Shown here: positions 1-49,400 of the stretch, in pieces | Position numbering within the stretch: position 1 is the first letter of the stretch | Layout of the letters: every line of letters starts with the position of its first letter | IMG/VR virus record: IMGVR_UViG_3300030118_005656 | Coordinates: 7,601 to 57,000 of that record | Reading direction: 5' to 3' (one strand) | Length of the DNA: 49,400 nucleotides | From: a virus | The notes under the pieces: generated by a model | Databases searched by the model: none | Seen by the model: the letters and a program-made list of their open reading frames with translations, nothing else | What the model was told of the DNA's origin: nothing | Program-made: the position numbers and the translations under genes

Positions 1-86
1 TCAATTAACCTTTCGTTAGAACGTGCCGCGGCATCGTTTTTTGACATGTTGGTTACAAGGGCGTTTTCGATTTCTTTTGATATCAT
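1..86 (-). CDS. Partial paralogue of the adjacent 133-aa protein, cut by window edge
   Basis: The reverse strand from position 86 starts with ATG and encodes nearly the same N-terminus as the complete gene at 229-630 (MISKEIENALVTNMSKNDAA, then RSNERLI). The only differences seen are two adjacent bases near position 25, which change one residue. The gene runs off the left end, so whether it is full-length or a fragment cannot be told. Two 20-bp palindromes and a CAAA repeat lie upstream of its start. It is therefore a tandem duplicate of a small regulated gene; function unknown. Confidence 0.6.
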   Translation of the reverse strand, partial: MISKEIENALVTNMSKNDAAARSNERLI

Positions 87-98
87 CTTATTTCTTCT

Positions 99-130
99 TT
101 TGTTTGTTTGTTTGTTTGTTTGTTTGTTTG
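99..130. repeat. Tetranucleotide tract, eight TTTG (CAAA) units
   Basis: Eight perfect TTTG units lie between the palindrome at 131-150 and the ATG at 84-86 of the partial minus-strand gene. The paralogous tract at 643-662 has five units, so tract length has changed since duplication. Confidence 0.9.
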
Positions 131-150
131 AACCGGGACATGTCCCGATT
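131..150. promoter_or_regulatory. 20-bp palindromic operator-like site 1
   Basis: AACCGGGACATGTCCCGATT is a palindrome with one mismatched pair. It lies directly upstream of the CAAA tract and start of the partial minus-strand gene. The same site recurs at 192-211 and 663-682. Dyads of this size in front of small phage genes are typical repressor-binding sites; the binding protein is not known. Confidence 0.6.
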
Positions 151-191
151 CGGTTTTGATGCTGTTATAAATAGCACCACCTCAACCAGCG

Positions 192-211
192 AACCGGGAC
201 ATGTCCCGATT
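192..211. promoter_or_regulatory. 20-bp palindromic operator-like site 2
   Basis: Same sequence as the site at 131-150, with centres 61 bp apart (about six helical turns). It lies between the stop of the 133-aa gene (229) and the start of its upstream-truncated paralogue. Confidence 0.6.
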
Positions 212-228
212 CGTTGGCTGCCACGGTG

Positions 229-630
229 TTACTTAACGAGTGAAATAATTTCTTCCGCTTGTTCTTCTGTCATACCCTCTTCAACCGCCGCCGTCACGGC
301 TTTTAGAGCAGTCTCAAACTTAGTAACCGGAGTGGGGGGAGGCGTGAGATAACCGCAAACACGATTGAGTGCTTTCTTGGCGGATTCCGCCCTTTTTCCG
401 ACAAACATCGGACCCTTACGGCCATCTTCAACGGTGCAATTGTATTTCCTAGCAACAATAGGACGTATGTCATTCTTGAATACTTTTAAGCGCCTGTCGG
501 AAAGATATTGGTTTTCTCTTAGGTTGAATTCCTTTCGGAGTAAATCAATTAACCTTTCGTTAGAACGTGAAGCGGCATCGTTTTTTGACATGTTGGTTAC
601 AAGGGCGTTTTCGATTTCTTTTGATATCAT
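229..630 (-). CDS. Small protein of unknown function, candidate regulator (133 aa)
   Basis: I do not recognise a family. The protein is charged and mostly helical. Residues 20-60 are rich in Arg, Glu and Leu (NERLIDLLRKEFNLRENQ). A short proline stretch (LTPPPTPVT) separates this from a C-terminal helical tail ending EEQAEEIISLVK. It has a partial tandem paralogue at 1-86, and both copies are preceded by CAAA repeats and a 20-bp palindrome. A role in regulation is inferred only from this context; no helix-turn-helix is clear by eye. Confidence 0.6.
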   Translation of the reverse strand: MISKEIENALVTNMSKNDAASRSNERLIDLLRKEFNLRENQYLSDRRLKVFKNDIRPIVARKYNCTVEDGRKGPMFVGKRAESAKKALNRVCGYLTPPPTPVTKFETALKAVTAAVEEGMTEEQAEEIISLVK

Positions 631-662
631 CTTATTTCTTCTTTTGTTTGTTTGTTTGTTTG
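545..662. repeat. Direct repeat, copy 2
   Basis: This is the second copy of the sequence at 1-130, differing at two adjacent bases (570-571) and in the number of TTTG units. It holds the first 28 or so codons of the complete 133-aa gene and its upstream region. Confidence 0.9.
643..662. repeat. Tetranucleotide tract, five TTTG (CAAA) units
   Basis: Five perfect TTTG units sit directly between the palindrome at 663-682 and the leader of the 133-aa minus-strand gene (start codon 628-630). On the coding strand the tract reads CAAA repeats. Confidence 0.9.
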
Positions 663-682
663 AACCGGGACATGTCCCGGTT
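663..682. promoter_or_regulatory. 20-bp perfect palindrome, operator-like site 3
   Basis: AACCGGGACATGTCCCGGTT is a perfect palindrome about 33 bp upstream of the start of the 133-aa minus-strand gene. Its position and repetition suggest a repressor or autoregulator site. It is followed immediately by the CAAA tract. Confidence 0.65.
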
Positions 683-876
683 AGTTCACCATTCTAACAA
701 TGCGCCATTTTTTCTTCGAGCAACCGCTCATAAATCACCGGACCTTGAACCTTGATCCATGGATCAGGATGCAGGACGCCACGGGTGGGGGGCCACCTTT
801 GTCGCGTCGTCGCGCTACTACAATACACCCTCTGTGAAAAAATTTGACAGATCCCATCCGGTCATTATTGTTCCGT
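683..876. other. Intergenic control region with small dyads
   Basis: This lies between the divergent genes at 630 (minus) and 877 (plus). It holds a perfect 14-bp palindrome TGATCCATGGATCA at 753-766 and a GC-rich hairpin (GGTGG, loop gggg, CCACC) at 784-797. A TTGACA-like hexamer at 844-849 has no convincing -10 partner at proper spacing. No gene is visible. Confidence 0.4.
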
Positions 877-1128
877 ATGTCCACGAAAGAAAAACCAAAG
901 GAATCGTATTACGAGCGCAATCGTAGACAGCGTCTGGCCTACCAGAAAGCCTACTACTGGAAAAACAAAGAGGGGATCAAGGAAAAGAGAAAAAACAAAG
1001 AAAAAAATGACCCCGAAGAAATCCAAAGAAAAAGAGAATACGCAGCAGCATATTACAGAAAGAATAGAGAGCGTATTTTCAAAAAACGAGCGGAAACGAA
1101 GAGAAGGCGGTTAGCCAACCAAAAATGA
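877..1128 (+). CDS. Small, highly basic helical-repeat protein (83 aa)
   Basis: The ATG at 877 is preferred over an upstream TTG at 844. The protein is extremely rich in Lys, Arg, Glu and Tyr. It contains two degenerate copies of a Y-x-K-x-Y-Y-x-K-N-[KR]-E-x-I motif (about residues 20-36 and 55-70), the kind of basic amphipathic helix repeat seen in small uncharacterised phage and giant-virus proteins. Nucleic-acid binding is plausible from charge alone. It precedes the dyad element at 1175-1301. Function unknown. Confidence 0.55.
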   Translation: MSTKEKPKESYYERNRRQRLAYQKAYYWKNKEGIKEKRKNKEKNDPEEIQRKREYAAAYYRKNRERIFKKRAETKRRRLANQK

Positions 1129-1174
1129 GCGGTAAAGGCGATCTGATAGCATAAAAGAGAGCCATCCGGTCATG

Positions 1175-1301
1175 TTATAATTTTCACAAAAACTGATATA
1201 ATACACCACCCCCTTTTTAAACCTTGTGCGAAAGTATGGTTACCCTGTTTATATAAACAGGGAAACCAGTATATAATAAAGACTTTTTAATAGGGGGGTT
1301 C
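1175..1301. repeat. 127-bp dyad element A, inverted copy of 28528-28655
   Basis: The sequence from TTATAATTTT to the G-rich end near 1300 closely matches the reverse complement of 28528-28655. Its core at 1238-1267 is a 30-bp palindrome with one mismatch (GGTTACCCTGTTTAT and its reverse complement). AT-rich, TATAAT-like hexamers lie on both sides, for example at 1272-1277. It lies between the basic protein gene and the NUMOD4-like gene and contains no ORF. Likely a regulatory or replication/packaging element. Confidence 0.75.
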
Positions 1302-1316
1302 GGAAATCTAAACTTT

Positions 1317-1793
1317 ATGAGTAAAAAGTCAGAAAACACCCTAGTAGCCGTAAAAGGCTTACCGCACTACCTGATTACCCCTGACGACTACGTGTATTCT
1401 AAGTTGTCGTCTAGAAAGATAAAGAGACGATGGTATAACCAAAAGTGGCATTCTCCTATACGCTACAATGGCAAAACATATGTCGTAGGACACGACGACC
1501 TGATTTCGCCTCTTTTCGATGTGGAGAAGCTCGAACAGGCTCCTGTAGACCCACGGAGCTACACGGAGGTCAGAGAGATTCCCGGATACCCTTCTTATGG
1601 TATGACTAAAGAGGGCGTAGCGTGGCGTATGAAGCCTTACAAAGGCAACCGAAGAGGTAGAAAGACACCTTTTCAATTGAAGGAGAGAATGCACCACGGC
1701 AGCATCTACTACAAACTGACTGATGAGGAAGGCAAAACGAGCATCAAAAGGGCGGTTCGTATCCTCAAAGAAACGTGGGGAGACCAGTCTTAA
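1317..1793 (+). CDS. NUMOD4-like DNA-binding protein without nuclease domain (158 aa)
   Basis: Residues around 83-105 read REIPGYPSYGMTKEGVAWRM, resembling the NUMOD4 motif (I-x-GYPxYxVSxxGxVxS) that accompanies HNH homing endonucleases. A weaker copy near residues 13-35 (VKGLPHYLITPDDYVYSKL) suggests two tandem modules. No HNH or GIY-YIG catalytic motif is visible, so it may be a nuclease-derived DNA-binding protein or regulator. It sits just downstream of dyad element A, the obvious candidate target, and just upstream of the structural operon. Family assignment is by motif only. Confidence 0.55.
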   Translation: MSKKSENTLVAVKGLPHYLITPDDYVYSKLSSRKIKRRWYNQKWHSPIRYNGKTYVVGHDDLISPLFDVEKLEQAPVDPRSYTEVREIPGYPSYGMTKEGVAWRMKPYKGNRRGRKTPFQLKERMHHGSIYYKLTDEEGKTSIKRAVRILKETWGDQS

Positions 1794-1817
1794 ATTTTTG
1801 ACAATACCAAAAATTTA
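1791..1817. promoter_or_regulatory. AT-rich inverted repeat before the portal gene
   Basis: TAAATTTTTG (1791-1800) and CAAAAATTTA (1808-1817) form a perfect 10-bp inverted repeat around a 7-nt loop. It overlaps the stop codon of the 158-aa gene and precedes the portal start by 14 nt. It could be a weak terminator/processing hairpin or a protein-binding dyad. Confidence 0.45.
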
Positions 1818-1831
1818 AACTACGGTCCATA

Positions 1832-4072
1832 ATGCTAAATAAAAAGCCTACTGGGGTGGACGCGCTGGATTTAGAAAATCTAGACGACAAAGGTAAGCCC
1901 GTCGAAACCCGCCTCCGGGATGTTAAGAGTGCGTTGTCTATCTACGCTACCTTGAGGAAGGCTGACGAGAAGTCAGCAGTCAATCGTGCCCGAATCGACG
2001 CGATGTTTGACGGAGCTTCTCCGTATAATGACGACAAATTACGGGCGAGCGGTCAGTCCCTCAAAACCAATTTAAACTTCGGGGAAGCACAGCGGTTCCT
2101 AGACATCTCACTCTCAGCTTATGTTGACTTGTATTCTAGTTTAGAAACTCTTGTAGAGGTCAGCGGAACTCTAGGCGAGGCTGCCGAAGTCCAAGAAATG
2201 GAGAGTATCGTGGCTGAAGAGTTGACTCACATGATGAGGTCTTGGCCCGAGTTCCACAGTAGCTATCTGAGACTATGCACAACTTTCATTAAGCACGGTG
2301 TTGGCGTTGCCTATTTCGACTCACCCGAAGATTGGAGATTTCGTGTAGGAGGGTTTACAGACCTCCTTATCCCACGCCAGACCCCATCATCCGAAGATGC
2401 CGTGGACGTTGCTGTTGGTCGCAGGGACTACCTAGTTCACGAGTTATATCACTTTATTAAAAACGAAAAGGCCGCTAAAGCCGTCGGTTGGAATGTGGAC
2501 GAAGTTAAACGAGTGATCAAAACTAACACGAAGACTACAGGCCGGGGCCACATGGAGAGTGGCTCAATGTATACCGATTATGAGGCGATTCAGTCTGAAC
2601 TTAAAAACAACGACCTCTACACAGGTATCCAGAATCCAAAAGTACCCGTTCTCCATTTTTGGGTCCGCGAGATGGATGGGACAGTCAGCCACTACATTTG
2701 TGCGGAGGATAGTCCTAAAGATTTCTTATACAAAAAGATTAGTAGGTTCGGTTCCCCCGAGCAAGCATACGTTATGTTCACCTACGGCGTAGGTAGCAAT
2801 GGCACATATCACAGTATTCGGGGTCTTGGACAGAGAATCTTTTCTCACATTCAGACTTCTAATCGCTTGCGCTGTCAGCTAGTAGATGGAGCCATGCTCG
2901 GGTCTGCTGTGATGATTCAGCCCGAAAGCCAAAGAGCTTTAGACGAATTACAGTTCACTTACTACGGAGCCTACGCCATCCTGAGTCCCGGCGTTAACAT
3001 CGTAGAGAAAGCCATCCCAAATCTTGGTAATGCCGTTGTTCCAGCCCTTAATGATCTCACGGCACAGTTACAACAAAATACAGATACCGTTTCCACTTAT
3101 GGTCCGGGCCAGAGTTCACCATACAGGAATCAGATGCAGATCGCTTCTGATATTGATATTAATACACGGATCTCTGGTGCTTCGTTGAACTTGTTCTATT
3201 CTTCTTGGACCCGACTTATGCGCGAGATTGTTCGCCGAGTTACCACGAGCAAGAAAAGTGACCCTGCTGTTAAAGAATTTTTCCGCCGATGCACTGAGCG
3301 CGGCGTTGACGAAAAGTTTGTCCGAAGCCTCGACCTTACCAAGACACGAGCAGTCCGCTCTGTAGGTAACGGGTCTAAGGCGGGACGACTCGTCGCACTC
3401 CGCGAACTCCAAGGAATGTATGGGCGACTCGACGAAGTAGGTCGCCGTAACCTTGACCGAGACGTTATTTCTTCAAGTGTAGGGCACGAGATTGCTAACC
3501 GCTACCTCCCTGCAACCACTGAACCAAGAACTACTGTTGATAACAAGATCGCGTTTCTTGAAAACCAGCAGCTTAATCAAGGATCGCCCGTCCCCGTCTT
3601 GTCTACTGAGATGCATGGAACCCACTTGCAGACTCACGTTCCAGCCCTCGCTCAGTTGATTGAGGCTCTTAACACAGGTCAGGCTGACCCGATGCAAGCG
3701 ATTAACACCCTACAGGCTTTCTATCGGCACATATCAGAAACGCTCCAGTTTGCTGCCGCCGACTCGTCTCTGGAGGCTGACGTCGCATCTGCTAATCAGG
3801 TGATGCAATATGCCGAAGAGGCTATTAACAATACAATGAAGTCGATTCAGAAGCAGCAGAGGGACGCCGCCCAACAGGAGGGAGGGGCGCAAGAAGGTTC
3901 TCAAGAGCTATCTCCCGGCCAGATGAAGATGCAGCAAGCACAGATCCAGATGCAGATTGCTCAGATGAAAGCCGAGCAAGAGATGGAATTAAAGCAGAAA
4001 AAGTTTGACCAAGAGCAAGCTATGCGCGATGCAGAGGCAGCCCTGAAGTTCAGGGAAGAAAATCCTATCTAA
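1832..4072 (+). CDS. Portal protein (head-tail connector)
   Basis: The portal forms the dodecameric ring through which DNA enters and leaves the capsid. At 746 aa this one is long. The N-terminal half has a conserved-looking region MFDGASPYNDDKLRASGQSL followed by KTNLNFGEAQ (about residues 55-85), typical of portals of T7-like and related podoviruses. The C-terminal 100 residues are a Gln/Met/Glu-rich coiled coil (MQQAQIQMQIAQMKAEQE), as in long podoviral portals. It is the first gene of the head operon, followed 3 nt later by a 100-aa gene and then the scaffold. No Shine-Dalgarno sequence precedes its ATG. Confidence 0.8.
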   Translation: MLNKKPTGVDALDLENLDDKGKPVETRLRDVKSALSIYATLRKADEKSAVNRARIDAMFDGASPYNDDKLRASGQSLKTNLNFGEAQRFLDISLSAYVDLYSSLETLVEVSGTLGEAAEVQEMESIVAEELTHMMRSWPEFHSSYLRLCTTFIKHGVGVAYFDSPEDWRFRVGGFTDLLIPRQTPSSEDAVDVAVGRRDYLVHELYHFIKNEKAAKAVGWNVDEVKRVIKTNTKTTGRGHMESGSMYTDYEAIQSELKNNDLYTGIQNPKVPVLHFWVREMDGTVSHYICAEDSPKDFLYKKISRFGSPEQAYVMFTYGVGSNGTYHSIRGLGQRIFSHIQTSNRLRCQLVDGAMLGSAVMIQPESQRALDELQFTYYGAYAILSPGVNIVEKAIPNLGNAVVPALNDLTAQLQQNTDTVSTYGPGQSSPYRNQMQIASDIDINTRISGASLNLFYSSWTRLMREIVRRVTTSKKSDPAVKEFFRRCTERGVDEKFVRSLDLTKTRAVRSVGNGSKAGRLVALRELQGMYGRLDEVGRRNLDRDVISSSVGHEIANRYLPATTEPRTTVDNKIAFLENQQLNQGSPVPVLSTEMHGTHLQTHVPALAQLIEALNTGQADPMQAINTLQAFYRHISETLQFAAADSSLEADVASANQVMQYAEEAINNTMKSIQKQQRDAAQQEGGAQEGSQELSPGQMKMQQAQIQMQIAQMKAEQEMELKQKKFDQEQAMRDAEAALKFREENPI

Positions 4073-4075
4073 TCT

Positions 4076-4378
4076 ATGTCTAAAAACAAGAAAACGCTCC
4101 CAGTCGATCTGGATGCGTGGTTCAATGATATTTCCTCTGTAGAAGAGTTACGAAAGATCGTAAACTCCGATACTTTTTTGAAAGCTGCCGCCACTCTGAA
4201 AGAAGCGGCTGGGCCAAATTTTTCCAGCCTTGCTCAAGCCCCCGAGCAAAATGCTTTGCGAATGGCTTGGTATGCAGGTTATAGAGATGCTTTTACTGAC
4301 TTAGTTAAGATGACTAAGTTCCCTGTTAGTAAAACCAACGCCCCTGAAGAGTGGGATCATGTAACCTTAAATAACTGA
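4076..4378 (+). CDS. Small protein between portal and scaffold (100 aa)
   Basis: Unrecognised protein lying 3 nt after the portal and 1 nt before the scaffold gene. The C-terminal half carries NALRMAWYAGYRDAFTDLVKM, an aromatic amphipathic helix of a type often found in small proteins encoded between portal and scaffold in podovirus-like genomes. The tight spacing implies co-transcription and perhaps translational coupling. A head-assembly role is inferred from position only. Confidence 0.6.
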   Translation: MSKNKKTLPVDLDAWFNDISSVEELRKIVNSDTFLKAAATLKEAAGPNFSSLAQAPEQNALRMAWYAGYRDAFTDLVKMTKFPVSKTNAPEEWDHVTLNN

Positions 4379-4379
4379 T

Positions 4380-5570
4380 ATGAGCGAGCAAGAAGCAGTA
4401 GCCGAGCCTGTGGTTGAAGAAATCCCAGCCGTGGAGCAACTACCAGAAGAAACACCCATCGAAAATAGTTTCGAGGATGCGATTGATCGAGCTATGGATA
4501 GCTTGGACAACAATATCAACGGCGAAGCGCAACAACCCGAGCCTGAAGCCGCGGCAATAGAAGAGGGGAACGAAGAGTCCCCTGATTCCTATGACGAACC
4601 ACTCCCCGGAGATGACCTCGACGCGGAACTTACCGATTGGACACCCAAGGCTGCAAAACGGTTCAAACAACTCAAGGAAGAGCGGAAACAATACCGCTCT
4701 GAGTTAGATGACCTTCGCCAGAAGACCAGCCACTACGAGACCAAGATTCGAGAGTTGAGCGGTGGTGAAGATTCAATCGAGGCTCTCCAAGAGCGAATTA
4801 ACGAATATGAGAATGATCGTATGATCAATAATCTTGAGAAGTCTCAGGTTTATCAGGAAGTCATTGATATCCCCTTACGAGACACCGTGGCCGCTATCGA
4901 GGCTCTTGCTAATCAGTATAACCTAGACGCCGATGAGATCATAGAACTTGTTTCAGAGGAGAACGTAGATGAACCACCCGAGACTAACCCTGATGGGAGC
5001 CGGTACGTCACAAAGGACGAACGATTAGAGTCCCTTCTTGCTACGGCCCCACTTCGCGTTCAGGCTGAGATGCTAAATCAAATCAAGTATGTTGATGAGA
5101 TCTTTGACCGCCAAGGGGAACTATTTCAGAATGCAGAAGAAGCCCTCAAAGAAGCGGAACTTGTTGAAGAGGAGCGGAAAAATCAAGAAGCCTTTCGGAG
5201 GTCGCAAGAGCGTTCTGCTGTGACTAAGAATGTGTTGGGGCGAATTCAAGAGAAGATCCCCTTCATCAAGAACATGGACGGGGTAGACATGGAAGCCCTT
5301 ACTGAGGAAGTAGCCTCTGTTGACCCAATGGATACTCACTTGGTGGACCAGCAATACGCTTTTGCTGTGTCAAAGCTGTTCCCCTCCGTGATCCGTGAAT
5401 ACTTGTCCCTGCAACGTGAACTAGAGACCGTGACCGACCGACTCAGTGAATATGAGGACGCAGAGCCGGGATCAGGGTCCACGGTTCGGGGTTCAATGCC
5501 CAGCAGCAACCCCTCGTCGAAGGGTGAAGGCGGGTTCCTTGATCGGGTCAATGCAGCACTTGGTGGGTAG
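4380..5570 (+). CDS. Capsid scaffolding protein
   Basis: A 396-aa, strongly acidic protein (many Glu/Asp in residues 1-85) with a long central coiled coil (about 90-130, KAAKRFKQLKEERKQYRSEL) and further helical stretches at 255-290. It ends in a Ser/Gly-rich, then basic tail (SSNPSSKGEGGFLDRVNAALGG). Acidic, helical proteins encoded between portal and major capsid are the scaffolds that guide procapsid assembly, and the C-terminal helix usually contacts the coat protein. Assignment rests on composition and gene order. A terminator follows 51 nt after the stop. Confidence 0.75.
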   Translation: MSEQEAVAEPVVEEIPAVEQLPEETPIENSFEDAIDRAMDSLDNNINGEAQQPEPEAAAIEEGNEESPDSYDEPLPGDDLDAELTDWTPKAAKRFKQLKEERKQYRSELDDLRQKTSHYETKIRELSGGEDSIEALQERINEYENDRMINNLEKSQVYQEVIDIPLRDTVAAIEALANQYNLDADEIIELVSEENVDEPPETNPDGSRYVTKDERLESLLATAPLRVQAEMLNQIKYVDEIFDRQGELFQNAEEALKEAELVEEERKNQEAFRRSQERSAVTKNVLGRIQEKIPFIKNMDGVDMEALTEEVASVDPMDTHLVDQQYAFAVSKLFPSVIREYLSLQRELETVTDRLSEYEDAEPGSGSTVRGSMPSSNPSSKGEGGFLDRVNAALGG

Positions 5571-5621
5571 TATTTTTCATGCGCCGAGTCCGACTTAAGG
5601 ATTCGCTACCCCAAACCAAAG

Positions 5622-5660
5622 ATACCCTCTAGGGCTAAAGTCTTAGGGGGTATTTTTTTT
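5622..5660 (+). terminator. Rho-independent terminator after scaffold gene
   Basis: ATACCCTCTA pairs with TTAGGGGGTAT (one mismatch), leaving a loop of about 11 nt, followed by eight T residues. It separates the portal-scaffold transcript from the major capsid gene. Confidence 0.85.
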
Positions 5661-5879
5661 ATTGACTCTTGTCTTAATTAATGTTTTAGTGTTTAAAATC
5701 GAGATAGATTGTCAGGTTGCTCTAGCCATAAAATAGTTCTATTGACTTACTAACTCTAAAACTCGTCGAAGACTTTACGGTTGCTCTAGCCTTACAAATA
5801 GTTCTAAAGCGGTCAAAGACGGTCCTAGTCTGCTAATGTACTATTCATTAGCACATCTAAACCACAACCCCGTTTTATC
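5661..5879 (+). promoter_or_regulatory. Capsid-gene leader with tandem repeats and hairpin
   Basis: No ORF is present. Two copies of a 27-bp motif beginning GGTTGCTCTAGCC and ending TAGTTCTA lie at 5715-5741 and 5779-5805 (centres 64 bp apart). TTGACT hexamers occur at 5662-5667 and 5742-5747, without strong -10 boxes at ideal spacing. A 7-bp hairpin GCTAATG/CATTAGC (5832-5852) lies in the presumed 5' leader, 27 nt before the capsid ATG. Together this looks like a dedicated, possibly activator-controlled promoter region with a stabilised leader. Confidence 0.55.
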
Positions 5880-7175
5880 ATGTCAACATTTGACTTAGGT
5901 TCCGCAGGAACCACTGCAATTAATACGATTCTGGCTGAAGAAGCCAACCGAATCAACCAAGACGTATACACCCGGACTGTCCACACTTCTGCGTGGATGG
6001 ATCTGATGAAGCAAACTGCCTTCCCGGATGGGATGGGTTATCAACTCAGCACCCTCGTGTATGATCGGGCTATCCCGACTACCGACTCTGCTGGTGATAC
6101 TGCTGGTGTTAACTGGTCTGCACTCGGAACTCTGAATGCATCCGCCAACTCTTTCGACACCTCTGACCTCGGACAGCCCCTCAAGGACGCTGCTGATGAT
6201 GTTCAGGGTGGTCGCGGAACAGGCGCTGCTGACAACCGTTCGTTTGTTCAGTTCTCCAAGCAACTCAAGAAATACAACATCGACCGAGCAGTAATCGAGT
6301 CCCCACGCATCTCGCTGGAAGACCTTCGCTTCGCCGCTCACCGTCAGGAACAGCTTCGTGCCATCATGGACAACATGGCTGAGTCTACCCGATACACTTG
6401 GGAGAATCGCTACCGTGATGAGTTCTCGAAAGTATCTGACAGCTACATCGGTGCTGTTGCTTCTGGAACTGCTATTCAGTCCGGTTTTGAAGGCACTGAA
6501 CTAGCTGGTACTGTCGATCTCGGCACTGCTGGTTCCTTCACCGTCCCAACGAGCAACATCTCCAACGCTCTCCTCGACAAGTCTTACTTCAACCTCGTCC
6601 GCAAGGGTGCAGGTAGCGAGGCTTATGGTCGTGAGAACGGTCGCCCCGTGTTTGGCCTTGTTCTTAGTTCTGAGGCTTCCTACCAGCTTCAGACCGAAGC
6701 AGGTTTCCGCGACGATGTTCGTTACAACAACAGCAAGGTCAGTGATCTCATCGCTCCTCTCGGTGTTGAGAAATCATTCCGTGGTTTCTATCACCTTGTC
6801 GATGATCTCGCTCCTCGCTTCACTCTGGCGAATACGGATCAGATTACCCGAGTTCTCCCTTACGCGGTTTCCAGTGGTGTGACCACTCCAAACAGTGCTT
6901 ACGAGACTGCTGAATACGAAGCAGCTTTCGTGATTCACCCACACGTTTGCGAGTCTCAGATCCCGAATCCGTTCAGCGGAGCGCAAGGTATCTCCTTCGA
7001 TCCTGTTAGCTACCGTGGTGACTTCAAGTGGACGAACATCCCTAACGAGGTTACTAACCCAGACGGAACTATTGGTTTCTTCCGTGGCGTTCTCGCCAGT
7101 GCGACCAAGCCAATCAAGACTGATCTCGGTTTTGTCATTCTGTTCAAGCGGACCTCCACAACTCCCGCTGCGTAA
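5880..7175 (+). CDS. Major capsid protein
   Basis: A 431-aa protein placed directly after the scaffold with its own terminator-bounded unit. It lacks signal or membrane segments and has a codon choice dominated by C-ending codons unlike its neighbours, consistent with very high expression. The N-terminal helix (INTILAEEANRINQDVYTRT) and the middle region KQLKKYNIDRAVIESPRISLEDLRFA are typical of HK97-fold coat proteins of podo- and siphoviruses. A strong hairpin follows 15 nt after the stop. Assignment is by order, size and expression signals; no similarity search was possible. Confidence 0.8.
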   Translation: MSTFDLGSAGTTAINTILAEEANRINQDVYTRTVHTSAWMDLMKQTAFPDGMGYQLSTLVYDRAIPTTDSAGDTAGVNWSALGTLNASANSFDTSDLGQPLKDAADDVQGGRGTGAADNRSFVQFSKQLKKYNIDRAVIESPRISLEDLRFAAHRQEQLRAIMDNMAESTRYTWENRYRDEFSKVSDSYIGAVASGTAIQSGFEGTELAGTVDLGTAGSFTVPTSNISNALLDKSYFNLVRKGAGSEAYGRENGRPVFGLVLSSEASYQLQTEAGFRDDVRYNNSKVSDLIAPLGVEKSFRGFYHLVDDLAPRFTLANTDQITRVLPYAVSSGVTTPNSAYETAEYEAAFVIHPHVCESQIPNPFSGAQGISFDPVSYRGDFKWTNIPNEVTNPDGTIGFFRGVLASATKPIKTDLGFVILFKRTSTTPAA

Positions 7176-7190
7176 TAACCCACTTAGTTT

Positions 7191-7217
7191 GAGAGGGGTG
7201 GTAACTCCACCCCTCTC
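7191..7217 (+). terminator. Hairpin after capsid gene (partial terminator/attenuator)
   Basis: GAGAGGGGTGG (7191-7201) and CCACCCCTCTC (7207-7217) form a perfect 11-bp stem with loop TAACT. Only a weak T-tract follows (TTGCTAAG), so it probably reduces rather than stops transcription into the following head genes. Confidence 0.7.
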
Positions 7218-7244
7218 TTGCTAAGGACAACAAAGAAGGATATC

Positions 7245-7433
7245 ATGCCTACTCTAGACGACGCACCAACCATCGAAACCCTCGCGGGTGACGACCTCAC
7301 ATCTTCTGACGTTTCAGATGCCGTAAAAATTGCACGAGCAGACCTCGTTCAAGTTTTTGATGTCTCTGAACAGAAGGTTAAGACTATCTCTGTCCAAGAG
7401 CTTGGAGAAGCCCTTGGTGTAACATTCAGCTAA
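7245..7433 (+). CDS. Small acidic protein downstream of capsid (62 aa)
   Basis: Unrecognised. The ATG at 7245 is chosen because AAGGAT lies about 6 nt upstream, one of the few Shine-Dalgarno-like sites in the window; an in-frame TTG at 7218 falls at the base of the capsid hairpin. The protein is acidic with a short C-terminal helix (SVQELGEALGV). A minor head or neck role is possible from position. Confidence 0.55.
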   Translation: MPTLDDAPTIETLAGDDLTSSDVSDAVKIARADLVQVFDVSEQKVKTISVQELGEALGVTFS

Positions 7434-7455
7434 ATCTTTATGGGTAGCCTCTGAT

Positions 7456-8373
7456 ATGGGGCTACCTGTAAAACCAACAGATATTATGGCTCTTAGCGAA
7501 TATCATAAAAAGAGGCTACAAGAAAAGATCCTTGAGATGTCTGATGAGGATCTTATCGGACTCGTCGAGGCCCAGTCCCAAACTGCTGGATTTAACCCAG
7601 ACGTCGAAGAACGACAAATGGTGGGCGTCCAGTATGCGAGAGGAACTAAGGCGGGGCGGAAAAGATACGAAGACGCTAAAGCTCTAGCGGCTGCCCGTCT
7701 AGCTGAGATGGGCGAAATGGTTGACGCAGAGCAGCAGAGACGTGCAGACCTCAGATCAGATGAAATTGATATACGTGAGAACGTCAAACAAGCTCCCGAA
7801 GTATCTCCCTTTGCACCAAAGTCCGTAATGGATAGAGATCCAGAAGAAGCTGGGATGAACCTCGCCGATATAGTTGAAAGGCGGCTTGCATTGCAACAAG
7901 CAATCGCAGACTCCGATGATCCTCAGATGCAGAGAGAATCAAGTGAGATTGACTCCGAGACCGCACCCACTGTTCGTGATGACGAAGATATGCGGGAGGT
8001 ATCTCGCAATAAAGGAGATAAACGCGCAAAAAGGCGAGCGAGGAGAAAAGAACGAAAAAGTCAATTACCTGAGCCACCCGAGGAGAATACAGCAATAGAT
8101 TTTGTAGGAAAAGCCGAGCCAAGTGGTAGCCCTCTGATAGGGACAGATGATATCAAGGTGTCAGATCCTATGTCGGAGCCTATGTCAGAGCCCATGGTAG
8201 AGCTTAGTGAAGAAGAGGCTGGGCGTCTATTTAGGCTTATCATGGGCAGTTCCTTCGACCCTGTGTCATCAATGGATAAGGGTAAGATGGAAATACTGAA
8301 GAAGGCAAAAGCCGAGAATCCTGATCTCACAGACAATCAACTCGCCCTCAAAATCTATCGCGATTACATGTAA
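7456..8373 (+). CDS. Charged virion-associated protein of unknown function (305 aa)
   Basis: No family recognised. Highly charged and probably largely disordered in the centre. A basic patch (RNKGDKRAKRRARRKERKSQL, about residues 185-205) is followed by the short repeat DPMSEPMSEPM (about 237-247). The last 60 residues form a more ordered helical segment (EEEAGRLFRLIMGSS). An alternative start is the ATG at 7486. The stop overlaps the next ATG by one base, so the two genes are translationally coupled. Position suggests a head protein. Confidence 0.55.
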   Translation: MGLPVKPTDIMALSEYHKKRLQEKILEMSDEDLIGLVEAQSQTAGFNPDVEERQMVGVQYARGTKAGRKRYEDAKALAAARLAEMGEMVDAEQQRRADLRSDEIDIRENVKQAPEVSPFAPKSVMDRDPEEAGMNLADIVERRLALQQAIADSDDPQMQRESSEIDSETAPTVRDDEDMREVSRNKGDKRAKRRARRKERKSQLPEPPEENTAIDFVGKAEPSGSPLIGTDDIKVSDPMSEPMSEPMVELSEEEAGRLFRLIMGSSFDPVSSMDKGKMEILKKAKAENPDLTDNQLALKIYRDYM

Positions 8374-8690
8374 TGAACTACGTTGATAAAAAAGAGTCAG
8401 GAGAAGTCAAGGATCTGGAGATGGCCGAGCAACAGCTTCGCAATATCCACGCTAATGCGATTGACTTGCTCAGACATCTAGAGAAACAACCCCACTGCCC
8501 TCTACTGTCTCAGGCTTGGGTTCAGTCAAAAGTTACTTTGTCGAATGCTTATGTTGACTCAGTTCGTGACTATGTTATCAACAGTCAAAAAGAACTAGAA
8601 CACATGGATGATGATGACGGAGTATATGACAGCGATGATGGCCCCACGGGCTTCCTCATTGCTGTCGAGAAGAGTGCATCAAAGTATTAA
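8373..8690 (+). CDS. Hypothetical protein (105 aa)
   Basis: Starts within the stop of the previous gene (TAATG arrangement). Helical, with two Cys/His-containing stretches (LEKQPHCPLLSQAW) and an acidic tail (EHMDDDDGVYDSDDG). No recognised domain. It belongs to the small head/tail gene run between capsid and sulfotransferase-like genes. Confidence 0.5.
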   Translation: MNYVDKKESGEVKDLEMAEQQLRNIHANAIDLLRHLEKQPHCPLLSQAWVQSKVTLSNAYVDSVRDYVINSQKELEHMDDDDGVYDSDDGPTGFLIAVEKSASKY

Positions 8691-8701
8691 TCCTAGACAC
8701 C

Positions 8702-8965
8702 ATGACAAACGATATCGAAAAACAATCAGCAGGTAGAGGCGGCGCAACTTTTGTCAACACGACAGGAAGCCCAGTCAGTGGAGAATACTGTGCTATTCAG
8801 TGTGTTTCTAATAACACCAACTTTAGCTCTATCACCATGGATGCACTAGACGGCGACACTATAAGCAGCAGCGATAATTTCCCTGCTGGCTTCACTATTC
8901 TGGGAAGCATCAAATCGTTTACTTTGAACAGTGGGTCCGTTATTGCTTATAAGGCGGTATCCTAA
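8702..8965 (+). CDS. Small beta-rich virion protein, possible decoration protein (87 aa)
   Basis: A Gly/Ser/Thr-rich sequence with alternating hydrophobic residues and no charged coiled coil suggests an all-beta fold (SSDNFPAGFTILGSIKSFTL). The FPAGxxIxGxIxSFTLxSG pattern occurs in many small phage virion proteins of unknown role. Starts 11 nt after the preceding gene without a Shine-Dalgarno sequence. Decoration or fibre-tip function is inference. Confidence 0.5.
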   Translation: MTNDIEKQSAGRGGATFVNTTGSPVSGEYCAIQCVSNNTNFSSITMDALDGDTISSSDNFPAGFTILGSIKSFTLNSGSVIAYKAVS

Positions 8966-8977
8966 CCTAGATTCAGA

Positions 8978-9280
8978 ATGAGTTGGGCACAGGCCATATC
9001 AGAGGTTAAGCCCGAGTTACTTCGATGGGCTGTAAACTACTTCGGCCTAGCTATCGTCTTGGGAGTCTGCTCATGGCTCCTCTGGGGTGAGTATCAAGCT
9101 CAGATTGATGCTAGGTTCGCATCTATCGAGCGAGAACTTAGCAGCTACAAAGATCGAGTAGGTTTCCTAGAGGCGGACGCGCTCCACCGAAGGACTATTG
9201 AAGCAGAAGAGCAGAAGCAGCGAGCCGAATTGTTCTCGGCCATAGAGCGACACCTAGACTCGATCAGCCGCTCGAACTAG
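8978..9280 (+). CDS. Membrane-anchored coiled-coil protein (100 aa)
   Basis: One transmembrane helix (about residues 20-36, YFGLAIVLGVCSWLLW) is followed by a long coiled coil to the C-terminus. This architecture fits a minor membrane-interacting virion protein, an inner spanin or a single-pass holin-like protein. The main holin and spanins are encoded at 14.6-15.2 kb, so its job is open. Confidence 0.5.
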   Translation: MSWAQAISEVKPELLRWAVNYFGLAIVLGVCSWLLWGEYQAQIDARFASIERELSSYKDRVGFLEADALHRRTIEAEEQKQRAELFSAIERHLDSISRSN

Positions 9281-9281
9281 C

Positions 9282-9309
9282 TTGAACCTATTATTTTTCT
9301 CTCTACTAT
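9282..9309 (+). promoter_or_regulatory. Candidate sigma70-type promoter for the sulfotransferase-like gene
   Basis: TTGAAC (9282-9287), 16 bp, TACTAT (9304-9309). The predicted start point falls at the ATG of the next gene (9317), which would give a leaderless or near-leaderless message. Weak evidence on its own. Confidence 0.3.
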
Positions 9310-9316
9310 ATCCTGT

Positions 9317-10081
9317 ATGAGAAAGATAAAATTCGCGGGTATACGGAGAAGTGGTAATCACGCGGTTTTGGGGTGGGTAGCTGAGAAGTTTATAGGGGGA
9401 AAGACTTTCTTTCTGAATGATGTGGTGCTTGATCGAGATTACTCCAGTAAGAAAAAATCAGACTCTCTCCCCACAGATAAACTATGTCGCCGAGGAAAGG
9501 CTTCGCTGTTTTTATCTAGCTATGAAGATAAAAGTTTAGCTGAGTTTAATAACCACCAACCATTATTGGATGTGGTACACACGGGGGAAACGAAAGTTGT
9601 ACTCCTGAGAGATCCTTTCAATACGTTTGCCAGCCGACTCAAATGTATAAGGAGTCGTCGGGACAACCAGTATATGCAGAGACTTTTGAATGACGAACCT
9701 TCTCTGCTAAAGGGTGGGATGCCGGAAATATCCAGCCTCTGGAAAGAATATGCTAAGGAATACTTAGGCGTGACCAAAACCCTGAAAGGCAAAGTCATAT
9801 TTGTTAATTACAATCTGTGGACTCAAGATCCAGTCTACCGGACTAAGTTAGCAAAGGCTTTAGGGCTGCTAGAAGACGGCGAGCCTTTTGAGAGAGTCCC
9901 CGGCTACGGTTTTGGGAGTTCTTTTGATAATCGGAAAAAAGACGGAAAAGCCACAGAGATGGACTTAGCGACTCGGTGGAAGGGATATCGCGAGGACGAG
10001 GATTATCTTAATTACTTTGATAAGGAGATCTATGATTTATCCAATGAGATATTCCCCGACATAGGCAACCCATTCAGGTAA
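9317..10081 (+). CDS. Sulfotransferase-like protein (PAPS-binding fold)
   Basis: The N-terminus GIRRSGNHAVLGWV (residues 8-21) matches the 5'-phosphosulfate-binding loop of sulfotransferases. VVLLRDPFNTFASRL (residues 94-108) matches the 3'-phosphate-binding motif (RDPxxxxxS). The full length of 254 aa is normal for the domain. Members transfer sulfate from PAPS to sugars, proteins or small molecules; the substrate here is unknown. It begins a run of serine-rich virion genes and is followed by a glycosyltransferase, suggesting modification of virion glycans or of the host surface. A P-loop kinase of another kind is the main alternative. Confidence 0.65.
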   Translation: MRKIKFAGIRRSGNHAVLGWVAEKFIGGKTFFLNDVVLDRDYSSKKKSDSLPTDKLCRRGKASLFLSSYEDKSLAEFNNHQPLLDVVHTGETKVVLLRDPFNTFASRLKCIRSRRDNQYMQRLLNDEPSLLKGGMPEISSLWKEYAKEYLGVTKTLKGKVIFVNYNLWTQDPVYRTKLAKALGLLEDGEPFERVPGYGFGSSFDNRKKDGKATEMDLATRWKGYREDEDYLNYFDKEIYDLSNEIFPDIGNPFR

Positions 10082-10133
10082 CAGACCTTTTGAGTTGCAA
10101 TTAGGGATAACAAGAGCAACTTTACTCTTGGGC

Positions 10134-10433
10134 ATGAAACTAGGTTTAAACAAAACATTGTCGGTTGGTGGGTTGGATACACCCCTCATTGGGAACGCCG
10201 GGGCGGGTGGATCATCGTCCTCGTCTTCAAGCTCACAACAGAGTTCTTCAAGCTCACAACAGAGTTCTTCAAGCTCGCAGCAAAGTTCTTCAAGCTCGCA
10301 GCAGAGTTCTTCAAGTGCGCAGAGTTCTTCCAGTTCACAGCAGAGTTCTTCAAGTGCGCAGAGTTCTTCCAGTTCACAGCAGAGTTCTTCCAGTTCACAG
10401 CAGAGTAGCTCATCAAGTTCATCATCTCAGTAA
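10134..10433 (+). CDS. Serine/glutamine-repeat protein (99 aa)
   Basis: A short hydrophobic/glycine-rich N-terminus (MKLGLNKTLSVGGLDTPLIG) is followed by a tract of Ser runs interrupted by QQ or AQ to the C-terminus. The start is the ATG at 10134; an in-frame TTG at 10095 would add 13 residues. The DNA is a 21-bp tandem repeat, later shifting to related units. Such tracts act as flexible linkers or as O-glycosylation substrates. It sits between the sulfotransferase-like gene and a large putative tail protein. The N-terminal module may be an anchoring peptide. Confidence 0.6.
   Translation: MKLGLNKTLSVGGLDTPLIGNAGAGGSSSSSSSSQQSSSSSQQSSSSSQQSSSSSQQSSSSAQSSSSSQQSSSSAQSSSSSQQSSSSSQQSSSSSSSSQ
10212..10430. 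repeat. Tandem repeat encoding Ser5-Gln2 units
   Basis: The unit is 21 bp, composed of five serine codons mixing AGY and TCN types plus CAA/CAG. There are about four clean copies, then variants with GCG CAG. It forms the bulk of the 99-aa gene. Confidence 0.85.
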
Positions 10434-10445
10434 GACCGATTCGAT

Positions 10446-11711
10446 ATGCCAATCAATGTTGGAAGTCAGCCTACACCGAAGAGACAGAGAGTCCTTACCT
10501 TTGTCAGCCCTAACGTGGCCGACATACTATTTTACGAGACTGTCGATACCCAGCGTGTGAAAGAGAACATCCCTGCTTACGGGACAGCGCACCCAGACAC
10601 GACCAATTGGCCTAACCACGAACTCGTCTATGTGCAGCAAGACAGCGCAGAGGGACAACTTTATCGCTACTACTATGCGGCTAATCGAGCCTCCCAAGAT
10701 GCCTATAACTACGAACTACGAGATGGCTCCGAGCTTACGCGGACTTACATTATTAAGAGAAGCGAGTATCCATCTACGTTGACCCCACCCGCTGGAGGAA
10801 CTCTTGACAGCGTGTTCACAGATTACGGGTTTGTGGGTGACACCATAAGAAGTATAGGAGACCCCTTGTCTGGGGTTTACATTGCTGTTCAACGTAGATT
10901 TGTTGTCCCCCAGACTGTTGACCACATATACGACGCTAACCTAGAGGGTAATATCAAAGTTACTAAGACTATTGTTCCGTCGGGGTATGACCTTGTAGCG
11001 CAAGGCATAACCAACTCACCCGGAGACACCAACGAAGTCCGTCACGGGAATAACTTTCACGATGTTCTTATTAACCAAACCATCAAGGACAGTGAAGGAA
11101 ACATCGCGGATAGAAATCTTGAGACCGTATATGGATCACAAAAGTATGACGGGATACCTCAGAGATTAGATTCAGTAGATTTTGACTTTCTCGCTGCTTG
11201 GCAGACGGGAACTAATTCAAACGGTGATAGAACAGGTCAGTATTCTGAAGATAATACCGCTGAGTTTCCGGTCACCGCCCCGTCATCTGGCCCGTTTAAA
11301 ACAAAAATACAACGAACTCTAACTACAACCCCGCAAACAAAAGTAGACGCTATATTGTCTTCAGCCACGCTTTTGCCTAGACCAAAACGACAAGATGTGT
11401 CTTACAAGTATGTGGCATATAGCACGAACCCACCAACGGCGCAAGCATCAGCTAGGCAATACACTCTTCCTGCTGCGATACACGGGTCTATCACAGTTAA
11501 TATAAACGGGGTAGTTAATGGTTCTTCAACTGCCCCCACTGGAATCACTATAGAGCGCGTCTTTGAGCCGACTTCACTCCCCGCGACTCCCGGATTCAAC
11601 GGGACTGATTTGGTTGGTGATTACTTGATAAATGTGACGGTGAGGCAGACTAGCCTCGACTTATTTGTCGTGGAGTCCACAGAATTGCAGCTAAACGGAG
11701 TATACTCGTAG
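10446..11711 (+). CDS. Putative virion (tail/baseplate) protein (421 aa)
   Basis: No family recognised. Soluble and beta-rich, with many Thr/Val/Tyr strands. Residues 1-60 contain HPDTTNWPNHELVYVQQD, and the C-terminal half contains Ig-like strand patterns (GSITVNINGVVNGSSTAPTG). It is encoded in a run of genes carrying serine-rich tracts, 12 nt after one and 4 nt before another. A tail or adhesion-structure component is the most likely role, inferred from position and composition. Confidence 0.55.
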   Translation: MPINVGSQPTPKRQRVLTFVSPNVADILFYETVDTQRVKENIPAYGTAHPDTTNWPNHELVYVQQDSAEGQLYRYYYAANRASQDAYNYELRDGSELTRTYIIKRSEYPSTLTPPAGGTLDSVFTDYGFVGDTIRSIGDPLSGVYIAVQRRFVVPQTVDHIYDANLEGNIKVTKTIVPSGYDLVAQGITNSPGDTNEVRHGNNFHDVLINQTIKDSEGNIADRNLETVYGSQKYDGIPQRLDSVDFDFLAAWQTGTNSNGDRTGQYSEDNTAEFPVTAPSSGPFKTKIQRTLTTTPQTKVDAILSSATLLPRPKRQDVSYKYVAYSTNPPTAQASARQYTLPAAIHGSITVNINGVVNGSSTAPTGITIERVFEPTSLPATPGFNGTDLVGDYLINVTVRQTSLDLFVVESTELQLNGVYS

Positions 11712-11715
11712 AGTA

Positions 11716-12363
11716 ATGGCTGAAGAATTCCAGTATTCACAAGTTAACGCGAGTGCCCCCGAAGAATCTTTTGGGAACCTGTCTGGAGTGGAGACCCAGA
11801 TCCCTAATCCAGATCTCGTTTACGGCCCGTTAGAAGTAGGTCCATGGCCGGATAATCCTATTGTAGACTTCGCCCCTATGGGGCTTTTCATACAAAAAGA
11901 AGCCCCAATGTTTGGGGATTCTGATTCCAGTTCCAGTTCCAGTTCCAGTTCCAGTTCCAGTAGTTCCAAGTCTACGGCTATTGTGCCGTGTAATTGGAAT
12001 GAAACAGGTTACACAGCACTGTTTATTGCAGAGATGCCAGAGGTCCGATTCGATGATCACGTTGAAATATCTCCTACTAAGAGGTTCAGTAAGATTCCCC
12101 TAGATTCTAAATTTTTAGAAGTTTGTGAGCCAGATACGGTCAGGGTTATTTCGGCCATAGGAGATACAGGAAGTGTTCGCTACGCCAGAGTCGAAGAAAA
12201 AGAAATAGTCTTATCCCTACCTCTTTTTATGAGACCAAAAAAAGTTTTCGTCCGCTTAAGTGGTATACGTAGGGGTTTCCGGGGTCACCGATTCCCTGAC
12301 AGAACAGAGAACCAGTTCATACACAACGAGAAGTTTATTAACTCGGCATATCCAGATAAATGA
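11716..12363 (+). CDS. Virion protein with internal poly-serine linker (215 aa)
   Basis: An N-terminal segment of about 70 residues is joined by a run of about 14 Ser (residues 72-86) to a C-terminal beta-rich domain (NETGYTALFIAEMPEVRFDDHVEISP). The arrangement resembles two modules tethered by a polyserine linker. The serine DNA is a TTCCAG hexamer repeat, unlike the repeats in neighbouring genes. Function unknown; probable tail component. Confidence 0.55.
   Translation: MAEEFQYSQVNASAPEESFGNLSGVETQIPNPDLVYGPLEVGPWPDNPIVDFAPMGLFIQKEAPMFGDSDSSSSSSSSSSSSSSKSTAIVPCNWNETGYTALFIAEMPEVRFDDHVEISPTKRFSKIPLDSKFLEVCEPDTVRVISAIGDTGSVRYARVEEKEIVLSLPLFMRPKKVFVRLSGIRRGFRGHRFPDRTENQFIHNEKFINSAYPDK
11925..11968. 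repeat. Hexamer repeat (TTCCAG)n encoding poly-Ser
   Basis: About six perfect TTCCAG units read in the TCC-AGT serine frame within the 215-aa gene. Confidence 0.85.
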
Positions 12364-12364
12364 T

Positions 12365-12529
12365 ATGAGTTCTTCTGATAGTAGTGCATATGGTAGTTCA
12401 AGTAGTGCTGGCAGTGTGAGCAGTAGTAGCAGCATAACCAGTGGTAGTGGTAGCAGCAGTAGCAGTAGTAGCAGTAGTAGCAGTAGTAGCAGTAACTATG
12501 GTTCCTCGAAAACCTCTGGCTCTGTCTAG
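12365..12529 (+). CDS. Serine-rich peptide (54 aa)
   Basis: The ATG lies 1 nt after the preceding stop. Nearly the whole peptide is Ser with some Gly, Thr and Tyr; the long central run is built from AGC/AGT codons. Its stop overlaps the stop of the antisense glycosyltransferase gene by 4 nt. It could be a detached serine tail, a glycan-carrying surface peptide or a decaying gene. Expression is not proven. Confidence 0.4.
   Translation: MSSSDSSAYGSSSSAGSVSSSSSITSGSGSSSSSSSSSSSSSSNYGSSKTSGSV
12441..12494. repeat. AGC/AGT triplet repeat encoding poly-Ser
   Basis: Serine codons here are almost exclusively AGY, in contrast with the TCN/AGY hexamers at 11.9 and 14.2 kb. Confidence 0.8.
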
Positions 12530-13530
12530 CTCAAGTACTGTTCTACTTCTGACCAAATTATCTTATTTACAGTGGGGGACGCTCCTCCATCAATATACTT
12601 TCTGATTGATCTAACAACGTCATCTGAGGTTATCATATCCATGCATCTTGGTATCGGTGGCCCATCTCCTCTAGTTGCAACAGGCATACTACAAAGACTA
12701 GAGTCTTGGCTAGACCCATCATTTCTAGGTTCTACTCTTGACTTCCAACAGCCTCCCGTTTGACAACAAGGGAGTGCCCCTTGGGTGTGGAGAAACTGAT
12801 GACTCGGATAGTGTTCCCAAGAAACAGGTTCTCTGCCACCAGCAATAACTACACAAGGTCTACAGGGAAACTTATTATTCTTGGTAGGGACCGCAGCAGC
12901 CATGTGCATAAGGCCGGTCACGGGACACACCACCCCAGAACTGTGATAAACTAGGCGTACGAGTTGTCGGTTATCTGTTTTCCCTCTAAGATCAATAGCA
13001 CCCTTGAGAGGCGGGTGGTGATGATCGTTAGTACCCACTTGAACAAATAATATCTCTCCCTTTAGAGCATCAACCACCTCCTGATATCTCTCATTATCCC
13101 ACCATTTACACGTAAAGTCATACTTACCTCCAGATACGATAATCCAGAAAGGGACTTCATATTTCGTTATGTTTTGAATTTGATTTATCCACTGTTTTTC
13201 TTCATTGGATAAGTGTATGTCTCCCCTGAACTCTGTTATAGGAATAGGTAACTTTAATTTATCAGAAAGAAATTCGTGGTATGCTTCTATGAAATGTATA
13301 GGTCTTCTATTACTTTCGTGTATTGCCGGGTATTCTAGTCTTATACATTCAACCCCCTCGTTTGAGTCAAACTTGTGAATGTAGGGGTTATGCTCAAATA
13401 ATTCAGAAGCGGACCCTTGATAGCCTGTCTGAAACTGCCCCGGATACTCTTTGTGTAGGTCTCTAAGAACAGACGTACTAACTACCACATCCCCTAGACT
13501 TAATTTATTTTCTAGAATTATTTTACGCAT
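12526..13530 (-). CDS. GT9-like glycosyltransferase, antisense insertion in virion operon
   Basis: A 334-aa protein resembling heptosyltransferase-type (GT9) enzymes, which transfer sugars from nucleotide donors. Motifs are SLGDVVVSTS (residues 11-20), KWWDNERYQEVVDAL (142-156), DLRGKT (180-185), PVTGLMHMAAAVP (203-215, donor-site loop) and GGREP (231-235). A cysteine-rich C-terminal segment, CCQTGGCWKSR (255-265) plus C280 and C296, suggests a metal site. It is the only minus-strand gene between 0.9 and 17.6 kb and is flanked by two serine-rich genes, typical of a laterally acquired moron. Substrate is unknown; serine-rich virion proteins or host envelope glycans are the candidates. Confidence 0.7.
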   Translation of the reverse strand: MRKIILENKLSLGDVVVSTSVLRDLHKEYPGQFQTGYQGSASELFEHNPYIHKFDSNEGVECIRLEYPAIHESNRRPIHFIEAYHEFLSDKLKLPIPITEFRGDIHLSNEEKQWINQIQNITKYEVPFWIIVSGGKYDFTCKWWDNERYQEVVDALKGEILFVQVGTNDHHHPPLKGAIDLRGKTDNRQLVRLVYHSSGVVCPVTGLMHMAAAVPTKNNKFPCRPCVVIAGGREPVSWEHYPSHQFLHTQGALPCCQTGGCWKSRVEPRNDGSSQDSSLCSMPVATRGDGPPIPRCMDMITSDDVVRSIRKYIDGGASPTVNKIIWSEVEQYLS

Positions 13531-13582
13531 AGGGTATTCTTTTTCAGCATTGAAATTATGCTTTAATACACTACTTTATACT

Positions 13583-14212
13583 ATGGCCCAAACTGTCGCG
13601 TCCCTTTCGACATACCTCTCGACCTACATACCTCCGGGAGAAACTTTTGTCAATTATTTGAACTTAGCGTTGCCCAGACTTTATTCTATGGGGTACTGGA
13701 GAGATCTCATGTTTGAGCATACGATCTCAACCACAAACAATTACTTTGCCCTCCCTTACGAGGCTGAGTCTGTGGTTTCGGCGGTTGTTGATGGCTTCCC
13801 GGTTGATATGAACGCGAGGTGGCAAGACTACCGAACTAATGGGCGCTTCGTAAATAGTCCCGATGAGATATATGGGATCGTCGATGACGGGCTACACCCC
13901 ACCAAAGTTGACTTGAACGAGTCCAAAAGATACAACATCGAGGCGAGGCCAGTACTCCCGAACAACCTCTTGCCGAGTTCCGGTTCTATTTTTGTAGTCT
14001 ACGTTAATAAGAATGGCGGTAAGATAGAGCATGAGATCGTGATGAATGGGTTGGGGTCGGCGGGGACTTCTCTTGGATATAATCTTGGGGCCGTTTCCGT
14101 TGATAGTATTCGTTTCGATGGAGTCACAGATTTTGTAGAAGTGGTAGCCGTAGAGATAGACATTGAGTCCTCTAGTTCTAGCTCTAGTTCTAGCTCTAGT
14201 TCGAGTCCATAA
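13583..14212 (+). CDS. Virion protein with C-terminal poly-serine tail (209 aa)
   Basis: The ATG at 13583 is chosen because a longer reading frame would run back through the antisense glycosyltransferase. The N-terminal 195 residues look folded (ETFVNYLNLALPRLYSMGYW; later VVSAVVDGFPVDMNARW). This is followed by a C-terminal run of about 13 Ser. The SxGYWRDL-type N-terminus occurs in small tail adaptor proteins of podovirus-like phages, but I cannot assign it. Likely tail component. Confidence 0.55.
   Translation: MAQTVASLSTYLSTYIPPGETFVNYLNLALPRLYSMGYWRDLMFEHTISTTNNYFALPYEAESVVSAVVDGFPVDMNARWQDYRTNGRFVNSPDEIYGIVDDGLHPTKVDLNESKRYNIEARPVLPNNLLPSSGSIFVVYVNKNGGKIEHEIVMNGLGSAGTSLGYNLGAVSVDSIRFDGVTDFVEVVAVEIDIESSSSSSSSSSSSSP
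14168..14206. repeat. Hexamer/dodecamer repeat (TCTAGT/TCTAGC) encoding poly-Ser
   Basis: Alternating TCT and AGT/AGC codons encode the serine tail of the 209-aa protein; the repeat unit differs from the other three tracts. Confidence 0.8.
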
Positions 14213-14243
14213 ATATTAAACTTAAATTAATTTATACAGACGC

Positions 14244-14600
14244 ATGGAGACACTGACGTTAGCTAAAGGCCGTGGTAACGACATACCACGATACAGGAGA
14301 TTTCGGCTCGCTAACCCCCAAGCTAAGGAAAAGCACATAGCCTTACTTTTGAAGAGGCGTTTTTTCCCTCTTCTTGATAATACAGATGTAGTTAATCTAT
14401 CTAATATAAACGTCATAAAACACGCTTTGTTAGGTACGGTAGCTGAAGATAACTCAGATACGGAAAGAGCTAATTTTCACTGGGGAATGTGTAAAATGAT
14501 TCTTGATGAGGAAAAAGATGCTTTTCGTGGGATGGCGAAGCCCAAAGTTAATCTTGACCCCACAGGGCAGACGGGGCATAGTATTAGGAACATCTTATAA
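14244..14600 (+). CDS. Hypothetical protein upstream of lysis genes (118 aa)
   Basis: Basic N-terminus (LAKGRGNDIPRYRRFRLANPQAK) and a helical centre (LSNINVIKHALLGTVAEDNSD). No family recognised. It ends 5 nt before the holin start, so it is probably the last gene of the virion run or the first of the lysis transcript. Confidence 0.5.
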   Translation: METLTLAKGRGNDIPRYRRFRLANPQAKEKHIALLLKRRFFPLLDNTDVVNLSNINVIKHALLGTVAEDNSDTERANFHWGMCKMILDEEKDAFRGMAKPKVNLDPTGQTGHSIRNIL

Positions 14601-14605
14601 CAGTT

Positions 14606-14794
14606 ATGAATAAAGAATCCATCCTCGGTGTAGTACGGCATATTTTGACCTTTGGTGGCGGCCTTCTCGTATCGAAAGGTGCGTTAGACGAGCCTATGAT
14701 GCTTGAAGCAGTGGGTAGTATTATCACACTCATCGGCATCATTTGGTCTGTCCGCCAGAAAGCGGAGAAAGCGGAGAAAGCCGAGCAAAAGTAA
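14606..14794 (+). CDS. Holin (two transmembrane segments)
   Basis: A 62-aa protein with two hydrophobic helices (about residues 9-24 and 33-49, GSIITLIGIIWSVR) and a Lys/Glu-rich cytoplasmic tail. The IxGxxRHxLTxxGGxLVxxG pattern matches the small Pam3-gp28-type phage holins. Holins open the inner membrane to release the endolysin. Its stop abuts the i-spanin ATG, forming the start of a compact lysis cassette. Confidence 0.75.
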   Translation: MNKESILGVVRHILTFGGGLLVSKGALDEPMMLEAVGSIITLIGIIWSVRQKAEKAEKAEQK

Positions 14795-15049
14795 ATGGGA
14801 GCAGTTCTGTCGGCAGTTGCTTCGGCTCTGTCTGCCGTTGCTTCTTATTACAAGTTTGTCTTCCCTGTTAGGGAGATGCGCTCGATACAGCGGGAGATAC
14901 ACGAATATGAAGATGAGATACATATCCTTGGTAATCGCGGCACTCCTGCTGACAAACTGCGCATCGAAGTCGTCGCTAGAAGAAAGCGAGACGCAGAAGA
15001 ACAACTCCGCACTTTACGATCCGCCTACCCTGACCCTGATAAAGGGTAA
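14795..15049 (+). CDS. Inner-membrane spanin (Rz-like)
   Basis: An 84-aa protein with an N-terminal hydrophobic segment (residues 3-22), then a coiled coil (REMRSIQREIHEYEDEIHIL) to the C-terminus. This is the class architecture of i-spanins, which join outer-membrane lipoproteins across the periplasm and fuse the two membranes at lysis. It overlaps an out-of-frame lipoprotein gene from 14907, the hallmark of Rz/Rz1-type pairs. Placement between holin and endolysin supports the call. Confidence 0.7.
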   Translation: MGAVLSAVASALSAVASYYKFVFPVREMRSIQREIHEYEDEIHILGNRGTPADKLRIEVVARRKRDAEEQLRTLRSAYPDPDKG

Positions 15050-15158
15050 ATCCTACCAGTTCAAGGAGGGTGTATTAGAGGGCCGTGGTCAAAAGTTTCA
15101 CTCCCACTACAGTTATGTGATGGCTCTATTAACCGGAAAACCGTATGAACAGAAATGA
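14907..15158 (+). CDS. Outer-membrane spanin lipoprotein (Rz1-like), overlapping frame
   Basis: An ATG inside the i-spanin gene, in another frame, opens an 83-aa protein: MKMRYISLVIAALLLTNCAS is a lipoprotein signal peptide with the lipobox LTNC (Asn at -1 is slightly atypical). The mature part is short, as in o-spanins. The first 143 nt overlap the i-spanin and the end overlaps the endolysin start by 14 nt. A second in-frame ATG lies two codons later. This gene is easily missed because a much longer frame (from 14703) hides the real start. Confidence 0.7.
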   Translation: MKMRYISLVIAALLLTNCASKSSLEESETQKNNSALYDPPTLTLIKGKSYQFKEGVLEGRGQKFHSHYSYVMALLTGKPYEQK

Positions 15159-15924
15159 TTTATACACTCTCCGGTGGCATCTCAAAAATTGGACAAGTGA
15201 CAGCCACGCCAAAGCACTGAGAGTCGTTAACCGCTTGTTGGGCGAGTCTGCGGCAGTTGACCGAGAGAACTCTATTTCTCTTAGTAGTAAAGAAGTTAAG
15301 AGATCTAACCAGAGATCTCTTTGGTATCCCCAAGCAGAGACGAACTTTCCGGCGTCTAAAACAAGAGGGAAGTACCCTAGCGGCGGACCGGAAGGTGCAA
15401 TTGTCCACTGGACGGCGGGGAGAGAAAACCAGAGTCTTAGGTCCGCTTTGTCGTATCAAGCAAGGCAGGGGTTCACCTATTTTGTAATCGACGAAGACGG
15501 GAGCGTAGGGCAAAACTTCCCGCTGAACCAATGGGGTTACCACGCAGGTAAGAGCCACTACGACGGCTTGGGTTCTTACGTTTCTAACAGAGTAGTCGGC
15601 ATAGAAATCATATGTCCGGGTCACTTAGATAATCGGAGGACTGCTTGGTTTGATCGAACTGAACCTTACCCCGAAGATAAGTGTCGCTTAGAGAAGCGAA
15701 AGAACAAAAACATCGCTCCCGGATATTATTACAAGTTCACTGAGGAGCAGGAAAACAGCTTAACAAAATTACTGCTTTGGCTGTGGGACCAATACGATTG
15801 CTTCCAAGTCCCTTATATCCTCGGCCACGATGAAGTCTCACCCGGAAGAAAGGTAGACCCCGGCGGCTCCTTATCAGTGCCTATGCCTGAGTTCCGGTCT
15901 AAGATTAGTAAATCTACTCAATAA
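15145..15924 (+). CDS. Endolysin, N-acetylmuramoyl-L-alanine amidase (Amidase_2)
   Basis: A 259-aa protein with an Amidase_2 domain in residues 80-250: IVHWTAG (zinc ligand H88), GYHAGKSHY (131-139), GIEI (E154), and GHDEVSPGRKVDPGG (H228, D238). This layout matches T7-lysozyme/AmpD-type zinc amidases that cut the bond between muramic acid and the stem peptide. The first 70 residues are extra and may be a targeting region. No signal peptide is seen, so release depends on the holin. Starts within the o-spanin gene. Confidence 0.85.
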   Translation: MNRNDLYTLRWHLKNWTSDSHAKALRVVNRLLGESAAVDRENSISLSSKEVKRSNQRSLWYPQAETNFPASKTRGKYPSGGPEGAIVHWTAGRENQSLRSALSYQARQGFTYFVIDEDGSVGQNFPLNQWGYHAGKSHYDGLGSYVSNRVVGIEIICPGHLDNRRTAWFDRTEPYPEDKCRLEKRKNKNIAPGYYYKFTEEQENSLTKLLLWLWDQYDCFQVPYILGHDEVSPGRKVDPGGSLSVPMPEFRSKISKSTQ

Positions 15925-15941
15925 ACTAAACAACTTGTATA

Positions 15942-16916
15942 ATGCCCCTCACAAGGAAAGAATTAATAGAGAAGATAATCGACGCCGGATATGATGAAGC
16001 GGGTCCGTTTACGTCTACCCCCTCGGAGTTTATTAAAGAGTATTACGGAGGAGAAGAAAATCTTAGGAAAGAGTTAGACATAGCGGAGAAATATTCTGAA
16101 GAGGATATGGATAACGAAGTCCAACTTAATCCACTATATAGGGGGCCTTCGACCAAGAGAAAAGAATATTTTTCTGACCCAAATATAAAAGGAAGAATAG
16201 ACGAAGAAGTGCCTGTTTATGTGCGACCGCGTTACGGGGCGAGATACAGGTATAAAGACGAAGAAGGAAACCCTACCGCCGAGGTTTTGACAGGGGGAGA
16301 AAGAGTAGCTGATATCTCTCTGCACAACGCTGCCTTTTATCTAGATTTGTTAAATAAAGAAAACCGCACACCAGAGGAAGAGTCTCGCATACAAAAGAAA
16401 ATAGAACTCTCTAAGTATAACGAGTTTGAAAATTTAGGTGACTCCGTAGAGATGGAAGACGACGAAGTCCCAGAAGGGGGCCGATATCCCGAAGGAGAAA
16501 CTTTGGATTCATTTCTAGAACAGGAAATTGGCACAGGGCTTGAACATGAAATGGGACACCACATTTATAGACCCCACAACTATAAGAATTACCCTTTTTC
16601 TTCTAAGTCAGAAGAAAGTTATTTCGATGACAGACAGGAGTTATTTCAAGCATTAGGGAAATTCCAGAGAGAACACTTTAAAGAAAAAGGGCAGCGACTA
16701 ACTAAGCCGGAAGATCTTTATTTTTTGCTGAAGTCAGACGAGAAATTTGACTATCTTTCTAAAGAGGCGAAGAGATTGATAAATTACTTACGCAAAGAAG
16801 AGAAAGGAAGTAAAGGGGAGAAGCGCCTAAAATTTATTAGCGAACTAGCCCCTATGTTTGTAAGTAATGACAAAAGTTCTTTTGAGAACGCAGTAGAGCA
16901 AAGACTAACTAGTTGA
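15942..16916 (+). CDS. Zincin-type metallopeptidase-like protein (324 aa)
   Basis: EHEMGHHIYRP (residues 201-211) is a clear HExxH zinc-binding motif in a helix preceded by a hydrophobic/charged pattern (FLEQEIGTGL). A downstream acidic helix (FDDRQELFQALG, about 228-239) could supply the third ligand. The rest is highly charged. Phages encode such peptidases either for virion maturation or as injected effectors. It follows the lysis genes and precedes the small basic proteins. The substrate is unknown. Confidence 0.6.
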   Translation: MPLTRKELIEKIIDAGYDEAGPFTSTPSEFIKEYYGGEENLRKELDIAEKYSEEDMDNEVQLNPLYRGPSTKRKEYFSDPNIKGRIDEEVPVYVRPRYGARYRYKDEEGNPTAEVLTGGERVADISLHNAAFYLDLLNKENRTPEEESRIQKKIELSKYNEFENLGDSVEMEDDEVPEGGRYPEGETLDSFLEQEIGTGLEHEMGHHIYRPHNYKNYPFSSKSEESYFDDRQELFQALGKFQREHFKEKGQRLTKPEDLYFLLKSDEKFDYLSKEAKRLINYLRKEEKGSKGEKRLKFISELAPMFVSNDKSSFENAVEQRLTS

Positions 16917-16920
16917 TAAC

Positions 16921-17019
16921 ATGAACATACCAAATCGCAAAAAGACGATAAAAAACGCAAAGAAAAACAAACCTAAACTTCAATCCAACCCTAAACCCAA
17001 ACCTACTGATAATTATTAG
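16921..17019 (+). CDS. Tiny basic peptide (32 aa)
   Basis: ATG 4 nt after the peptidase stop. The sequence is Lys/Asn/Pro-rich (MNIPNRKKTIKNAKKNKPKL). No domain is expected at this size. It heads a run of four tightly packed small basic genes, which argues that it is real. Confidence 0.4.
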   Translation: MNIPNRKKTIKNAKKNKPKLQSNPKPKPTDNY

Positions 17020-17024
17020 TTACC

Positions 17025-17195
17025 ATGAAAAAAGATTTCAAGCCTCACATGATGTACGACCCTAAAACGGGAAAAGGGTACAAGGCCAACACCTACGAAG
17101 ATCATCTTGCGATGAAGAAAAAGGGTTTCGGGCACACAAATCCAAGCACCGAGAAGAGGGCTAGAAAGATCTATAAGGGTAGGACAAAGAAATAG
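17025..17195 (+). CDS. Small basic protein (56 aa)
   Basis: ATG 5 nt after the previous stop. MKKDFKPHMMYDPKTGKGYK followed by DHLAMKKKGFGHTNPS; rich in Lys and Gly with conserved-looking aromatic residues. This is a pattern seen in short phage head-associated or DNA-associated proteins. Function unknown. Confidence 0.5.
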   Translation: MKKDFKPHMMYDPKTGKGYKANTYEDHLAMKKKGFGHTNPSTEKRARKIYKGRTKK

Positions 17196-17201
17196 TGAGA
17201 A

Positions 17202-17384
17202 ATGGCTAGGGGTAAAACATCTCGTCGTAGATCTCGTCGTAGCAAAGTAAAGAAGGCTAGGAAAGACGCCTGTTACCACAAGGTAAAGGCTCGCTATAAA
17301 GTGTTCCCGTCGGCGTATGCTAGTGGGGCCATAGCTAAGTGCCGTAAGGTCGGGGCTAAAAATTGGGGAAATAGCAATGCCTAG
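17202..17384 (+). CDS. Small Arg/Lys-rich protein of a widespread phage/giant-virus family (60 aa)
   Basis: The basic N-terminus MARGKTSRRRSRRSKVKKAR is followed by CYHKVKARYKVFPSAYASGA and IAKCRKVGAKNWGN. The KVKxRYxVxPSAYASGAxxKCRKxGAxNWG module recurs in many phages and nucleocytoplasmic viruses with no established function. Packaging with DNA is plausible from the extreme basicity. Overlaps the next gene by 8 nt. Confidence 0.65.
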   Translation: MARGKTSRRRSRRSKVKKARKDACYHKVKARYKVFPSAYASGAIAKCRKVGAKNWGNSNA

Positions 17385-17685
17385 AGTTAGGAAAACAAAA
17401 GAGGGCAAGAACCTAAAGAGGTGGTTCAAGGAGAAGTGGGTAGACGTACGCACTGGTAAACCGTGTGGTCGGCGTAAGGGCGAAAAAAGAGGGACTCCTT
17501 ATTGCAGACCCTCAAGAAGAGTAAGCCGAGAGACACCTAAGACCTCTAAGGAAATGACAGCATCCGAGAAGCGAAGCAGGATCAGCCAAAAGAAAAGTCT
17601 GGGGCAACCCGCTGGAAAGCCTCGGAGAGTGAAATCCCTGCGCCGGAAAAGACGCAGAGAGTCCATTAAGCGAGCTAGATCGTAG
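17377..17685 (+). CDS. Small basic protein related to DUF5872-like phage proteins (102 aa)
   Basis: Residues 12-55 (LKRWFKEKWVDVRTGKPCGR, then GTPYCRPSRRVSRETPKT) match a recurrent small viral module with paired Cys. The rest is Arg/Lys-rich. The gene overlaps its upstream partner by 8 nt, and its stop overlaps the converging primase-helicase stop by 11 nt with no terminator between the opposing operons. Probable DNA-associated virion protein, by composition. Confidence 0.6.
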   Translation: MPRVRKTKEGKNLKRWFKEKWVDVRTGKPCGRRKGEKRGTPYCRPSRRVSRETPKTSKEMTASEKRSRISQKKSLGQPAGKPRRVKSLRRKRRRESIKRARS

Positions 17686-19849
17686 CTCCGTTTACATTCT
17701 GGGCAATGTCGTAGCACTCAGCTACTCCAACAGTCCAGATTTTACCGCCCCCGCTGCCTATCGACTTAACAGGCCGCAACTTTTTATTGCTTTTGTGTGC
17801 CTCCTCCATGGCAGCCATTCCTCGTCGGACGAACTCTAAGTTAGAAGATTGTCCTACGTGTCTGCCGTTATTGTATTCTTGAACGAGAACTTGAAACTGG
17901 GTCACCGTCCCCTTCCACTCTACTGCGCTACTCGCAGACCTGTGGTGGATCGCAAAGAACTCTACAAGTTCTGCAATGGAGGATCTACTTGAGTTGTCAT
18001 AAGCGGCACTGGCGATTGCTTCGTCGATATAACTCTCGATACCAAACCGCGAGTAGACCTCGATGTCTTGGGGCACTTTCCAGTCAAGGATGTAACGACA
18101 GAAGTGGGGCAACTCCTTATCTATAGTCTTCTCCACTACGTGATTTGGCGGGAACTTGCTAGTCGCGGAGTCACTGATAAGTAACGCCAATAACTTATCA
18201 CGGTTCGATGAGTCTAGGGCTGGGATTACAGACAAGCTGTTCGCATCCATGTTCAAGGACATTATAACTCTACCAGTCCATGGGATGTTCACGGCATCGA
18301 CGTACTTAGCGTGGTATTCGATTCTTGGGTTGGCGACTGCTCGTTTAATAAGCTCAGTAGCTTTCCTTTGATCTGAGAAGTTAGCCGCTGACACCGTGTC
18401 GTCAATAACCCAAGCAGGGAAGCGAGCTAAGTCTTTATTGAACTTAGTCTGCCCCGACAGATAATCTGAAGCATCCGCCAGACCCCCAACCATTGCTGAG
18501 ATTACCTTATTCGACAAAAGTGACTTCCCTTTGTTGGTGGGTCCAACAAGCAAGAGTGCTTGCCCCTGACAGAACTGCCTGTCCAAAACAGCCTTGTAGA
18601 ATCTCTTGAGCCACGCATACAGGTAGTCTGTTGCAGGTCTGGGCTTCCCAGAAGAGTCTCTCGCCGTAGAAAACATCTGAGACAACCACTCGTTGATAAA
18701 GGGCCACAGAGCAGGGTCGCCGTCCTCGTCGGGTTCAACGGGGCTAATTGAGGCACTGTTAAGGATTCGGTGGCCGTTGTGAATTACGATTCTGTCTTTG
18801 GAGAACACTACGGGAGCGATCTCATCTACACGGTTCTGGTTTGAGATGGCTAGGATTGCGTTGTCCATCTCCGAAAGGTTCTGCCCTTTCTTAGGTTTGG
18901 TCGAAAAGTTTGCGGCCCTCAACTCCAGTATCAGTTGATCTTTAGGTATAGATACTGACATCCCATTCAGGACTTTGAAGAATGACTTGCCGTTGAACCA
19001 GTATTCCCCAAGGAGGTTGCCCATTTTCTTTTGCTCGTATTTCTCTACGAACTTCCGGCCAAGTATCTCACGCCATGTGAAGAAACCTTTACCTCCCCTA
19101 TCAGAATAACAGATAACCCCGTCATCTGAGATCTGGCAACCCTCTCGATCTACACCGTCGTTAATCCAGAATAAGGGTCCACGGGAACCTACCTCAAAGT
19201 CCCCGAGCCACCTGCCGGGGAATGATTTCTCAACTTCCTTGGCGATCTCCTCCATCGGTATTGTTGTATCCGATGACTCGGGTGGGCGGTTCCCAGCCGC
19301 TTTCATCAGCGCAGCCCTTACAGTGTCACTGCTCACAACACCCCCCGTCGAGATCCAGTCAGTCCCTATTTCAAAATACTGGTTAGGCTTGTAGCTCGCT
19401 TCGTCAAAACCCGCGATAGCTTTTGGGGCTTTGATCACACGGGCTACCTCTTTTATGAACGGGTCATATAGAGACGGGTCGATTGGTAGGGTGTCTTCAA
19501 ACTTCCAGATAAAACGAGCGTAGCCGCTAAATGTCTTGTTCACCCAAGTCGGCGCGATATTGAACGCAGCGTTAGCGATAGCCTCGATACTAGACCAGTC
19601 TAGGGGTGCGTCGTAGTCGGCAATAAACCCAGAACACTTGTTGACGGGGTTGCTGTTAGATATTCTCTGAGACGGGGCATCACCCTCGCAATAAGAGATA
19701 AATAAGTGGTCTGTGTTTGCGTTGGCGCACCAGTCTCTGAATTCAGCTTTTGAGTCAAATTTAGGTTTTGTCTGCGCGTTCTTAGCTTTCTTCTCTGGGT
19801 TGCTAAGTTTCTTGGCTTCGTTGCTTCTAAGGTTTCTAATGTATCTCAT
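17675..19849 (-). CDS. Primase-helicase (AEP-like primase plus SF3/D5-type helicase)
   Basis: A 724-aa replication protein. The N-terminal part carries GFIADYDAPLDW (residues 74-85), a D-x-D motif typical of archaeo-eukaryotic primase-like domains. The C-terminal AAA+ domain has Walker A GPTNKGKS (436-443), Walker B WVIDD (480-484) and a candidate arginine finger in DSSNRDK (546-552). It would prime and unwind DNA at the fork. Its ATG overlaps the polymerase stop (TAATG), so both are co-translated on the minus strand. It is the last gene of that operon. Confidence 0.8.
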   Translation of the reverse strand: MRYIRNLRSNEAKKLSNPEKKAKNAQTKPKFDSKAEFRDWCANANTDHLFISYCEGDAPSQRISNSNPVNKCSGFIADYDAPLDWSSIEAIANAAFNIAPTWVNKTFSGYARFIWKFEDTLPIDPSLYDPFIKEVARVIKAPKAIAGFDEASYKPNQYFEIGTDWISTGGVVSSDTVRAALMKAAGNRPPESSDTTIPMEEIAKEVEKSFPGRWLGDFEVGSRGPLFWINDGVDREGCQISDDGVICYSDRGGKGFFTWREILGRKFVEKYEQKKMGNLLGEYWFNGKSFFKVLNGMSVSIPKDQLILELRAANFSTKPKKGQNLSEMDNAILAISNQNRVDEIAPVVFSKDRIVIHNGHRILNSASISPVEPDEDGDPALWPFINEWLSQMFSTARDSSGKPRPATDYLYAWLKRFYKAVLDRQFCQGQALLLVGPTNKGKSLLSNKVISAMVGGLADASDYLSGQTKFNKDLARFPAWVIDDTVSAANFSDQRKATELIKRAVANPRIEYHAKYVDAVNIPWTGRVIMSLNMDANSLSVIPALDSSNRDKLLALLISDSATSKFPPNHVVEKTIDKELPHFCRYILDWKVPQDIEVYSRFGIESYIDEAIASAAYDNSSRSSIAELVEFFAIHHRSASSAVEWKGTVTQFQVLVQEYNNGRHVGQSSNLEFVRRGMAAMEEAHKSNKKLRPVKSIGSGGGKIWTVGVAECYDIAQNVNGATI

Positions 19850-21633
19850 TATTTTTCGTATCGGTCTAGGATTTTGCCTTTAGCCTCTAGTGGTAGGTCA
19901 ATCCAATCTGGAGCCGTTGACATTATTTCTGTTGTCTTCTTTAAAACCTCCTCTGCGTCACTTTTATCGACTTCTAGAACAACCTCATCGTGGACATGGA
20001 ACAGGATCTTAAATCCTTCTTTATTGAGTCGCAACAAATGGTGGGAGAAAATGTCTCTCGCCAGAGCTTGAGAGGCATTCTCTGCTAACACACCACCCCA
20101 AACCCTAGCTTTAGATCGAGTGGCTCCGTAGAGTCTATCTACGACACAATGCCTAGATCCCTTAGAATCTACACTAAAACTAATATTAGAATATTTCAGA
20201 GACCTACCAGACGGGAGAGGTAGATCCCACTCTCGTTTCGACCCGACTGTTTGAAACGCAGTATATAGCGAATTGTCATATTGCCTCCACAGACTGACAA
20301 CTTTGGGCAGCTTGGATCGATAAAGATTAACAGCCTCGAAAGACTCCTCTAGACTCATACCCGCAAAGTCTGCAAACTTCTTAGCCCCCGCACCGTAACC
20401 ACACCCAAGGACAATGGCTTTGACCTTGTGCCTCAACTGGGGGTCTTCCTCTTCAAGGACTCCATTAGCTCGATCCCATAACCCAAAACGAACCGCAAAG
20501 GTTTCATAAATGTCATCACTTTTTGAGATGTCTTCAATCAAATGCTTGTCGCCAGCGAGATAGGCTAGTGTCCTAACTTCTATCTGAGATAAGTCAACGA
20601 CCACCAGAGTTTTACCTTCTGGCGCACTGAATAACGATCTAACATTGACGTTGAACATTTCTGATCTAGGTAGGTTCTGGATGTTAAATGCGCCACCAGA
20701 ACCGCTGAATCTTCCGGTATGCGCCCCGAAATAGAGAGTCCCGATGTAGCACCTACGATTGGCAACTGTCGATAGACAGATCGACTCTATCTTTTTCTTA
20801 AGTGAATTTATTCTTCTCCAGTTACGGACAGCCCCCACCCATGCAAACTTCTTTCCGTTCCTACGGACCCACTCATCTGCATCGGGATTATTGATCGCGA
20901 GACTAGCTGGCGGCTCGATACCTTCCTCTCTACACTTGTTATTGAATGCTTTGCGGCTGAGTATAGAGGAGTCTTCCGCCCAAGGCACGGCTGACTCAAG
21001 GTCGAAGAGTTGCTCGTTTAGGGTTTCTTTAGCTTTCTTCAAACCTGCTACGTCTACGTGAATCCCGTGCTGGAGGATGATGCGGTTGACTCTGCTGATA
21101 TCCCGCTCTACTTGAGGCCACTTATGTGAAATCTTCTCCCACAAGCGAAGACAGAGAACACTATCTTGTATTGCATAGTCTGATACTTCCTTTCGGAACT
21201 CGTCGTCCATTTCATCCCAGTTCAGCCCCTTCATGTTATCTCGTGTGTCTTTTGAAATGGTGATACCCAACACCTCTTCACACGAGTTCGCGAGGGATCG
21301 GCGGTGACCACAACAGGCAACCATATCGGCGGTGCAGTGCCACTCTTCGGGGATGGGGCCAGACCACCACCCTTTATCCAGACCTTCAAGGTATAGTAAC
21401 TCGTCAAAGGCGGCGTTGTGTGATAGGGCTACGTTACCCTCAAGGAACGACCAATCTAGGTCTTTGGGGTTACCTACGAATTCATATTTACCCTCATCGT
21501 CTTCGGCGTATACAGTAACCATGTATGGATCAAACTGAGGGTGGTTGAAGTAACCTTTCCACCCTAGTTTATTTATGCTGACCTCTTTGTCATAGTAGGT
21601 CTCGAAGTCTATGGCGAATACACGCATTTTCAC
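19849..21633 (-). CDS. Family A DNA polymerase with 3'-5' exonuclease
   Basis: The exonuclease has D9/E11 in FAIDFETYY, D77 in LSHNAAFD and D157 in DYAIQD. The polymerase has motif A VVVDLSQIEVR (D347), motif B RHKVKAIVLGCGYG (401-414) and motif C HVHDEV (548-550). At 594 aa it is compact, like phage T7-type enzymes without a 5' nuclease domain. The residue aligning with E. coli Pol I Phe762 is Leu409, a variant known from marine phage polymerases. Starts 83 nt downstream of the preceding gene, behind a terminator. Confidence 0.95.
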   Translation of the reverse strand: MKMRVFAIDFETYYDKEVSINKLGWKGYFNHPQFDPYMVTVYAEDDEGKYEFVGNPKDLDWSFLEGNVALSHNAAFDELLYLEGLDKGWWSGPIPEEWHCTADMVACCGHRRSLANSCEEVLGITISKDTRDNMKGLNWDEMDDEFRKEVSDYAIQDSVLCLRLWEKISHKWPQVERDISRVNRIILQHGIHVDVAGLKKAKETLNEQLFDLESAVPWAEDSSILSRKAFNNKCREEGIEPPASLAINNPDADEWVRRNGKKFAWVGAVRNWRRINSLKKKIESICLSTVANRRCYIGTLYFGAHTGRFSGSGGAFNIQNLPRSEMFNVNVRSLFSAPEGKTLVVVDLSQIEVRTLAYLAGDKHLIEDISKSDDIYETFAVRFGLWDRANGVLEEEDPQLRHKVKAIVLGCGYGAGAKKFADFAGMSLEESFEAVNLYRSKLPKVVSLWRQYDNSLYTAFQTVGSKREWDLPLPSGRSLKYSNISFSVDSKGSRHCVVDRLYGATRSKARVWGGVLAENASQALARDIFSHHLLRLNKEGFKILFHVHDEVVLEVDKSDAEEVLKKTTEIMSTAPDWIDLPLEAKGKILDRYEK

Positions 21634-21660
21634 TTTTCCTAGTTTATTTTACAGAAGTTA

Positions 21661-21700
21661 AAAAAAACCCCCTCTTGGGCACAGCAGTGCCTAGAGGGGG
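21661..21700 (-). terminator. Rho-independent terminator between SSB-like and polymerase genes
   Basis: On the minus strand CCCCCTCT pairs with AGAGGGGG and an inner GGCAC pairs with GTGCC around a small loop, followed by seven T residues. It lies 15 nt past the stop of the 205-aa gene and should limit readthrough into the polymerase gene. Confidence 0.9.
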
Positions 21701-21715
21701 ATTCTCTAAGGTTAA

Positions 21716-22333
21716 TTAAGAAGAGATAGTTTGAATAAACTTCGAGATATCTTCCTTAACAGGTTCAGCGGTTGGCTTCAGGGACGGGGCGTACCAACTA
21801 TGTGGACCTCGCTGGATCAGGCTGCTCTTGAAATCCCATTCAACGGAGCTAACGCTCTTGTCGGGATTCCCTGCTGCCCAAGTAGCCAGCACCTTATATG
21901 TCTGTCTGTATGCGTCCTTATGGACGTGGATCTTACCAAGAGCGCAGAAGTCATCGCCTAAAGGGAGAGGAAAGGCTGCTGGGTCTGGCTCCTCTTGGTT
22001 AGAGCGAAAAAGAAAAGTTAGTTCAGCGAACTCAATAACCTTGAACTCAGAATCTTTCCTAAGTTCTTCCGCTTCAGATTCTGTGTTAACCATGCGAGCC
22101 ACTGTTTCAGAGCCGTATGGTATATCTTCCTTCCAACCCTTAGTTGGATTAATTACCGCAGCGCGAATGGCTTCATCGGCTTCAGACAGAGTGAACTCCT
22201 TACCTAGAACGATAGCACCCACAGGTGCATCGATGGATGAAGTCTTTTGTACTACGTTAATTCGAGGGATGTCGATGTCTGATGCAGAGATCAAGAACCC
22301 CGACTCATTTGCTTTGCTTAGTTGTGTTGACAT
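21716..22333 (-). CDS. Probable phage ssDNA-binding protein (205 aa)
   Basis: I do not recognise a firm family. The central part is beta-rich (GKEFTLSEADEAIRAAVINP, later LGKIHVHKDAYRQTYKVLAT). The N-terminus begins with MSTQLSKANESGFLISASDI, and the C-terminus is acidic to polar. It sits between nuclease and polymerase genes, followed by a strong terminator, as expected for a highly expressed stoichiometric replication protein. The SSB function is inferred from context and expression signals, not from a motif. Confidence 0.45.
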   Translation of the reverse strand: MSTQLSKANESGFLISASDIDIPRINVVQKTSSIDAPVGAIVLGKEFTLSEADEAIRAAVINPTKGWKEDIPYGSETVARMVNTESEAEELRKDSEFKVIEFAELTFLFRSNQEEPDPAAFPLPLGDDFCALGKIHVHKDAYRQTYKVLATWAAGNPDKSVSSVEWDFKSSLIQRGPHSWYAPSLKPTAEPVKEDISKFIQTISS

Positions 22334-22377
22334 AAGTTTCTATGGTTTATTGTTTTGTCAGGTCACGAGGATCAGAA

Positions 22378-23238
22378 TCACGACAAAGTGAACCTTTCCT
22401 CAGACGGTGTGATGATAGACTCTCTTTCAAGACTGTCAAGAAATTCAATTCTTTTTTCTTTCTTCAAGCCCTTGTCGGCTTTTTCCTCAATCTTTTTAGT
22501 TAGCTTACCAAGAGGTATGCTCGCGATCTCCAGTATGTCCTCCTTGTTGATCCCGAAGTCTTCTGCCGTTGTGATCAATGCTCCGTTATCAGAACATTTC
22601 TTAGCCGCACCCATCGATTTTAGGCGTAGGCTAGGGAGGGAGACTTCGCCATCTTTTACTCGGTTCACTAGGTTTTTGCGAAATGAAGTCGCCCAGTTTG
22701 TAACTACTTTAGCGATAGACCACAATGCCTCTAAGTCTTCAGGATCTTCGTTACCTGATATATCAGGGACCGCAGACCCGAGTTTGTCGGCCACATTCAA
22801 AATCATTCCGCCAAGAGCGGGGCACGACTCTTCGTAGTGGCAGAACCTACAGTTTTGATTCGGGTTTAACTCATCTAGAGATGGAGATCCAGAAGACCAC
22901 TTTGACCTTACATAAGTTCCTCTTGCTATGACATTACTCACCTCTTCCCTTAGTCTGGGTAGGTCTTCACGAGAAAATGTGTGATTCGGAGTATCATCAT
23001 AGAAAGGTATGTAGAAGACAAAGGTCACCTCGTCTAATTCAGGAAACTTATCGAACACACCGATTGTATACGCCTTGGATTGCCAGTTCTCGGACGGGTG
23101 ATCAATCTGTGAAACTCCTGTTTTGTAGTCAGCCAGTAAAGCTCGTGTCCCTTTTATTGTTAGCCTATCACACGTTCCGAAAGTAAATAGGCCGTAATTT
23201 AAGTTTATGTCCAGCCGGATTTCGTTGTAATCAGTCAT
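22378..23238 (-). CDS. Cas4/AddB-like PD-(D/E)XK nuclease, C-terminal piece
   Basis: Residues 20-45 contain FGTCDRL (D24) and LLADYKTG (D37, K39), the core of the PD-(D/E)XK active site; QSKAY (53-57) is motif IV. CRFCHYEESC (130-139) gives the CX2CX5C triplet of Fe-S RecB/Cas4 nucleases. The family's N-terminal Cys and GxxxHE motif are missing here but present in the ORF at 23720-23968. The two small genes between suggest a split enzyme. It would resect DNA ends for recombination together with the helicase and RuvC encoded upstream. Its start overlaps the preceding stop by 8 nt. Confidence 0.75.
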   Translation of the reverse strand: MTDYNEIRLDINLNYGLFTFGTCDRLTIKGTRALLADYKTGVSQIDHPSENWQSKAYTIGVFDKFPELDEVTFVFYIPFYDDTPNHTFSREDLPRLREEVSNVIARGTYVRSKWSSGSPSLDELNPNQNCRFCHYEESCPALGGMILNVADKLGSAVPDISGNEDPEDLEALWSIAKVVTNWATSFRKNLVNRVKDGEVSLPSLRLKSMGAAKKCSDNGALITTAEDFGINKEDILEIASIPLGKLTKKIEEKADKGLKKEKRIEFLDSLERESIITPSEERFTLS

Positions 23239-23488
23239 TATTTAATTCCTCTAGGTTAAGGGCTTTCTCGAACTCTTTAACTGATCTATGATTTACCCTA
23301 GTCCATTCGCAATCATTAAATTTCTTACAAAAGGTAGAGTAAAGATTTTCTAGGGTTCCATCGTTCCATTCTTCAAAGTAGCCAGAAAGTTTTCTTAGTT
23401 TTTCTAGGTCTTTTACTTTCATTCGACTAAACCAGTCGCCGATATCTTCAGAGTGCATTCCCATATCTAGCGTTCTTCTAGCCACCAA
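23231..23488 (-). CDS. Small protein inserted between nuclease halves (85 aa)
   Basis: Unrecognised. Helical and charged (GDWFSRMKVKDLEKLRKLSG), with a Trp-rich start and an acidic tail. It overlaps the upstream 83-aa gene by 22 nt and the nuclease C-terminal piece by 8 nt, so it is tightly coupled in the operon. It may be part of the nuclease complex or an unrelated inserted gene. Confidence 0.5.
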   Translation of the reverse strand: MVARRTLDMGMHSEDIGDWFSRMKVKDLEKLRKLSGYFEEWNDGTLENLYSTFCKKFNDCEWTRVNHRSVKEFEKALNLEELNND

Positions 23489-23718
23489 ACAGATCCTTTG
23501 TTTGCATTATTAAATTTTTCCCTTCGCAGTCTCCTAGAGTCTCTCGACATGACTAGTTTTTCTTTAATTTCACTTAGGGTTTTCGAGATACTCGTAGTGG
23601 TGGGCCATTGAATCTGTTCTTCTATCTCAGCTATGTGTCTTTTTTTACCATCGGCGAGTAAGTCTAGTAGTCTGTCGCGTAGGGCGGGGCGGTTTCCATA
23701 TTGTAGTTTTGTTCTCAT
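23467..23718 (-). CDS. Small winged-helix-like DNA-binding protein (83 aa)
   Basis: The sequence RPALRDRLLDLLADGKKRHI followed by QWPTTTSISKTLSEIKEKLV has the helix-turn-helix spacing of winged-helix domains. A basic wing (RDSRRLRREKF) and a C-terminal Trp pair follow. It begins 2 nt after the stop of the nuclease N-terminal piece. It may bind DNA on behalf of the split nuclease or act as a regulator. Assignment is by pattern only. Confidence 0.5.
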   Translation of the reverse strand: MRTKLQYGNRPALRDRLLDLLADGKKRHIAEIEEQIQWPTTTSISKTLSEIKEKLVMSRDSRRLRREKFNNANKGSVWWLEER

Positions 23719-23719
23719 G

Positions 23720-23968
23720 CTACCCTTTAAAGTCTTTTAGAAAATCAAATTCCATCTGAACGATCTTCTCGTAGATCCCCAACTCTTCTTCGTCGCGGAG
23801 TGCGCTAGGGTCATTGACTTCCAGAGCCTCGTGGATACGAGTTCCTTTTTCTGCCGCCTCAGAAGTTCCTTCTTTGCCTTTAAAACCGGGACAAGCCTTG
23901 ACATACTTGAGGCCGCTAGGACCAAATTCGGCGTGTGCCCGTTCGCTGTGATTTATGCTATCTGCCAT
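23720..23968 (-). CDS. Cas4/AddB-like (DUF2800-like) nuclease, N-terminal piece (82 aa)
   Basis: The HAEFGPSGLKYVKACPGFKG segment and the following SEAAEKGTRIHEALE match the N-terminus of DUF2800/RecB-type nucleases (HxxxSPSxxxxxxxCPGS ... SxxAxxGTxxHExxE). They supply the N-terminal Fe-S cysteine (C26) and motif I. The ORF then stops, and the rest of the domain is in the ORF at 22378-23238. Together the pieces make about 368 aa, near the normal family length. Overlaps the helicase stop by 11 nt. Confidence 0.65.
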   Translation of the reverse strand: MADSINHSERAHAEFGPSGLKYVKACPGFKGKEGTSEAAEKGTRIHEALEVNDPSALRDEEELGIYEKIVQMEFDFLKDFKG

Positions 23969-25283
23969 TGTTCAATGTGTTTATGTTGTTTATTTTACTT
24001 TTAAGAGATTTGATAACTGACTCTTCTATCGTCTTGTCAGCATAAAGAACTTTCTGGATCGCATCCGATTTAGCACCGTTCCGGTGAATCCGACCCAGAC
24101 ATTGAAGGTGGTCCTTAGCTACATAAGTGGGAGAGATTATCGATACGCGCTGCCGTTCTCCTCGAACATCATGCAAAGAAACCCCCGTTCCTCCCGCAGC
24201 TATATTAACGACTAGAGCATTATCCTCGTCCCGTTGAAACCTGTCAATAGCTTCCTGACGCTCCGCTGAGTTTTGTCTGCCATCGATCTTGAGGCACTTG
24301 AGCCTCTCGACCAGCGCATCAACTGTCTGGGTGAAGTTAACGAAGACGACTACATTCTTCCCTTCTAGTATTAGATCTTCCGCCATTTCAGCGATATCGG
24401 GGGCTTTGAGTGATTCGGACAACTGACGCGCTCTTAATATATTAACTAAAACTATGTTATCCGAGTTTTCCACCGTGCCATTCTCGATGTAATCGGTCAA
24501 GATGTCGGGTGTTATGTCTAACTCTTTGAATGCTTTCTCAATCTGCTTTGCCTTCGTAAACTGAACCGGCTCATAAAAGACCATGTTCTCTCTGAAGGAG
24601 TCGGGGAAGTCTGATGTCTTTAATCGACAAGCCCGTGCTTCTTCGGATCGAAATAAAGTGTCGTGCATTTGGGTTAACTTTGGGTTTACACCGGACCTAG
24701 CTCGACAGAAGTCCCACTTGCCCCAATCGTCTATAAAACACCCGTTTTGCTTCATCCAGCCATAGAAGGACCGTTTTGCCCCCTTGGATTTATTGAGTGC
24801 GTGAAGTCCGAGGGCAAACCCTAGACCACGCATCTCAGTGGGGTTCTCTGCTGCGGTCGCACTCATCGCGTGAGTGGTGAATTTCTGAAGAGTTAAAGAG
24901 ATATACAGTTGAGCGTTCTGAGTGTATGGCCCTTTGCACTTATGAACTTCGTCTAAAAGAACAAGAGTGTCTTTCGGGATCTTCCAGTTCATAATGGACT
25001 TCCCTATCTTTTTCATATATGGGGTCCGCCCACCCCGTATCTTCTCGTAATTGAGAATGAACAGAGGCTCGACACCTGTCTCGGATAGTTCCCTTTCCCA
25101 AGAAGGTATCACCGCTTTAGGACAAAGAACCGCTACTGGGCCACCCCAGTGTTTGGCGAGGTGTGCTGCCACAACAGTCTTGCCTGTTCCGGTAGCACTC
25201 GCATCCAGAGTGTTGAACCCTGCATCTATCTTACTAGTAAAAAAATCTAAGGCTTCTAATTGCTTCGGATATAATTGCTTCAT
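23958..25283 (-). CDS. SF2 (SNF2-type) DNA helicase
   Basis: A 441-aa helicase. Counted from the ATG at 25283, Walker A ATGTGKT is at residues 30-36, the DEVH box at 111-114 and motif III SATA at 141-144. Motif V is in the NIAAGGTGVSL region, and motif VI in HLQCLGRIHRNG. It remodels or unwinds DNA using ATP, probably supporting phage recombination and replication. An in-frame GTG at 25301 is the alternative start. It is encoded between the resolvase and the split nuclease. Confidence 0.9.
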   Translation of the reverse strand: MKQLYPKQLEALDFFTSKIDAGFNTLDASATGTGKTVVAAHLAKHWGGPVAVLCPKAVIPSWERELSETGVEPLFILNYEKIRGGRTPYMKKIGKSIMNWKIPKDTLVLLDEVHKCKGPYTQNAQLYISLTLQKFTTHAMSATAAENPTEMRGLGFALGLHALNKSKGAKRSFYGWMKQNGCFIDDWGKWDFCRARSGVNPKLTQMHDTLFRSEEARACRLKTSDFPDSFRENMVFYEPVQFTKAKQIEKAFKELDITPDILTDYIENGTVENSDNIVLVNILRARQLSESLKAPDIAEMAEDLILEGKNVVVFVNFTQTVDALVERLKCLKIDGRQNSAERQEAIDRFQRDEDNALVVNIAAGGTGVSLHDVRGERQRVSIISPTYVAKDHLQCLGRIHRNGAKSDAIQKVLYADKTIEESVIKSLKSKINNINTLNNGR

Positions 25284-25333
25284 TCGGCGGAATGATCTCA
25301 CGTTTCCGAAATAGAGTCAATTATTTTTTTGTC

Positions 25334-25846
25334 TCAATTGGAAAAAGCTGATTTCTTTCTCCAGTATTCGGCAATTAGATAGGCGTCTATCATCCCGTCG
25401 TGGGGGATAATGGCTCTCTCGCTCTTGGTCCAATCTTCGTCGGGGCAAAGAGATGAAGCGACTCCCAGTGCTGCTTCTTTCGTTTTACCCTTGGGGACAG
25501 TTCCCAGCATTTCTTTCTGCCACTCCCTGACTGTTATGGGGTTAACCTCCCACATACGCATCTCGCAAGCCCCTAACAGTTTACCAAAGTTTATAGCCAT
25601 GGAGCGAACAGCTTGGGAACTCTTGGCATGGCGCAGCGGTTCCTCAATCACGAAACAGGGTTCAGTATTCAGTTCATTTACCCACCTCTTCACGGCCATC
25701 AAGTCGATTTCACTTTTACCATCCCGCTTCAGGGTCGGCATTACTATCTTTGATATGATGCGACCCCGACATCTTGAAATCGCACACAACCCTCCGCTGA
25801 TGCCATTATCGACACCGACGATCATGTCGGAGTATGTGGTAGTCAT
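25334..25846 (-). CDS. RuvC-like Holliday junction resolvase
   Basis: A 170-aa RNase H-fold protein with acidic residues in the expected order: D13 in IVGVDNG, E68/E69 in FVIEEP, and D150/D154 in PHDGMIDAYLIAEY. It would resolve branched replication intermediates before packaging. It lies 6 nt after the DUF3310 gene and upstream of the helicase in the same minus-strand operon. Confidence 0.85.
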   Translation of the reverse strand: MTTTYSDMIVGVDNGISGGLCAISRCRGRIISKIVMPTLKRDGKSEIDLMAVKRWVNELNTEPCFVIEEPLRHAKSSQAVRSMAINFGKLLGACEMRMWEVNPITVREWQKEMLGTVPKGKTKEAALGVASSLCPDEDWTKSERAIIPHDGMIDAYLIAEYWRKKSAFSN

Positions 25847-25852
25847 GCGGGA

Positions 25853-26101
25853 CTAGAACTCCGTTTTATCGATTGGTTTGTCTTGGAGTCGGCGAATTTC
25901 GCGAGAAACATACCACTGAGCTTTTTTCAGGTCTTGGAGTTTTGAGTCCTTATAATCAGATCTTAAGATATACTTAACAGCATTTCCTAAACAGAAGTTT
26001 AAATGCTCTGTGATTTCAATAACTTCTACACCTGAAGGGTGCGACCGATAATGCGGTGGGTAGTTGACCATGTCACTATTCTTTTTTATCTGATTCTCCA
26101 T
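25853..26101 (-). CDS. DUF3310-family protein (82 aa)
   Basis: VNYPPHYRSHPSGVEVIEIT, then GNAVKYILRSDYK and DLKKAQWYVSREI, match the DUF3310 signature (VxHPxHYxxxGIEVIDxIE ... GNAxKYxxRxGxK ... DLxKAxxYLxRE). The family is widespread in phages with no firm function. The start at 26101 overlaps the upstream gene by 26 nt; the second ATG (26071, MVNYPPHY) removes the overlap and may be the real start. Confidence 0.8.
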   Translation of the reverse strand: MENQIKKNSDMVNYPPHYRSHPSGVEVIEITEHLNFCLGNAVKYILRSDYKDSKLQDLKKAQWYVSREIRRLQDKPIDKTEF

Positions 26102-26720
26102 CGGTTTTTTCTTCTACGTTTTCAACAGCGTCGGTAACGTCGATGACGCGACCGGAAGTTTTTACCGCACCACCGTTAAGGGCTGTTTTGGTGTTCGTCA
26201 ATATGGAAACATCGATAGACAGTTTACTTCCGGCGGCTCCTCCCTTGGCGTCCAGCCCGAAGTTCCGTCGAATGATCTGGTCCAGTTGGTCCAGTTCTCG
26301 TATCGTCTTCGCGGGGCGGATGAGCTTGAGGCTATCACGCATTAACTTAACTGCGCTTGCTGTGACGTAGCTCTGATACTTTTCGGCGGGAGTCGTTTGA
26401 ATCTCAGCGTGTTCCATAATCGCCTTATCTTCTTCGGTGCGGAGGCGGCTTTTTTCAATTTTTATGGCGTCCTTGATCGTTGAAGACAGGTTTTCTTCTA
26501 GCGCATCTTGAACCCTATCTTTTACTTCAGTAACTTTGTTAGGCTCGTGTCGGTGCTTCTTTGGTGGTATTTTCATCTCCCGCAGCCATCGACGGAGAGT
26601 TGAATCACCAATACCAATTTCTTGTGCAATACGGACTTGTGGCATTCCGTCATTATACATATCAAGAGCCATTCTCTTCAGTTGCTCTTTTTGAAGCTGG
26701 TTTTTTGATTTCTCTGGCAT
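26076..26720 (-). CDS. Probable terminase small subunit (214 aa)
   Basis: The N-terminal helix-turn-helix (QVRIAQEIGIGDSTLRRWLRE, about residues 28-48) could bind packaging sites. A helical middle (SAVKLMRDSLKLIRPAKTIR) and KLSIDVSILTNTKTA near residue 170 resemble phage small terminases. It is divergent from the large terminase with only 19 nt between the starts, an unusual arrangement that still supports pairing. A replication-operon regulator with HTH is the alternative. Confidence 0.55.
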   Translation of the reverse strand: MPEKSKNQLQKEQLKRMALDMYNDGMPQVRIAQEIGIGDSTLRRWLREMKIPPKKHRHEPNKVTEVKDRVQDALEENLSSTIKDAIKIEKSRLRTEEDKAIMEHAEIQTTPAEKYQSYVTASAVKLMRDSLKLIRPAKTIRELDQLDQIIRRNFGLDAKGGAAGSKLSIDVSILTNTKTALNGGAVKTSGRVIDVTDAVENVEEKTDGESDKKE

Positions 26721-26739
26721 ATGTTAAGAGAGTTTATTT

Positions 26740-28521
26740 ATGGCGAAAAAAAGAACTAATAAACTAGAGCCGTTTATCGATCCAAAGACCAAGCTGATGC
26801 GGGTCGGTTCCTTCACGATTCCCCCGTCCACTATTATTACTGGGCTTCTGGTGGGATTCGCTAATCATACTCAAGTTCGTCAACGGGAATACTACTTCTG
26901 GAGAATTTGCGATGAGTTATGGAACAATCCAGATTTACCGGAACCCCTAATGGTAAAACACCCTTGGGCCGAGCTTATGATTCGAGAAGCTCTCAAGAAC
27001 AAATACCTCGCAATCGGCGGGGCTGCAAGTTCGAGTAAAAGCCACACGATGGCCGCCTTTGGGATTGTATGTTGGTTGTCGCGGCCACACGAGACTTTAG
27101 TTTTGATAACATCAACAACTCTCAGAGAAGCTAGAAAGCGGATATGGGGTTCTGTCATATCTTTAATGGCCGTCATCGAAGATGTTCCGGGGAAGATCAG
27201 GGATTCTATAGGTAATATAGCGTATGTGGATCAAAATGGAAACCTCTTTGAAAGAGCGGGGTTGTCACTGATCGCTGCCGAGAAATCAAAAACTCGTGAA
27301 GCTGTCGGCAAAATGATCGGCATAAAACAGAAAAATTTAGTGCTTTTGGCCGACGAACTGTCGGAAATGAGTGAAAATATTGTTAGTGCCGCTTTGTCAA
27401 ACTTGTCCAAGAACCCTGAACTTAGGGTCATTGGAATGTCAAACCCTGCATCCCGTTTCGACGCTTTCGGAGTCTGGTCTGAACCAAAGGGCGGTTGGGA
27501 CACCGTCGCTACTCAGACAGATGACTCTTGGAAAACCAAGTGGGGAGGCAAGTACATTCGATTAGATGGTGAACGGTCCCCGAATCTGGATGCAGGGTTC
27601 GATAAGTATTCGTTTCTGCCTACACAGGAGAAACTGGACGAAGACAAAGTTATTCTGGGCGAGGAGTCTCGTGCCTATATGCGAATGGTCCGGGCCGTCT
27701 TCTTCGACGGAGACGAGGATGAGACTATTTATAGCGAGCAAGAATTGGTTCGACACAACGCGACACAAAAGGCTGATTGGCAGGGTAAGCCAACGGTGGT
27801 TGCCGGTCTCGACCCCGCATTCACGAATGGTGGTGACCGAACCGTGCTGTATCTAGCACGAGTGGGTTACACCAACGACGGAGAATACTGTATTGAGTTT
27901 GGTGAGTCCTTTATGATCAGGGACGATGCTTCAAATAAAGCGATTCCCAGAACGTATCAGATCGTGACCAAGGTCATCGAGTTATGTAAAAAACACAAGG
28001 TTAGTGCAGATAACTTAGCCGTCGATGCCACGGGTGCTGGCGCACCTTTTTGCGATGTCTTAGCGGGTGAGTGGTCCAGTGGATTTCTCAGGGTATCCTT
28101 TGGTGGTAAGCCATCCGATAAGCGTGTAGGGGCGAACAGCAAGCTGACAGGGGTAGACCTATACACGAACCGTGTATCTGAACTTTGGTTTGTAGGTAAA
28201 GAGTTGATGAGGACCAGACAACTGCGCGGCGTGGACGCCGAGCTAGGTAAAGAGATCTGTGCCCGGAACTATGAACTTGTGAAAACAGGAACCCTGAAAG
28301 TGAAGATTGAATCCAAGGTCGATTACAAGTCGAGGATGGGTCGAAGCCCTGACTTGGCTGATGCGGCTTTCTTGGCTCTCGACTGCGCTCGCCAGCGTAT
28401 GGGACTCGTGGCTGTGGAGCCGGTAGAGAGGGCAGATGGATCAGGGTTCAGGGTTCCTCAGAGGAAGACTATTAAAAGTATACGTGGGTCTCTCGATAAC
28501 TCAGAGGGTTCTTTGTCTTAA
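26740..28521 (+). CDS. Terminase large subunit (packaging ATPase/nuclease)
   Basis: A 593-aa motor. The ATPase has a Walker A-like loop GGAASSSKSHT (residues 93-103; variant, Ser-rich), Walker B LVLLADE (200-206) and coupling motif SNPAS (234-238). The nuclease (RNase H fold) has acidic residues D358 (GLDPAFTNGG), D429 (LAVDATGAG) and D538/D541 (SPDLADAA). It cuts concatemers and pumps DNA into the prohead through the portal. A 127-bp dyad element follows within 10 nt of its stop. Confidence 0.9.
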   Translation: MAKKRTNKLEPFIDPKTKLMRVGSFTIPPSTIITGLLVGFANHTQVRQREYYFWRICDELWNNPDLPEPLMVKHPWAELMIREALKNKYLAIGGAASSSKSHTMAAFGIVCWLSRPHETLVLITSTTLREARKRIWGSVISLMAVIEDVPGKIRDSIGNIAYVDQNGNLFERAGLSLIAAEKSKTREAVGKMIGIKQKNLVLLADELSEMSENIVSAALSNLSKNPELRVIGMSNPASRFDAFGVWSEPKGGWDTVATQTDDSWKTKWGGKYIRLDGERSPNLDAGFDKYSFLPTQEKLDEDKVILGEESRAYMRMVRAVFFDGDEDETIYSEQELVRHNATQKADWQGKPTVVAGLDPAFTNGGDRTVLYLARVGYTNDGEYCIEFGESFMIRDDASNKAIPRTYQIVTKVIELCKKHKVSADNLAVDATGAGAPFCDVLAGEWSSGFLRVSFGGKPSDKRVGANSKLTGVDLYTNRVSELWFVGKELMRTRQLRGVDAELGKEICARNYELVKTGTLKVKIESKVDYKSRMGRSPDLADAAFLALDCARQRMGLVAVEPVERADGSGFRVPQRKTIKSIRGSLDNSEGSLS

Positions 28522-28527
28522 GTATAG

Positions 28528-28655
28528 CCCACCCCCTATTATAAAAGTTCTTATTTTATACTGGTTACCCTGTTTATGTAAACAAGGTAACCACTCTATC
28601 GCGCAAGGTTTAGAATAGGGGTGGTGTATTATATCAGTTTTTGTGGAAATTATAA
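28528..28655. repeat. 127-bp dyad element B, inverted copy of 1175-1301
   Basis: Near-identical to the reverse complement of element A, including the 30-bp palindromic core at 28563-28592 (GGTTACCCTGTTTATG on its left half) and the AT-rich and C/G-rich flanks. It starts 7 nt after the large terminase stop and contains no gene. Confidence 0.75.
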
Positions 28656-28676
28656 TCTAGCGTAAGCGTTATTCTC

Positions 28677-28685
28677 TGGTATAAT
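28677..28685 (+). promoter_or_regulatory. Extended -10 promoter for the 28.7-31 kb genes
   Basis: TGGTATAAT is a perfect extended -10 element, 11 nt before the ATG at 28697. No good -35 box is seen, as allowed for extended -10 promoters. The predicted transcript would have a leader of only about 5 nt. Confidence 0.4.
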
Positions 28686-28696
28686 AGAAGATATTT

Positions 28697-28990
28697 ATGG
28701 CTGCCAAACGCTTCAAAAGGCTTCCCGGCGGGGGTATTAAGTATATGGGCGAGCGTTTCGCTGGTTTTAACAAACCAAAACGCGCCCCTAAGTCTTCTAA
28801 GAAAAAGTTTGTAGTCCTCGGTAAGGAGGGTGACAAGATCCGTAAAGTATCTTACGGTCACCGAGATTACCAAGATTTCAGACAACACAAGAACCCCAAG
28901 CGCAGAGCAAATTTTCGGTCACGACACAACTGTAAAACTGCTAAAGATAAAACCACAGCCCGTTACTGGGCTTGCAAACACCTCTGGTAA
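28697..28990 (+). CDS. Small basic protein with RHNC...YWACK C-terminus (97 aa)
   Basis: Lys/Arg-rich N-terminus, then FVVLGKEGDKIRKVSYGHRD and NFRSRHNCKTAKDKTTARYWACKHLW. This module (VxxxGDKxxxVxFGxxxxxxxxxxP, then FxxRHxC...xxAxYWxC) recurs in phages and large DNA viruses with no known function. The conserved Cys/His/Trp end could bind a metal. It begins the plus-strand operon leading to the giant protein and is 2 nt upstream of the next gene. Confidence 0.65.
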   Translation: MAAKRFKRLPGGGIKYMGERFAGFNKPKRAPKSSKKKFVVLGKEGDKIRKVSYGHRDYQDFRQHKNPKRRANFRSRHNCKTAKDKTTARYWACKHLW

Positions 28991-28992
28991 CC

Positions 28993-30159
28993 ATGTCTAG
29001 ACACAATAAAAATCGCAGAAAAAAGCTAAAGCAAGCTCAACAGAGGGAGCAGCAGAAGCAACAGGATACAGGCAAAGGAACCCCCCTAAAAGGGCAAGGA
29101 ACCCCCCTAAAAGGGCAAGGCGACCCCGGGCGCGGTCGTCCTGTCGGTACTGATCGCCCCAGTTCTCTTCGCGAGACCTCCCCACCAAGCCCTAGTCCAC
29201 CGCCCCCTTCGGAACCACCCCCGTCGCCGTCACCGTCACCGTCGCCATCACCGACACCATCTCCGTCATCACCACCACCTTTTGGAGTCTCTCCGAGCGA
29301 CATAGGTGAAGGGGTCCAGAAGCAACGTGACGCATTTGACAAAGCAGCTAAAACTGACTCCTACGACGAACCGAAAGACGAAGCCGAGTTGTTAGCTAGA
29401 CAGAGTGCGGCTGCCTCCCTACAAAAAGCAATGGCTATGGACGAGGGGGTACTTAGGAAAAAAGCACTCCAAGAAGCCAGAGGCCAAGCTATGGATGCAG
29501 GGGTTTCAATAGCGCGTGTAGACCGATTTATAAATGAACCCGGATTTTCTAAGCGTGACACCCTACGGAGAGTAAGAGCAGCAGGGGAGAAGGCTGTTGC
29601 TGAAGGAAAGAAGTCTTATGAACGTCCCAAAATGGGAAAGTATGACGATGGCCGACCTGAAATTAGCGCATCAAAATATCGCGAAATGGCCGCAGATGCA
29701 CGAGCCCAAGGATTTACAGGGGTCAAGGGAGATGGCGGGTTAGCCGAGCTTTACCAGATGCAAGTGGACAAAGCGAGAGGAGTAGCTCCCGGAACCTTCA
29801 CTGCGTTGTCTAAGCCCGCCAAGAGGATAGCTCCTGACTCGCGGATCAAGTCGAGATTAGCATCACAGGTGGCTAGAGGTATTCTCGACCCAAAAAGCGC
29901 AGCTAAAAAATTCTTCGACATTAAGCAAGATAAGCTAGCTTATGACGACCCTCGCGCTTTTGCCGAACAGCAAGCCGAAGATGAGGCGACAATTGCCAGA
30001 CTCAAGGAAGCGGGTGAACCCTTACCAGAGATAGATTATGGTGAAATCAAAGGCAGCTTGTCCCCGTCAGATCAAAGAAGATTACAGCGAGAGGCAGCAA
30101 GAATCGCACGACCGATTAGATTCGCGGATGGTTATATCGCAACCGGACGCACTGGTTAA
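28993..30159 (+). CDS. Proline/serine-linker virion-associated protein (388 aa)
   Basis: The ATG at 28993 follows the preceding stop by 2 nt; an in-frame ATG at 28972 overlaps that gene. The basic, Gln-rich N-terminus contains an exact tandem repeat (GTPLKGQ twice), then a Pro/Ser linker of about 35 residues (residues 60-100, PSPSPSPSPTPSPSSPPP). The rest is a charged helical region (DEAELLARQSAAASLQKAMA). No family recognised. The position before the giant protein suggests an internal virion protein. Confidence 0.55.
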   Translation: MSRHNKNRRKKLKQAQQREQQKQQDTGKGTPLKGQGTPLKGQGDPGRGRPVGTDRPSSLRETSPPSPSPPPPSEPPPSPSPSPSPSPTPSPSSPPPFGVSPSDIGEGVQKQRDAFDKAAKTDSYDEPKDEAELLARQSAAASLQKAMAMDEGVLRKKALQEARGQAMDAGVSIARVDRFINEPGFSKRDTLRRVRAAGEKAVAEGKKSYERPKMGKYDDGRPEISASKYREMAADARAQGFTGVKGDGGLAELYQMQVDKARGVAPGTFTALSKPAKRIAPDSRIKSRLASQVARGILDPKSAAKKFFDIKQDKLAYDDPRAFAEQQAEDEATIARLKEAGEPLPEIDYGEIKGSLSPSDQRRLQREAARIARPIRFADGYIATGRTG

Positions 30160-30202
30160 TCAGGAATCACCGTAGTTAATCAAATCCCAACCCACAAAAC
30201 TC

Positions 30203-31228
30203 ATGGCTGACCCATTAGAGGAAGATATAAAGCGACCTTACAAACCAAGACTTAATTTTGGCGTGGGCATGTCGTCCCCAGAAAGCAGGGACCGCCTCTA
30301 CGAGTCTTATAGGATTGCGTCGAGCCCGTTAGTAGAAGCTGAGAAAAAATTCAAACAAGAGAGGCTAGAGCGACGACAACAAAAATTAAATTTTGAGTTA
30401 GGCAAGCTAACATTGAAAGACCGCCAATTAGAAAGTCAAACTAATCGCGATTTACTAAAGGCAGACCCGAGTTTAGCTAATGAGTTGGGTCAGATCACAG
30501 AGGATTTTAAGGACGACCCCGCAGGAGGTCAGGCGGCACTTATGAGATTTACGGCTGATAATTCTTTAGCTTTATCAAAGAATTCCGCTCTTAACACCCA
30601 AGTCCGAATTCAAAATTCTTTTTTTGAAAGAAAGATCGCTGAGAAGAAGGACGAGGAAAGGCGAACTGAAGATTTAAATCTTGCAAGAGCGTTGAGTTAC
30701 CACCGGCTTGGGAAAGTAGAAAAATCAAATGAATATTTCGAGCGATTAACAAACCCAGAGTCTATTAAGTCATTTGAAATTGGAGTTGAATTACAACAAC
30801 AGGCCGCTGCAAAAGACGCTGCCGACCGCTCCAAAGCCGAGCAGGAGACTTTTAAGGATAAGCAGAGTTTGTTTGGAAATTTTGTAGAAGACCTTGATAC
30901 GGCGGTAAAAGGAATACCGCCTAAAGCTCCTCCTATACCTTTCTCCGGGGGTGATAGTAAGGTGGCACCTCCAGAACCAGAAACTCTCTTCGACAGAATA
31001 GAAAGAGCCGAAGGAAGGACTACAATATATTTTGCGCTGGAACGCGCTCTTAGATTGTTCCCTGATGAATTTAAAGAGTATCAAGGGAGGGATATGAGGG
31101 ACGTACTCAAAGAACCAGAAGGGGAATTGTTCTTGCAAAAAGCCTACAACAAACTTAATGTAGCTGTCTTGGAAGGGAGGACCGGAACCCCGGCTGCCCG
31201 ACCGAACCCAGTCAACGCGGGAGAGTAA
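30203..31228 (+). CDS. Coiled-coil internal virion-like protein (341 aa)
   Basis: Long helical stretch (EKKFKQERLERRQQKLNFELG, about residues 48-70) followed by further Gln/Lys/Glu-rich helices and a short C-terminal domain (TIYFALERALRLFPDEFKEYQGRDM). Proteins of this type precede the largest internal protein in podovirus-like genomes and are often ejected with DNA. No catalytic motif seen. Function is inferred from position and composition. Confidence 0.5.
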   Translation: MADPLEEDIKRPYKPRLNFGVGMSSPESRDRLYESYRIASSPLVEAEKKFKQERLERRQQKLNFELGKLTLKDRQLESQTNRDLLKADPSLANELGQITEDFKDDPAGGQAALMRFTADNSLALSKNSALNTQVRIQNSFFERKIAEKKDEERRTEDLNLARALSYHRLGKVEKSNEYFERLTNPESIKSFEIGVELQQQAAAKDAADRSKAEQETFKDKQSLFGNFVEDLDTAVKGIPPKAPPIPFSGGDSKVAPPEPETLFDRIERAEGRTTIYFALERALRLFPDEFKEYQGRDMRDVLKEPEGELFLQKAYNKLNVAVLEGRTGTPAARPNPVNAGE

Positions 31229-31278
31229 GTTCAAACACCGTATTTACGATCCTGTTGTTACCTTAGACAGATCGTATT

Positions 31279-34200
31279 ATGGCCTCTCCCTATATTCTAC
31301 CCACATACCTTGACACTGAGGAACTGGAGCCGGAATCGGAACCAAGTTACAAGAAGTATACCGATTGGTTGACGGAGGAGTTAGGAAAGGACAACCCAAC
31401 CCTTCCCGCCCTACTCAAAGTAGATGACGCTAACCCGGAAGACCCTCACGGAGAATACGTAAAAAGATACGGCCAGTACCTCGCTGATACTTTCTTGGAC
31501 ACCGGAGAATACTCTGAGGAACATACTGTCAAAGATATTTTTGAGGCTCAAGTAGGTCTACTGAGGAGAAGAGGAGTTTTGTCTGACGGGTCGAACCCCG
31601 AAGAAGATGAAATTACTATTGATGCTTTAAAGCTCTTCGGGCCTAAAGAAAAAGATTTTAACGAGATCACGGGCGACGTCCTAGATTTTACGGGTCGAGA
31701 TATTGGGGAGGGCTTCCGAGACGCCGCTTCTGTCTATAATGGATACCTGCAAGAGGGTCTCTTAGATACCGAACAGGGAATCGAGGCCCGAGAAAAGTTT
31801 GAAGCAGAGCTTTCAAACCTCGAAAACAGGAACGCGCTAGGCCGAGCCATGGTCAGCGAGAGGCTGGATGATCCCATCAAAGGGGTAGCCTTTGCCGAGA
31901 TAAAAAGCGTTGATGAAGACGGCGAGGAAAAAGTCGATCTGTTCTACCCGCGACCAGTCCCCGAGGACCAGCTTAAGCGAGAAATCAAAAAAGCTCTAGA
32001 TAAGGGAGTTATCTCTTATGAGAGCGTACCCGAGATTTTGCGGCTATCAAAAGTCCCCAAGACATCGGGAGGCATGACTATTCAGGAAGTTTTTAGATCT
32101 CGTGAGATCGAGGCCGCACTCCAAGAGGATGACCTGAAACCGTACTTAGATCAGTTTACCAAGTTAGCAGAGCTTAAGGCTGCTGAACACTATTTGGAAA
32201 CACACGAGGGGGCCACTGCACCCAATCTTATAGAAAAAGCCGAAAAAATCTTAGACACTTATGAGGCTAAATCAGAGCTAGGAAGATTTGAAGACAGAGA
32301 GGGCGGGGGACTTGATGCGGATATTCTTGCTGAGACGATAGCTTTTGAGCTAAACAACCGTCGAGACGACGAAGGAAACTCTTTACTAGATACTGGAGAC
32401 GTCGTTACCCAAGAAGAAGTCAGATCTTTTGTCGATATTATGTCGGCTAGGACGGCGATGAATTATACGGAGTATGTTGACCCCAACGATTTTGAAGGCG
32501 CTGCAAAGTCTAATATCATAGCTCTTCCTAGCGGAGAAGTTGTAATACACCCTAAACTTGTTTACCAAGAGGAACATTTTGAGAAATCTTTGGCGGGATA
32601 CGATGACGTTCTGACCTCTGAAGAAAAAGAAATGGCGAGGCTAAAACGAGAAGTCTTGATGGAAGGGTATGCTTCCGACACAGATAAACAACTCCAAGAG
32701 CTAGAGGAAGACGAGGATTCTTACATAGAAGGGTGGGTGGAGTTCCGTAACGCCGAGAGAGATAAAGGGGCCAAACTGCCCGAGATCATTGAAAGTTATC
32801 TGGGAGACGAAGATAATTTTAAAGAGTTTGAAATCAGGAGCGGCGGCGTCCTAGGCTCGCTAGGTTACATGTTTAAGGGAATAGGTTTAGCACTACCTGC
32901 GGTGTTAGGCAGCGAATCAGCTAAAGACTATTTTGTAGAATTTGAAAAAAATAACGCCAAAAGGCGAGAAATAGCTAACTTGTTTGGTCGTGACCTCGGT
33001 TTTCGTCAGGACTTGATGGAGGGCGTAGCTCCTCTGATCGCTGATGCTTTTGTGACGGGAGTATTGTCATTTTTTACGGCGGGTCTTGGTGGCGCGGCGT
33101 ATGTAAGTGCTAGGGTAGGGTCACGAGTAGGAATCAAGGCGTTAACAAAGGCCATGGTTACGGGGTCACTCAAAGAGACCGCAGAAAAAAGCGCACAAGA
33201 TATCGTTCTCAGAGAGTCACTAGATGGGATCTTTGCCGCTGGAAGAGCAGGGAAGTCACTCAAGATGACTAATGATGAGGCTCTCAGTATTATCAAAGGG
33301 TTCAACGAAGCTCGTGCAGGAACTAGCACTTATGGACAACTGACTCGGACTCCCGGCGTATTTATTGGGGCAGCTAACCGACAATCCGGTATGGCATACT
33401 CTAGCACGTATACCGCTCTGGAGGGGCAGACAAACCCTGAAACAGGTGAAGAGTACACCCCTGAAGAGCTTAGGAAAATATCTCTAGCTTCAGGTTTGAT
33501 ACAAGGATCAATCACAGGTCTGCTAGTTTCGGCCTTTAGCCTTGCTAAGTTGGGTGGTTTGGAAGACTTATTCTTGTCGGGGGCAAATACATCTCAAATT
33601 TTAAAAGCGATCAACAGCTTTGCCAGCACGAAAGGGTTGTCTGCGAGTGTCAGAGGTAAACTTACTGAAGACAACTTTAAAAAAGTAGTAGCAAGCAACC
33701 TTAAAAAAGTCATCAAAGATAGTGGCTTAAAAGGCTTGGGAGTTGCGCAACGCATTCCGGGCGCATTAAAGACAGGTGTAAGAGCAGGTCTGGAGGAATT
33801 TCCAGAGGAAGCACTGGATCAGTTTGTAAACGGAATTGTTCAGGACGCTTTCACGGGTCAAGATACATCTCTGTTTCAGCGTCTCAAAGACTCATTCTAT
33901 GCTGGAGCTATCGGGGGTGTATTGGGATTATCGGCAGGAACTGTCCGAGGCATATATGACAAAGTATCAGGCAAGGCCACCAGAGCTACCCAACAGACTA
34001 TTAGAGAAATGGAGACCAAGCTCTCCGATAGAGTAGCGGCAGAACTACAAGAAAGTGGCAGCCCGATCACCGCTGATGTCGTTAGGACGATCTTAGAAGC
34101 ATCTAGTGGGCGGAAAACGATACCTGTTCCCGTAGGCGACGGAACTGCCCAGATAACCGCAGGTCAGTTGTTGGAGGCCACGCTACCCGCTTCGATAGAA

Positions 34201-37200
34201 GAAGTTCAGGAAACAGAAGCAGCGATCCAACAAGCCCTTGAGGGTGAAGAGGACGCTTCCGCGACAGTGGCCCGAGGAGGTCTCGACGGGGAGCCAGCAG
34301 ACCCCGACCTCGACGACAGCAACAGGGTGTCTAACCTGAATGATAGGTATAAGCCAAAATCAGAAACCGAACAAGAAAAGAGCGACATCCCTGATAGCAA
34401 AAAGGAACAGGCTCGGGCTAAAGGAGTAGACCCCAACAAAGCTAAAGTTAAGAAAGCCTCACCAGACACTGCTAAAAACCGGAGCAAGAAAAAAGCAGAG
34501 AAAGACCAAAGAAAAAAAGCGAAGCAGTCAAAAAGGCGGTCAGATACCGCCAAGAAGATGCGAGCTAGGAACAAAGCGAAAGCTCAAGAGGCCAATGAGA
34601 GAGCGCAAGCAAAGAAGATGCAAGCAACGCCTAGAAGAAAGGCTGCTCCTAGAAAGGCCACTACGCAGAAAAATAAAGAGTCGTTTAATAATGTCGATGA
34701 GAAAAAATTTGGCACAAAGTTTAAAGCAGTCGCTGAAGAGAATGCTACTTTGTTAGATCTATTAGAATCGTTGGCAGTATCGGTGTATGTCGTTGAAGAC
34801 TTCGAGCAAGCAAAAGCAGTTGCTAAAAGAGACGTCGAAGATCGAAAAGGAACGTCTTTTAAAACTACAATAGACGGCAAACCAGCCATCATTATGATGG
34901 CTGATCGGATAAACAGAAGTGACGGCAAGAGAAACACTAAAGGGGCTAGAAAGAAGTTACAACAGACTTTATTCCACGAAGCGATACACGCCAGCCAAGA
35001 TACCTTTGTTACTGAAACAGGTAACCAAGAATTAGTAGTGCAAGCTGCACAGATATTCGACCCGAAGAGTGAGTCATATGATAAGGCGATCACCGAGTTC
35101 ATGCAGAAGGAGTATAAGAACTTTAATGATCTATCCCCAAATCAGAAAGTTGCTGAACTCACCCGCGCTATTGTTGAAGGCAGGACTGATAACACAACCA
35201 GCGGCGCGTTGTCTCGCAGCGTAGTTTTCAAAGCCTACCTGACTAAATTCTTAGCTTACATTAAAAATATTTTTAGTAGTGTTGAAGGCGAAGCCGCCAG
35301 CCCTGATTTAGAAGCACTACAAACTCTGGTCGTAGGTATTGAAAAAACCATGGGCCTAACAACAGAAGATACTTCTGCCAGAGAACCAACTAACGAAGGC
35401 TTACCAGAAGCTCCCCCTAGAAGAGAGTCACCTGAAAAGACTACCCCTAGATTATCTTTTAAGTTAAACGAAGATAACGAAGTAGAGTTGATATCATTTT
35501 CCCACGGAAATGAGTCGTATTTTATAAAAGCTGACAGAGATGGCATCTCTGGAATGGACGCGACAACTTCTCTTAGGGAACCCGAACAAGCTCGACCGAC
35601 AGAAGATTTGCCAGAAACTGCTTCAAAACAGAAAAAACAAGCCAGACAAAATCTAGAGTCTCAGTGGGCTGCGTATGACGAGGCCCAAAGAAAAATCTCT
35701 ATCATTAAAAGCACAAAAGACTACAGGGATTTTGATAACTACAGGGAATCATACTTACTTATGCTAGATATCCTCGGCCCCGAGGTAGCAATTGGGGTCT
35801 TTAGTGCTTACTCGTCCCCCGATTTTAGTAGTCAAATAGAATCACTTTTTGGGGATGTGGCTGTCATAACAGGAGGCCCAAAAGATCCGACCACTGACAC
35901 AGGTAGAGCCATCACTGTCCGCAAACTTGGAGAAGACGGGGAATTCACGGAGATTGAATTAACTAGTGCGTCCACCAGTGTAGGCAAAGTAGGCGACCAA
36001 AGAGTGCTAAGAGCTAAGGACGGCGATAATAACATCAGATTCAACGAAACTGGGCAATCTACCGACGCTGACGGAAACCCAGACGGCAAGTATGTCGTGG
36101 TCGCAAAAGAGTCTCCCTTCATAGCCCTGACTGGGAAAGGGAAGATTAACCTTAATGGTACGACTCGAGTTAGGGTGGGGGATGTTATACAGATTCAAGA
36201 ACGACAGGACAGTGAAGATGTTTCGCAGTTTACGGTTACCCGCATGGTGCTTAAAGGGGATAGCGTTGACAGTGTTGACTTACTGCCTTACACCGAGACG
36301 CAAGAGCAAGACGCCGATCTTATTAAGGAACTACCAATAAAAGAGCTAAAAAAGAACTTTAGCGTCACAAGGTTTGCCAGCAGATATCTTGGAACCACTC
36401 AAGAATATGAGCAAGGCATAATAGATGAAAGGGTTGATCAAGAGCTTAATCCCAAATTTTCGTTTGAGCAAAGTCTCAATCAATACTTCAAAAAATTCTT
36501 CAGTGTTCTAGATAAAAGAAAAGAACAAAAAGATCCGTCTGCTCTTCAGGTTTTCAATAACCTGACCCCAGAGGAACAAACGACTTACAATAAAGTCAAG
36601 AGCCTTGTGGAAGAACAAGAAGGCCAAAGAAAACTTAAGATAGAAGAAGAGCCTCTTTTTAGGGACACCCTGTCGTTATTTAAAAAATTAGTGGATGTAG
36701 GGCCAGATGATAAGGGGCGATCTATTGGTAGTTTGAAAGACAAAACCTTAATAGGTAACTCCATCCTTAAAATAAGCCAAGATACAAAAAGAAAAGCTGA
36801 GAGAAAAATCTCACCCCCGGTAAGAAGAGGTGCTGCTGAAGATTTCCGACAAATGGCTATCGCCGCTTTGGGTGACACTAAACTTTTTGAAGCGACTTCC
36901 GAAATATTCAAGCCTTATGACGGAGATCTTGATTTTGTCGAACAGTTAGCGTCGTCAGAAGAGAACAATATAGAGAGAGCAAAGCAAAAACTAGTCGAGT
37001 ATATAGTTAACAACGCCATCAAAGGTGGTTATCGCTGGCACTCTTCTACTAACGTAGAACAATCCGCTAGAAGGTTTCCTAGCGATCTCCGGGAAATCCT
37101 CGTGTTGTTAGGGCCACAAAGGCTAGCTAAAATAAATGAGGCAATAAATGGTATAATAGCTGAAAAATATCCCGTGCTTGATTTTGTAAAAACCCCTCCG

Positions 37201-40200
37201 GCAGGGGCTGTTAAAAAAGGAGAACTGTTTGTAGATAAAGAAAATAACCTAGTTGCCTTCGATAATAACCCCGTAAATATGGCGAGGGCATTGAACGATA
37301 AATATACCGTAAAGTTTAGTGTCCACGAAGAAGGGGTAGAAGATCCCCCTCCTAACAGCGTGGCTAAGAGTGAGATTAACCGTGCATTCAAATATGAAAG
37401 AATATTCAAGGATGAATCAGGGACAGTTTTTTACAAACTAACAGAAGTATCGGCCACCTATTTCCCAGTTAATGGGATACCAGAGATTATCCCCATCGTC
37501 ACAGAAGACAAGCAGGTCATCCAGCTAAACTTCGAGAGAGACCCCGAGAGCGTGAAAAAAGTGGGGGCTGCTTCTGATGTTATACTAGAAAGAGAAAGTG
37601 TTTTCTCTGGTGTGTTAGCAGATGGTAACTTTTCGGCTTTTGCCACGATCCCGCGAACTGAATCCAAGTCCAGTAAACCCGATTTCAAAGTTAGAGGTAA
37701 GTCCAAGGATAGAGAAAGAGGACGCACAGGTAAAGATAAACTAGATGTCTCTATTCTTTTAGCCGAGTTGGCAGAGGCAAGTGATGCGGAACTTGAGGAG
37801 GTAGCAGTCACGGTTGGTCAAATGACGCCCGGATCAGTTATAGATAACGCTTATCAGGCAGCGAGTGTAGTAGCCCTGAATGATTTTATGGCGAAGTGGT
37901 TTCGTGCGAAACTTAATAGCTACGTTGATCTAGTAGAGACAAAAGATTCTAAGGGAAGGACGACGCAAAGACTTGAGTATGACCACGACACAGTAGTCGA
38001 CGAGCTACTAAAACTTAAAATACAAAAGAAAAATAAACAGAGTGAAGAAGTGTCGTATTCTGTATTCTTGGAGTCTGAAGGTAAATTTGTACTAGATAAT
38101 TATGACGGCAAGGATACTACAGAAGAGCAAGTTAAGGCTTTTATAACAGACGTATACCGCAACAGGGTGAGTTCTAGAAAAGGGTTTGATAAATCAATCC
38201 ACTTGGGGAAAACACAAGTTAAAGGAATATTTCAAACCAGACTAAGTGCAGAAAACGAAGCGTCCAAAAAGAGATACGAACTTCCAGTAGTATCAACGGA
38301 TCAGGATTTAGAGATAGAAGGCAACACCGGAGGTTTTAACCTACTAGATATTCTGGACCCCGTCTTATTAGAACCTCTTGGAGCTACCGCAGAAGGAAAA
38401 GAAGCACCCGTTACCAGTGCGCCATTACAAAGAGTAATCTATGATGAGTCCTCAGAATACGATTCTGTATCGGGCTTGGCGTTGACGACGGAAGACGTAG
38501 CTTCCGAGACGCCGGTAGATTTCCCCACCGCGCGACAACAAGAACCCGCTTTCCGACACGTAGTCCAAGGCATAGCCGCCCACTCACCCGCAGCAAGGAC
38601 ACAGGGGCAAACTGTTGATGGGCCCATTAGAATAAACGTAGGGGACGAAATTGTATCTTTTGTTCTCAAGAGACCCGACCCAGAAACTGGAGAGACCGCC
38701 CTCGTTACTCGGGATGCGCGTGAACTATCTCCAGTAGACGTACAGAATATCATATTCCGAAGCGGAAGCGACGACTCAACATCAGAGAATTTTTCCGATG
38801 TCGAGTCATTCAAAGTTGTTTTCCGAACACCGAGATCTGTAGACCCGGTATCATCTGGCTTTATTGATTATCAAACCCCTAGAGATTTAAGAGATTCTCA
38901 AAGACGAAGACAGAGAGAAATTGAAGCTGAGAACTATGAGAGATACGGCAAAGATAACACCATAGCTTACCGCATAGCGGAGTCTATTCGCACAAACCCA
39001 CGTTTACTGCGCTCTGTTCTCATCGACGAAATCGGACCCGAGGGGATGCGTGAATTGAGAAATCTCTACAATAAGTTTAATGAAACTGGAAGAGATCTTA
39101 AACCTACCGACCCTGCTGACGACATCACACGAGGGCTTACTGATGAAGATGTAATAGGATTACTACTACAAGTTCAAGAAAATGCCTCGGTGGAGTCAGA
39201 TAGTGCCAGAGCTAATGAATTCAATGCCCTGTTTAATAATGTGCAAGCCAAAGACACTAAGACTGCTAGGGGACTTAGTACTGTTCGTAATTTGTTGAGT
39301 TCAGTCTATCGCGCTGCGGTAGCAACATATAATGGGACAGATATCAGCGGCGCTTATGATCTTAGTCTTGATCCCGGGATTGGGGGTCAGCTACCCCTCA
39401 ATCAGATAATTGAAAAAGCCCTAGAAGGTTCTGACGTAGAAATTGACCTGAGTCAAATTAATCCAAATGTTAGAGACTATTTAGTTAACACGGTTAGCGA
39501 GCGCCTACTTATCTTATTCGGTACGAATGTACAATCTGAACTCAGAGCTAAATCTACGGCTAAGACCGTCGCCCAAAGAAACGCGGCCCAAGAAGCGAAT
39601 ACAAAAGAAGCGGAAGAACTCGGACTGGAGTCGGGCGACCCCGAGTCCGTTAAGAGGGCGTTCAAAAAGATTGTTAATAATACAGACTACCCGCTGTATC
39701 TTCAGGCGACTGCACAAGCACTACTCGACTCGGAGACAGCTTGGGTAGATACCAAGTTCGTCATGGCATCTTTTTACGGGCTGGATGCGGCTGGACTCTT
39801 CAACAAAGAAAACAATACAGTTACCCTGAACCTCCGTGGGACTAACGGAAAATCTTTAGCTAGCGTTCTGATTCACGAGTATATCCACGCGATAACTCAC
39901 GAGGCGATCAGTAACCCCACGAAAGCCGAAAGTCCTGTGGTTTCCAACTTGAGAAATTCCTACGAGGAGATCAAAGAACTATATGAGAAGTCTGAACAAG
40001 GGGTTCGCAGTATCGAGATGGATGAAGGACTGTCCAGCTTGGATGAGTTTATCTCTTACTTCTTTACGAGCAGCACTTTTCAAAATGAGATCAAGTCCCT
40101 CGCGGCGAAAGTTGGCGACACCGTAGCCCAGAAAAAGAACTTCTTTAGGAGGACCATCGACGCGATACTAGATATCATAGGAATATCTAAAGCAGATAGG

Positions 40201-43200
40201 AGAACTACTAGAGTTTACGACCAGTTGGTAGATATGCTTTACTACCTCCCGAGAGGTGAGGGATTCCGTCTTAGAAGTAGCTTTTCTAAAGCTGCTGGGC
40301 AAGCGGGGAAGGATTTAGCTAAAGAAGATAAAGAACGCCGTAGATCCAACGAGATCACCGAGAGACTCGCACCGCTGCCATCTGCTGCTGTGCCTGATGG
40401 CGATGAAAAATCGCGACCTTCGGCCTCTTCCCCACAAGACCCGAACTACCGGACTATAGAACCATTAGATACGGAGAGACAAAAGTTGGAGACTCAGGCG
40501 TTAGTGTCTCGCGTAAGACAACTAGGAGTTGTCCCCGCCGAAGTTCCAGTGTTGGTTGATTACAACTACCCGCACCCCTTTGCTATCGAACCGTCAGGAG
40601 TCATGGTTATTAACCCTGAACGACACCTGAATGACCTTTTAAATCTAGATATTGATAGCGGCACACCAGCCCATGATCTTTACTTGGAATCTGTTTTGGA
40701 CCAAGAGATGGCCCACGTTGCCGACATTAACTCTTTGTCCGAGAAAGATATTATGGACTTTGCTAAGACCTTGTCTGACGCAGAGTTGACTCGGATGGGG
40801 GAAAAGTATTTCCTCAACCCGAAATACGAGTTACCCACCGACCCCACTGAAAGAAAAGCAGCCGTTAAACTTCTGACTTCCGAACGGTTACGGATGACCT
40901 TTCAAAATGTTCTTCGTGGCAAAGAAGGAGACACGGAGAGTGTTATAGCTTATCTAAAATCGTCCAACAAGACTAAGTCACTAGAGGCTGCTTACTTTGA
41001 CCGAGCTTTGTCCAGCCTGAGATACAAAGCGAGGCTGAAGGCACTATCTCCAAAAGAGAGAGTTTTGATAACCCGCATGATCGCCGAGCGGAGACGCATG
41101 GCACTCAACTATCGATCCCCTAACCCCTACGCGACACAAGGACTTAAAGGTGAAGCCCTAGAGAGAAACGTAGAAATCCTGTTGTCACAGGCTAAGACAG
41201 ACTCTGAAGATGATCTAGAAGAGAAAGCCAAGAAGATAGCAGAGGAGAAAGAAGCAAAGAGGAGTAGCAAGACGAAAGTAGAGTTCGCAGACCAGAACGA
41301 ACACTACAATTTCAATCTAGAAGCTCCCGTGACCGAAACTCTGTCTGGGGATTTCCTAACTACGTTCAACCTCACCCTCGCAGTCCGAGAGGCCAAAGAT
41401 ATTTTGGGAGGAACAAAGGAGTCAACGAGGAAGAGAAAAGTTGAACTGTTAGTTGCCCATTATTTATCTGACTTACCAGAAGACTCAGGAGTGTCCGCCT
41501 CCGTTATCGGTGGCATTGGGGCTTCCACCCCCGATGGATCAGGGGAGCCGACAGTTCGTGTCGATGTCTCCGCTGACAACGAAGCTGCCCTAGACCAAGT
41601 CAGGTCTAGGATGTATGCTCTGGCGTCGCTTTTACAGCAGCAAGAACTCCACGAGATCGAAGTGTTATCCGTGCCCGATGGGGTGGATATCGAATATGGA
41701 GTTAAAGAGGGAGGGTTTGAAGACCAACCCGCAGGAATTATTGAACTCGACAACACGGTCAACCTCGCCCTCGGCACTCTAGATATCTACATCAGAGATG
41801 CTGGGCTAGACGGGTATACTTTCACAGGACAAGAAATCTTAATCTACAACACTACCACGGACATCGACCCCAAGGAATTCACCAAGAAGGTGGGGGAGGT
41901 TGCCAATAACATAAAAACACAATTCATCAATGACATCCAAAAACCTATCGGAGGCGTTCGAGCAACTAGCATCAGACTTAGGCGTACCAGTAAAGAAGGC
42001 GACAGTTCCAGAGAAATCAAGAGCTACGAAGAAGGTTACCTTCCTGATGGGGCTGAAACCTCCGAAGAAACAAGAGCCGCAGCCAACGCCCGAACCACAG
42101 TTGCCCGAAACATCCTTAGAAATACCGGAGGAAGAATCACAAACCCCGTAGGAACACAGAGACTTCTGTTTAGTGGGGCAGCCTTGTCCCCTGAACGGAA
42201 AGCCCTACTTACAAAGTTAGCTGAAATCTACGATGAGCTACCTACTGATGATGGGGCCGCGCAGACTAGAGAAGCGTACGACAGCCTTATCAAAAAGACT
42301 ACGACCAAGTTTAGTAATCTATTTGGCACAGGTCGGGGTAAAATAAAAGTAATCGTCACTGATAGCAACCCTTACGCAGATCAAGAAAGTCTGGTAAATG
42401 ACATTAGGAACGGTCAAATAAAGATCCAGAAGAGTAGCCCCAGCCCAAGTGACACCCACCCGATGTATGCTACCATCGACGGTCTGGATGCTGTTAATGA
42501 GAAGGGTGAAGGAGTCGCTATAAACGGAGACGACGCACTTCGCGCATTGTTCCGATTCGCACAGCATGGGATTACAGGGTCTGTGTCGCCTGAAGGTGCT
42601 TATACCTACCTTGTTTCCATGTTCTCTGATGGAACCCGCACCGGCCAAATGGCCGCGTGGGCAGCCGCCACGGAGATAAGATCCGAGGAAGCCTATAAAA
42701 GGTTTGGCCCGGAGAACGACAAGAACCCCGGCGAAGAAGGGTATGTTCCCGTCCCCGAGAGAAAAGGACCACCTAAAAAAGCAGCCCTCCTTCCGTTGGG
42801 CCTTGCAAAGACAGGTAACGAAGCTGTGGATAGTGGGCTGGATAATCTCGCTAGATCTCTAAGTGATACTGACGACGATCTCTTGAAAGGTAGTTACAAG
42901 CCTAAAGAGAAAGTTGAAGCTCCAGCCGATACCCCAGCTACAGCCCCACAAGGGCCAGCACCTCTAGCAGCATCACGAGTCGTGGGTGAAGAGACCCAAC
43001 CGGACCAGCCGACACAGGCCGAACCCACTGTAGACACCGTGGAAGAAACCGTCCCATACAGGCTACCTGCACCCGAGACTGATTACACACCCTTCTTTGA
43101 GACTTTCGAGATGCCAATATTTGAAGTGGGGACATACAAGACACCTTCTAGTACTTTCACTAAAGCACTTATGGGGCCATATGATCGACGAATCCGTCAA

Positions 43201-46200
43201 ATGACTGGGCAAGCTGACTCCGCTCAAAAAGCGGCTCTTGCGTCAATGAAGCGGAACAAGGAGGCACTAGACAGGATCATATCGAAGATGGACCCTGATG
43301 AGCAGGTTAGGATCAACAGGCTCATCAGTAAAGCATCCGGGCACAACGGGTCACTTTTGACCACTGAGCAATACAATCAAATCCAAGAGAAGTATGATGC
43401 TATGAGGAAGAGCATCTCGGATGCCGAGGACAGCAGCGCGTATCCCGCAGATGTCTTTACGGACATGGTGACTCTTGTGCTTGAAGCTAACCCTGACCTC
43501 TCTCAGGAGAAAGCAGAAGCTAAGGCTTTGAGTGAATTGAACATAAGAAAGTTTGATCAAATTGAGCAACTCAGGAGTGAGGAGACAGATAGGGTTAAGA
43601 AGGAAAACCGCCGAAAGCGGGGACAGCAACAAGCCAAAGCATACGCCGCGCTAGAAGCAGAAAACCCTGAACTCGCTAGGATAGTAGTAAACGTACGCGC
43701 TCAGATCGACGGACTGAGTAAAAAACTAAGCAAGAGCTTAGGCGACGATCATCTTAAACTCAGTATCACCATAGATGATAACTTAGGTATATATGTGACG
43801 AGATCTTACAAGTTCTTCGAGGATGCAGACTACGCTAAGGCCGTCTACGACCCCGCGACTAGTTACGAAGACCCTAAGTATGGCCCTACGCTAAAAGCCG
43901 CTGATCGGTTCTTTAAGAATATGTTCATCAAGCAAGAGCGCGAACGCCTGATGGAAGATAAAGGACTCTCCAAAGACGATGCGGATGCCGAGGCAATTGA
44001 TACCTACAACAATAAGGAAGTAAACGGGATGTCTTATGGAAAACAACAACGCATTGATTTCCTTAAGAGCTACAAACCCGGTAAAGTAAGTAAAGATACA
44101 CTTGGTTCAAACGGAGACGCCATTGCCGTCATAAAGGACAACCTACAGAGGAGAGATGACAAACCGCAAGTGATTCAAGATCTGTTTGGGGTTTATGGAG
44201 AGGATCAAGGAGCCGCCAACCTGATCAGCACACTTGGAGTAGTGGCTCGCCATGCGGCTAACCATTCGATGCTTAACGCATTTAAGAAGACTGCCGAGTC
44301 TCCTACAGACTCCGAAGGTAAATGGGTCTATTCACCTAAAGAAGTTGCTGGAAGCGTAGATACGATGCAAGAGGGGCAGATTCTAGAGTCTCAACTCCCA
44401 CCGAACTATGCCCGTATCCCCGGAGATCTAGGCCACTCGGTCTTCTCCCCACTTCAAGGATACTTCGCGCCAGTGGCCCTCGTAGACGCGCTCAAAAAGG
44501 CTTCTGCTGAAAAATTCCAGAGCAGTGAGGGTAACGCTGGAAGTGAGACTATTCGTAAAGGGCTTAGTGCGCTCAAGCGATTGTCTGGGGTTGGTATGCT
44601 TGCTAAAATTCTGTATTCCGCAGGGCACTACTTTCGTAACATGGTCGGTCAGTCTATGATGGCTATCGCACAAGGGAGACCTCAACTCATGGTAACTTCC
44701 CTACCTCATCTAAAGAGTGAGCTTGGATATGTTGGTAAAAGGTTTTTTGGAAAAGAAATTAGTGAAGAAGCCTTTGCCGAACGCCTCAAGTTAGCGGGTC
44801 TCGGGATCGTTGAAAACGAGATGAGATCTCGCACGATTCAGGAGCTACTGCGCGGAGACGTCACCATGTCAGATGTTGAAGCGGAGATGACCAACCTCTT
44901 TAAAAAAGCAGGTAACCTGAAAGATACCGTATTATCCAAGTTCGAGTCCAACTTTGTGTTGGATAGACTTCTAGAGCTTGAGGCAGCTTCCGAGAACTTT
45001 ATGAAGATCGCGGTGTTCCTCGACAACGTGAATGTTTTGACAGAAGCCGCCGCCGAAGGGTCCGGTAAGATCTATGGGGTAGACCTGTCCCAGATGAGTG
45101 AACTCGATATCGAAAAGTATGCTGCCGAGTTAACTCTGGACACCATGCCAGCACACTCGCGGACGATGCCAATCGTCCGAGCTTTTGCTAAAACCCCAGC
45201 AGCCGATCTCGTGTTCCCGTTCGCTCGCTTCACTACTGAAGTCTACCGAACTCAGGTCAACGGGTATACAACGTCATTCATGGAGATGAGAAGCGGGAAC
45301 CCTGTTTTGGAGAACCGTGGCAGACAGAGATTCCTCGGACTACTTACGGCTCACAATTTGTCAATTATTGGGGTATCAGTGATCAACAGTCTCTTGTCAG
45401 ATATCGGCCTAGAGGATGAAGAGAACCTCGATGAAGGCGGTCCCGGTTATTTGAAGAACCACGCTATCCTTTATCTCAGAGGTAAGCATATGCTATTCCC
45501 CAAATACACAAAGGGCGAACTCGCTGAGAAGCTCTTCTCGATAGACGTAACTTTCCTGAACCCTCTGTCTCCTATCGGTGATGTGGTATCACCATCTATA
45601 CAAGCCATAGCAACAGGCAAAGGAATAGAAGATGCCGTAGTTAACTCTTTAGGAAGTTTGGTTCTCCAGACACTGGGTTCGCAACAGATTGTTGCAGGGG
45701 CTGTAACCGATGCCTTCATATATAACACGGACTCCTCTACAGACACACAAATCTCGATTGAAGGAGTTGATGACCCGATTGAGGCTTTTGGTAAAAAGCT
45801 CTTGTATGTCTTGGAAAAGGGACTTGAACCCAGAGTAGTTAAAGACTCACGAGCTTTGATAGATGTCTTCGCACAAGGAGAATCATACGAAGAGGATGAG
45901 TATGGTGCGTTGCCCACGATAATAAACTCTATCGCTCCTTTCAGGATACGGGCTGTCCCTCTCGAAAGGGATTACCGCAGCGCAATGTATTCTATCAGGG
46001 ACAAGAGGAATAACGTACGCAGGGAACTATCCGGTATTACAACTAGGAAGCCCCTCGCACCCAGCGAGGTTAAAAATACAGCAGAAAAATACTTTGAGCA
46101 GAGCTACGGTCTCCAGAAGGAAACGCTTGGGATCACCCAGACATACCTGAAATTAGGACTAGGTGTCCCCACTGTTTATGACGAAATGAAAGGCATCATC

Positions 46201-46380
46201 GGCACAGGGTTCGCGGACGATGTCAGCAGGGGAGTCTTCAGAACACCGGAAATGTCTGATCAAATGATTTCTTCTTTGCAAAACCCAGCGCGGGGAGGGC
46301 AATATGGCCTCAGTAGAATAGGGAACTTCAACCGCGCTAGGTATGAATATGGATTTATAAGAAGTCTTTATCAGGAATAA
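31279..46380 (+). CDS. Giant polyvalent/ejected protein, 5,033 aa, with multiple zincin motifs
   Basis: A single uninterrupted 15.1-kb gene. Visible parts in order: an N-terminal acidic region (1-520); hydrophobic, possibly membrane-active segments (about 523-545 and 582-622); a Lys/Arg-rich segment (about 1048-1131); a first zincin motif HEAIH (1233-1237); a second, HEYIH (2866-2870, within LIHEYIHAITHEA); a third degenerate one, QEMAH (3142-3146, His to Gln). The C-terminal region has motifs shared with giant phage proteins (GMLAKILYSAGHYFRNMVGQ near 4440; AKTPAADLVFPFARFTTEVY near 4635) and a hydrophobic helix (4684-4709). This fits polyvalent proteins injected with phage DNA that carry several effector domains on one chain. 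It ends the plus-strand operon. Confidence 0.7.
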   Translation: MASPYILPTYLDTEELEPESEPSYKKYTDWLTEELGKDNPTLPALLKVDDANPEDPHGEYVKRYGQYLADTFLDTGEYSEEHTVKDIFEAQVGLLRRRGVLSDGSNPEEDEITIDALKLFGPKEKDFNEITGDVLDFTGRDIGEGFRDAASVYNGYLQEGLLDTEQGIEAREKFEAELSNLENRNALGRAMVSERLDDPIKGVAFAEIKSVDEDGEEKVDLFYPRPVPEDQLKREIKKALDKGVISYESVPEILRLSKVPKTSGGMTIQEVFRSREIEAALQEDDLKPYLDQFTKLAELKAAEHYLETHEGATAPNLIEKAEKILDTYEAKSELGRFEDREGGGLDADILAETIAFELNNRRDDEGNSLLDTGDVVTQEEVRSFVDIMSARTAMNYTEYVDPNDFEGAAKSNIIALPSGEVVIHPKLVYQEEHFEKSLAGYDDVLTSEEKEMARLKREVLMEGYASDTDKQLQELEEDEDSYIEGWVEFRNAERDKGAKLPEIIESYLGDEDNFKEFEIRSGGVLGSLGYMFKGIGLALPAVLGSESAKDYFVEFEKNNAKRREIANLFGRDLGFRQDLMEGVAPLIADAFVTGVLSFFTAGLGGAAYVSARVGSRVGIKALTKAMVTGSLKETAEKSAQDIVLRESLDGIFAAGRAGKSLKMTNDEALSIIKGFNEARAGTSTYGQLTRTPGVFIGAANRQSGMAYSSTYTALEGQTNPETGEEYTPEELRKISLASGLIQGSITGLLVSAFSLAKLGGLEDLFLSGANTSQILKAINSFASTKGLSASVRGKLTEDNFKKVVASNLKKVIKDSGLKGLGVAQRIPGALKTGVRAGLEEFPEEALDQFVNGIVQDAFTGQDTSLFQRLKDSFYAGAIGGVLGLSAGTVRGIYDKVSGKATRATQQTIREMETKLSDRVAAELQESGSPITADVVRTILEASSGRKTIPVPVGDGTAQITAGQLLEATLPASIEEVQETEAAIQQALEGEEDASATVARGGLDGEPADPDLDDSNRVSNLNDRYKPKSETEQEKSDIPDSKKEQARAKGVDPNKAKVKKASPDTAKNRSKKKAEKDQRKKAKQSKRRSDTAKKMRARNKAKAQEANERAQAKKMQATPRRKAAPRKATTQKNKESFNNVDEKKFGTKFKAVAEENATLLDLLESLAVSVYVVEDFEQAKAVAKRDVEDRKGTSFKTTIDGKPAIIMMADRINRSDGKRNTKGARKKLQQTLFHEAIHASQDTFVTETGNQELVVQAAQIFDPKSESYDKAITEFMQKEYKNFNDLSPNQKVAELTRAIVEGRTDNTTSGALSRSVVFKAYLTKFLAYIKNIFSSVEGEAASPDLEALQTLVVGIEKTMGLTTEDTSAREPTNEGLPEAPPRRESPEKTTPRLSFKLNEDNEVELISFSHGNESYFIKADRDGISGMDATTSLREPEQARPTEDLPETASKQKKQARQNLESQWAAYDEAQRKISIIKSTKDYRDFDNYRESYLLMLDILGPEVAIGVFSAYSSPDFSSQIESLFGDVAVITGGPKDPTTDTGRAITVRKLGEDGEFTEIELTSASTSVGKVGDQRVLRAKDGDNNIRFNETGQSTDADGNPDGKYVVVAKESPFIALTGKGKINLNGTTRVRVGDVIQIQERQDSEDVSQFTVTRMVLKGDSVDSVDLLPYTETQEQDADLIKELPIKELKKNFSVTRFASRYLGTTQEYEQGIIDERVDQELNPKFSFEQSLNQYFKKFFSVLDKRKEQKDPSALQVFNNLTPEEQTTYNKVKSLVEEQEGQRKLKIEEEPLFRDTLSLFKKLVDVGPDDKGRSIGSLKDKTLIGNSILKISQDTKRKAERKISPPVRRGAAEDFRQMAIAALGDTKLFEATSEIFKPYDGDLDFVEQLASSEENNIERAKQKLVEYIVNNAIKGGYRWHSSTNVEQSARRFPSDLREILVLLGPQRLAKINEAINGIIAEKYPVLDFVKTPPAGAVKKGELFVDKENNLVAFDNNPVNMARALNDKYTVKFSVHEEGVEDPPPNSVAKSEINRAFKYERIFKDESGTVFYKLTEVSATYFPVNGIPEIIPIVTEDKQVIQLNFERDPESVKKVGAASDVILERESVFSGVLADGNFSAFATIPRTESKSSKPDFKVRGKSKDRERGRTGKDKLDVSILLAELAEASDAELEEVAVTVGQMTPGSVIDNAYQAASVVALNDFMAKWFRAKLNSYVDLVETKDSKGRTTQRLEYDHDTVVDELLKLKIQKKNKQSEEVSYSVFLESEGKFVLDNYDGKDTTEEQVKAFITDVYRNRVSSRKGFDKSIHLGKTQVKGIFQTRLSAENEASKKRYELPVVSTDQDLEIEGNTGGFNLLDILDPVLLEPLGATAEGKEAPVTSAPLQRVIYDESSEYDSVSGLALTTEDVASETPVDFPTARQQEPAFRHVVQGIAAHSPAARTQGQTVDGPIRINVGDEIVSFVLKRPDPETGETALVTRDARELSPVDVQNIIFRSGSDDSTSENFSDVESFKVVFRTPRSVDPVSSGFIDYQTPRDLRDSQRRRQREIEAENYERYGKDNTIAYRIAESIRTNPRLLRSVLIDEIGPEGMRELRNLYNKFNETGRDLKPTDPADDITRGLTDEDVIGLLLQVQENASVESDSARANEFNALFNNVQAKDTKTARGLSTVRNLLSSVYRAAVATYNGTDISGAYDLSLDPGIGGQLPLNQIIEKALEGSDVEIDLSQINPNVRDYLVNTVSERLLILFGTNVQSELRAKSTAKTVAQRNAAQEANTKEAEELGLESGDPESVKRAFKKIVNNTDYPLYLQATAQALLDSETAWVDTKFVMASFYGLDAAGLFNKENNTVTLNLRGTNGKSLASVLIHEYIHAITHEAISNPTKAESPVVSNLRNSYEEIKELYEKSEQGVRSIEMDEGLSSLDEFISYFFTSSTFQNEIKSLAAKVGDTVAQKKNFFRRTIDAILDIIGISKADRRTTRVYDQLVDMLYYLPRGEGFRLRSSFSKAAGQAGKDLAKEDKERRRSNEITERLAPLPSAAVPDGDEKSRPSASSPQDPNYRTIEPLDTERQKLETQALVSRVRQLGVVPAEVPVLVDYNYPHPFAIEPSGVMVINPERHLNDLLNLDIDSGTPAHDLYLESVLDQEMAHVADINSLSEKDIMDFAKTLSDAELTRMGEKYFLNPKYELPTDPTERKAAVKLLTSERLRMTFQNVLRGKEGDTESVIAYLKSSNKTKSLEAAYFDRALSSLRYKARLKALSPKERVLITRMIAERRRMALNYRSPNPYATQGLKGEALERNVEILLSQAKTDSEDDLEEKAKKIAEEKEAKRSSKTKVEFADQNEHYNFNLEAPVTETLSGDFLTTFNLTLAVREAKDILGGTKESTRKRKVELLVAHYLSDLPEDSGVSASVIGGIGASTPDGSGEPTVRVDVSADNEAALDQVRSRMYALASLLQQQELHEIEVLSVPDGVDIEYGVKEGGFEDQPAGIIELDNTVNLALGTLDIYIRDAGLDGYTFTGQEILIYNTTTDIDPKEFTKKVGEVANNIKTQFINDIQKPIGGVRATSIRLRRTSKEGDSSREIKSYEEGYLPDGAETSEETRAAANARTTVARNILRNTGGRITNPVGTQRLLFSGAALSPERKALLTKLAEIYDELPTDDGAAQTREAYDSLIKKTTTKFSNLFGTGRGKIKVIVTDSNPYADQESLVNDIRNGQIKIQKSSPSPSDTHPMYATIDGLDAVNEKGEGVAINGDDALRALFRFAQHGITGSVSPEGAYTYLVSMFSDGTRTGQMAAWAAATEIRSEEAYKRFGPENDKNPGEEGYVPVPERKGPPKKAALLPLGLAKTGNEAVDSGLDNLARSLSDTDDDLLKGSYKPKEKVEAPADTPATAPQGPAPLAASRVVGEETQPDQPTQAEPTVDTVEETVPYRLPAPETDYTPFFETFEMPIFEVGTYKTPSSTFTKALMGPYDRRIRQMTGQADSAQKAALASMKRNKEALDRIISKMDPDEQVRINRLISKASGHNGSLLTTEQYNQIQEKYDAMRKSISDAEDSSAYPADVFTDMVTLVLEANPDLSQEKAEAKALSELNIRKFDQIEQLRSEETDRVKKENRRKRGQQQAKAYAALEAENPELARIVVNVRAQIDGLSKKLSKSLGDDHLKLSITIDDNLGIYVTRSYKFFEDADYAKAVYDPATSYEDPKYGPTLKAADRFFKNMFIKQERERLMEDKGLSKDDADAEAIDTYNNKEVNGMSYGKQQRIDFLKSYKPGKVSKDTLGSNGDAIAVIKDNLQRRDDKPQVIQDLFGVYGEDQGAANLISTLGVVARHAANHSMLNAFKKTAESPTDSEGKWVYSPKEVAGSVDTMQEGQILESQLPPNYARIPGDLGHSVFSPLQGYFAPVALVDALKKASAEKFQSSEGNAGSETIRKGLSALKRLSGVGMLAKILYSAGHYFRNMVGQSMMAIAQGRPQLMVTSLPHLKSELGYVGKRFFGKEISEEAFAERLKLAGLGIVENEMRSRTIQELLRGDVTMSDVEAEMTNLFKKAGNLKDTVLSKFESNFVLDRLLELEAASENFMKIAVFLDNVNVLTEAAAEGSGKIYGVDLSQMSELDIEKYAAELTLDTMPAHSRTMPIVRAFAKTPAADLVFPFARFTTEVYRTQVNGYTTSFMEMRSGNPVLENRGRQRFLGLLTAHNLSIIGVSVINSLLSDIGLEDEENLDEGGPGYLKNHAILYLRGKHMLFPKYTKGELAEKLFSIDVTFLNPLSPIGDVVSPSIQAIATGKGIEDAVVNSLGSLVLQTLGSQQIVAGAVTDAFIYNTDSSTDTQISIEGVDDPIEAFGKKLLYVLEKGLEPRVVKDSRALIDVFAQGESYEEDEYGALPTIINSIAPFRIRAVPLERDYRSAMYSIRDKRNNVRRELSGITTRKPLAPSEVKNTAEKYFEQSYGLQKETLGITQTYLKLGLGVPTVYDEMKGIIGTGFADDVSRGVFRTPEMSDQMISSLQNPARGGQYGLSRIGNFNRARYEYGFIRSLYQE

Positions 46381-46381
46381 G

Positions 46382-46454
<73 letters not shown>

Positions 46455-46465
46455 GTTCCCTGTAC

Positions 46466-46689
46466 CCTGAACCCTGTCATTTGATACAATGAGCGATTAT
46501 GTGACCATTTTTTTCCTGCTAACTCAATTTTTTGTAATTGTATTTTTGGGGGTAAAAATGATCAAAAATGTTTTTTACGATGGGTTTAACCGCCGAAAGA
46601 AAACTAAAAATAAAAGATAATAATTTTTACCCACCTAAGCTCACCATCAGGGTTCAGGGTGAAGGATTCAGGATACAGGGTTCAGGATG
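46466..46689. repeat. CAGGGTTCAGGG-type short repeats, both orientations
   Basis: CCCTGAACCCTG at 46466-46477 is answered by CAGGGTTCAGGG at 46649-46660, and TTCAGGAT occurs at 46666-46673 and again at 46681-46688. A third cluster of tandem TTCAGGA units lies at 47213-47236. They flank the 43-aa gene and the following minus-strand gene. Nature unknown. Confidence 0.6.
46489..46620 (+). CDS. Small single-pass membrane protein (43 aa)
   Basis: ATG at 46489 opens MSDYVTIFFLLTQFFVIVFL followed by GVKMIKNVFYDGFNRRKKTKNKR. The hydrophobic helix of about 17 residues plus basic tail is a coherent single-pass membrane protein, unlikely by chance. It lies in the gap between the tRNA and the minus-strand genes and is the only ORF there. 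A 10-bp inverted repeat (GGGTAAAAAT at 46550-46559, ATTTTTACCC at 46623-46632) spans its 3' part and end. It could be a holin-like or accessory protein; expression is unproven. Confidence 0.4.
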   Translation: MSDYVTIFFLLTQFFVIVFLGVKMIKNVFYDGFNRRKKTKNKR

Positions 46690-46695
46690 TTAATC

Positions 46696-47199
46696 TTATT
46701 TTCCTGCACCGCTCCTTTGCTTGGCTCTCCCGAACTCCTTCTCAGATACTTGACGTTCATTGTATCCGAATGGGAACCGGAACTCGTCAGAGTCAAATCC
46801 CCAAAGGTGATACTGATTGGCCGTATCAACTAATCGGGACTCGGCTGGGAATAGCTGCACGGCCTCCATCTCCTCGCCCAGTAACTGATTTTTTATTTGT
46901 TGCACATCTCTCCAATCGAACATAATCCGACGATCCTGTCGCCGGATTGAGAGGTGAACGAGAGTGGAAGACGGCGGTGAACCCGGATAAGATCTTTTAG
47001 TAACTTGGTACTTATCATTATACCAACTCTCATCGCCGATAACTTCTTGAACGGCCTTGAGCGCCTCCTCCGGGGTCACTCCCTCTGCCTCGATGTATTC
47101 TTGTTGCAAGCGTTTGACTTCGCTTATGGAGATGTACCCTCGAACGAGGGGCTGCCACTCAGTAACTTTCTTATTTCTTTTTATTTTTCTTTTTGCCAT
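46696..47199 (-). CDS. Phage protein of the DUF7694-like family (167 aa)
   Basis: RRIMFDWRDVQQIKNQLLGE and EAVQLFPAESRLVDTANQYH followed by LWGFDSDEFRFPFGYNER match a phage-encoded family (SxxD...W...QxxKNxxxGxExxAxElyPxExxLVDxANxxHLWV ... PFG) of unknown function. The N-terminus is strongly basic (MAKRKIKRNKKVTEW). Last gene of the rightmost minus-strand run. Confidence 0.6.
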   Translation of the reverse strand: MAKRKIKRNKKVTEWQPLVRGYISISEVKRLQQEYIEAEGVTPEEALKAVQEVIGDESWYNDKYQVTKRSYPGSPPSSTLVHLSIRRQDRRIMFDWRDVQQIKNQLLGEEMEAVQLFPAESRLVDTANQYHLWGFDSDEFRFPFGYNERQVSEKEFGRAKQRSGAGK

Positions 47200-47212
47200 G
47201 ATTAATTAGCTG

Positions 47213-47236
47213 GTTCAGGATTCAGGATTCAGGATT
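47213..47236. repeat. Tandem TTCAGGA heptamer repeat
   Basis: Three consecutive TTCAGGA units (GGTTCAGGATTCAGGATTCA...) just upstream of the 167-aa minus-strand gene, related to the repeats at 46.5-46.7 kb. Confidence 0.7.
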
Positions 47237-47507
47237 CGTGGTCACGAGGATCTTCGTCTGCTAAGATACCTTGAATCTCTTTGAAGAGGTCTTCAGATAC
47301 CTTGGCACACTCTTTCCCCTCGGTGCAATAGGGCGCGGCTACCGCCATACAGAACCTCCGCAGGGAGATGTCAACGTCGGCCCGAGAACAACGGATTGAT
47401 AGGTCAGGCCCGAAGGCGATGCAGCCCCAACGACCGTTATACGATTGGGCTTTTATATCGACGACACATTGGTGGTGTCCTTGTAGTTCTATTGTGTGAT
47501 GAATCAT
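47229..47507 (-). CDS. Cys/His-containing small protein (92 aa)
   Basis: Unrecognised. The protein has an unusual density of Cys (CVVDIK, WGCIAF, IRCSRA, RFCMAV, YCTEGKECAKV), which could bind metal or form disulfides. The C-terminal tail is helical and acidic (SEDLFKEIQGILADEDPRDHES). It lies between the NlpC/P60-like gene and the DUF7694-like gene on the same strand. Confidence 0.5.
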   Translation of the reverse strand: MIHHTIELQGHHQCVVDIKAQSYNGRWGCIAFGPDLSIRCSRADVDISLRRFCMAVAAPYCTEGKECAKVSEDLFKEIQGILADEDPRDHES

Positions 47508-47527
47508 AACTTATTTTTGTATTTTTA

Positions 47528-47983
47528 TTAACTTCTGGTGGGTCTTCTAACTCCCAGTATTTTGCTCTTGTAAATGTCCAGAGATATCCTCTGAACCGGT
47601 TTTGATTGAGTGGGTCTATGGATGCACTGATTACCTCCGAGGTATACAAGTATGTGTCCCGATGAACCACTTCGTGACCCGCGCCATGTGATGATCACAT
47701 CACCCGGGCGTAGTGAGGAGATATTGATAGGTCTCCCCCAATCAAGCCAACTCCTCGCCATGCTGTGGCCGCTCGGCAAGGAGAAACCACTGGAGGAAGC
47801 GACTTCGCTGACCCAGTTAGCGCACTGGTAGGACACGCCTCTCCGATAATATTTACCTTCCCATTCCTTCGCTTTCACGATTAAACTGGAACGCTCTACA
47901 TAGGGTCGAAACGGTCTCCGCTCCTGCCCCTCGATTGTTTGAGCCATCATCATAATGATGGCGGCTGTGTGTAGTAGTTTCAT
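47528..47983 (-). CDS. Exported NlpC/P60 or CHAP-like peptidoglycan hydrolase (151 aa)
   Basis: An N-terminal signal peptide (MKLLHTAAIIMMMAQTIEGQ) is followed by a small papain-like domain: YQCANWVSEVASSSGFSLPS with catalytic Cys54, RPGDVIITWRG, SSGHILVYLGG with His110, and IHRPT with His122 nearby. Such enzymes cut cell-wall peptides. This is a second, independently exported hydrolase besides the amidase endolysin. It may act late in lysis, in DNA entry, or against competitors. Encoded in the minus-strand accessory run. Confidence 0.65.
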   Translation of the reverse strand: MKLLHTAAIIMMMAQTIEGQERRPFRPYVERSSLIVKAKEWEGKYYRRGVSYQCANWVSEVASSSGFSLPSGHSMARSWLDWGRPINISSLRPGDVIITWRGSRSGSSGHILVYLGGNQCIHRPTQSKPVQRISLDIYKSKILGVRRPTRS

Positions 47984-47994
47984 ATTTATTCTTT

Positions 47995-48195
47995 CTATTT
48001 AAAAAACAGACAAGCGATTACTATGGCTAGGATTTGGACCAGTATAAAGGCCGCGCACCCCAAATAGCAATCAGTCAGTTCTGGGTTGTTATTGTACTTT
48101 TTCAGGTTCTCGACTTCTTTCTCGGCCAGTTTGTTGCCCTCCTTCGCGAGTTTCTTGTTGGCCTCGATAAGTTCTTTTAGCCTCTTCGTGTTCAA
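47995..48195 (-). CDS. Small coiled-coil tail-anchored membrane protein (66 aa)
   Basis: A basic coiled coil (residues 1-35, RLKELIEANKKLAKEGNKLA) is followed by one C-terminal transmembrane helix (CAAFILVQILAIVIACLF). Its start overlaps the stop of the upstream 117-aa gene by 4 nt (ATGA), so the two are translationally coupled. It lies directly upstream of the exported hydrolase gene, so an antiholin/holin-like or accessory lysis role is possible but unproven. Confidence 0.55.
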   Translation of the reverse strand: MNTKRLKELIEANKKLAKEGNKLAEKEVENLKKYNNNPELTDCYLGCAAFILVQILAIVIACLFFK

Positions 48196-48545
48196 AGGTC
48201 ACACAGGTGAAGGTGAATACCTTTTATACCCTCTTTGACCATCGTCGATGTTTGATGGTCGATGTCGGCCATGAAGATATGTCCATCAAAGGTGGCATAG
48301 CTTTGTCGATACATGAGGTTGAAGTCGAGCCAGTCCTCGAAGGAGATGCTATCTCCTTTTCGGTAGACGACAAACGAAACAGCGGTTTCCGCAGTGTGGT
48401 CACCACCCTGCATCACCATGCCCGTCGCGTCCAGACCCAGATCATTGATCAGGTCGATTCGCTTTTCAACCTCGATGGACAACTCAGCCATGTCTAGCCC
48501 GAGTCCACCGTAGTCATGTCCCTTAACTAATATTCCTATAATCAT
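48192..48545 (-). CDS. Hypothetical protein (117 aa)
   Basis: No family recognised. Mixed alpha/beta sequence starting MIIGILVKGHDYGGLGLDMA, with an ordered middle (SFVVYRKGDSISFEDWLDFN) and a His-rich C-terminus (KGIHLHLCDL). Coupled to the downstream small membrane protein by a 4-nt overlap. Confidence 0.5.
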   Translation of the reverse strand: MIIGILVKGHDYGGLGLDMAELSIEVEKRIDLINDLGLDATGMVMQGGDHTAETAVSFVVYRKGDSISFEDWLDFNLMYRQSYATFDGHIFMADIDHQTSTMVKEGIKGIHLHLCDL

Positions 48546-48560
48546 ATTACTTACACTTTG

Positions 48561-49400
48561 TTACTTTGATTCCATTACGACGACCTCGCCGAATGGGTAT
48601 TTCTTAGAGTCGCCTGACCAGTCGAGCCAGAGAACTGGGAACTCTGGTTCCACGAGACTATCCAGATCGTATGACTCACCATCAGTCATATAGATCATGC
48701 CTACGCAGTCAGGAGCTACACTGTTCACATAGTCGAATCCGGGCTGAAGCGCGGTGCAACCACCATATGAGAGCTTGTCAGGGACCGTGTCACCCGGCAG
48801 GATCTCGAAGCTCTCCTTGAGCCGGTCCGACACAGAGGCGATATGAATGCACTCAGGCTTGACTCGGTCGAGGAACTCTTGAAGTTCCGCTAGCATCTCA
48901 GAGACCTTATCTTCGGGCACGGAGTAGCTGACATCAAATATGGCTGCGGCTGAACCCATCCTCTTCCTGCCTCGGCCAGAACACACTAGCCCAGTGGACG
49001 AGTATATCTGGTGGTTGAACGGTTTGTTCCAACCCTCGTCGGCACGGGAGTCCATCCAGTTGCGGACGGCGTAGTGCCAGTCGCCGACATCTGGTCGCCG
49101 CCGCTGATCGAACAGCCGTTCGCCAAGGCCGTTGTCTGCACCGACACCCGCCTTAAGATCCATTTTCTCTTGCAAGATAGCTCTCTCGGCTCGCTCCTCG
49201 ATCTTACGAGAGACATCCTCAAGAGTCTCGCCCGGATCTACTTCCGGCTCAACCGTGTCAGCAGAACCCGTGCCAACCCAGTCATCACCAAGGATGTCTC
49301 GGTCGCTCGGTCGATTGCCGCCGCCCTGCTGGTCACCCTGCTGGTCACCCTGCTGGTCACCCTGCTGGTCACCCTGCTGGTCACCCTGCTGGTCACCCTG
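48561..49400 (-). CDS. VWA-like domain protein (DUF2201-type), N-terminus beyond window
   Basis: The reading frame is open from the right window edge to the stop at 48561. It starts with (Gln-Gly-Asp-Gln) repeats, then an acidic linker and the VWA-like domain. The MIDAS signature is present: FDVSYS (D-x-S-x-S), GGCTALQPGF (G-G-T) and YMTDGE. The preceding YSSTGLVCSGRGRKR resembles DUF2201-type metallopeptidase/VWA proteins, where a MoxR-type AAA+ ATPase is the usual partner. No such ATPase is in this window; it may lie to the right. Probable chaperone-like or metal-dependent assembly factor. Confidence 0.65.
   Translation of the reverse strand, partial: QGDQQGDQQGDQQGDQQGDQQGDQQGGGNRPSDRDILGDDWVGTGSADTVEPEVDPGETLEDVSRKIEERAERAILQEKMDLKAGVGADNGLGERLFDQRRRPDVGDWHYAVRNWMDSRADEGWNKPFNHQIYSSTGLVCSGRGRKRMGSAAAIFDVSYSVPEDKVSEMLAELQEFLDRVKPECIHIASVSDRLKESFEILPGDTVPDKLSYGGCTALQPGFDYVNSVAPDCVGMIYMTDGESYDLDSLVEPEFPVLWLDWSGDSKKYPFGEVVVMESK
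49324..49400. repeat. 12-bp tandem repeat encoding Gln-Gly-Asp-Gln
   Basis: The unit CCCTGCTGGTCA is repeated about six times up to the window edge, in frame with the VWA-protein gene on the minus strand (TGACCAGCAGGG). Confidence 0.9.

Follow-up and report, generated by a model that had tools for sequence, protein, structure and literature searches.

A putative cysteine-finger family 9 glycosyltransferase and a sulfotransferase-fold protein encoded among probable poly-serine virion genes suggest virion-protein modification in an uncultured phage

We analysed a window of 49,400 nt from an uncultured virus record of 57 kb (G000:C1:7601-57000), in which portal-, scaffold- and MCP-like genes are followed by short genes, the region studied here, and adaptor-like genes with an amidase. 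This gene order, together with a terminase match, suggests by inference a tailed phage with a podovirus-like layout. As a sequence-only reading had reported, the region contains, among head and tail genes, a sulfotransferase-fold gene, four ORFs with Ser tracts and a glycosyltransferase family 9 (GT9) gene. The first of these, ST1 (positions 9317-10081, + strand), encodes a sulfotransferase-fold enzyme of 254 aa and occupies a variable 'tailoring' slot. On the same strand are Ser-tract ORF 1 (10134-10433), in which SSSSSQQ repeats come after a short N-terminus that is conserved (LIGNAG-G) and a 21-bp DNA repeat is present in nine copies; a conserved, probable virion protein of 421 aa (10446-11711); a further probable virion protein (11716-12363), in which (TCCAGT)n encodes an internal tract of 14 Ser; and Ser-tract ORF 2 (12365-12529), whose product of 54 aa is mostly Ser and includes a 14-Ser tract encoded by AGC/AGT repeats. 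The GT9 gene (12526-13530) lies on the - strand, and is followed on the + strand by the N-terminal part of a probable head-tail adaptor, ending in a 13-Ser tract (13583-14212), and by its C-terminal part (14244-14600). The listed start of this last Ser-tract ORF, 13451, is too early, and we used the ATG at 13583 as the coding start. Promoter-like sites were not more frequent than expected by chance.

Related loci (L001/L008, L003, L004, L005, L006/L007, L009, L010, L013 and L020), identified with ST1, the 421-aa protein and GT9 as queries, reproduce much of this layout. GT9 is antisense, directly before the adaptor-like gene, in every related locus covering that place, and Ser tracts occur among the flanking structural genes in all relatives where those genes are covered, varying in length, sequence and encoding DNA repeat unit. 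ORF 1 has counterparts in L001, L003, L005, L006, L007 and L013, whereas for ORF 2 there are similar C-termini (GSPKTSGSV-like) in L001, L004 and L006, and counterparts in L003 and L013. The 421-aa protein is 86% identical to its L001 counterpart, and its version in L009 bears a C-terminal Ser tract of SSS/RSSSSS repeats. Both halves of the adaptor-like gene are contained in a single ORF of 321 aa in L009 (12041-13006), which has no Ser tract, whereas the gene in the window is split exactly at the tract. Because the relatives have GT9 and Ser tracts at corresponding positions, and purifying selection on GT9 is strong (dN/dS about 0.03-0.06), the module is not a chance assembly. Neither the two enzymes, ST1 and GT9, nor the 421-aa protein nor the MCP had a match among the cultured phages in INPHARED. 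The Ser tracts in the window belong to proteins whose genes lie among those for the head and neck; since most Ser-tract or virion proteins had no match in PHROG or Pfam, their structural role rests on gene order, and the portal-, scaffold- and MCP-like neighbours make it probable, without any family match that would prove it here.

In ST1 the 5' loop (GIRRSGNHAV) is of the PAPS type and is accompanied by a 3' motif (VVLLRDPFNTFASRL), and the elements RSGxHA and RDxxxxFASRL are kept in all seven aligned rows of ST1 and ST2, a second sulfotransferase-like protein of the relatives. The protein had no match in Pfam, NCBIfam, PHROG or PDB sequences, with the cut-offs of PF00685 and PF03567 not reached, and profile searches of the PDB sequences with ST1 and with GT9 were uninformative. 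A clear homolog in locus L198 scored 18.3 bits (E=0.0016) against PF00685 (Sulfotransfer_1), below the cut-off of 22. All of the top 20 Foldseek and all of the top 50 VIA matches of the predicted ST1 structure were sulfotransferases (VIA Z 7.2-9.5; Foldseek E 4e-3), although the model is of low confidence (pLDDT 56). ST1 is thus assigned the fold and motifs of a PAPS sulfotransferase with the reservation due to such a model, and sulfate transfer from PAPS is inferred.

The GT9 product matches PF01075 with 35.2 bits (cut-off 22), and VIA comparisons of its predicted structure (pLDDT 77) retrieved a Veillonella GT9 (Z 22.7), WaaF (20.3) and TibC (18.8). TibC, a protein O-heptosyltransferase acting on Ser but not Thr, has a four-Cys iron finger, the catalytic base D110 and K230 (PMC4358343). 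Searching the genomes of bacteria and archaea with the alignment of GT9 yielded 80 bacterial loci with about 48-56% identity, from Verrucomicrobia, Planctomycetes, Burkholderiales, Nitrospira, Bacteroidetes, Acidobacteria and others; these are the best-scoring loci, not a random sample. Residues D14, K142, C256, C261, C280 and C296 are invariant in a 35-member alignment, with C255 nearly so, and we refer to these proteins as finger-GT9.

In their GT-B domain, finger-GT9s resemble the autotransporter O-heptosyltransferases (BAHT; TibC, AAH; TIGR04414), with D14 and K142 corresponding to the catalytic D110 and K230 of TibC and the four Cys at the same place before the last helix. An hhalign comparison with a BAHT profile, made from two genuine BAHT proteins found with the TIGR04414 model, gave E=6.8e-4 with a probability of only 27%, and placed in register the four Cys, the CKWW/CKYW motif (CKWWD with CKYWN) and the end helix. 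By this alignment H209 lies near the position of BAHT Trp-305, which would put a His there instead of Trp, and Arg-286 was not resolved. The GT9 model aligns, over residues 1..319, to TibC 96..395, and the protein begins at the catalytic domain, without the N-terminal beta-barrel of TibC. Against NCBIfam, TIGR04414 was unmatched, although the model itself works as a search query, and the matches listed were LPS heptosyltransferase models only, all far below cut-off. We have not filed finger-GT9 as BAHT because the barrel and a TIGR04414 match are missing; it appears to be a BAHT relative that may act alike, with metal binding and heptosyl transfer inferred. Ser acceptors are predicted for it too, but in poly-Ser tracts rather than autotransporter beta-helices, and it is, unlike BAHT, coupled to a sulfotransferase. 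With the LPS heptosyltransferases WaaC and WaaF the enzyme shares the Pfam GT9 family, the fold and the catalytic Asp; those enzymes are not known to carry the Cys finger.

We then compared the frequency of ORFs containing a run of at least six Ser, called mechanically, around finger-GT9 and control genes; this threshold was chosen after looking, and other thresholds gave the same picture. Around the 80 bacterial finger-GT9s such ORFs amounted to 14/213 in the first kb, 9/134 in the second, 9/203 between 2 and 4 kb, 4/189 between 4 and 6 kb, and 3/312 between 6 and 10 kb, so that the first 2 kb (23/347 ORFs, in 23 of the 80 loci) differ from the last interval with p=1.7e-4. Ordinary GT9s lack poly-Ser neighbours: regions of up to 20 kb around those in 20 of these same genomes contained no Ser run in 334 ORFs (p=1.8e-7 against 23/347). 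Near viral finger-GT9s outside this phage group, 60 of 1265 ORFs had a Ser run, distributed in 37 of 69 loci; for 20 of these records, 15/419 ORFs near GT9 compare with 0/505 in distal 19-kb regions (p=6e-6). Other viral control loci, a small set of mostly distant GT9s aligning without the finger, gave 0/114. Homopolymer runs near finger-GT9 were of Ser in 60 of 73 and 39 of 43 cases, and of Thr once. The 48 poly-Ser proteins within 2 kb of a finger-GT9 fall into 37 families by masked BLAST, indicating that the pairing arose many times. The 149 finger-GT9 loci form 144 clusters at 90%; this clustering reduces relatedness in the statistics, which do not model species kinship, and the viral records are fragments. 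About half of the finger-GT9 loci have no Ser run near.

Conversely, we picked 40 viral records solely by a Ser-encoding AGY-TCN repeat, without reference to GT9, and searched them entirely: finger-GT9 was found in 10 of the 40, as compared with 0 of 49 poly-Thr records. The ten include one partial match and two near-identical records, and record length is a confounder; within the locus, the reciprocal test was weak (2/47 versus 0/87, p=0.12). We found no description of a link between GT9 and poly-Ser in the open-access literature. Five GT9 neighbours matched PF24175, prompting the idea that the Ser proteins of unrelated phages are SU10-type adaptors; it was rejected, because the scanned Ser proteins had no PF24175 match.

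Both enzymes might instead modify host surface glycans, such as the LPS core or the capsule, for instance excluding other phages, with the tracts being unmodified linkers or tails. GT9 enzymes are classically LPS heptosyltransferases, in keeping with the PF01075 match and with WaaF and WaaC among the nearest structures, and there is precedent for poly-Ser tracts in polysaccharide-processing enzymes (PMC6821194). Moreover, finger-GT9 is missing from most poly-Ser phage records, although their fragmentary nature limits this count, and the Ser tracts could be plain flexible linkers. This explanation, however, does not account for finger-GT9, and not ordinary GT9, adjoining unrelated poly-Ser proteins, for an enrichment confined to Ser, or for a finger common to a family of Ser-specific protein O-heptosyltransferases. 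Modification of host glycans by these enzymes is not excluded, but we consider this explanation of the locus unlikely.

The slot, bounded on one side by a short gene at 8978 and on the other by the first Ser ORF, or by what corresponds to it, differs among relatives. It contains ST1 in the window, L003 and L013; ST1, a methyltransferase-like gene and ST2 in L001; this methyltransferase-like gene and ST2, without ST1, in L005-L007; in L009, a protein of 524 aa that combines a GT-like N-terminal part with a Methyltransf_24 domain (3.5e-15); and, in L010, a homolog of this protein, a PF03567 sulfotransferase (1.8e-16) and a collagen-like gene. Neither the GT-like part of the 524-aa protein nor the methyltransferase of L001 and L005-L007 was confirmed by Pfam, and both assignments come from motifs. 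Covered slots always hold a sulfotransferase and/or methyltransferase/GT-like genes. The expectation that relatives always carry both enzymes with the tracts was therefore met for GT9, accompanied by tracts wherever covered, but not for ST1. That the slot contents differ while GT9 and the tracts persist indicates that these two form the core, with variable tailoring enzymes.

ST1 is also associated with finger-GT9 outside this phage group. Single-ORF GT9-ST1 fusions are present in phage contigs (L182/L183, L201 and L211) and Verrucomicrobia (L035 and L048), making five distinct loci with GT9 parts 46-64% identical to each other and the L182/L183 pair identical, and ST1 is next to or near GT9 in L198, L199, L092, L114 and L189; no ST1-type protein occurred in 40 control regions. 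Homologs of the 524-aa slot protein likewise lie beside finger-GT9 in Caballeronia (L050) and Gemmataceae (L089), with poly-Ser proteins near both. These associations bear on the possibility that GT9 glycosylates the tracts while ST1 acts elsewhere, its neighbourhood being a general cargo slot, as could be read from the absence of ST1 in some relatives, its lower conservation than GT9, and the methyltransferases and collagen-like gene in the slot. We judge this improbable given that phages and Verrucomicrobia have five distinct fusions and several pairs of directly neighbouring genes, and that slot sulfotransferases are replaced by other sulfotransferases. That neutral microsatellite expansion produced the tracts, with the enzymes as unrelated passengers, is scarcely credible: the tracts indeed consist of simple DNA repeats whose unit and length vary, but the same residue appears at the same places in relatives through different repeat units, phage distal regions have no Ser runs whatever, and the specificity is for Ser only.

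The reading that we favour, with a probability of roughly 0.68, is virion-protein modification in which finger-GT9 glycosylates the Ser tracts and ST1 sulfates the sugar, the chemistry being inferred in the absence of virion proteomics. Finger-GT9 would take a host-made activated sugar, most likely ADP-heptose judging by its family, and transfer it to Ser hydroxyls in the poly-Ser tracts of head, neck and tail proteins; both donor and acceptor are inferences. ST1 would sulfate that sugar with host PAPS, in a presumed order of steps, and across the group the slot enzymes (ST1, ST2 and PF03567 types, methyltransferases and GT-like proteins) would then add sulfate, methyl groups or further sugars, so that the outer decoration would vary with the slot while GT9 and the Ser tracts stay. 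The product is inferred to be on the virion, and its benefit to be shielding, charge, adsorption or stability. The proposal that sulfotransferase, GT9 and Ser tracts constitute one modification system is supported by the associations with empty controls, the GT9-ST1 fusions, the reciprocal test and the kinship with the TibC family. Its description as an unusual phage system needs the qualifications that the system is not phage-specific, occurring also in bacteria, and that no chemistry has been demonstrated.

More broadly, finger-GT9s might be widespread, undescribed protein O-glycosyltransferases whose acceptor signal is a run of serines, with phages and bacteria equipping unrelated surface or virion proteins with attachment sites in the form of expandable poly-Ser tails and swapping sulfotransferases and methyltransferases to vary the decoration, a generalization that we rate slightly better than an even bet. 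If true, the poly-Ser tracts of phages and bacteria, hitherto interpreted mainly as linkers, would be sites of glycosylation served by an enzyme family of their own, and the virions of some phages would bear sulfated glycans. It would also yield a direct prediction, open to testing, of what many uncharacterised 'glycosyltransferase family 9' genes do and, possibly, a compact tool for protein glycosylation via an appended Ser tag.

In Gram-positive serine-rich repeat glycoproteins, a Ser-rich protein is encoded next to dedicated glycosyltransferases, but the enzymes and secretion route differ from those of the present system. Glycans at the C-termini of capsid and tail-tube subunits have been described for mycobacteriophages, according to work cited in PMC12619734. 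Modification of virion protein tails is likewise predicted here, although the hosts differ and the present prediction is of poly-Ser acceptors and sulfation. A similar C-terminal arrangement is found in the unrelated phage L182, one of those with a GT9-ST1 fusion: its major tail protein (phrog_1407, 2e-14) ends in SSSSSSA.

Proteins rich in Pro/Tyr/Phe and Ser that adjoin the four-cysteine GT9 glycosyltransferase (finger-GT9) are homologous between Caballeronia (L050) and Nitrospira (L061), suggesting that the enzyme and its Ser-rich neighbour moved as a pair between phyla. At two further loci, L023 and L024, finger-GT9 is part of longer ORFs, of 786 and 835 aa, respectively, the latter also containing a methyltransferase domain.

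In L010, a locus of a related phage, the sulfotransferase in the variable slot is followed by genes for a collagen-like protein (L010:5873-7237) and a Gly-rich protein whose Ser tract is made of SSSSLM repeats (L010:7716-8996). The adaptor-like gene of the window consists of two ORFs (13583-14212 and 14244-14600), with the break at the Ser tract, and its counterpart in L009, from another related phage, is one ORF (12041-13006).

About one quarter of the record (15 kb) is occupied by a single 5033-aa ORF (31279-46380, + strand). None of its 1000-aa pieces matched a PHROG, and the first piece, the only one compared with Pfam, produced no significant match. Immediately after its stop, on the opposite strand, lies a tRNA-Met gene (46381-46454, - strand). 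Genes for an NlpC/P60 protein (47528-47983) and a VWA-like domain protein (48561-49175, - strand; DUF2201, E=1.3e-10) are located close to the record end. The extreme end (49324-49400) comprises 6.4 perfect tandem copies of the 12-bp CCCTGCTGGTCA, representing either a genuine repeat or an artefact of the assembly end. Two perfect TTTG tetranucleotide arrays, separated by about 500 bp, occur close to the window start (99-130, eight copies; 643-662, five copies).

Follow-up and report, generated by a model that had tools for sequence, protein, structure and literature searches.

A phage replication operon in which two short open reading frames (ORFs) resemble the two ends of one nuclease raises the question of whether the enzyme has been broken or is made as two chains. 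In Cas4 and AddB, a RecB-type active site lies next to an Fe-S cluster that is held by one N-terminal and three C-terminal cysteines (PMC3466216). From the sequence, a first-pass annotation had proposed a nuclease of this kind split in two, with two small genes between the halves, and had considered either a multi-subunit complex or a nuclease broken by insertion. The locus lies in the window, which is the whole stretch of 49,400 nt analysed here (positions 7,601 to 57,000 of IMG/VR virus record IMGVR_UViG_3300030118_005656); the source record comprises 57 kb and the phage family is aquatic. On the minus strand, the replication operon reads in the following order:

25334-25846, minus strand: RuvC-like gene, assigned by eye
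23958..25301, minus strand: SNF2-type helicase (Helicase_C, 1e-12), directly upstream of the nuclease with an 11-nt overlap with the start of the N-half; the same neighbour is present in intact-gene phages
23720..23968, minus strand: nuclease N-half, 82 aa, with the putative cluster cysteine C26 and motif I GTRIHEALE including His46 (phrog_69, 2e-4); aligns over its whole length with the N-terminal region of 113 intact homologues
23467..23718, minus strand: H, 83-aa winged-helix protein according to its AlphaFold model, common to all split loci
23231..23458, minus strand: E, 75-aa protein without assigned family, with an invariant CX5C; kept in the window and in loci L098, L115, L126 and L118
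22378..23238, minus strand: nuclease C-half, 286 aa, with D24, DYK (D37/K39), QxxxY (Q53/Y57) and C130/C133/C139 (DUF2800, 3e-17; PDDEXK_1, 4e-6; phrog_69, 4e-27)
21716..22333, minus strand: 205-aa gene, equated by position only with the Gp2.5-like ssDNA-binding/annealing gene of Bacteroides phage BT16
19849..21633, minus strand: family A DNA polymerase (phrog_17, 1e-79)
17675-19849, minus strand: primase-like gene

As described before, the genes between the halves overlap their neighbours or lie a few nucleotides from them. Neighbouring genes in most split loci likewise overlap by 4-11 nt or are spaced by a few nucleotides, and the overlaps suggest coupled translation. The 205-aa gene is 97% identical to its copy in L098, with a dN/dS of 0.02. 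For E, an 85-aa ORF had been reported; the ORF exists, but its start was misplaced at an upstream TTG, and homologues favour the ATG at 23458 (75 aa) or the one at 23452 (73 aa).

The coordinates and residues assigned to the two nuclease ORFs were correct, with C26 and GTRIHEALE in the 82-aa ORF and D24, D37-Y38-K39 and C130-X2-C133-X5-C139 in the 286-aa ORF. In the profile search that had been suggested as a check, both ORFs matched DUF2800/phrog_69 models and the C-half also matched PDDEXK_1, above the cut-off of that model. Matches of the C-half begin well inside the models (position 106 in DUF2800, 126 in PDDEXK_1 and 193 in phrog_69), and those of the N-half lie at the model start (phrog_69, 2e-4; DUF2800, 0.1, positions 1-60). 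With the DUF2800 model (PF10926), the C-half reached 63 bits against a cut-off of 21 and the N-half alone 12 bits, which is below the cut-off, while the intact syntenic homologue in L010 reached 284 bits. The pairing is not due to chance, because 113 distinct relatives encode both stretches side by side in a single ORF, and these homologues identify the 82-aa ORF as the nuclease N-terminus and not as a member of another family. On the basis of homology, the two ORFs were confirmed as the two ends of one DUF2800 phage exonuclease.

The motif set of RecB/Cas4-like PD-(D/E)XK nucleases is complete across the pair, with the motif I histidine (H46) in the N-half and the motif II aspartate (D24), D-x-K (D37, K39) and QxxxY (Q53, Y57) in the C-half. 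The motif I histidine is catalytic in the RecB/Cas4 family. The four-cysteine pattern of Cas4 and AddB is also present and invariant (C26 in the N-half, C130/C133/C139 in the C-half); conserved cysteines and active-site residues are indeed divided between the two chains, as had been claimed. A sequence search of the PDB with the intact nuclease and H returned no convincing match, the nuclease-like hit being a weak one to the PD-(D/E)XK entries 9iac/9iab. The four-cysteine site could hold zinc in place of an Fe-S cluster; a DUF3799 structure binds zinc (PMC3466216).

To place the split among relatives, we used the polymerase, the N-half, H and C-halves as queries against IMG/VR, which yielded about 210 loci. 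Profile HMMs found both nuclease parts in one ORF at 153 of these loci and in two ORFs at 44. After removal of duplicates and fragments, the set comprised 113 intact and 12 split nucleases, all distinct, the latter representing 18 contigs and the window. Whether relatives share the split had been raised as a check, and 12 distinct relatives are split at the same point. Sequencing error as the cause was rejected because 18 further contigs carry the split. The intact gene (about 370 aa) occupies the same neighbourhood as the split form, and the order helicase, nuclease, 205-aa gene, polymerase is common to both kinds of locus. The two parts are separated by 1-15 residues (3-45 nt) in intact genes and by 467-1802 nt in split genes, with about 3 kb in L189. 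An intact, syntenic DUF2800 protein of 370 aa was also found in the public record MW202898. A second record, MW202897, seemed to be without an N-half, but its gene is annotated from too late a start; the 432-aa ORF is intact and syntenic. None of 39 pattern matches in bacterial genomes was confirmed as a relative, and a scan with the C-half of L099 recovered only L099 itself.

A structural model of an intact homologue (L119, 40 sequences, mean pLDDT 83.7) predicted a helix at residues 61-82, a five-residue loop and a strand at 88-98. This loop, which joins helix 3 to beta strand 1, is where the N-half ends and the C-half begins, and no conserved residue is lost at the cut. Foldseek matches of the same model included AdnA/AdnB, Cas4 SSO0001, EXO5, MGME1, RecE and AddAB, at modest TM-scores (query-normalised up to 0.43).

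The history of the split was followed in trees of the single genes. In unrooted trees of the C-half and of the helicase, a branch with SH-aLRT support of 96 and 90, respectively, separated all split forms from the remaining sequences. A single split clade is also compatible with the N-half data (p-AU 0.43). A quick tree of the polymerase alone distributed the split phages over three groups, but three separate groups were not upheld, since one clade was not rejected by the test (p-AU 0.53). The single C-half clade fits one ancient split, and the split state is old because split C-halves are down to 52% identical to that of the window, a difference of up to 48%. One insertion is the simplest reading; as the trees are unrooted, an insertion rather than a later fusion is favoured because intact genes are far commoner and also occur in distant phages. 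No integrase, homing endonuclease or intron footprint was found at the split loci, and the gap proteins scanned gave no HNH, GIY-YIG or LAGLIDADG match.

Joining of the two ORFs at the RNA or protein level, by an intron, an intein or a frameshift, would be another way to obtain one enzyme from this locus. This is very improbable, given that an Rfam scan of the window region and 8 split loci detected no intron and that the gap contains conserved ORFs and intervening stops at a length of 467 nt to about 3 kb. The stop codons in the gap exclude a cis-intein, and a programmed frameshift was rejected, as the gap is too long and variable and has other genes inside.

Both halves are under strong constraint. 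Values of dN/dS were 0.04-0.11 for the N-half and from <0.04 to 0.14 for the C-half (Nei-Gojobori; synonymous sites are often near saturation), compared with 0.02 for the adjacent 205-aa gene. Of the positions conserved in at least 98% of intact genes, 12/12 split genes retain 25 of 25 in the N region and 35 of 38 in the C region. Invariant in 12/12 split and 113/113 intact nucleases are C26, G42, R44, H46 and E50 of the N-half together with D24, D37, K39, Q53, Y57, C130, C133 and C139 of the C-half. The ratio of N to C divergence in split versus intact pairs was 0.61 vs 0.61 and 0.66 vs 0.64 at C distances of 0.35-0.55; at C distances of 0.2-0.35 it was higher in split pairs (1.09 vs 0.63, from only 5 split pairs). 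The agreement at the larger distances makes a loosening of selection on the N-half improbable. A nuclease that was broken by insertion and whose fragments are decaying, the second of the two early proposals, has the break itself in its favour and nothing more. It is contradicted by the dN/dS values, which point to strong purifying selection, by the full conservation of residues, by a relative rate as in intact genes and by the deep age of the split clade, and we regard it as hardly credible. Most likely, the pair is a working two-chain enzyme, with the motif I histidine and one putative cluster cysteine on the short chain and the DYK site and three cysteines on the long one.

H was described as winged-helix-like from its sequence, and this agrees with its AlphaFold model (H1-H2-H3-beta-beta, pLDDT 76), whose best Foldseek matches were mostly winged-helix proteins at E values of 0.06 and weaker. 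Pfam and PHROGs gave no significant family for H, E or the ~217-aa gene of L098. In every split locus, H lies immediately upstream of the C-half or is separated from it only by E, and it is absent from 23 of 23 long intact-gene records. Its dN/dS below 0.1 indicates purifying selection. E was not found in the split lineages searched other than those listed above; its five aligned sequences share an invariant CX5C pair.

Two roles for H have to be weighed. The chances seem even that it has nothing to do with the nuclease and is a regulator or a leftover of a mobile element that caused the split. Its fold resembles MarR/ArsR/LmrR-type regulators (weak Foldseek matches), and in L099 a paralogue fused to a stretch resembling a zinc finger is encoded upstream of the N-half; however, the position at the C-half has been kept through deep divergence (split C-halves to 52% identity), and neither H nor E has a recognised endonuclease or integrase domain. 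It is a tentative possibility, on the doubtful side, that H (with E where present) is an obligatory extra subunit of a three- or four-chain enzyme, in which it would hold the halves together or aim the nuclease at particular DNA. The constant association with split and not with the long intact-gene records, the purifying selection, the persistence of H while other gap genes turn over completely and the gene overlap, which suggests coupled synthesis, are all consistent with such a subunit. With one origin, however, the association is historically a single event, retention may reflect another function or coupling of C-half translation, and H has diverged more quickly than the two halves, with 73% identity between the window and L098 where the halves have 84-87%. 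The multi-subunit complex of the first-pass annotation is supported for the two nuclease halves only, not for the winged-helix and 75-aa proteins as members. L099 encodes a second H-like winged-helix domain (E 1e-20) at 4221-4904. It follows a CxxC...CxxC segment and lies shortly before the N-half, whose start is overlapped in another frame.

Apart from H, the content of the gap differs between loci: E is found in the window and the L115 groups, a ~217-aa gene in L098 and L004, small ORFs in L184 and L186, and a SprT-like gene (weak match) in L099. By eye, the 217-218-aa gap gene at 5267-5923 of L098 shows a methyltransferase-like ETGTFLGRGT motif. The gap of L189 (1771-5228) holds genes for QueD, QueE, a nucleoside deoxyribosyltransferase and a phrog_15826 protein, which look like cargo for 7-deazaguanine DNA modification. 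The phrog_15826 protein has a very weak match to queuine tRNA-ribosyltransferase. Outside the gap, L188 matches L189 at 100% identity over 2,017 nt on one side and 99.4% over 3,759 nt on the other, but its gap differs and lacks all four genes. L185 is a mosaic: the part with the helicase, the N-half and the 217-aa gene is 99.5% identical to L004, and the part with H, the C-half and the polymerase is 100% identical to L184. Its junction lies in the gap (3220-3300), where there is no long shared sequence, and it is either a natural recombinant or a chimeric assembly; if it is not an assembly chimera, halves of different lineages have been combined in nature. Variation is not confined to the gap: the spacing from helicase to N-half differs between loci as well, also among intact genes.

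Taken together, it is probable that a one-piece exonuclease was cut by an H-bearing insert and that the two chains re-associate into an end-resecting nuclease. The ancestor would have been a DUF2800 exonuclease of ~370 aa, encoded between the SNF2 helicase and the probable ssDNA-binding protein. Inserted DNA with the small gene H would have cut its gene in the loop between helix 3 and strand 1, and translation would now stop and restart at the cut, giving two proteins from one overlapping operon. The chains are predicted to associate during or after translation and to rebuild the fold, with His46 and C26 from the short chain and the metal-binding D24/D37/K39, QxxxY and three cysteines from the long one. 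Nuclease activity should require both chains because the cysteine set and the active site are divided between them, and neither alone is expected to give an active, cluster-bearing nuclease. During replication and recombination of the phage, the rebuilt exonuclease may resect DNA ends. After the split, the gap would have gained and lost further genes, with H always kept. A stronger version, an obligate multi-chain machine with active site and cluster at a two-protein interface, H as a required third subunit and the gene interior as a dock for exchangeable cargo, is unlikely.

Split phage enzymes are already known. Genes in pieces in T4-like phages include Aeh1 NrdA, a ribonucleotide reductase (mobE insertion), the T4 topoisomerase gp39/gp60 (mobA) and the DNA polymerase gp43A/B of Aeromonas phage 25; the split chains work in NrdA and gp43, for which reassembly of the halves was shown, and the inserts are mostly homing endonucleases, with an untranslated insert in 44RR gene 43 (PMC2988022). 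The split nuclease resembles these cases in that a replication-enzyme gene is cut by inserted DNA, there are relatives with the gene in one piece, and the two halves are conserved. In contrast to their homing endonuclease inserts, it has a constant winged-helix insert with changing cargo and is a cluster-type enzyme. With the DUF2800/phrog_69 phage exonucleases (PF10926) it shares motifs, four cysteines, neighbourhood and predicted fold, but these are encoded elsewhere by one gene and here by two non-adjacent genes. SSO0001 Cas4 (4IC1) and AddB have the same RecB-type site and one N-terminal plus three C-terminal cysteines; Cas4, however, is a single chain and AddB a domain of a large helicase-nuclease subunit, whereas the split nuclease has two chains.

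In the open-access papers searched, we found no report of a split in DUF2800/Cas4-like enzymes, of a divided cluster or active site, of a constant winged-helix partner or of changing cargo. At this locus, a PD-(D/E)XK nuclease of the cluster type is split in nature. Since neither chain has a complete active site or cysteine set and more than 100 intact relatives serve as controls, two-chain assembly of cluster and active site is testable. The split enzyme also bears on what prevents reversion to one piece, and the turnover of gap genes, with probable DNA-modification genes in one phage, on module exchange inside replication operons. Elsewhere in the window, positions 31279-46380 form one ORF of 5,033 aa, directly followed by a tRNA-Met (46381-46454, minus strand).
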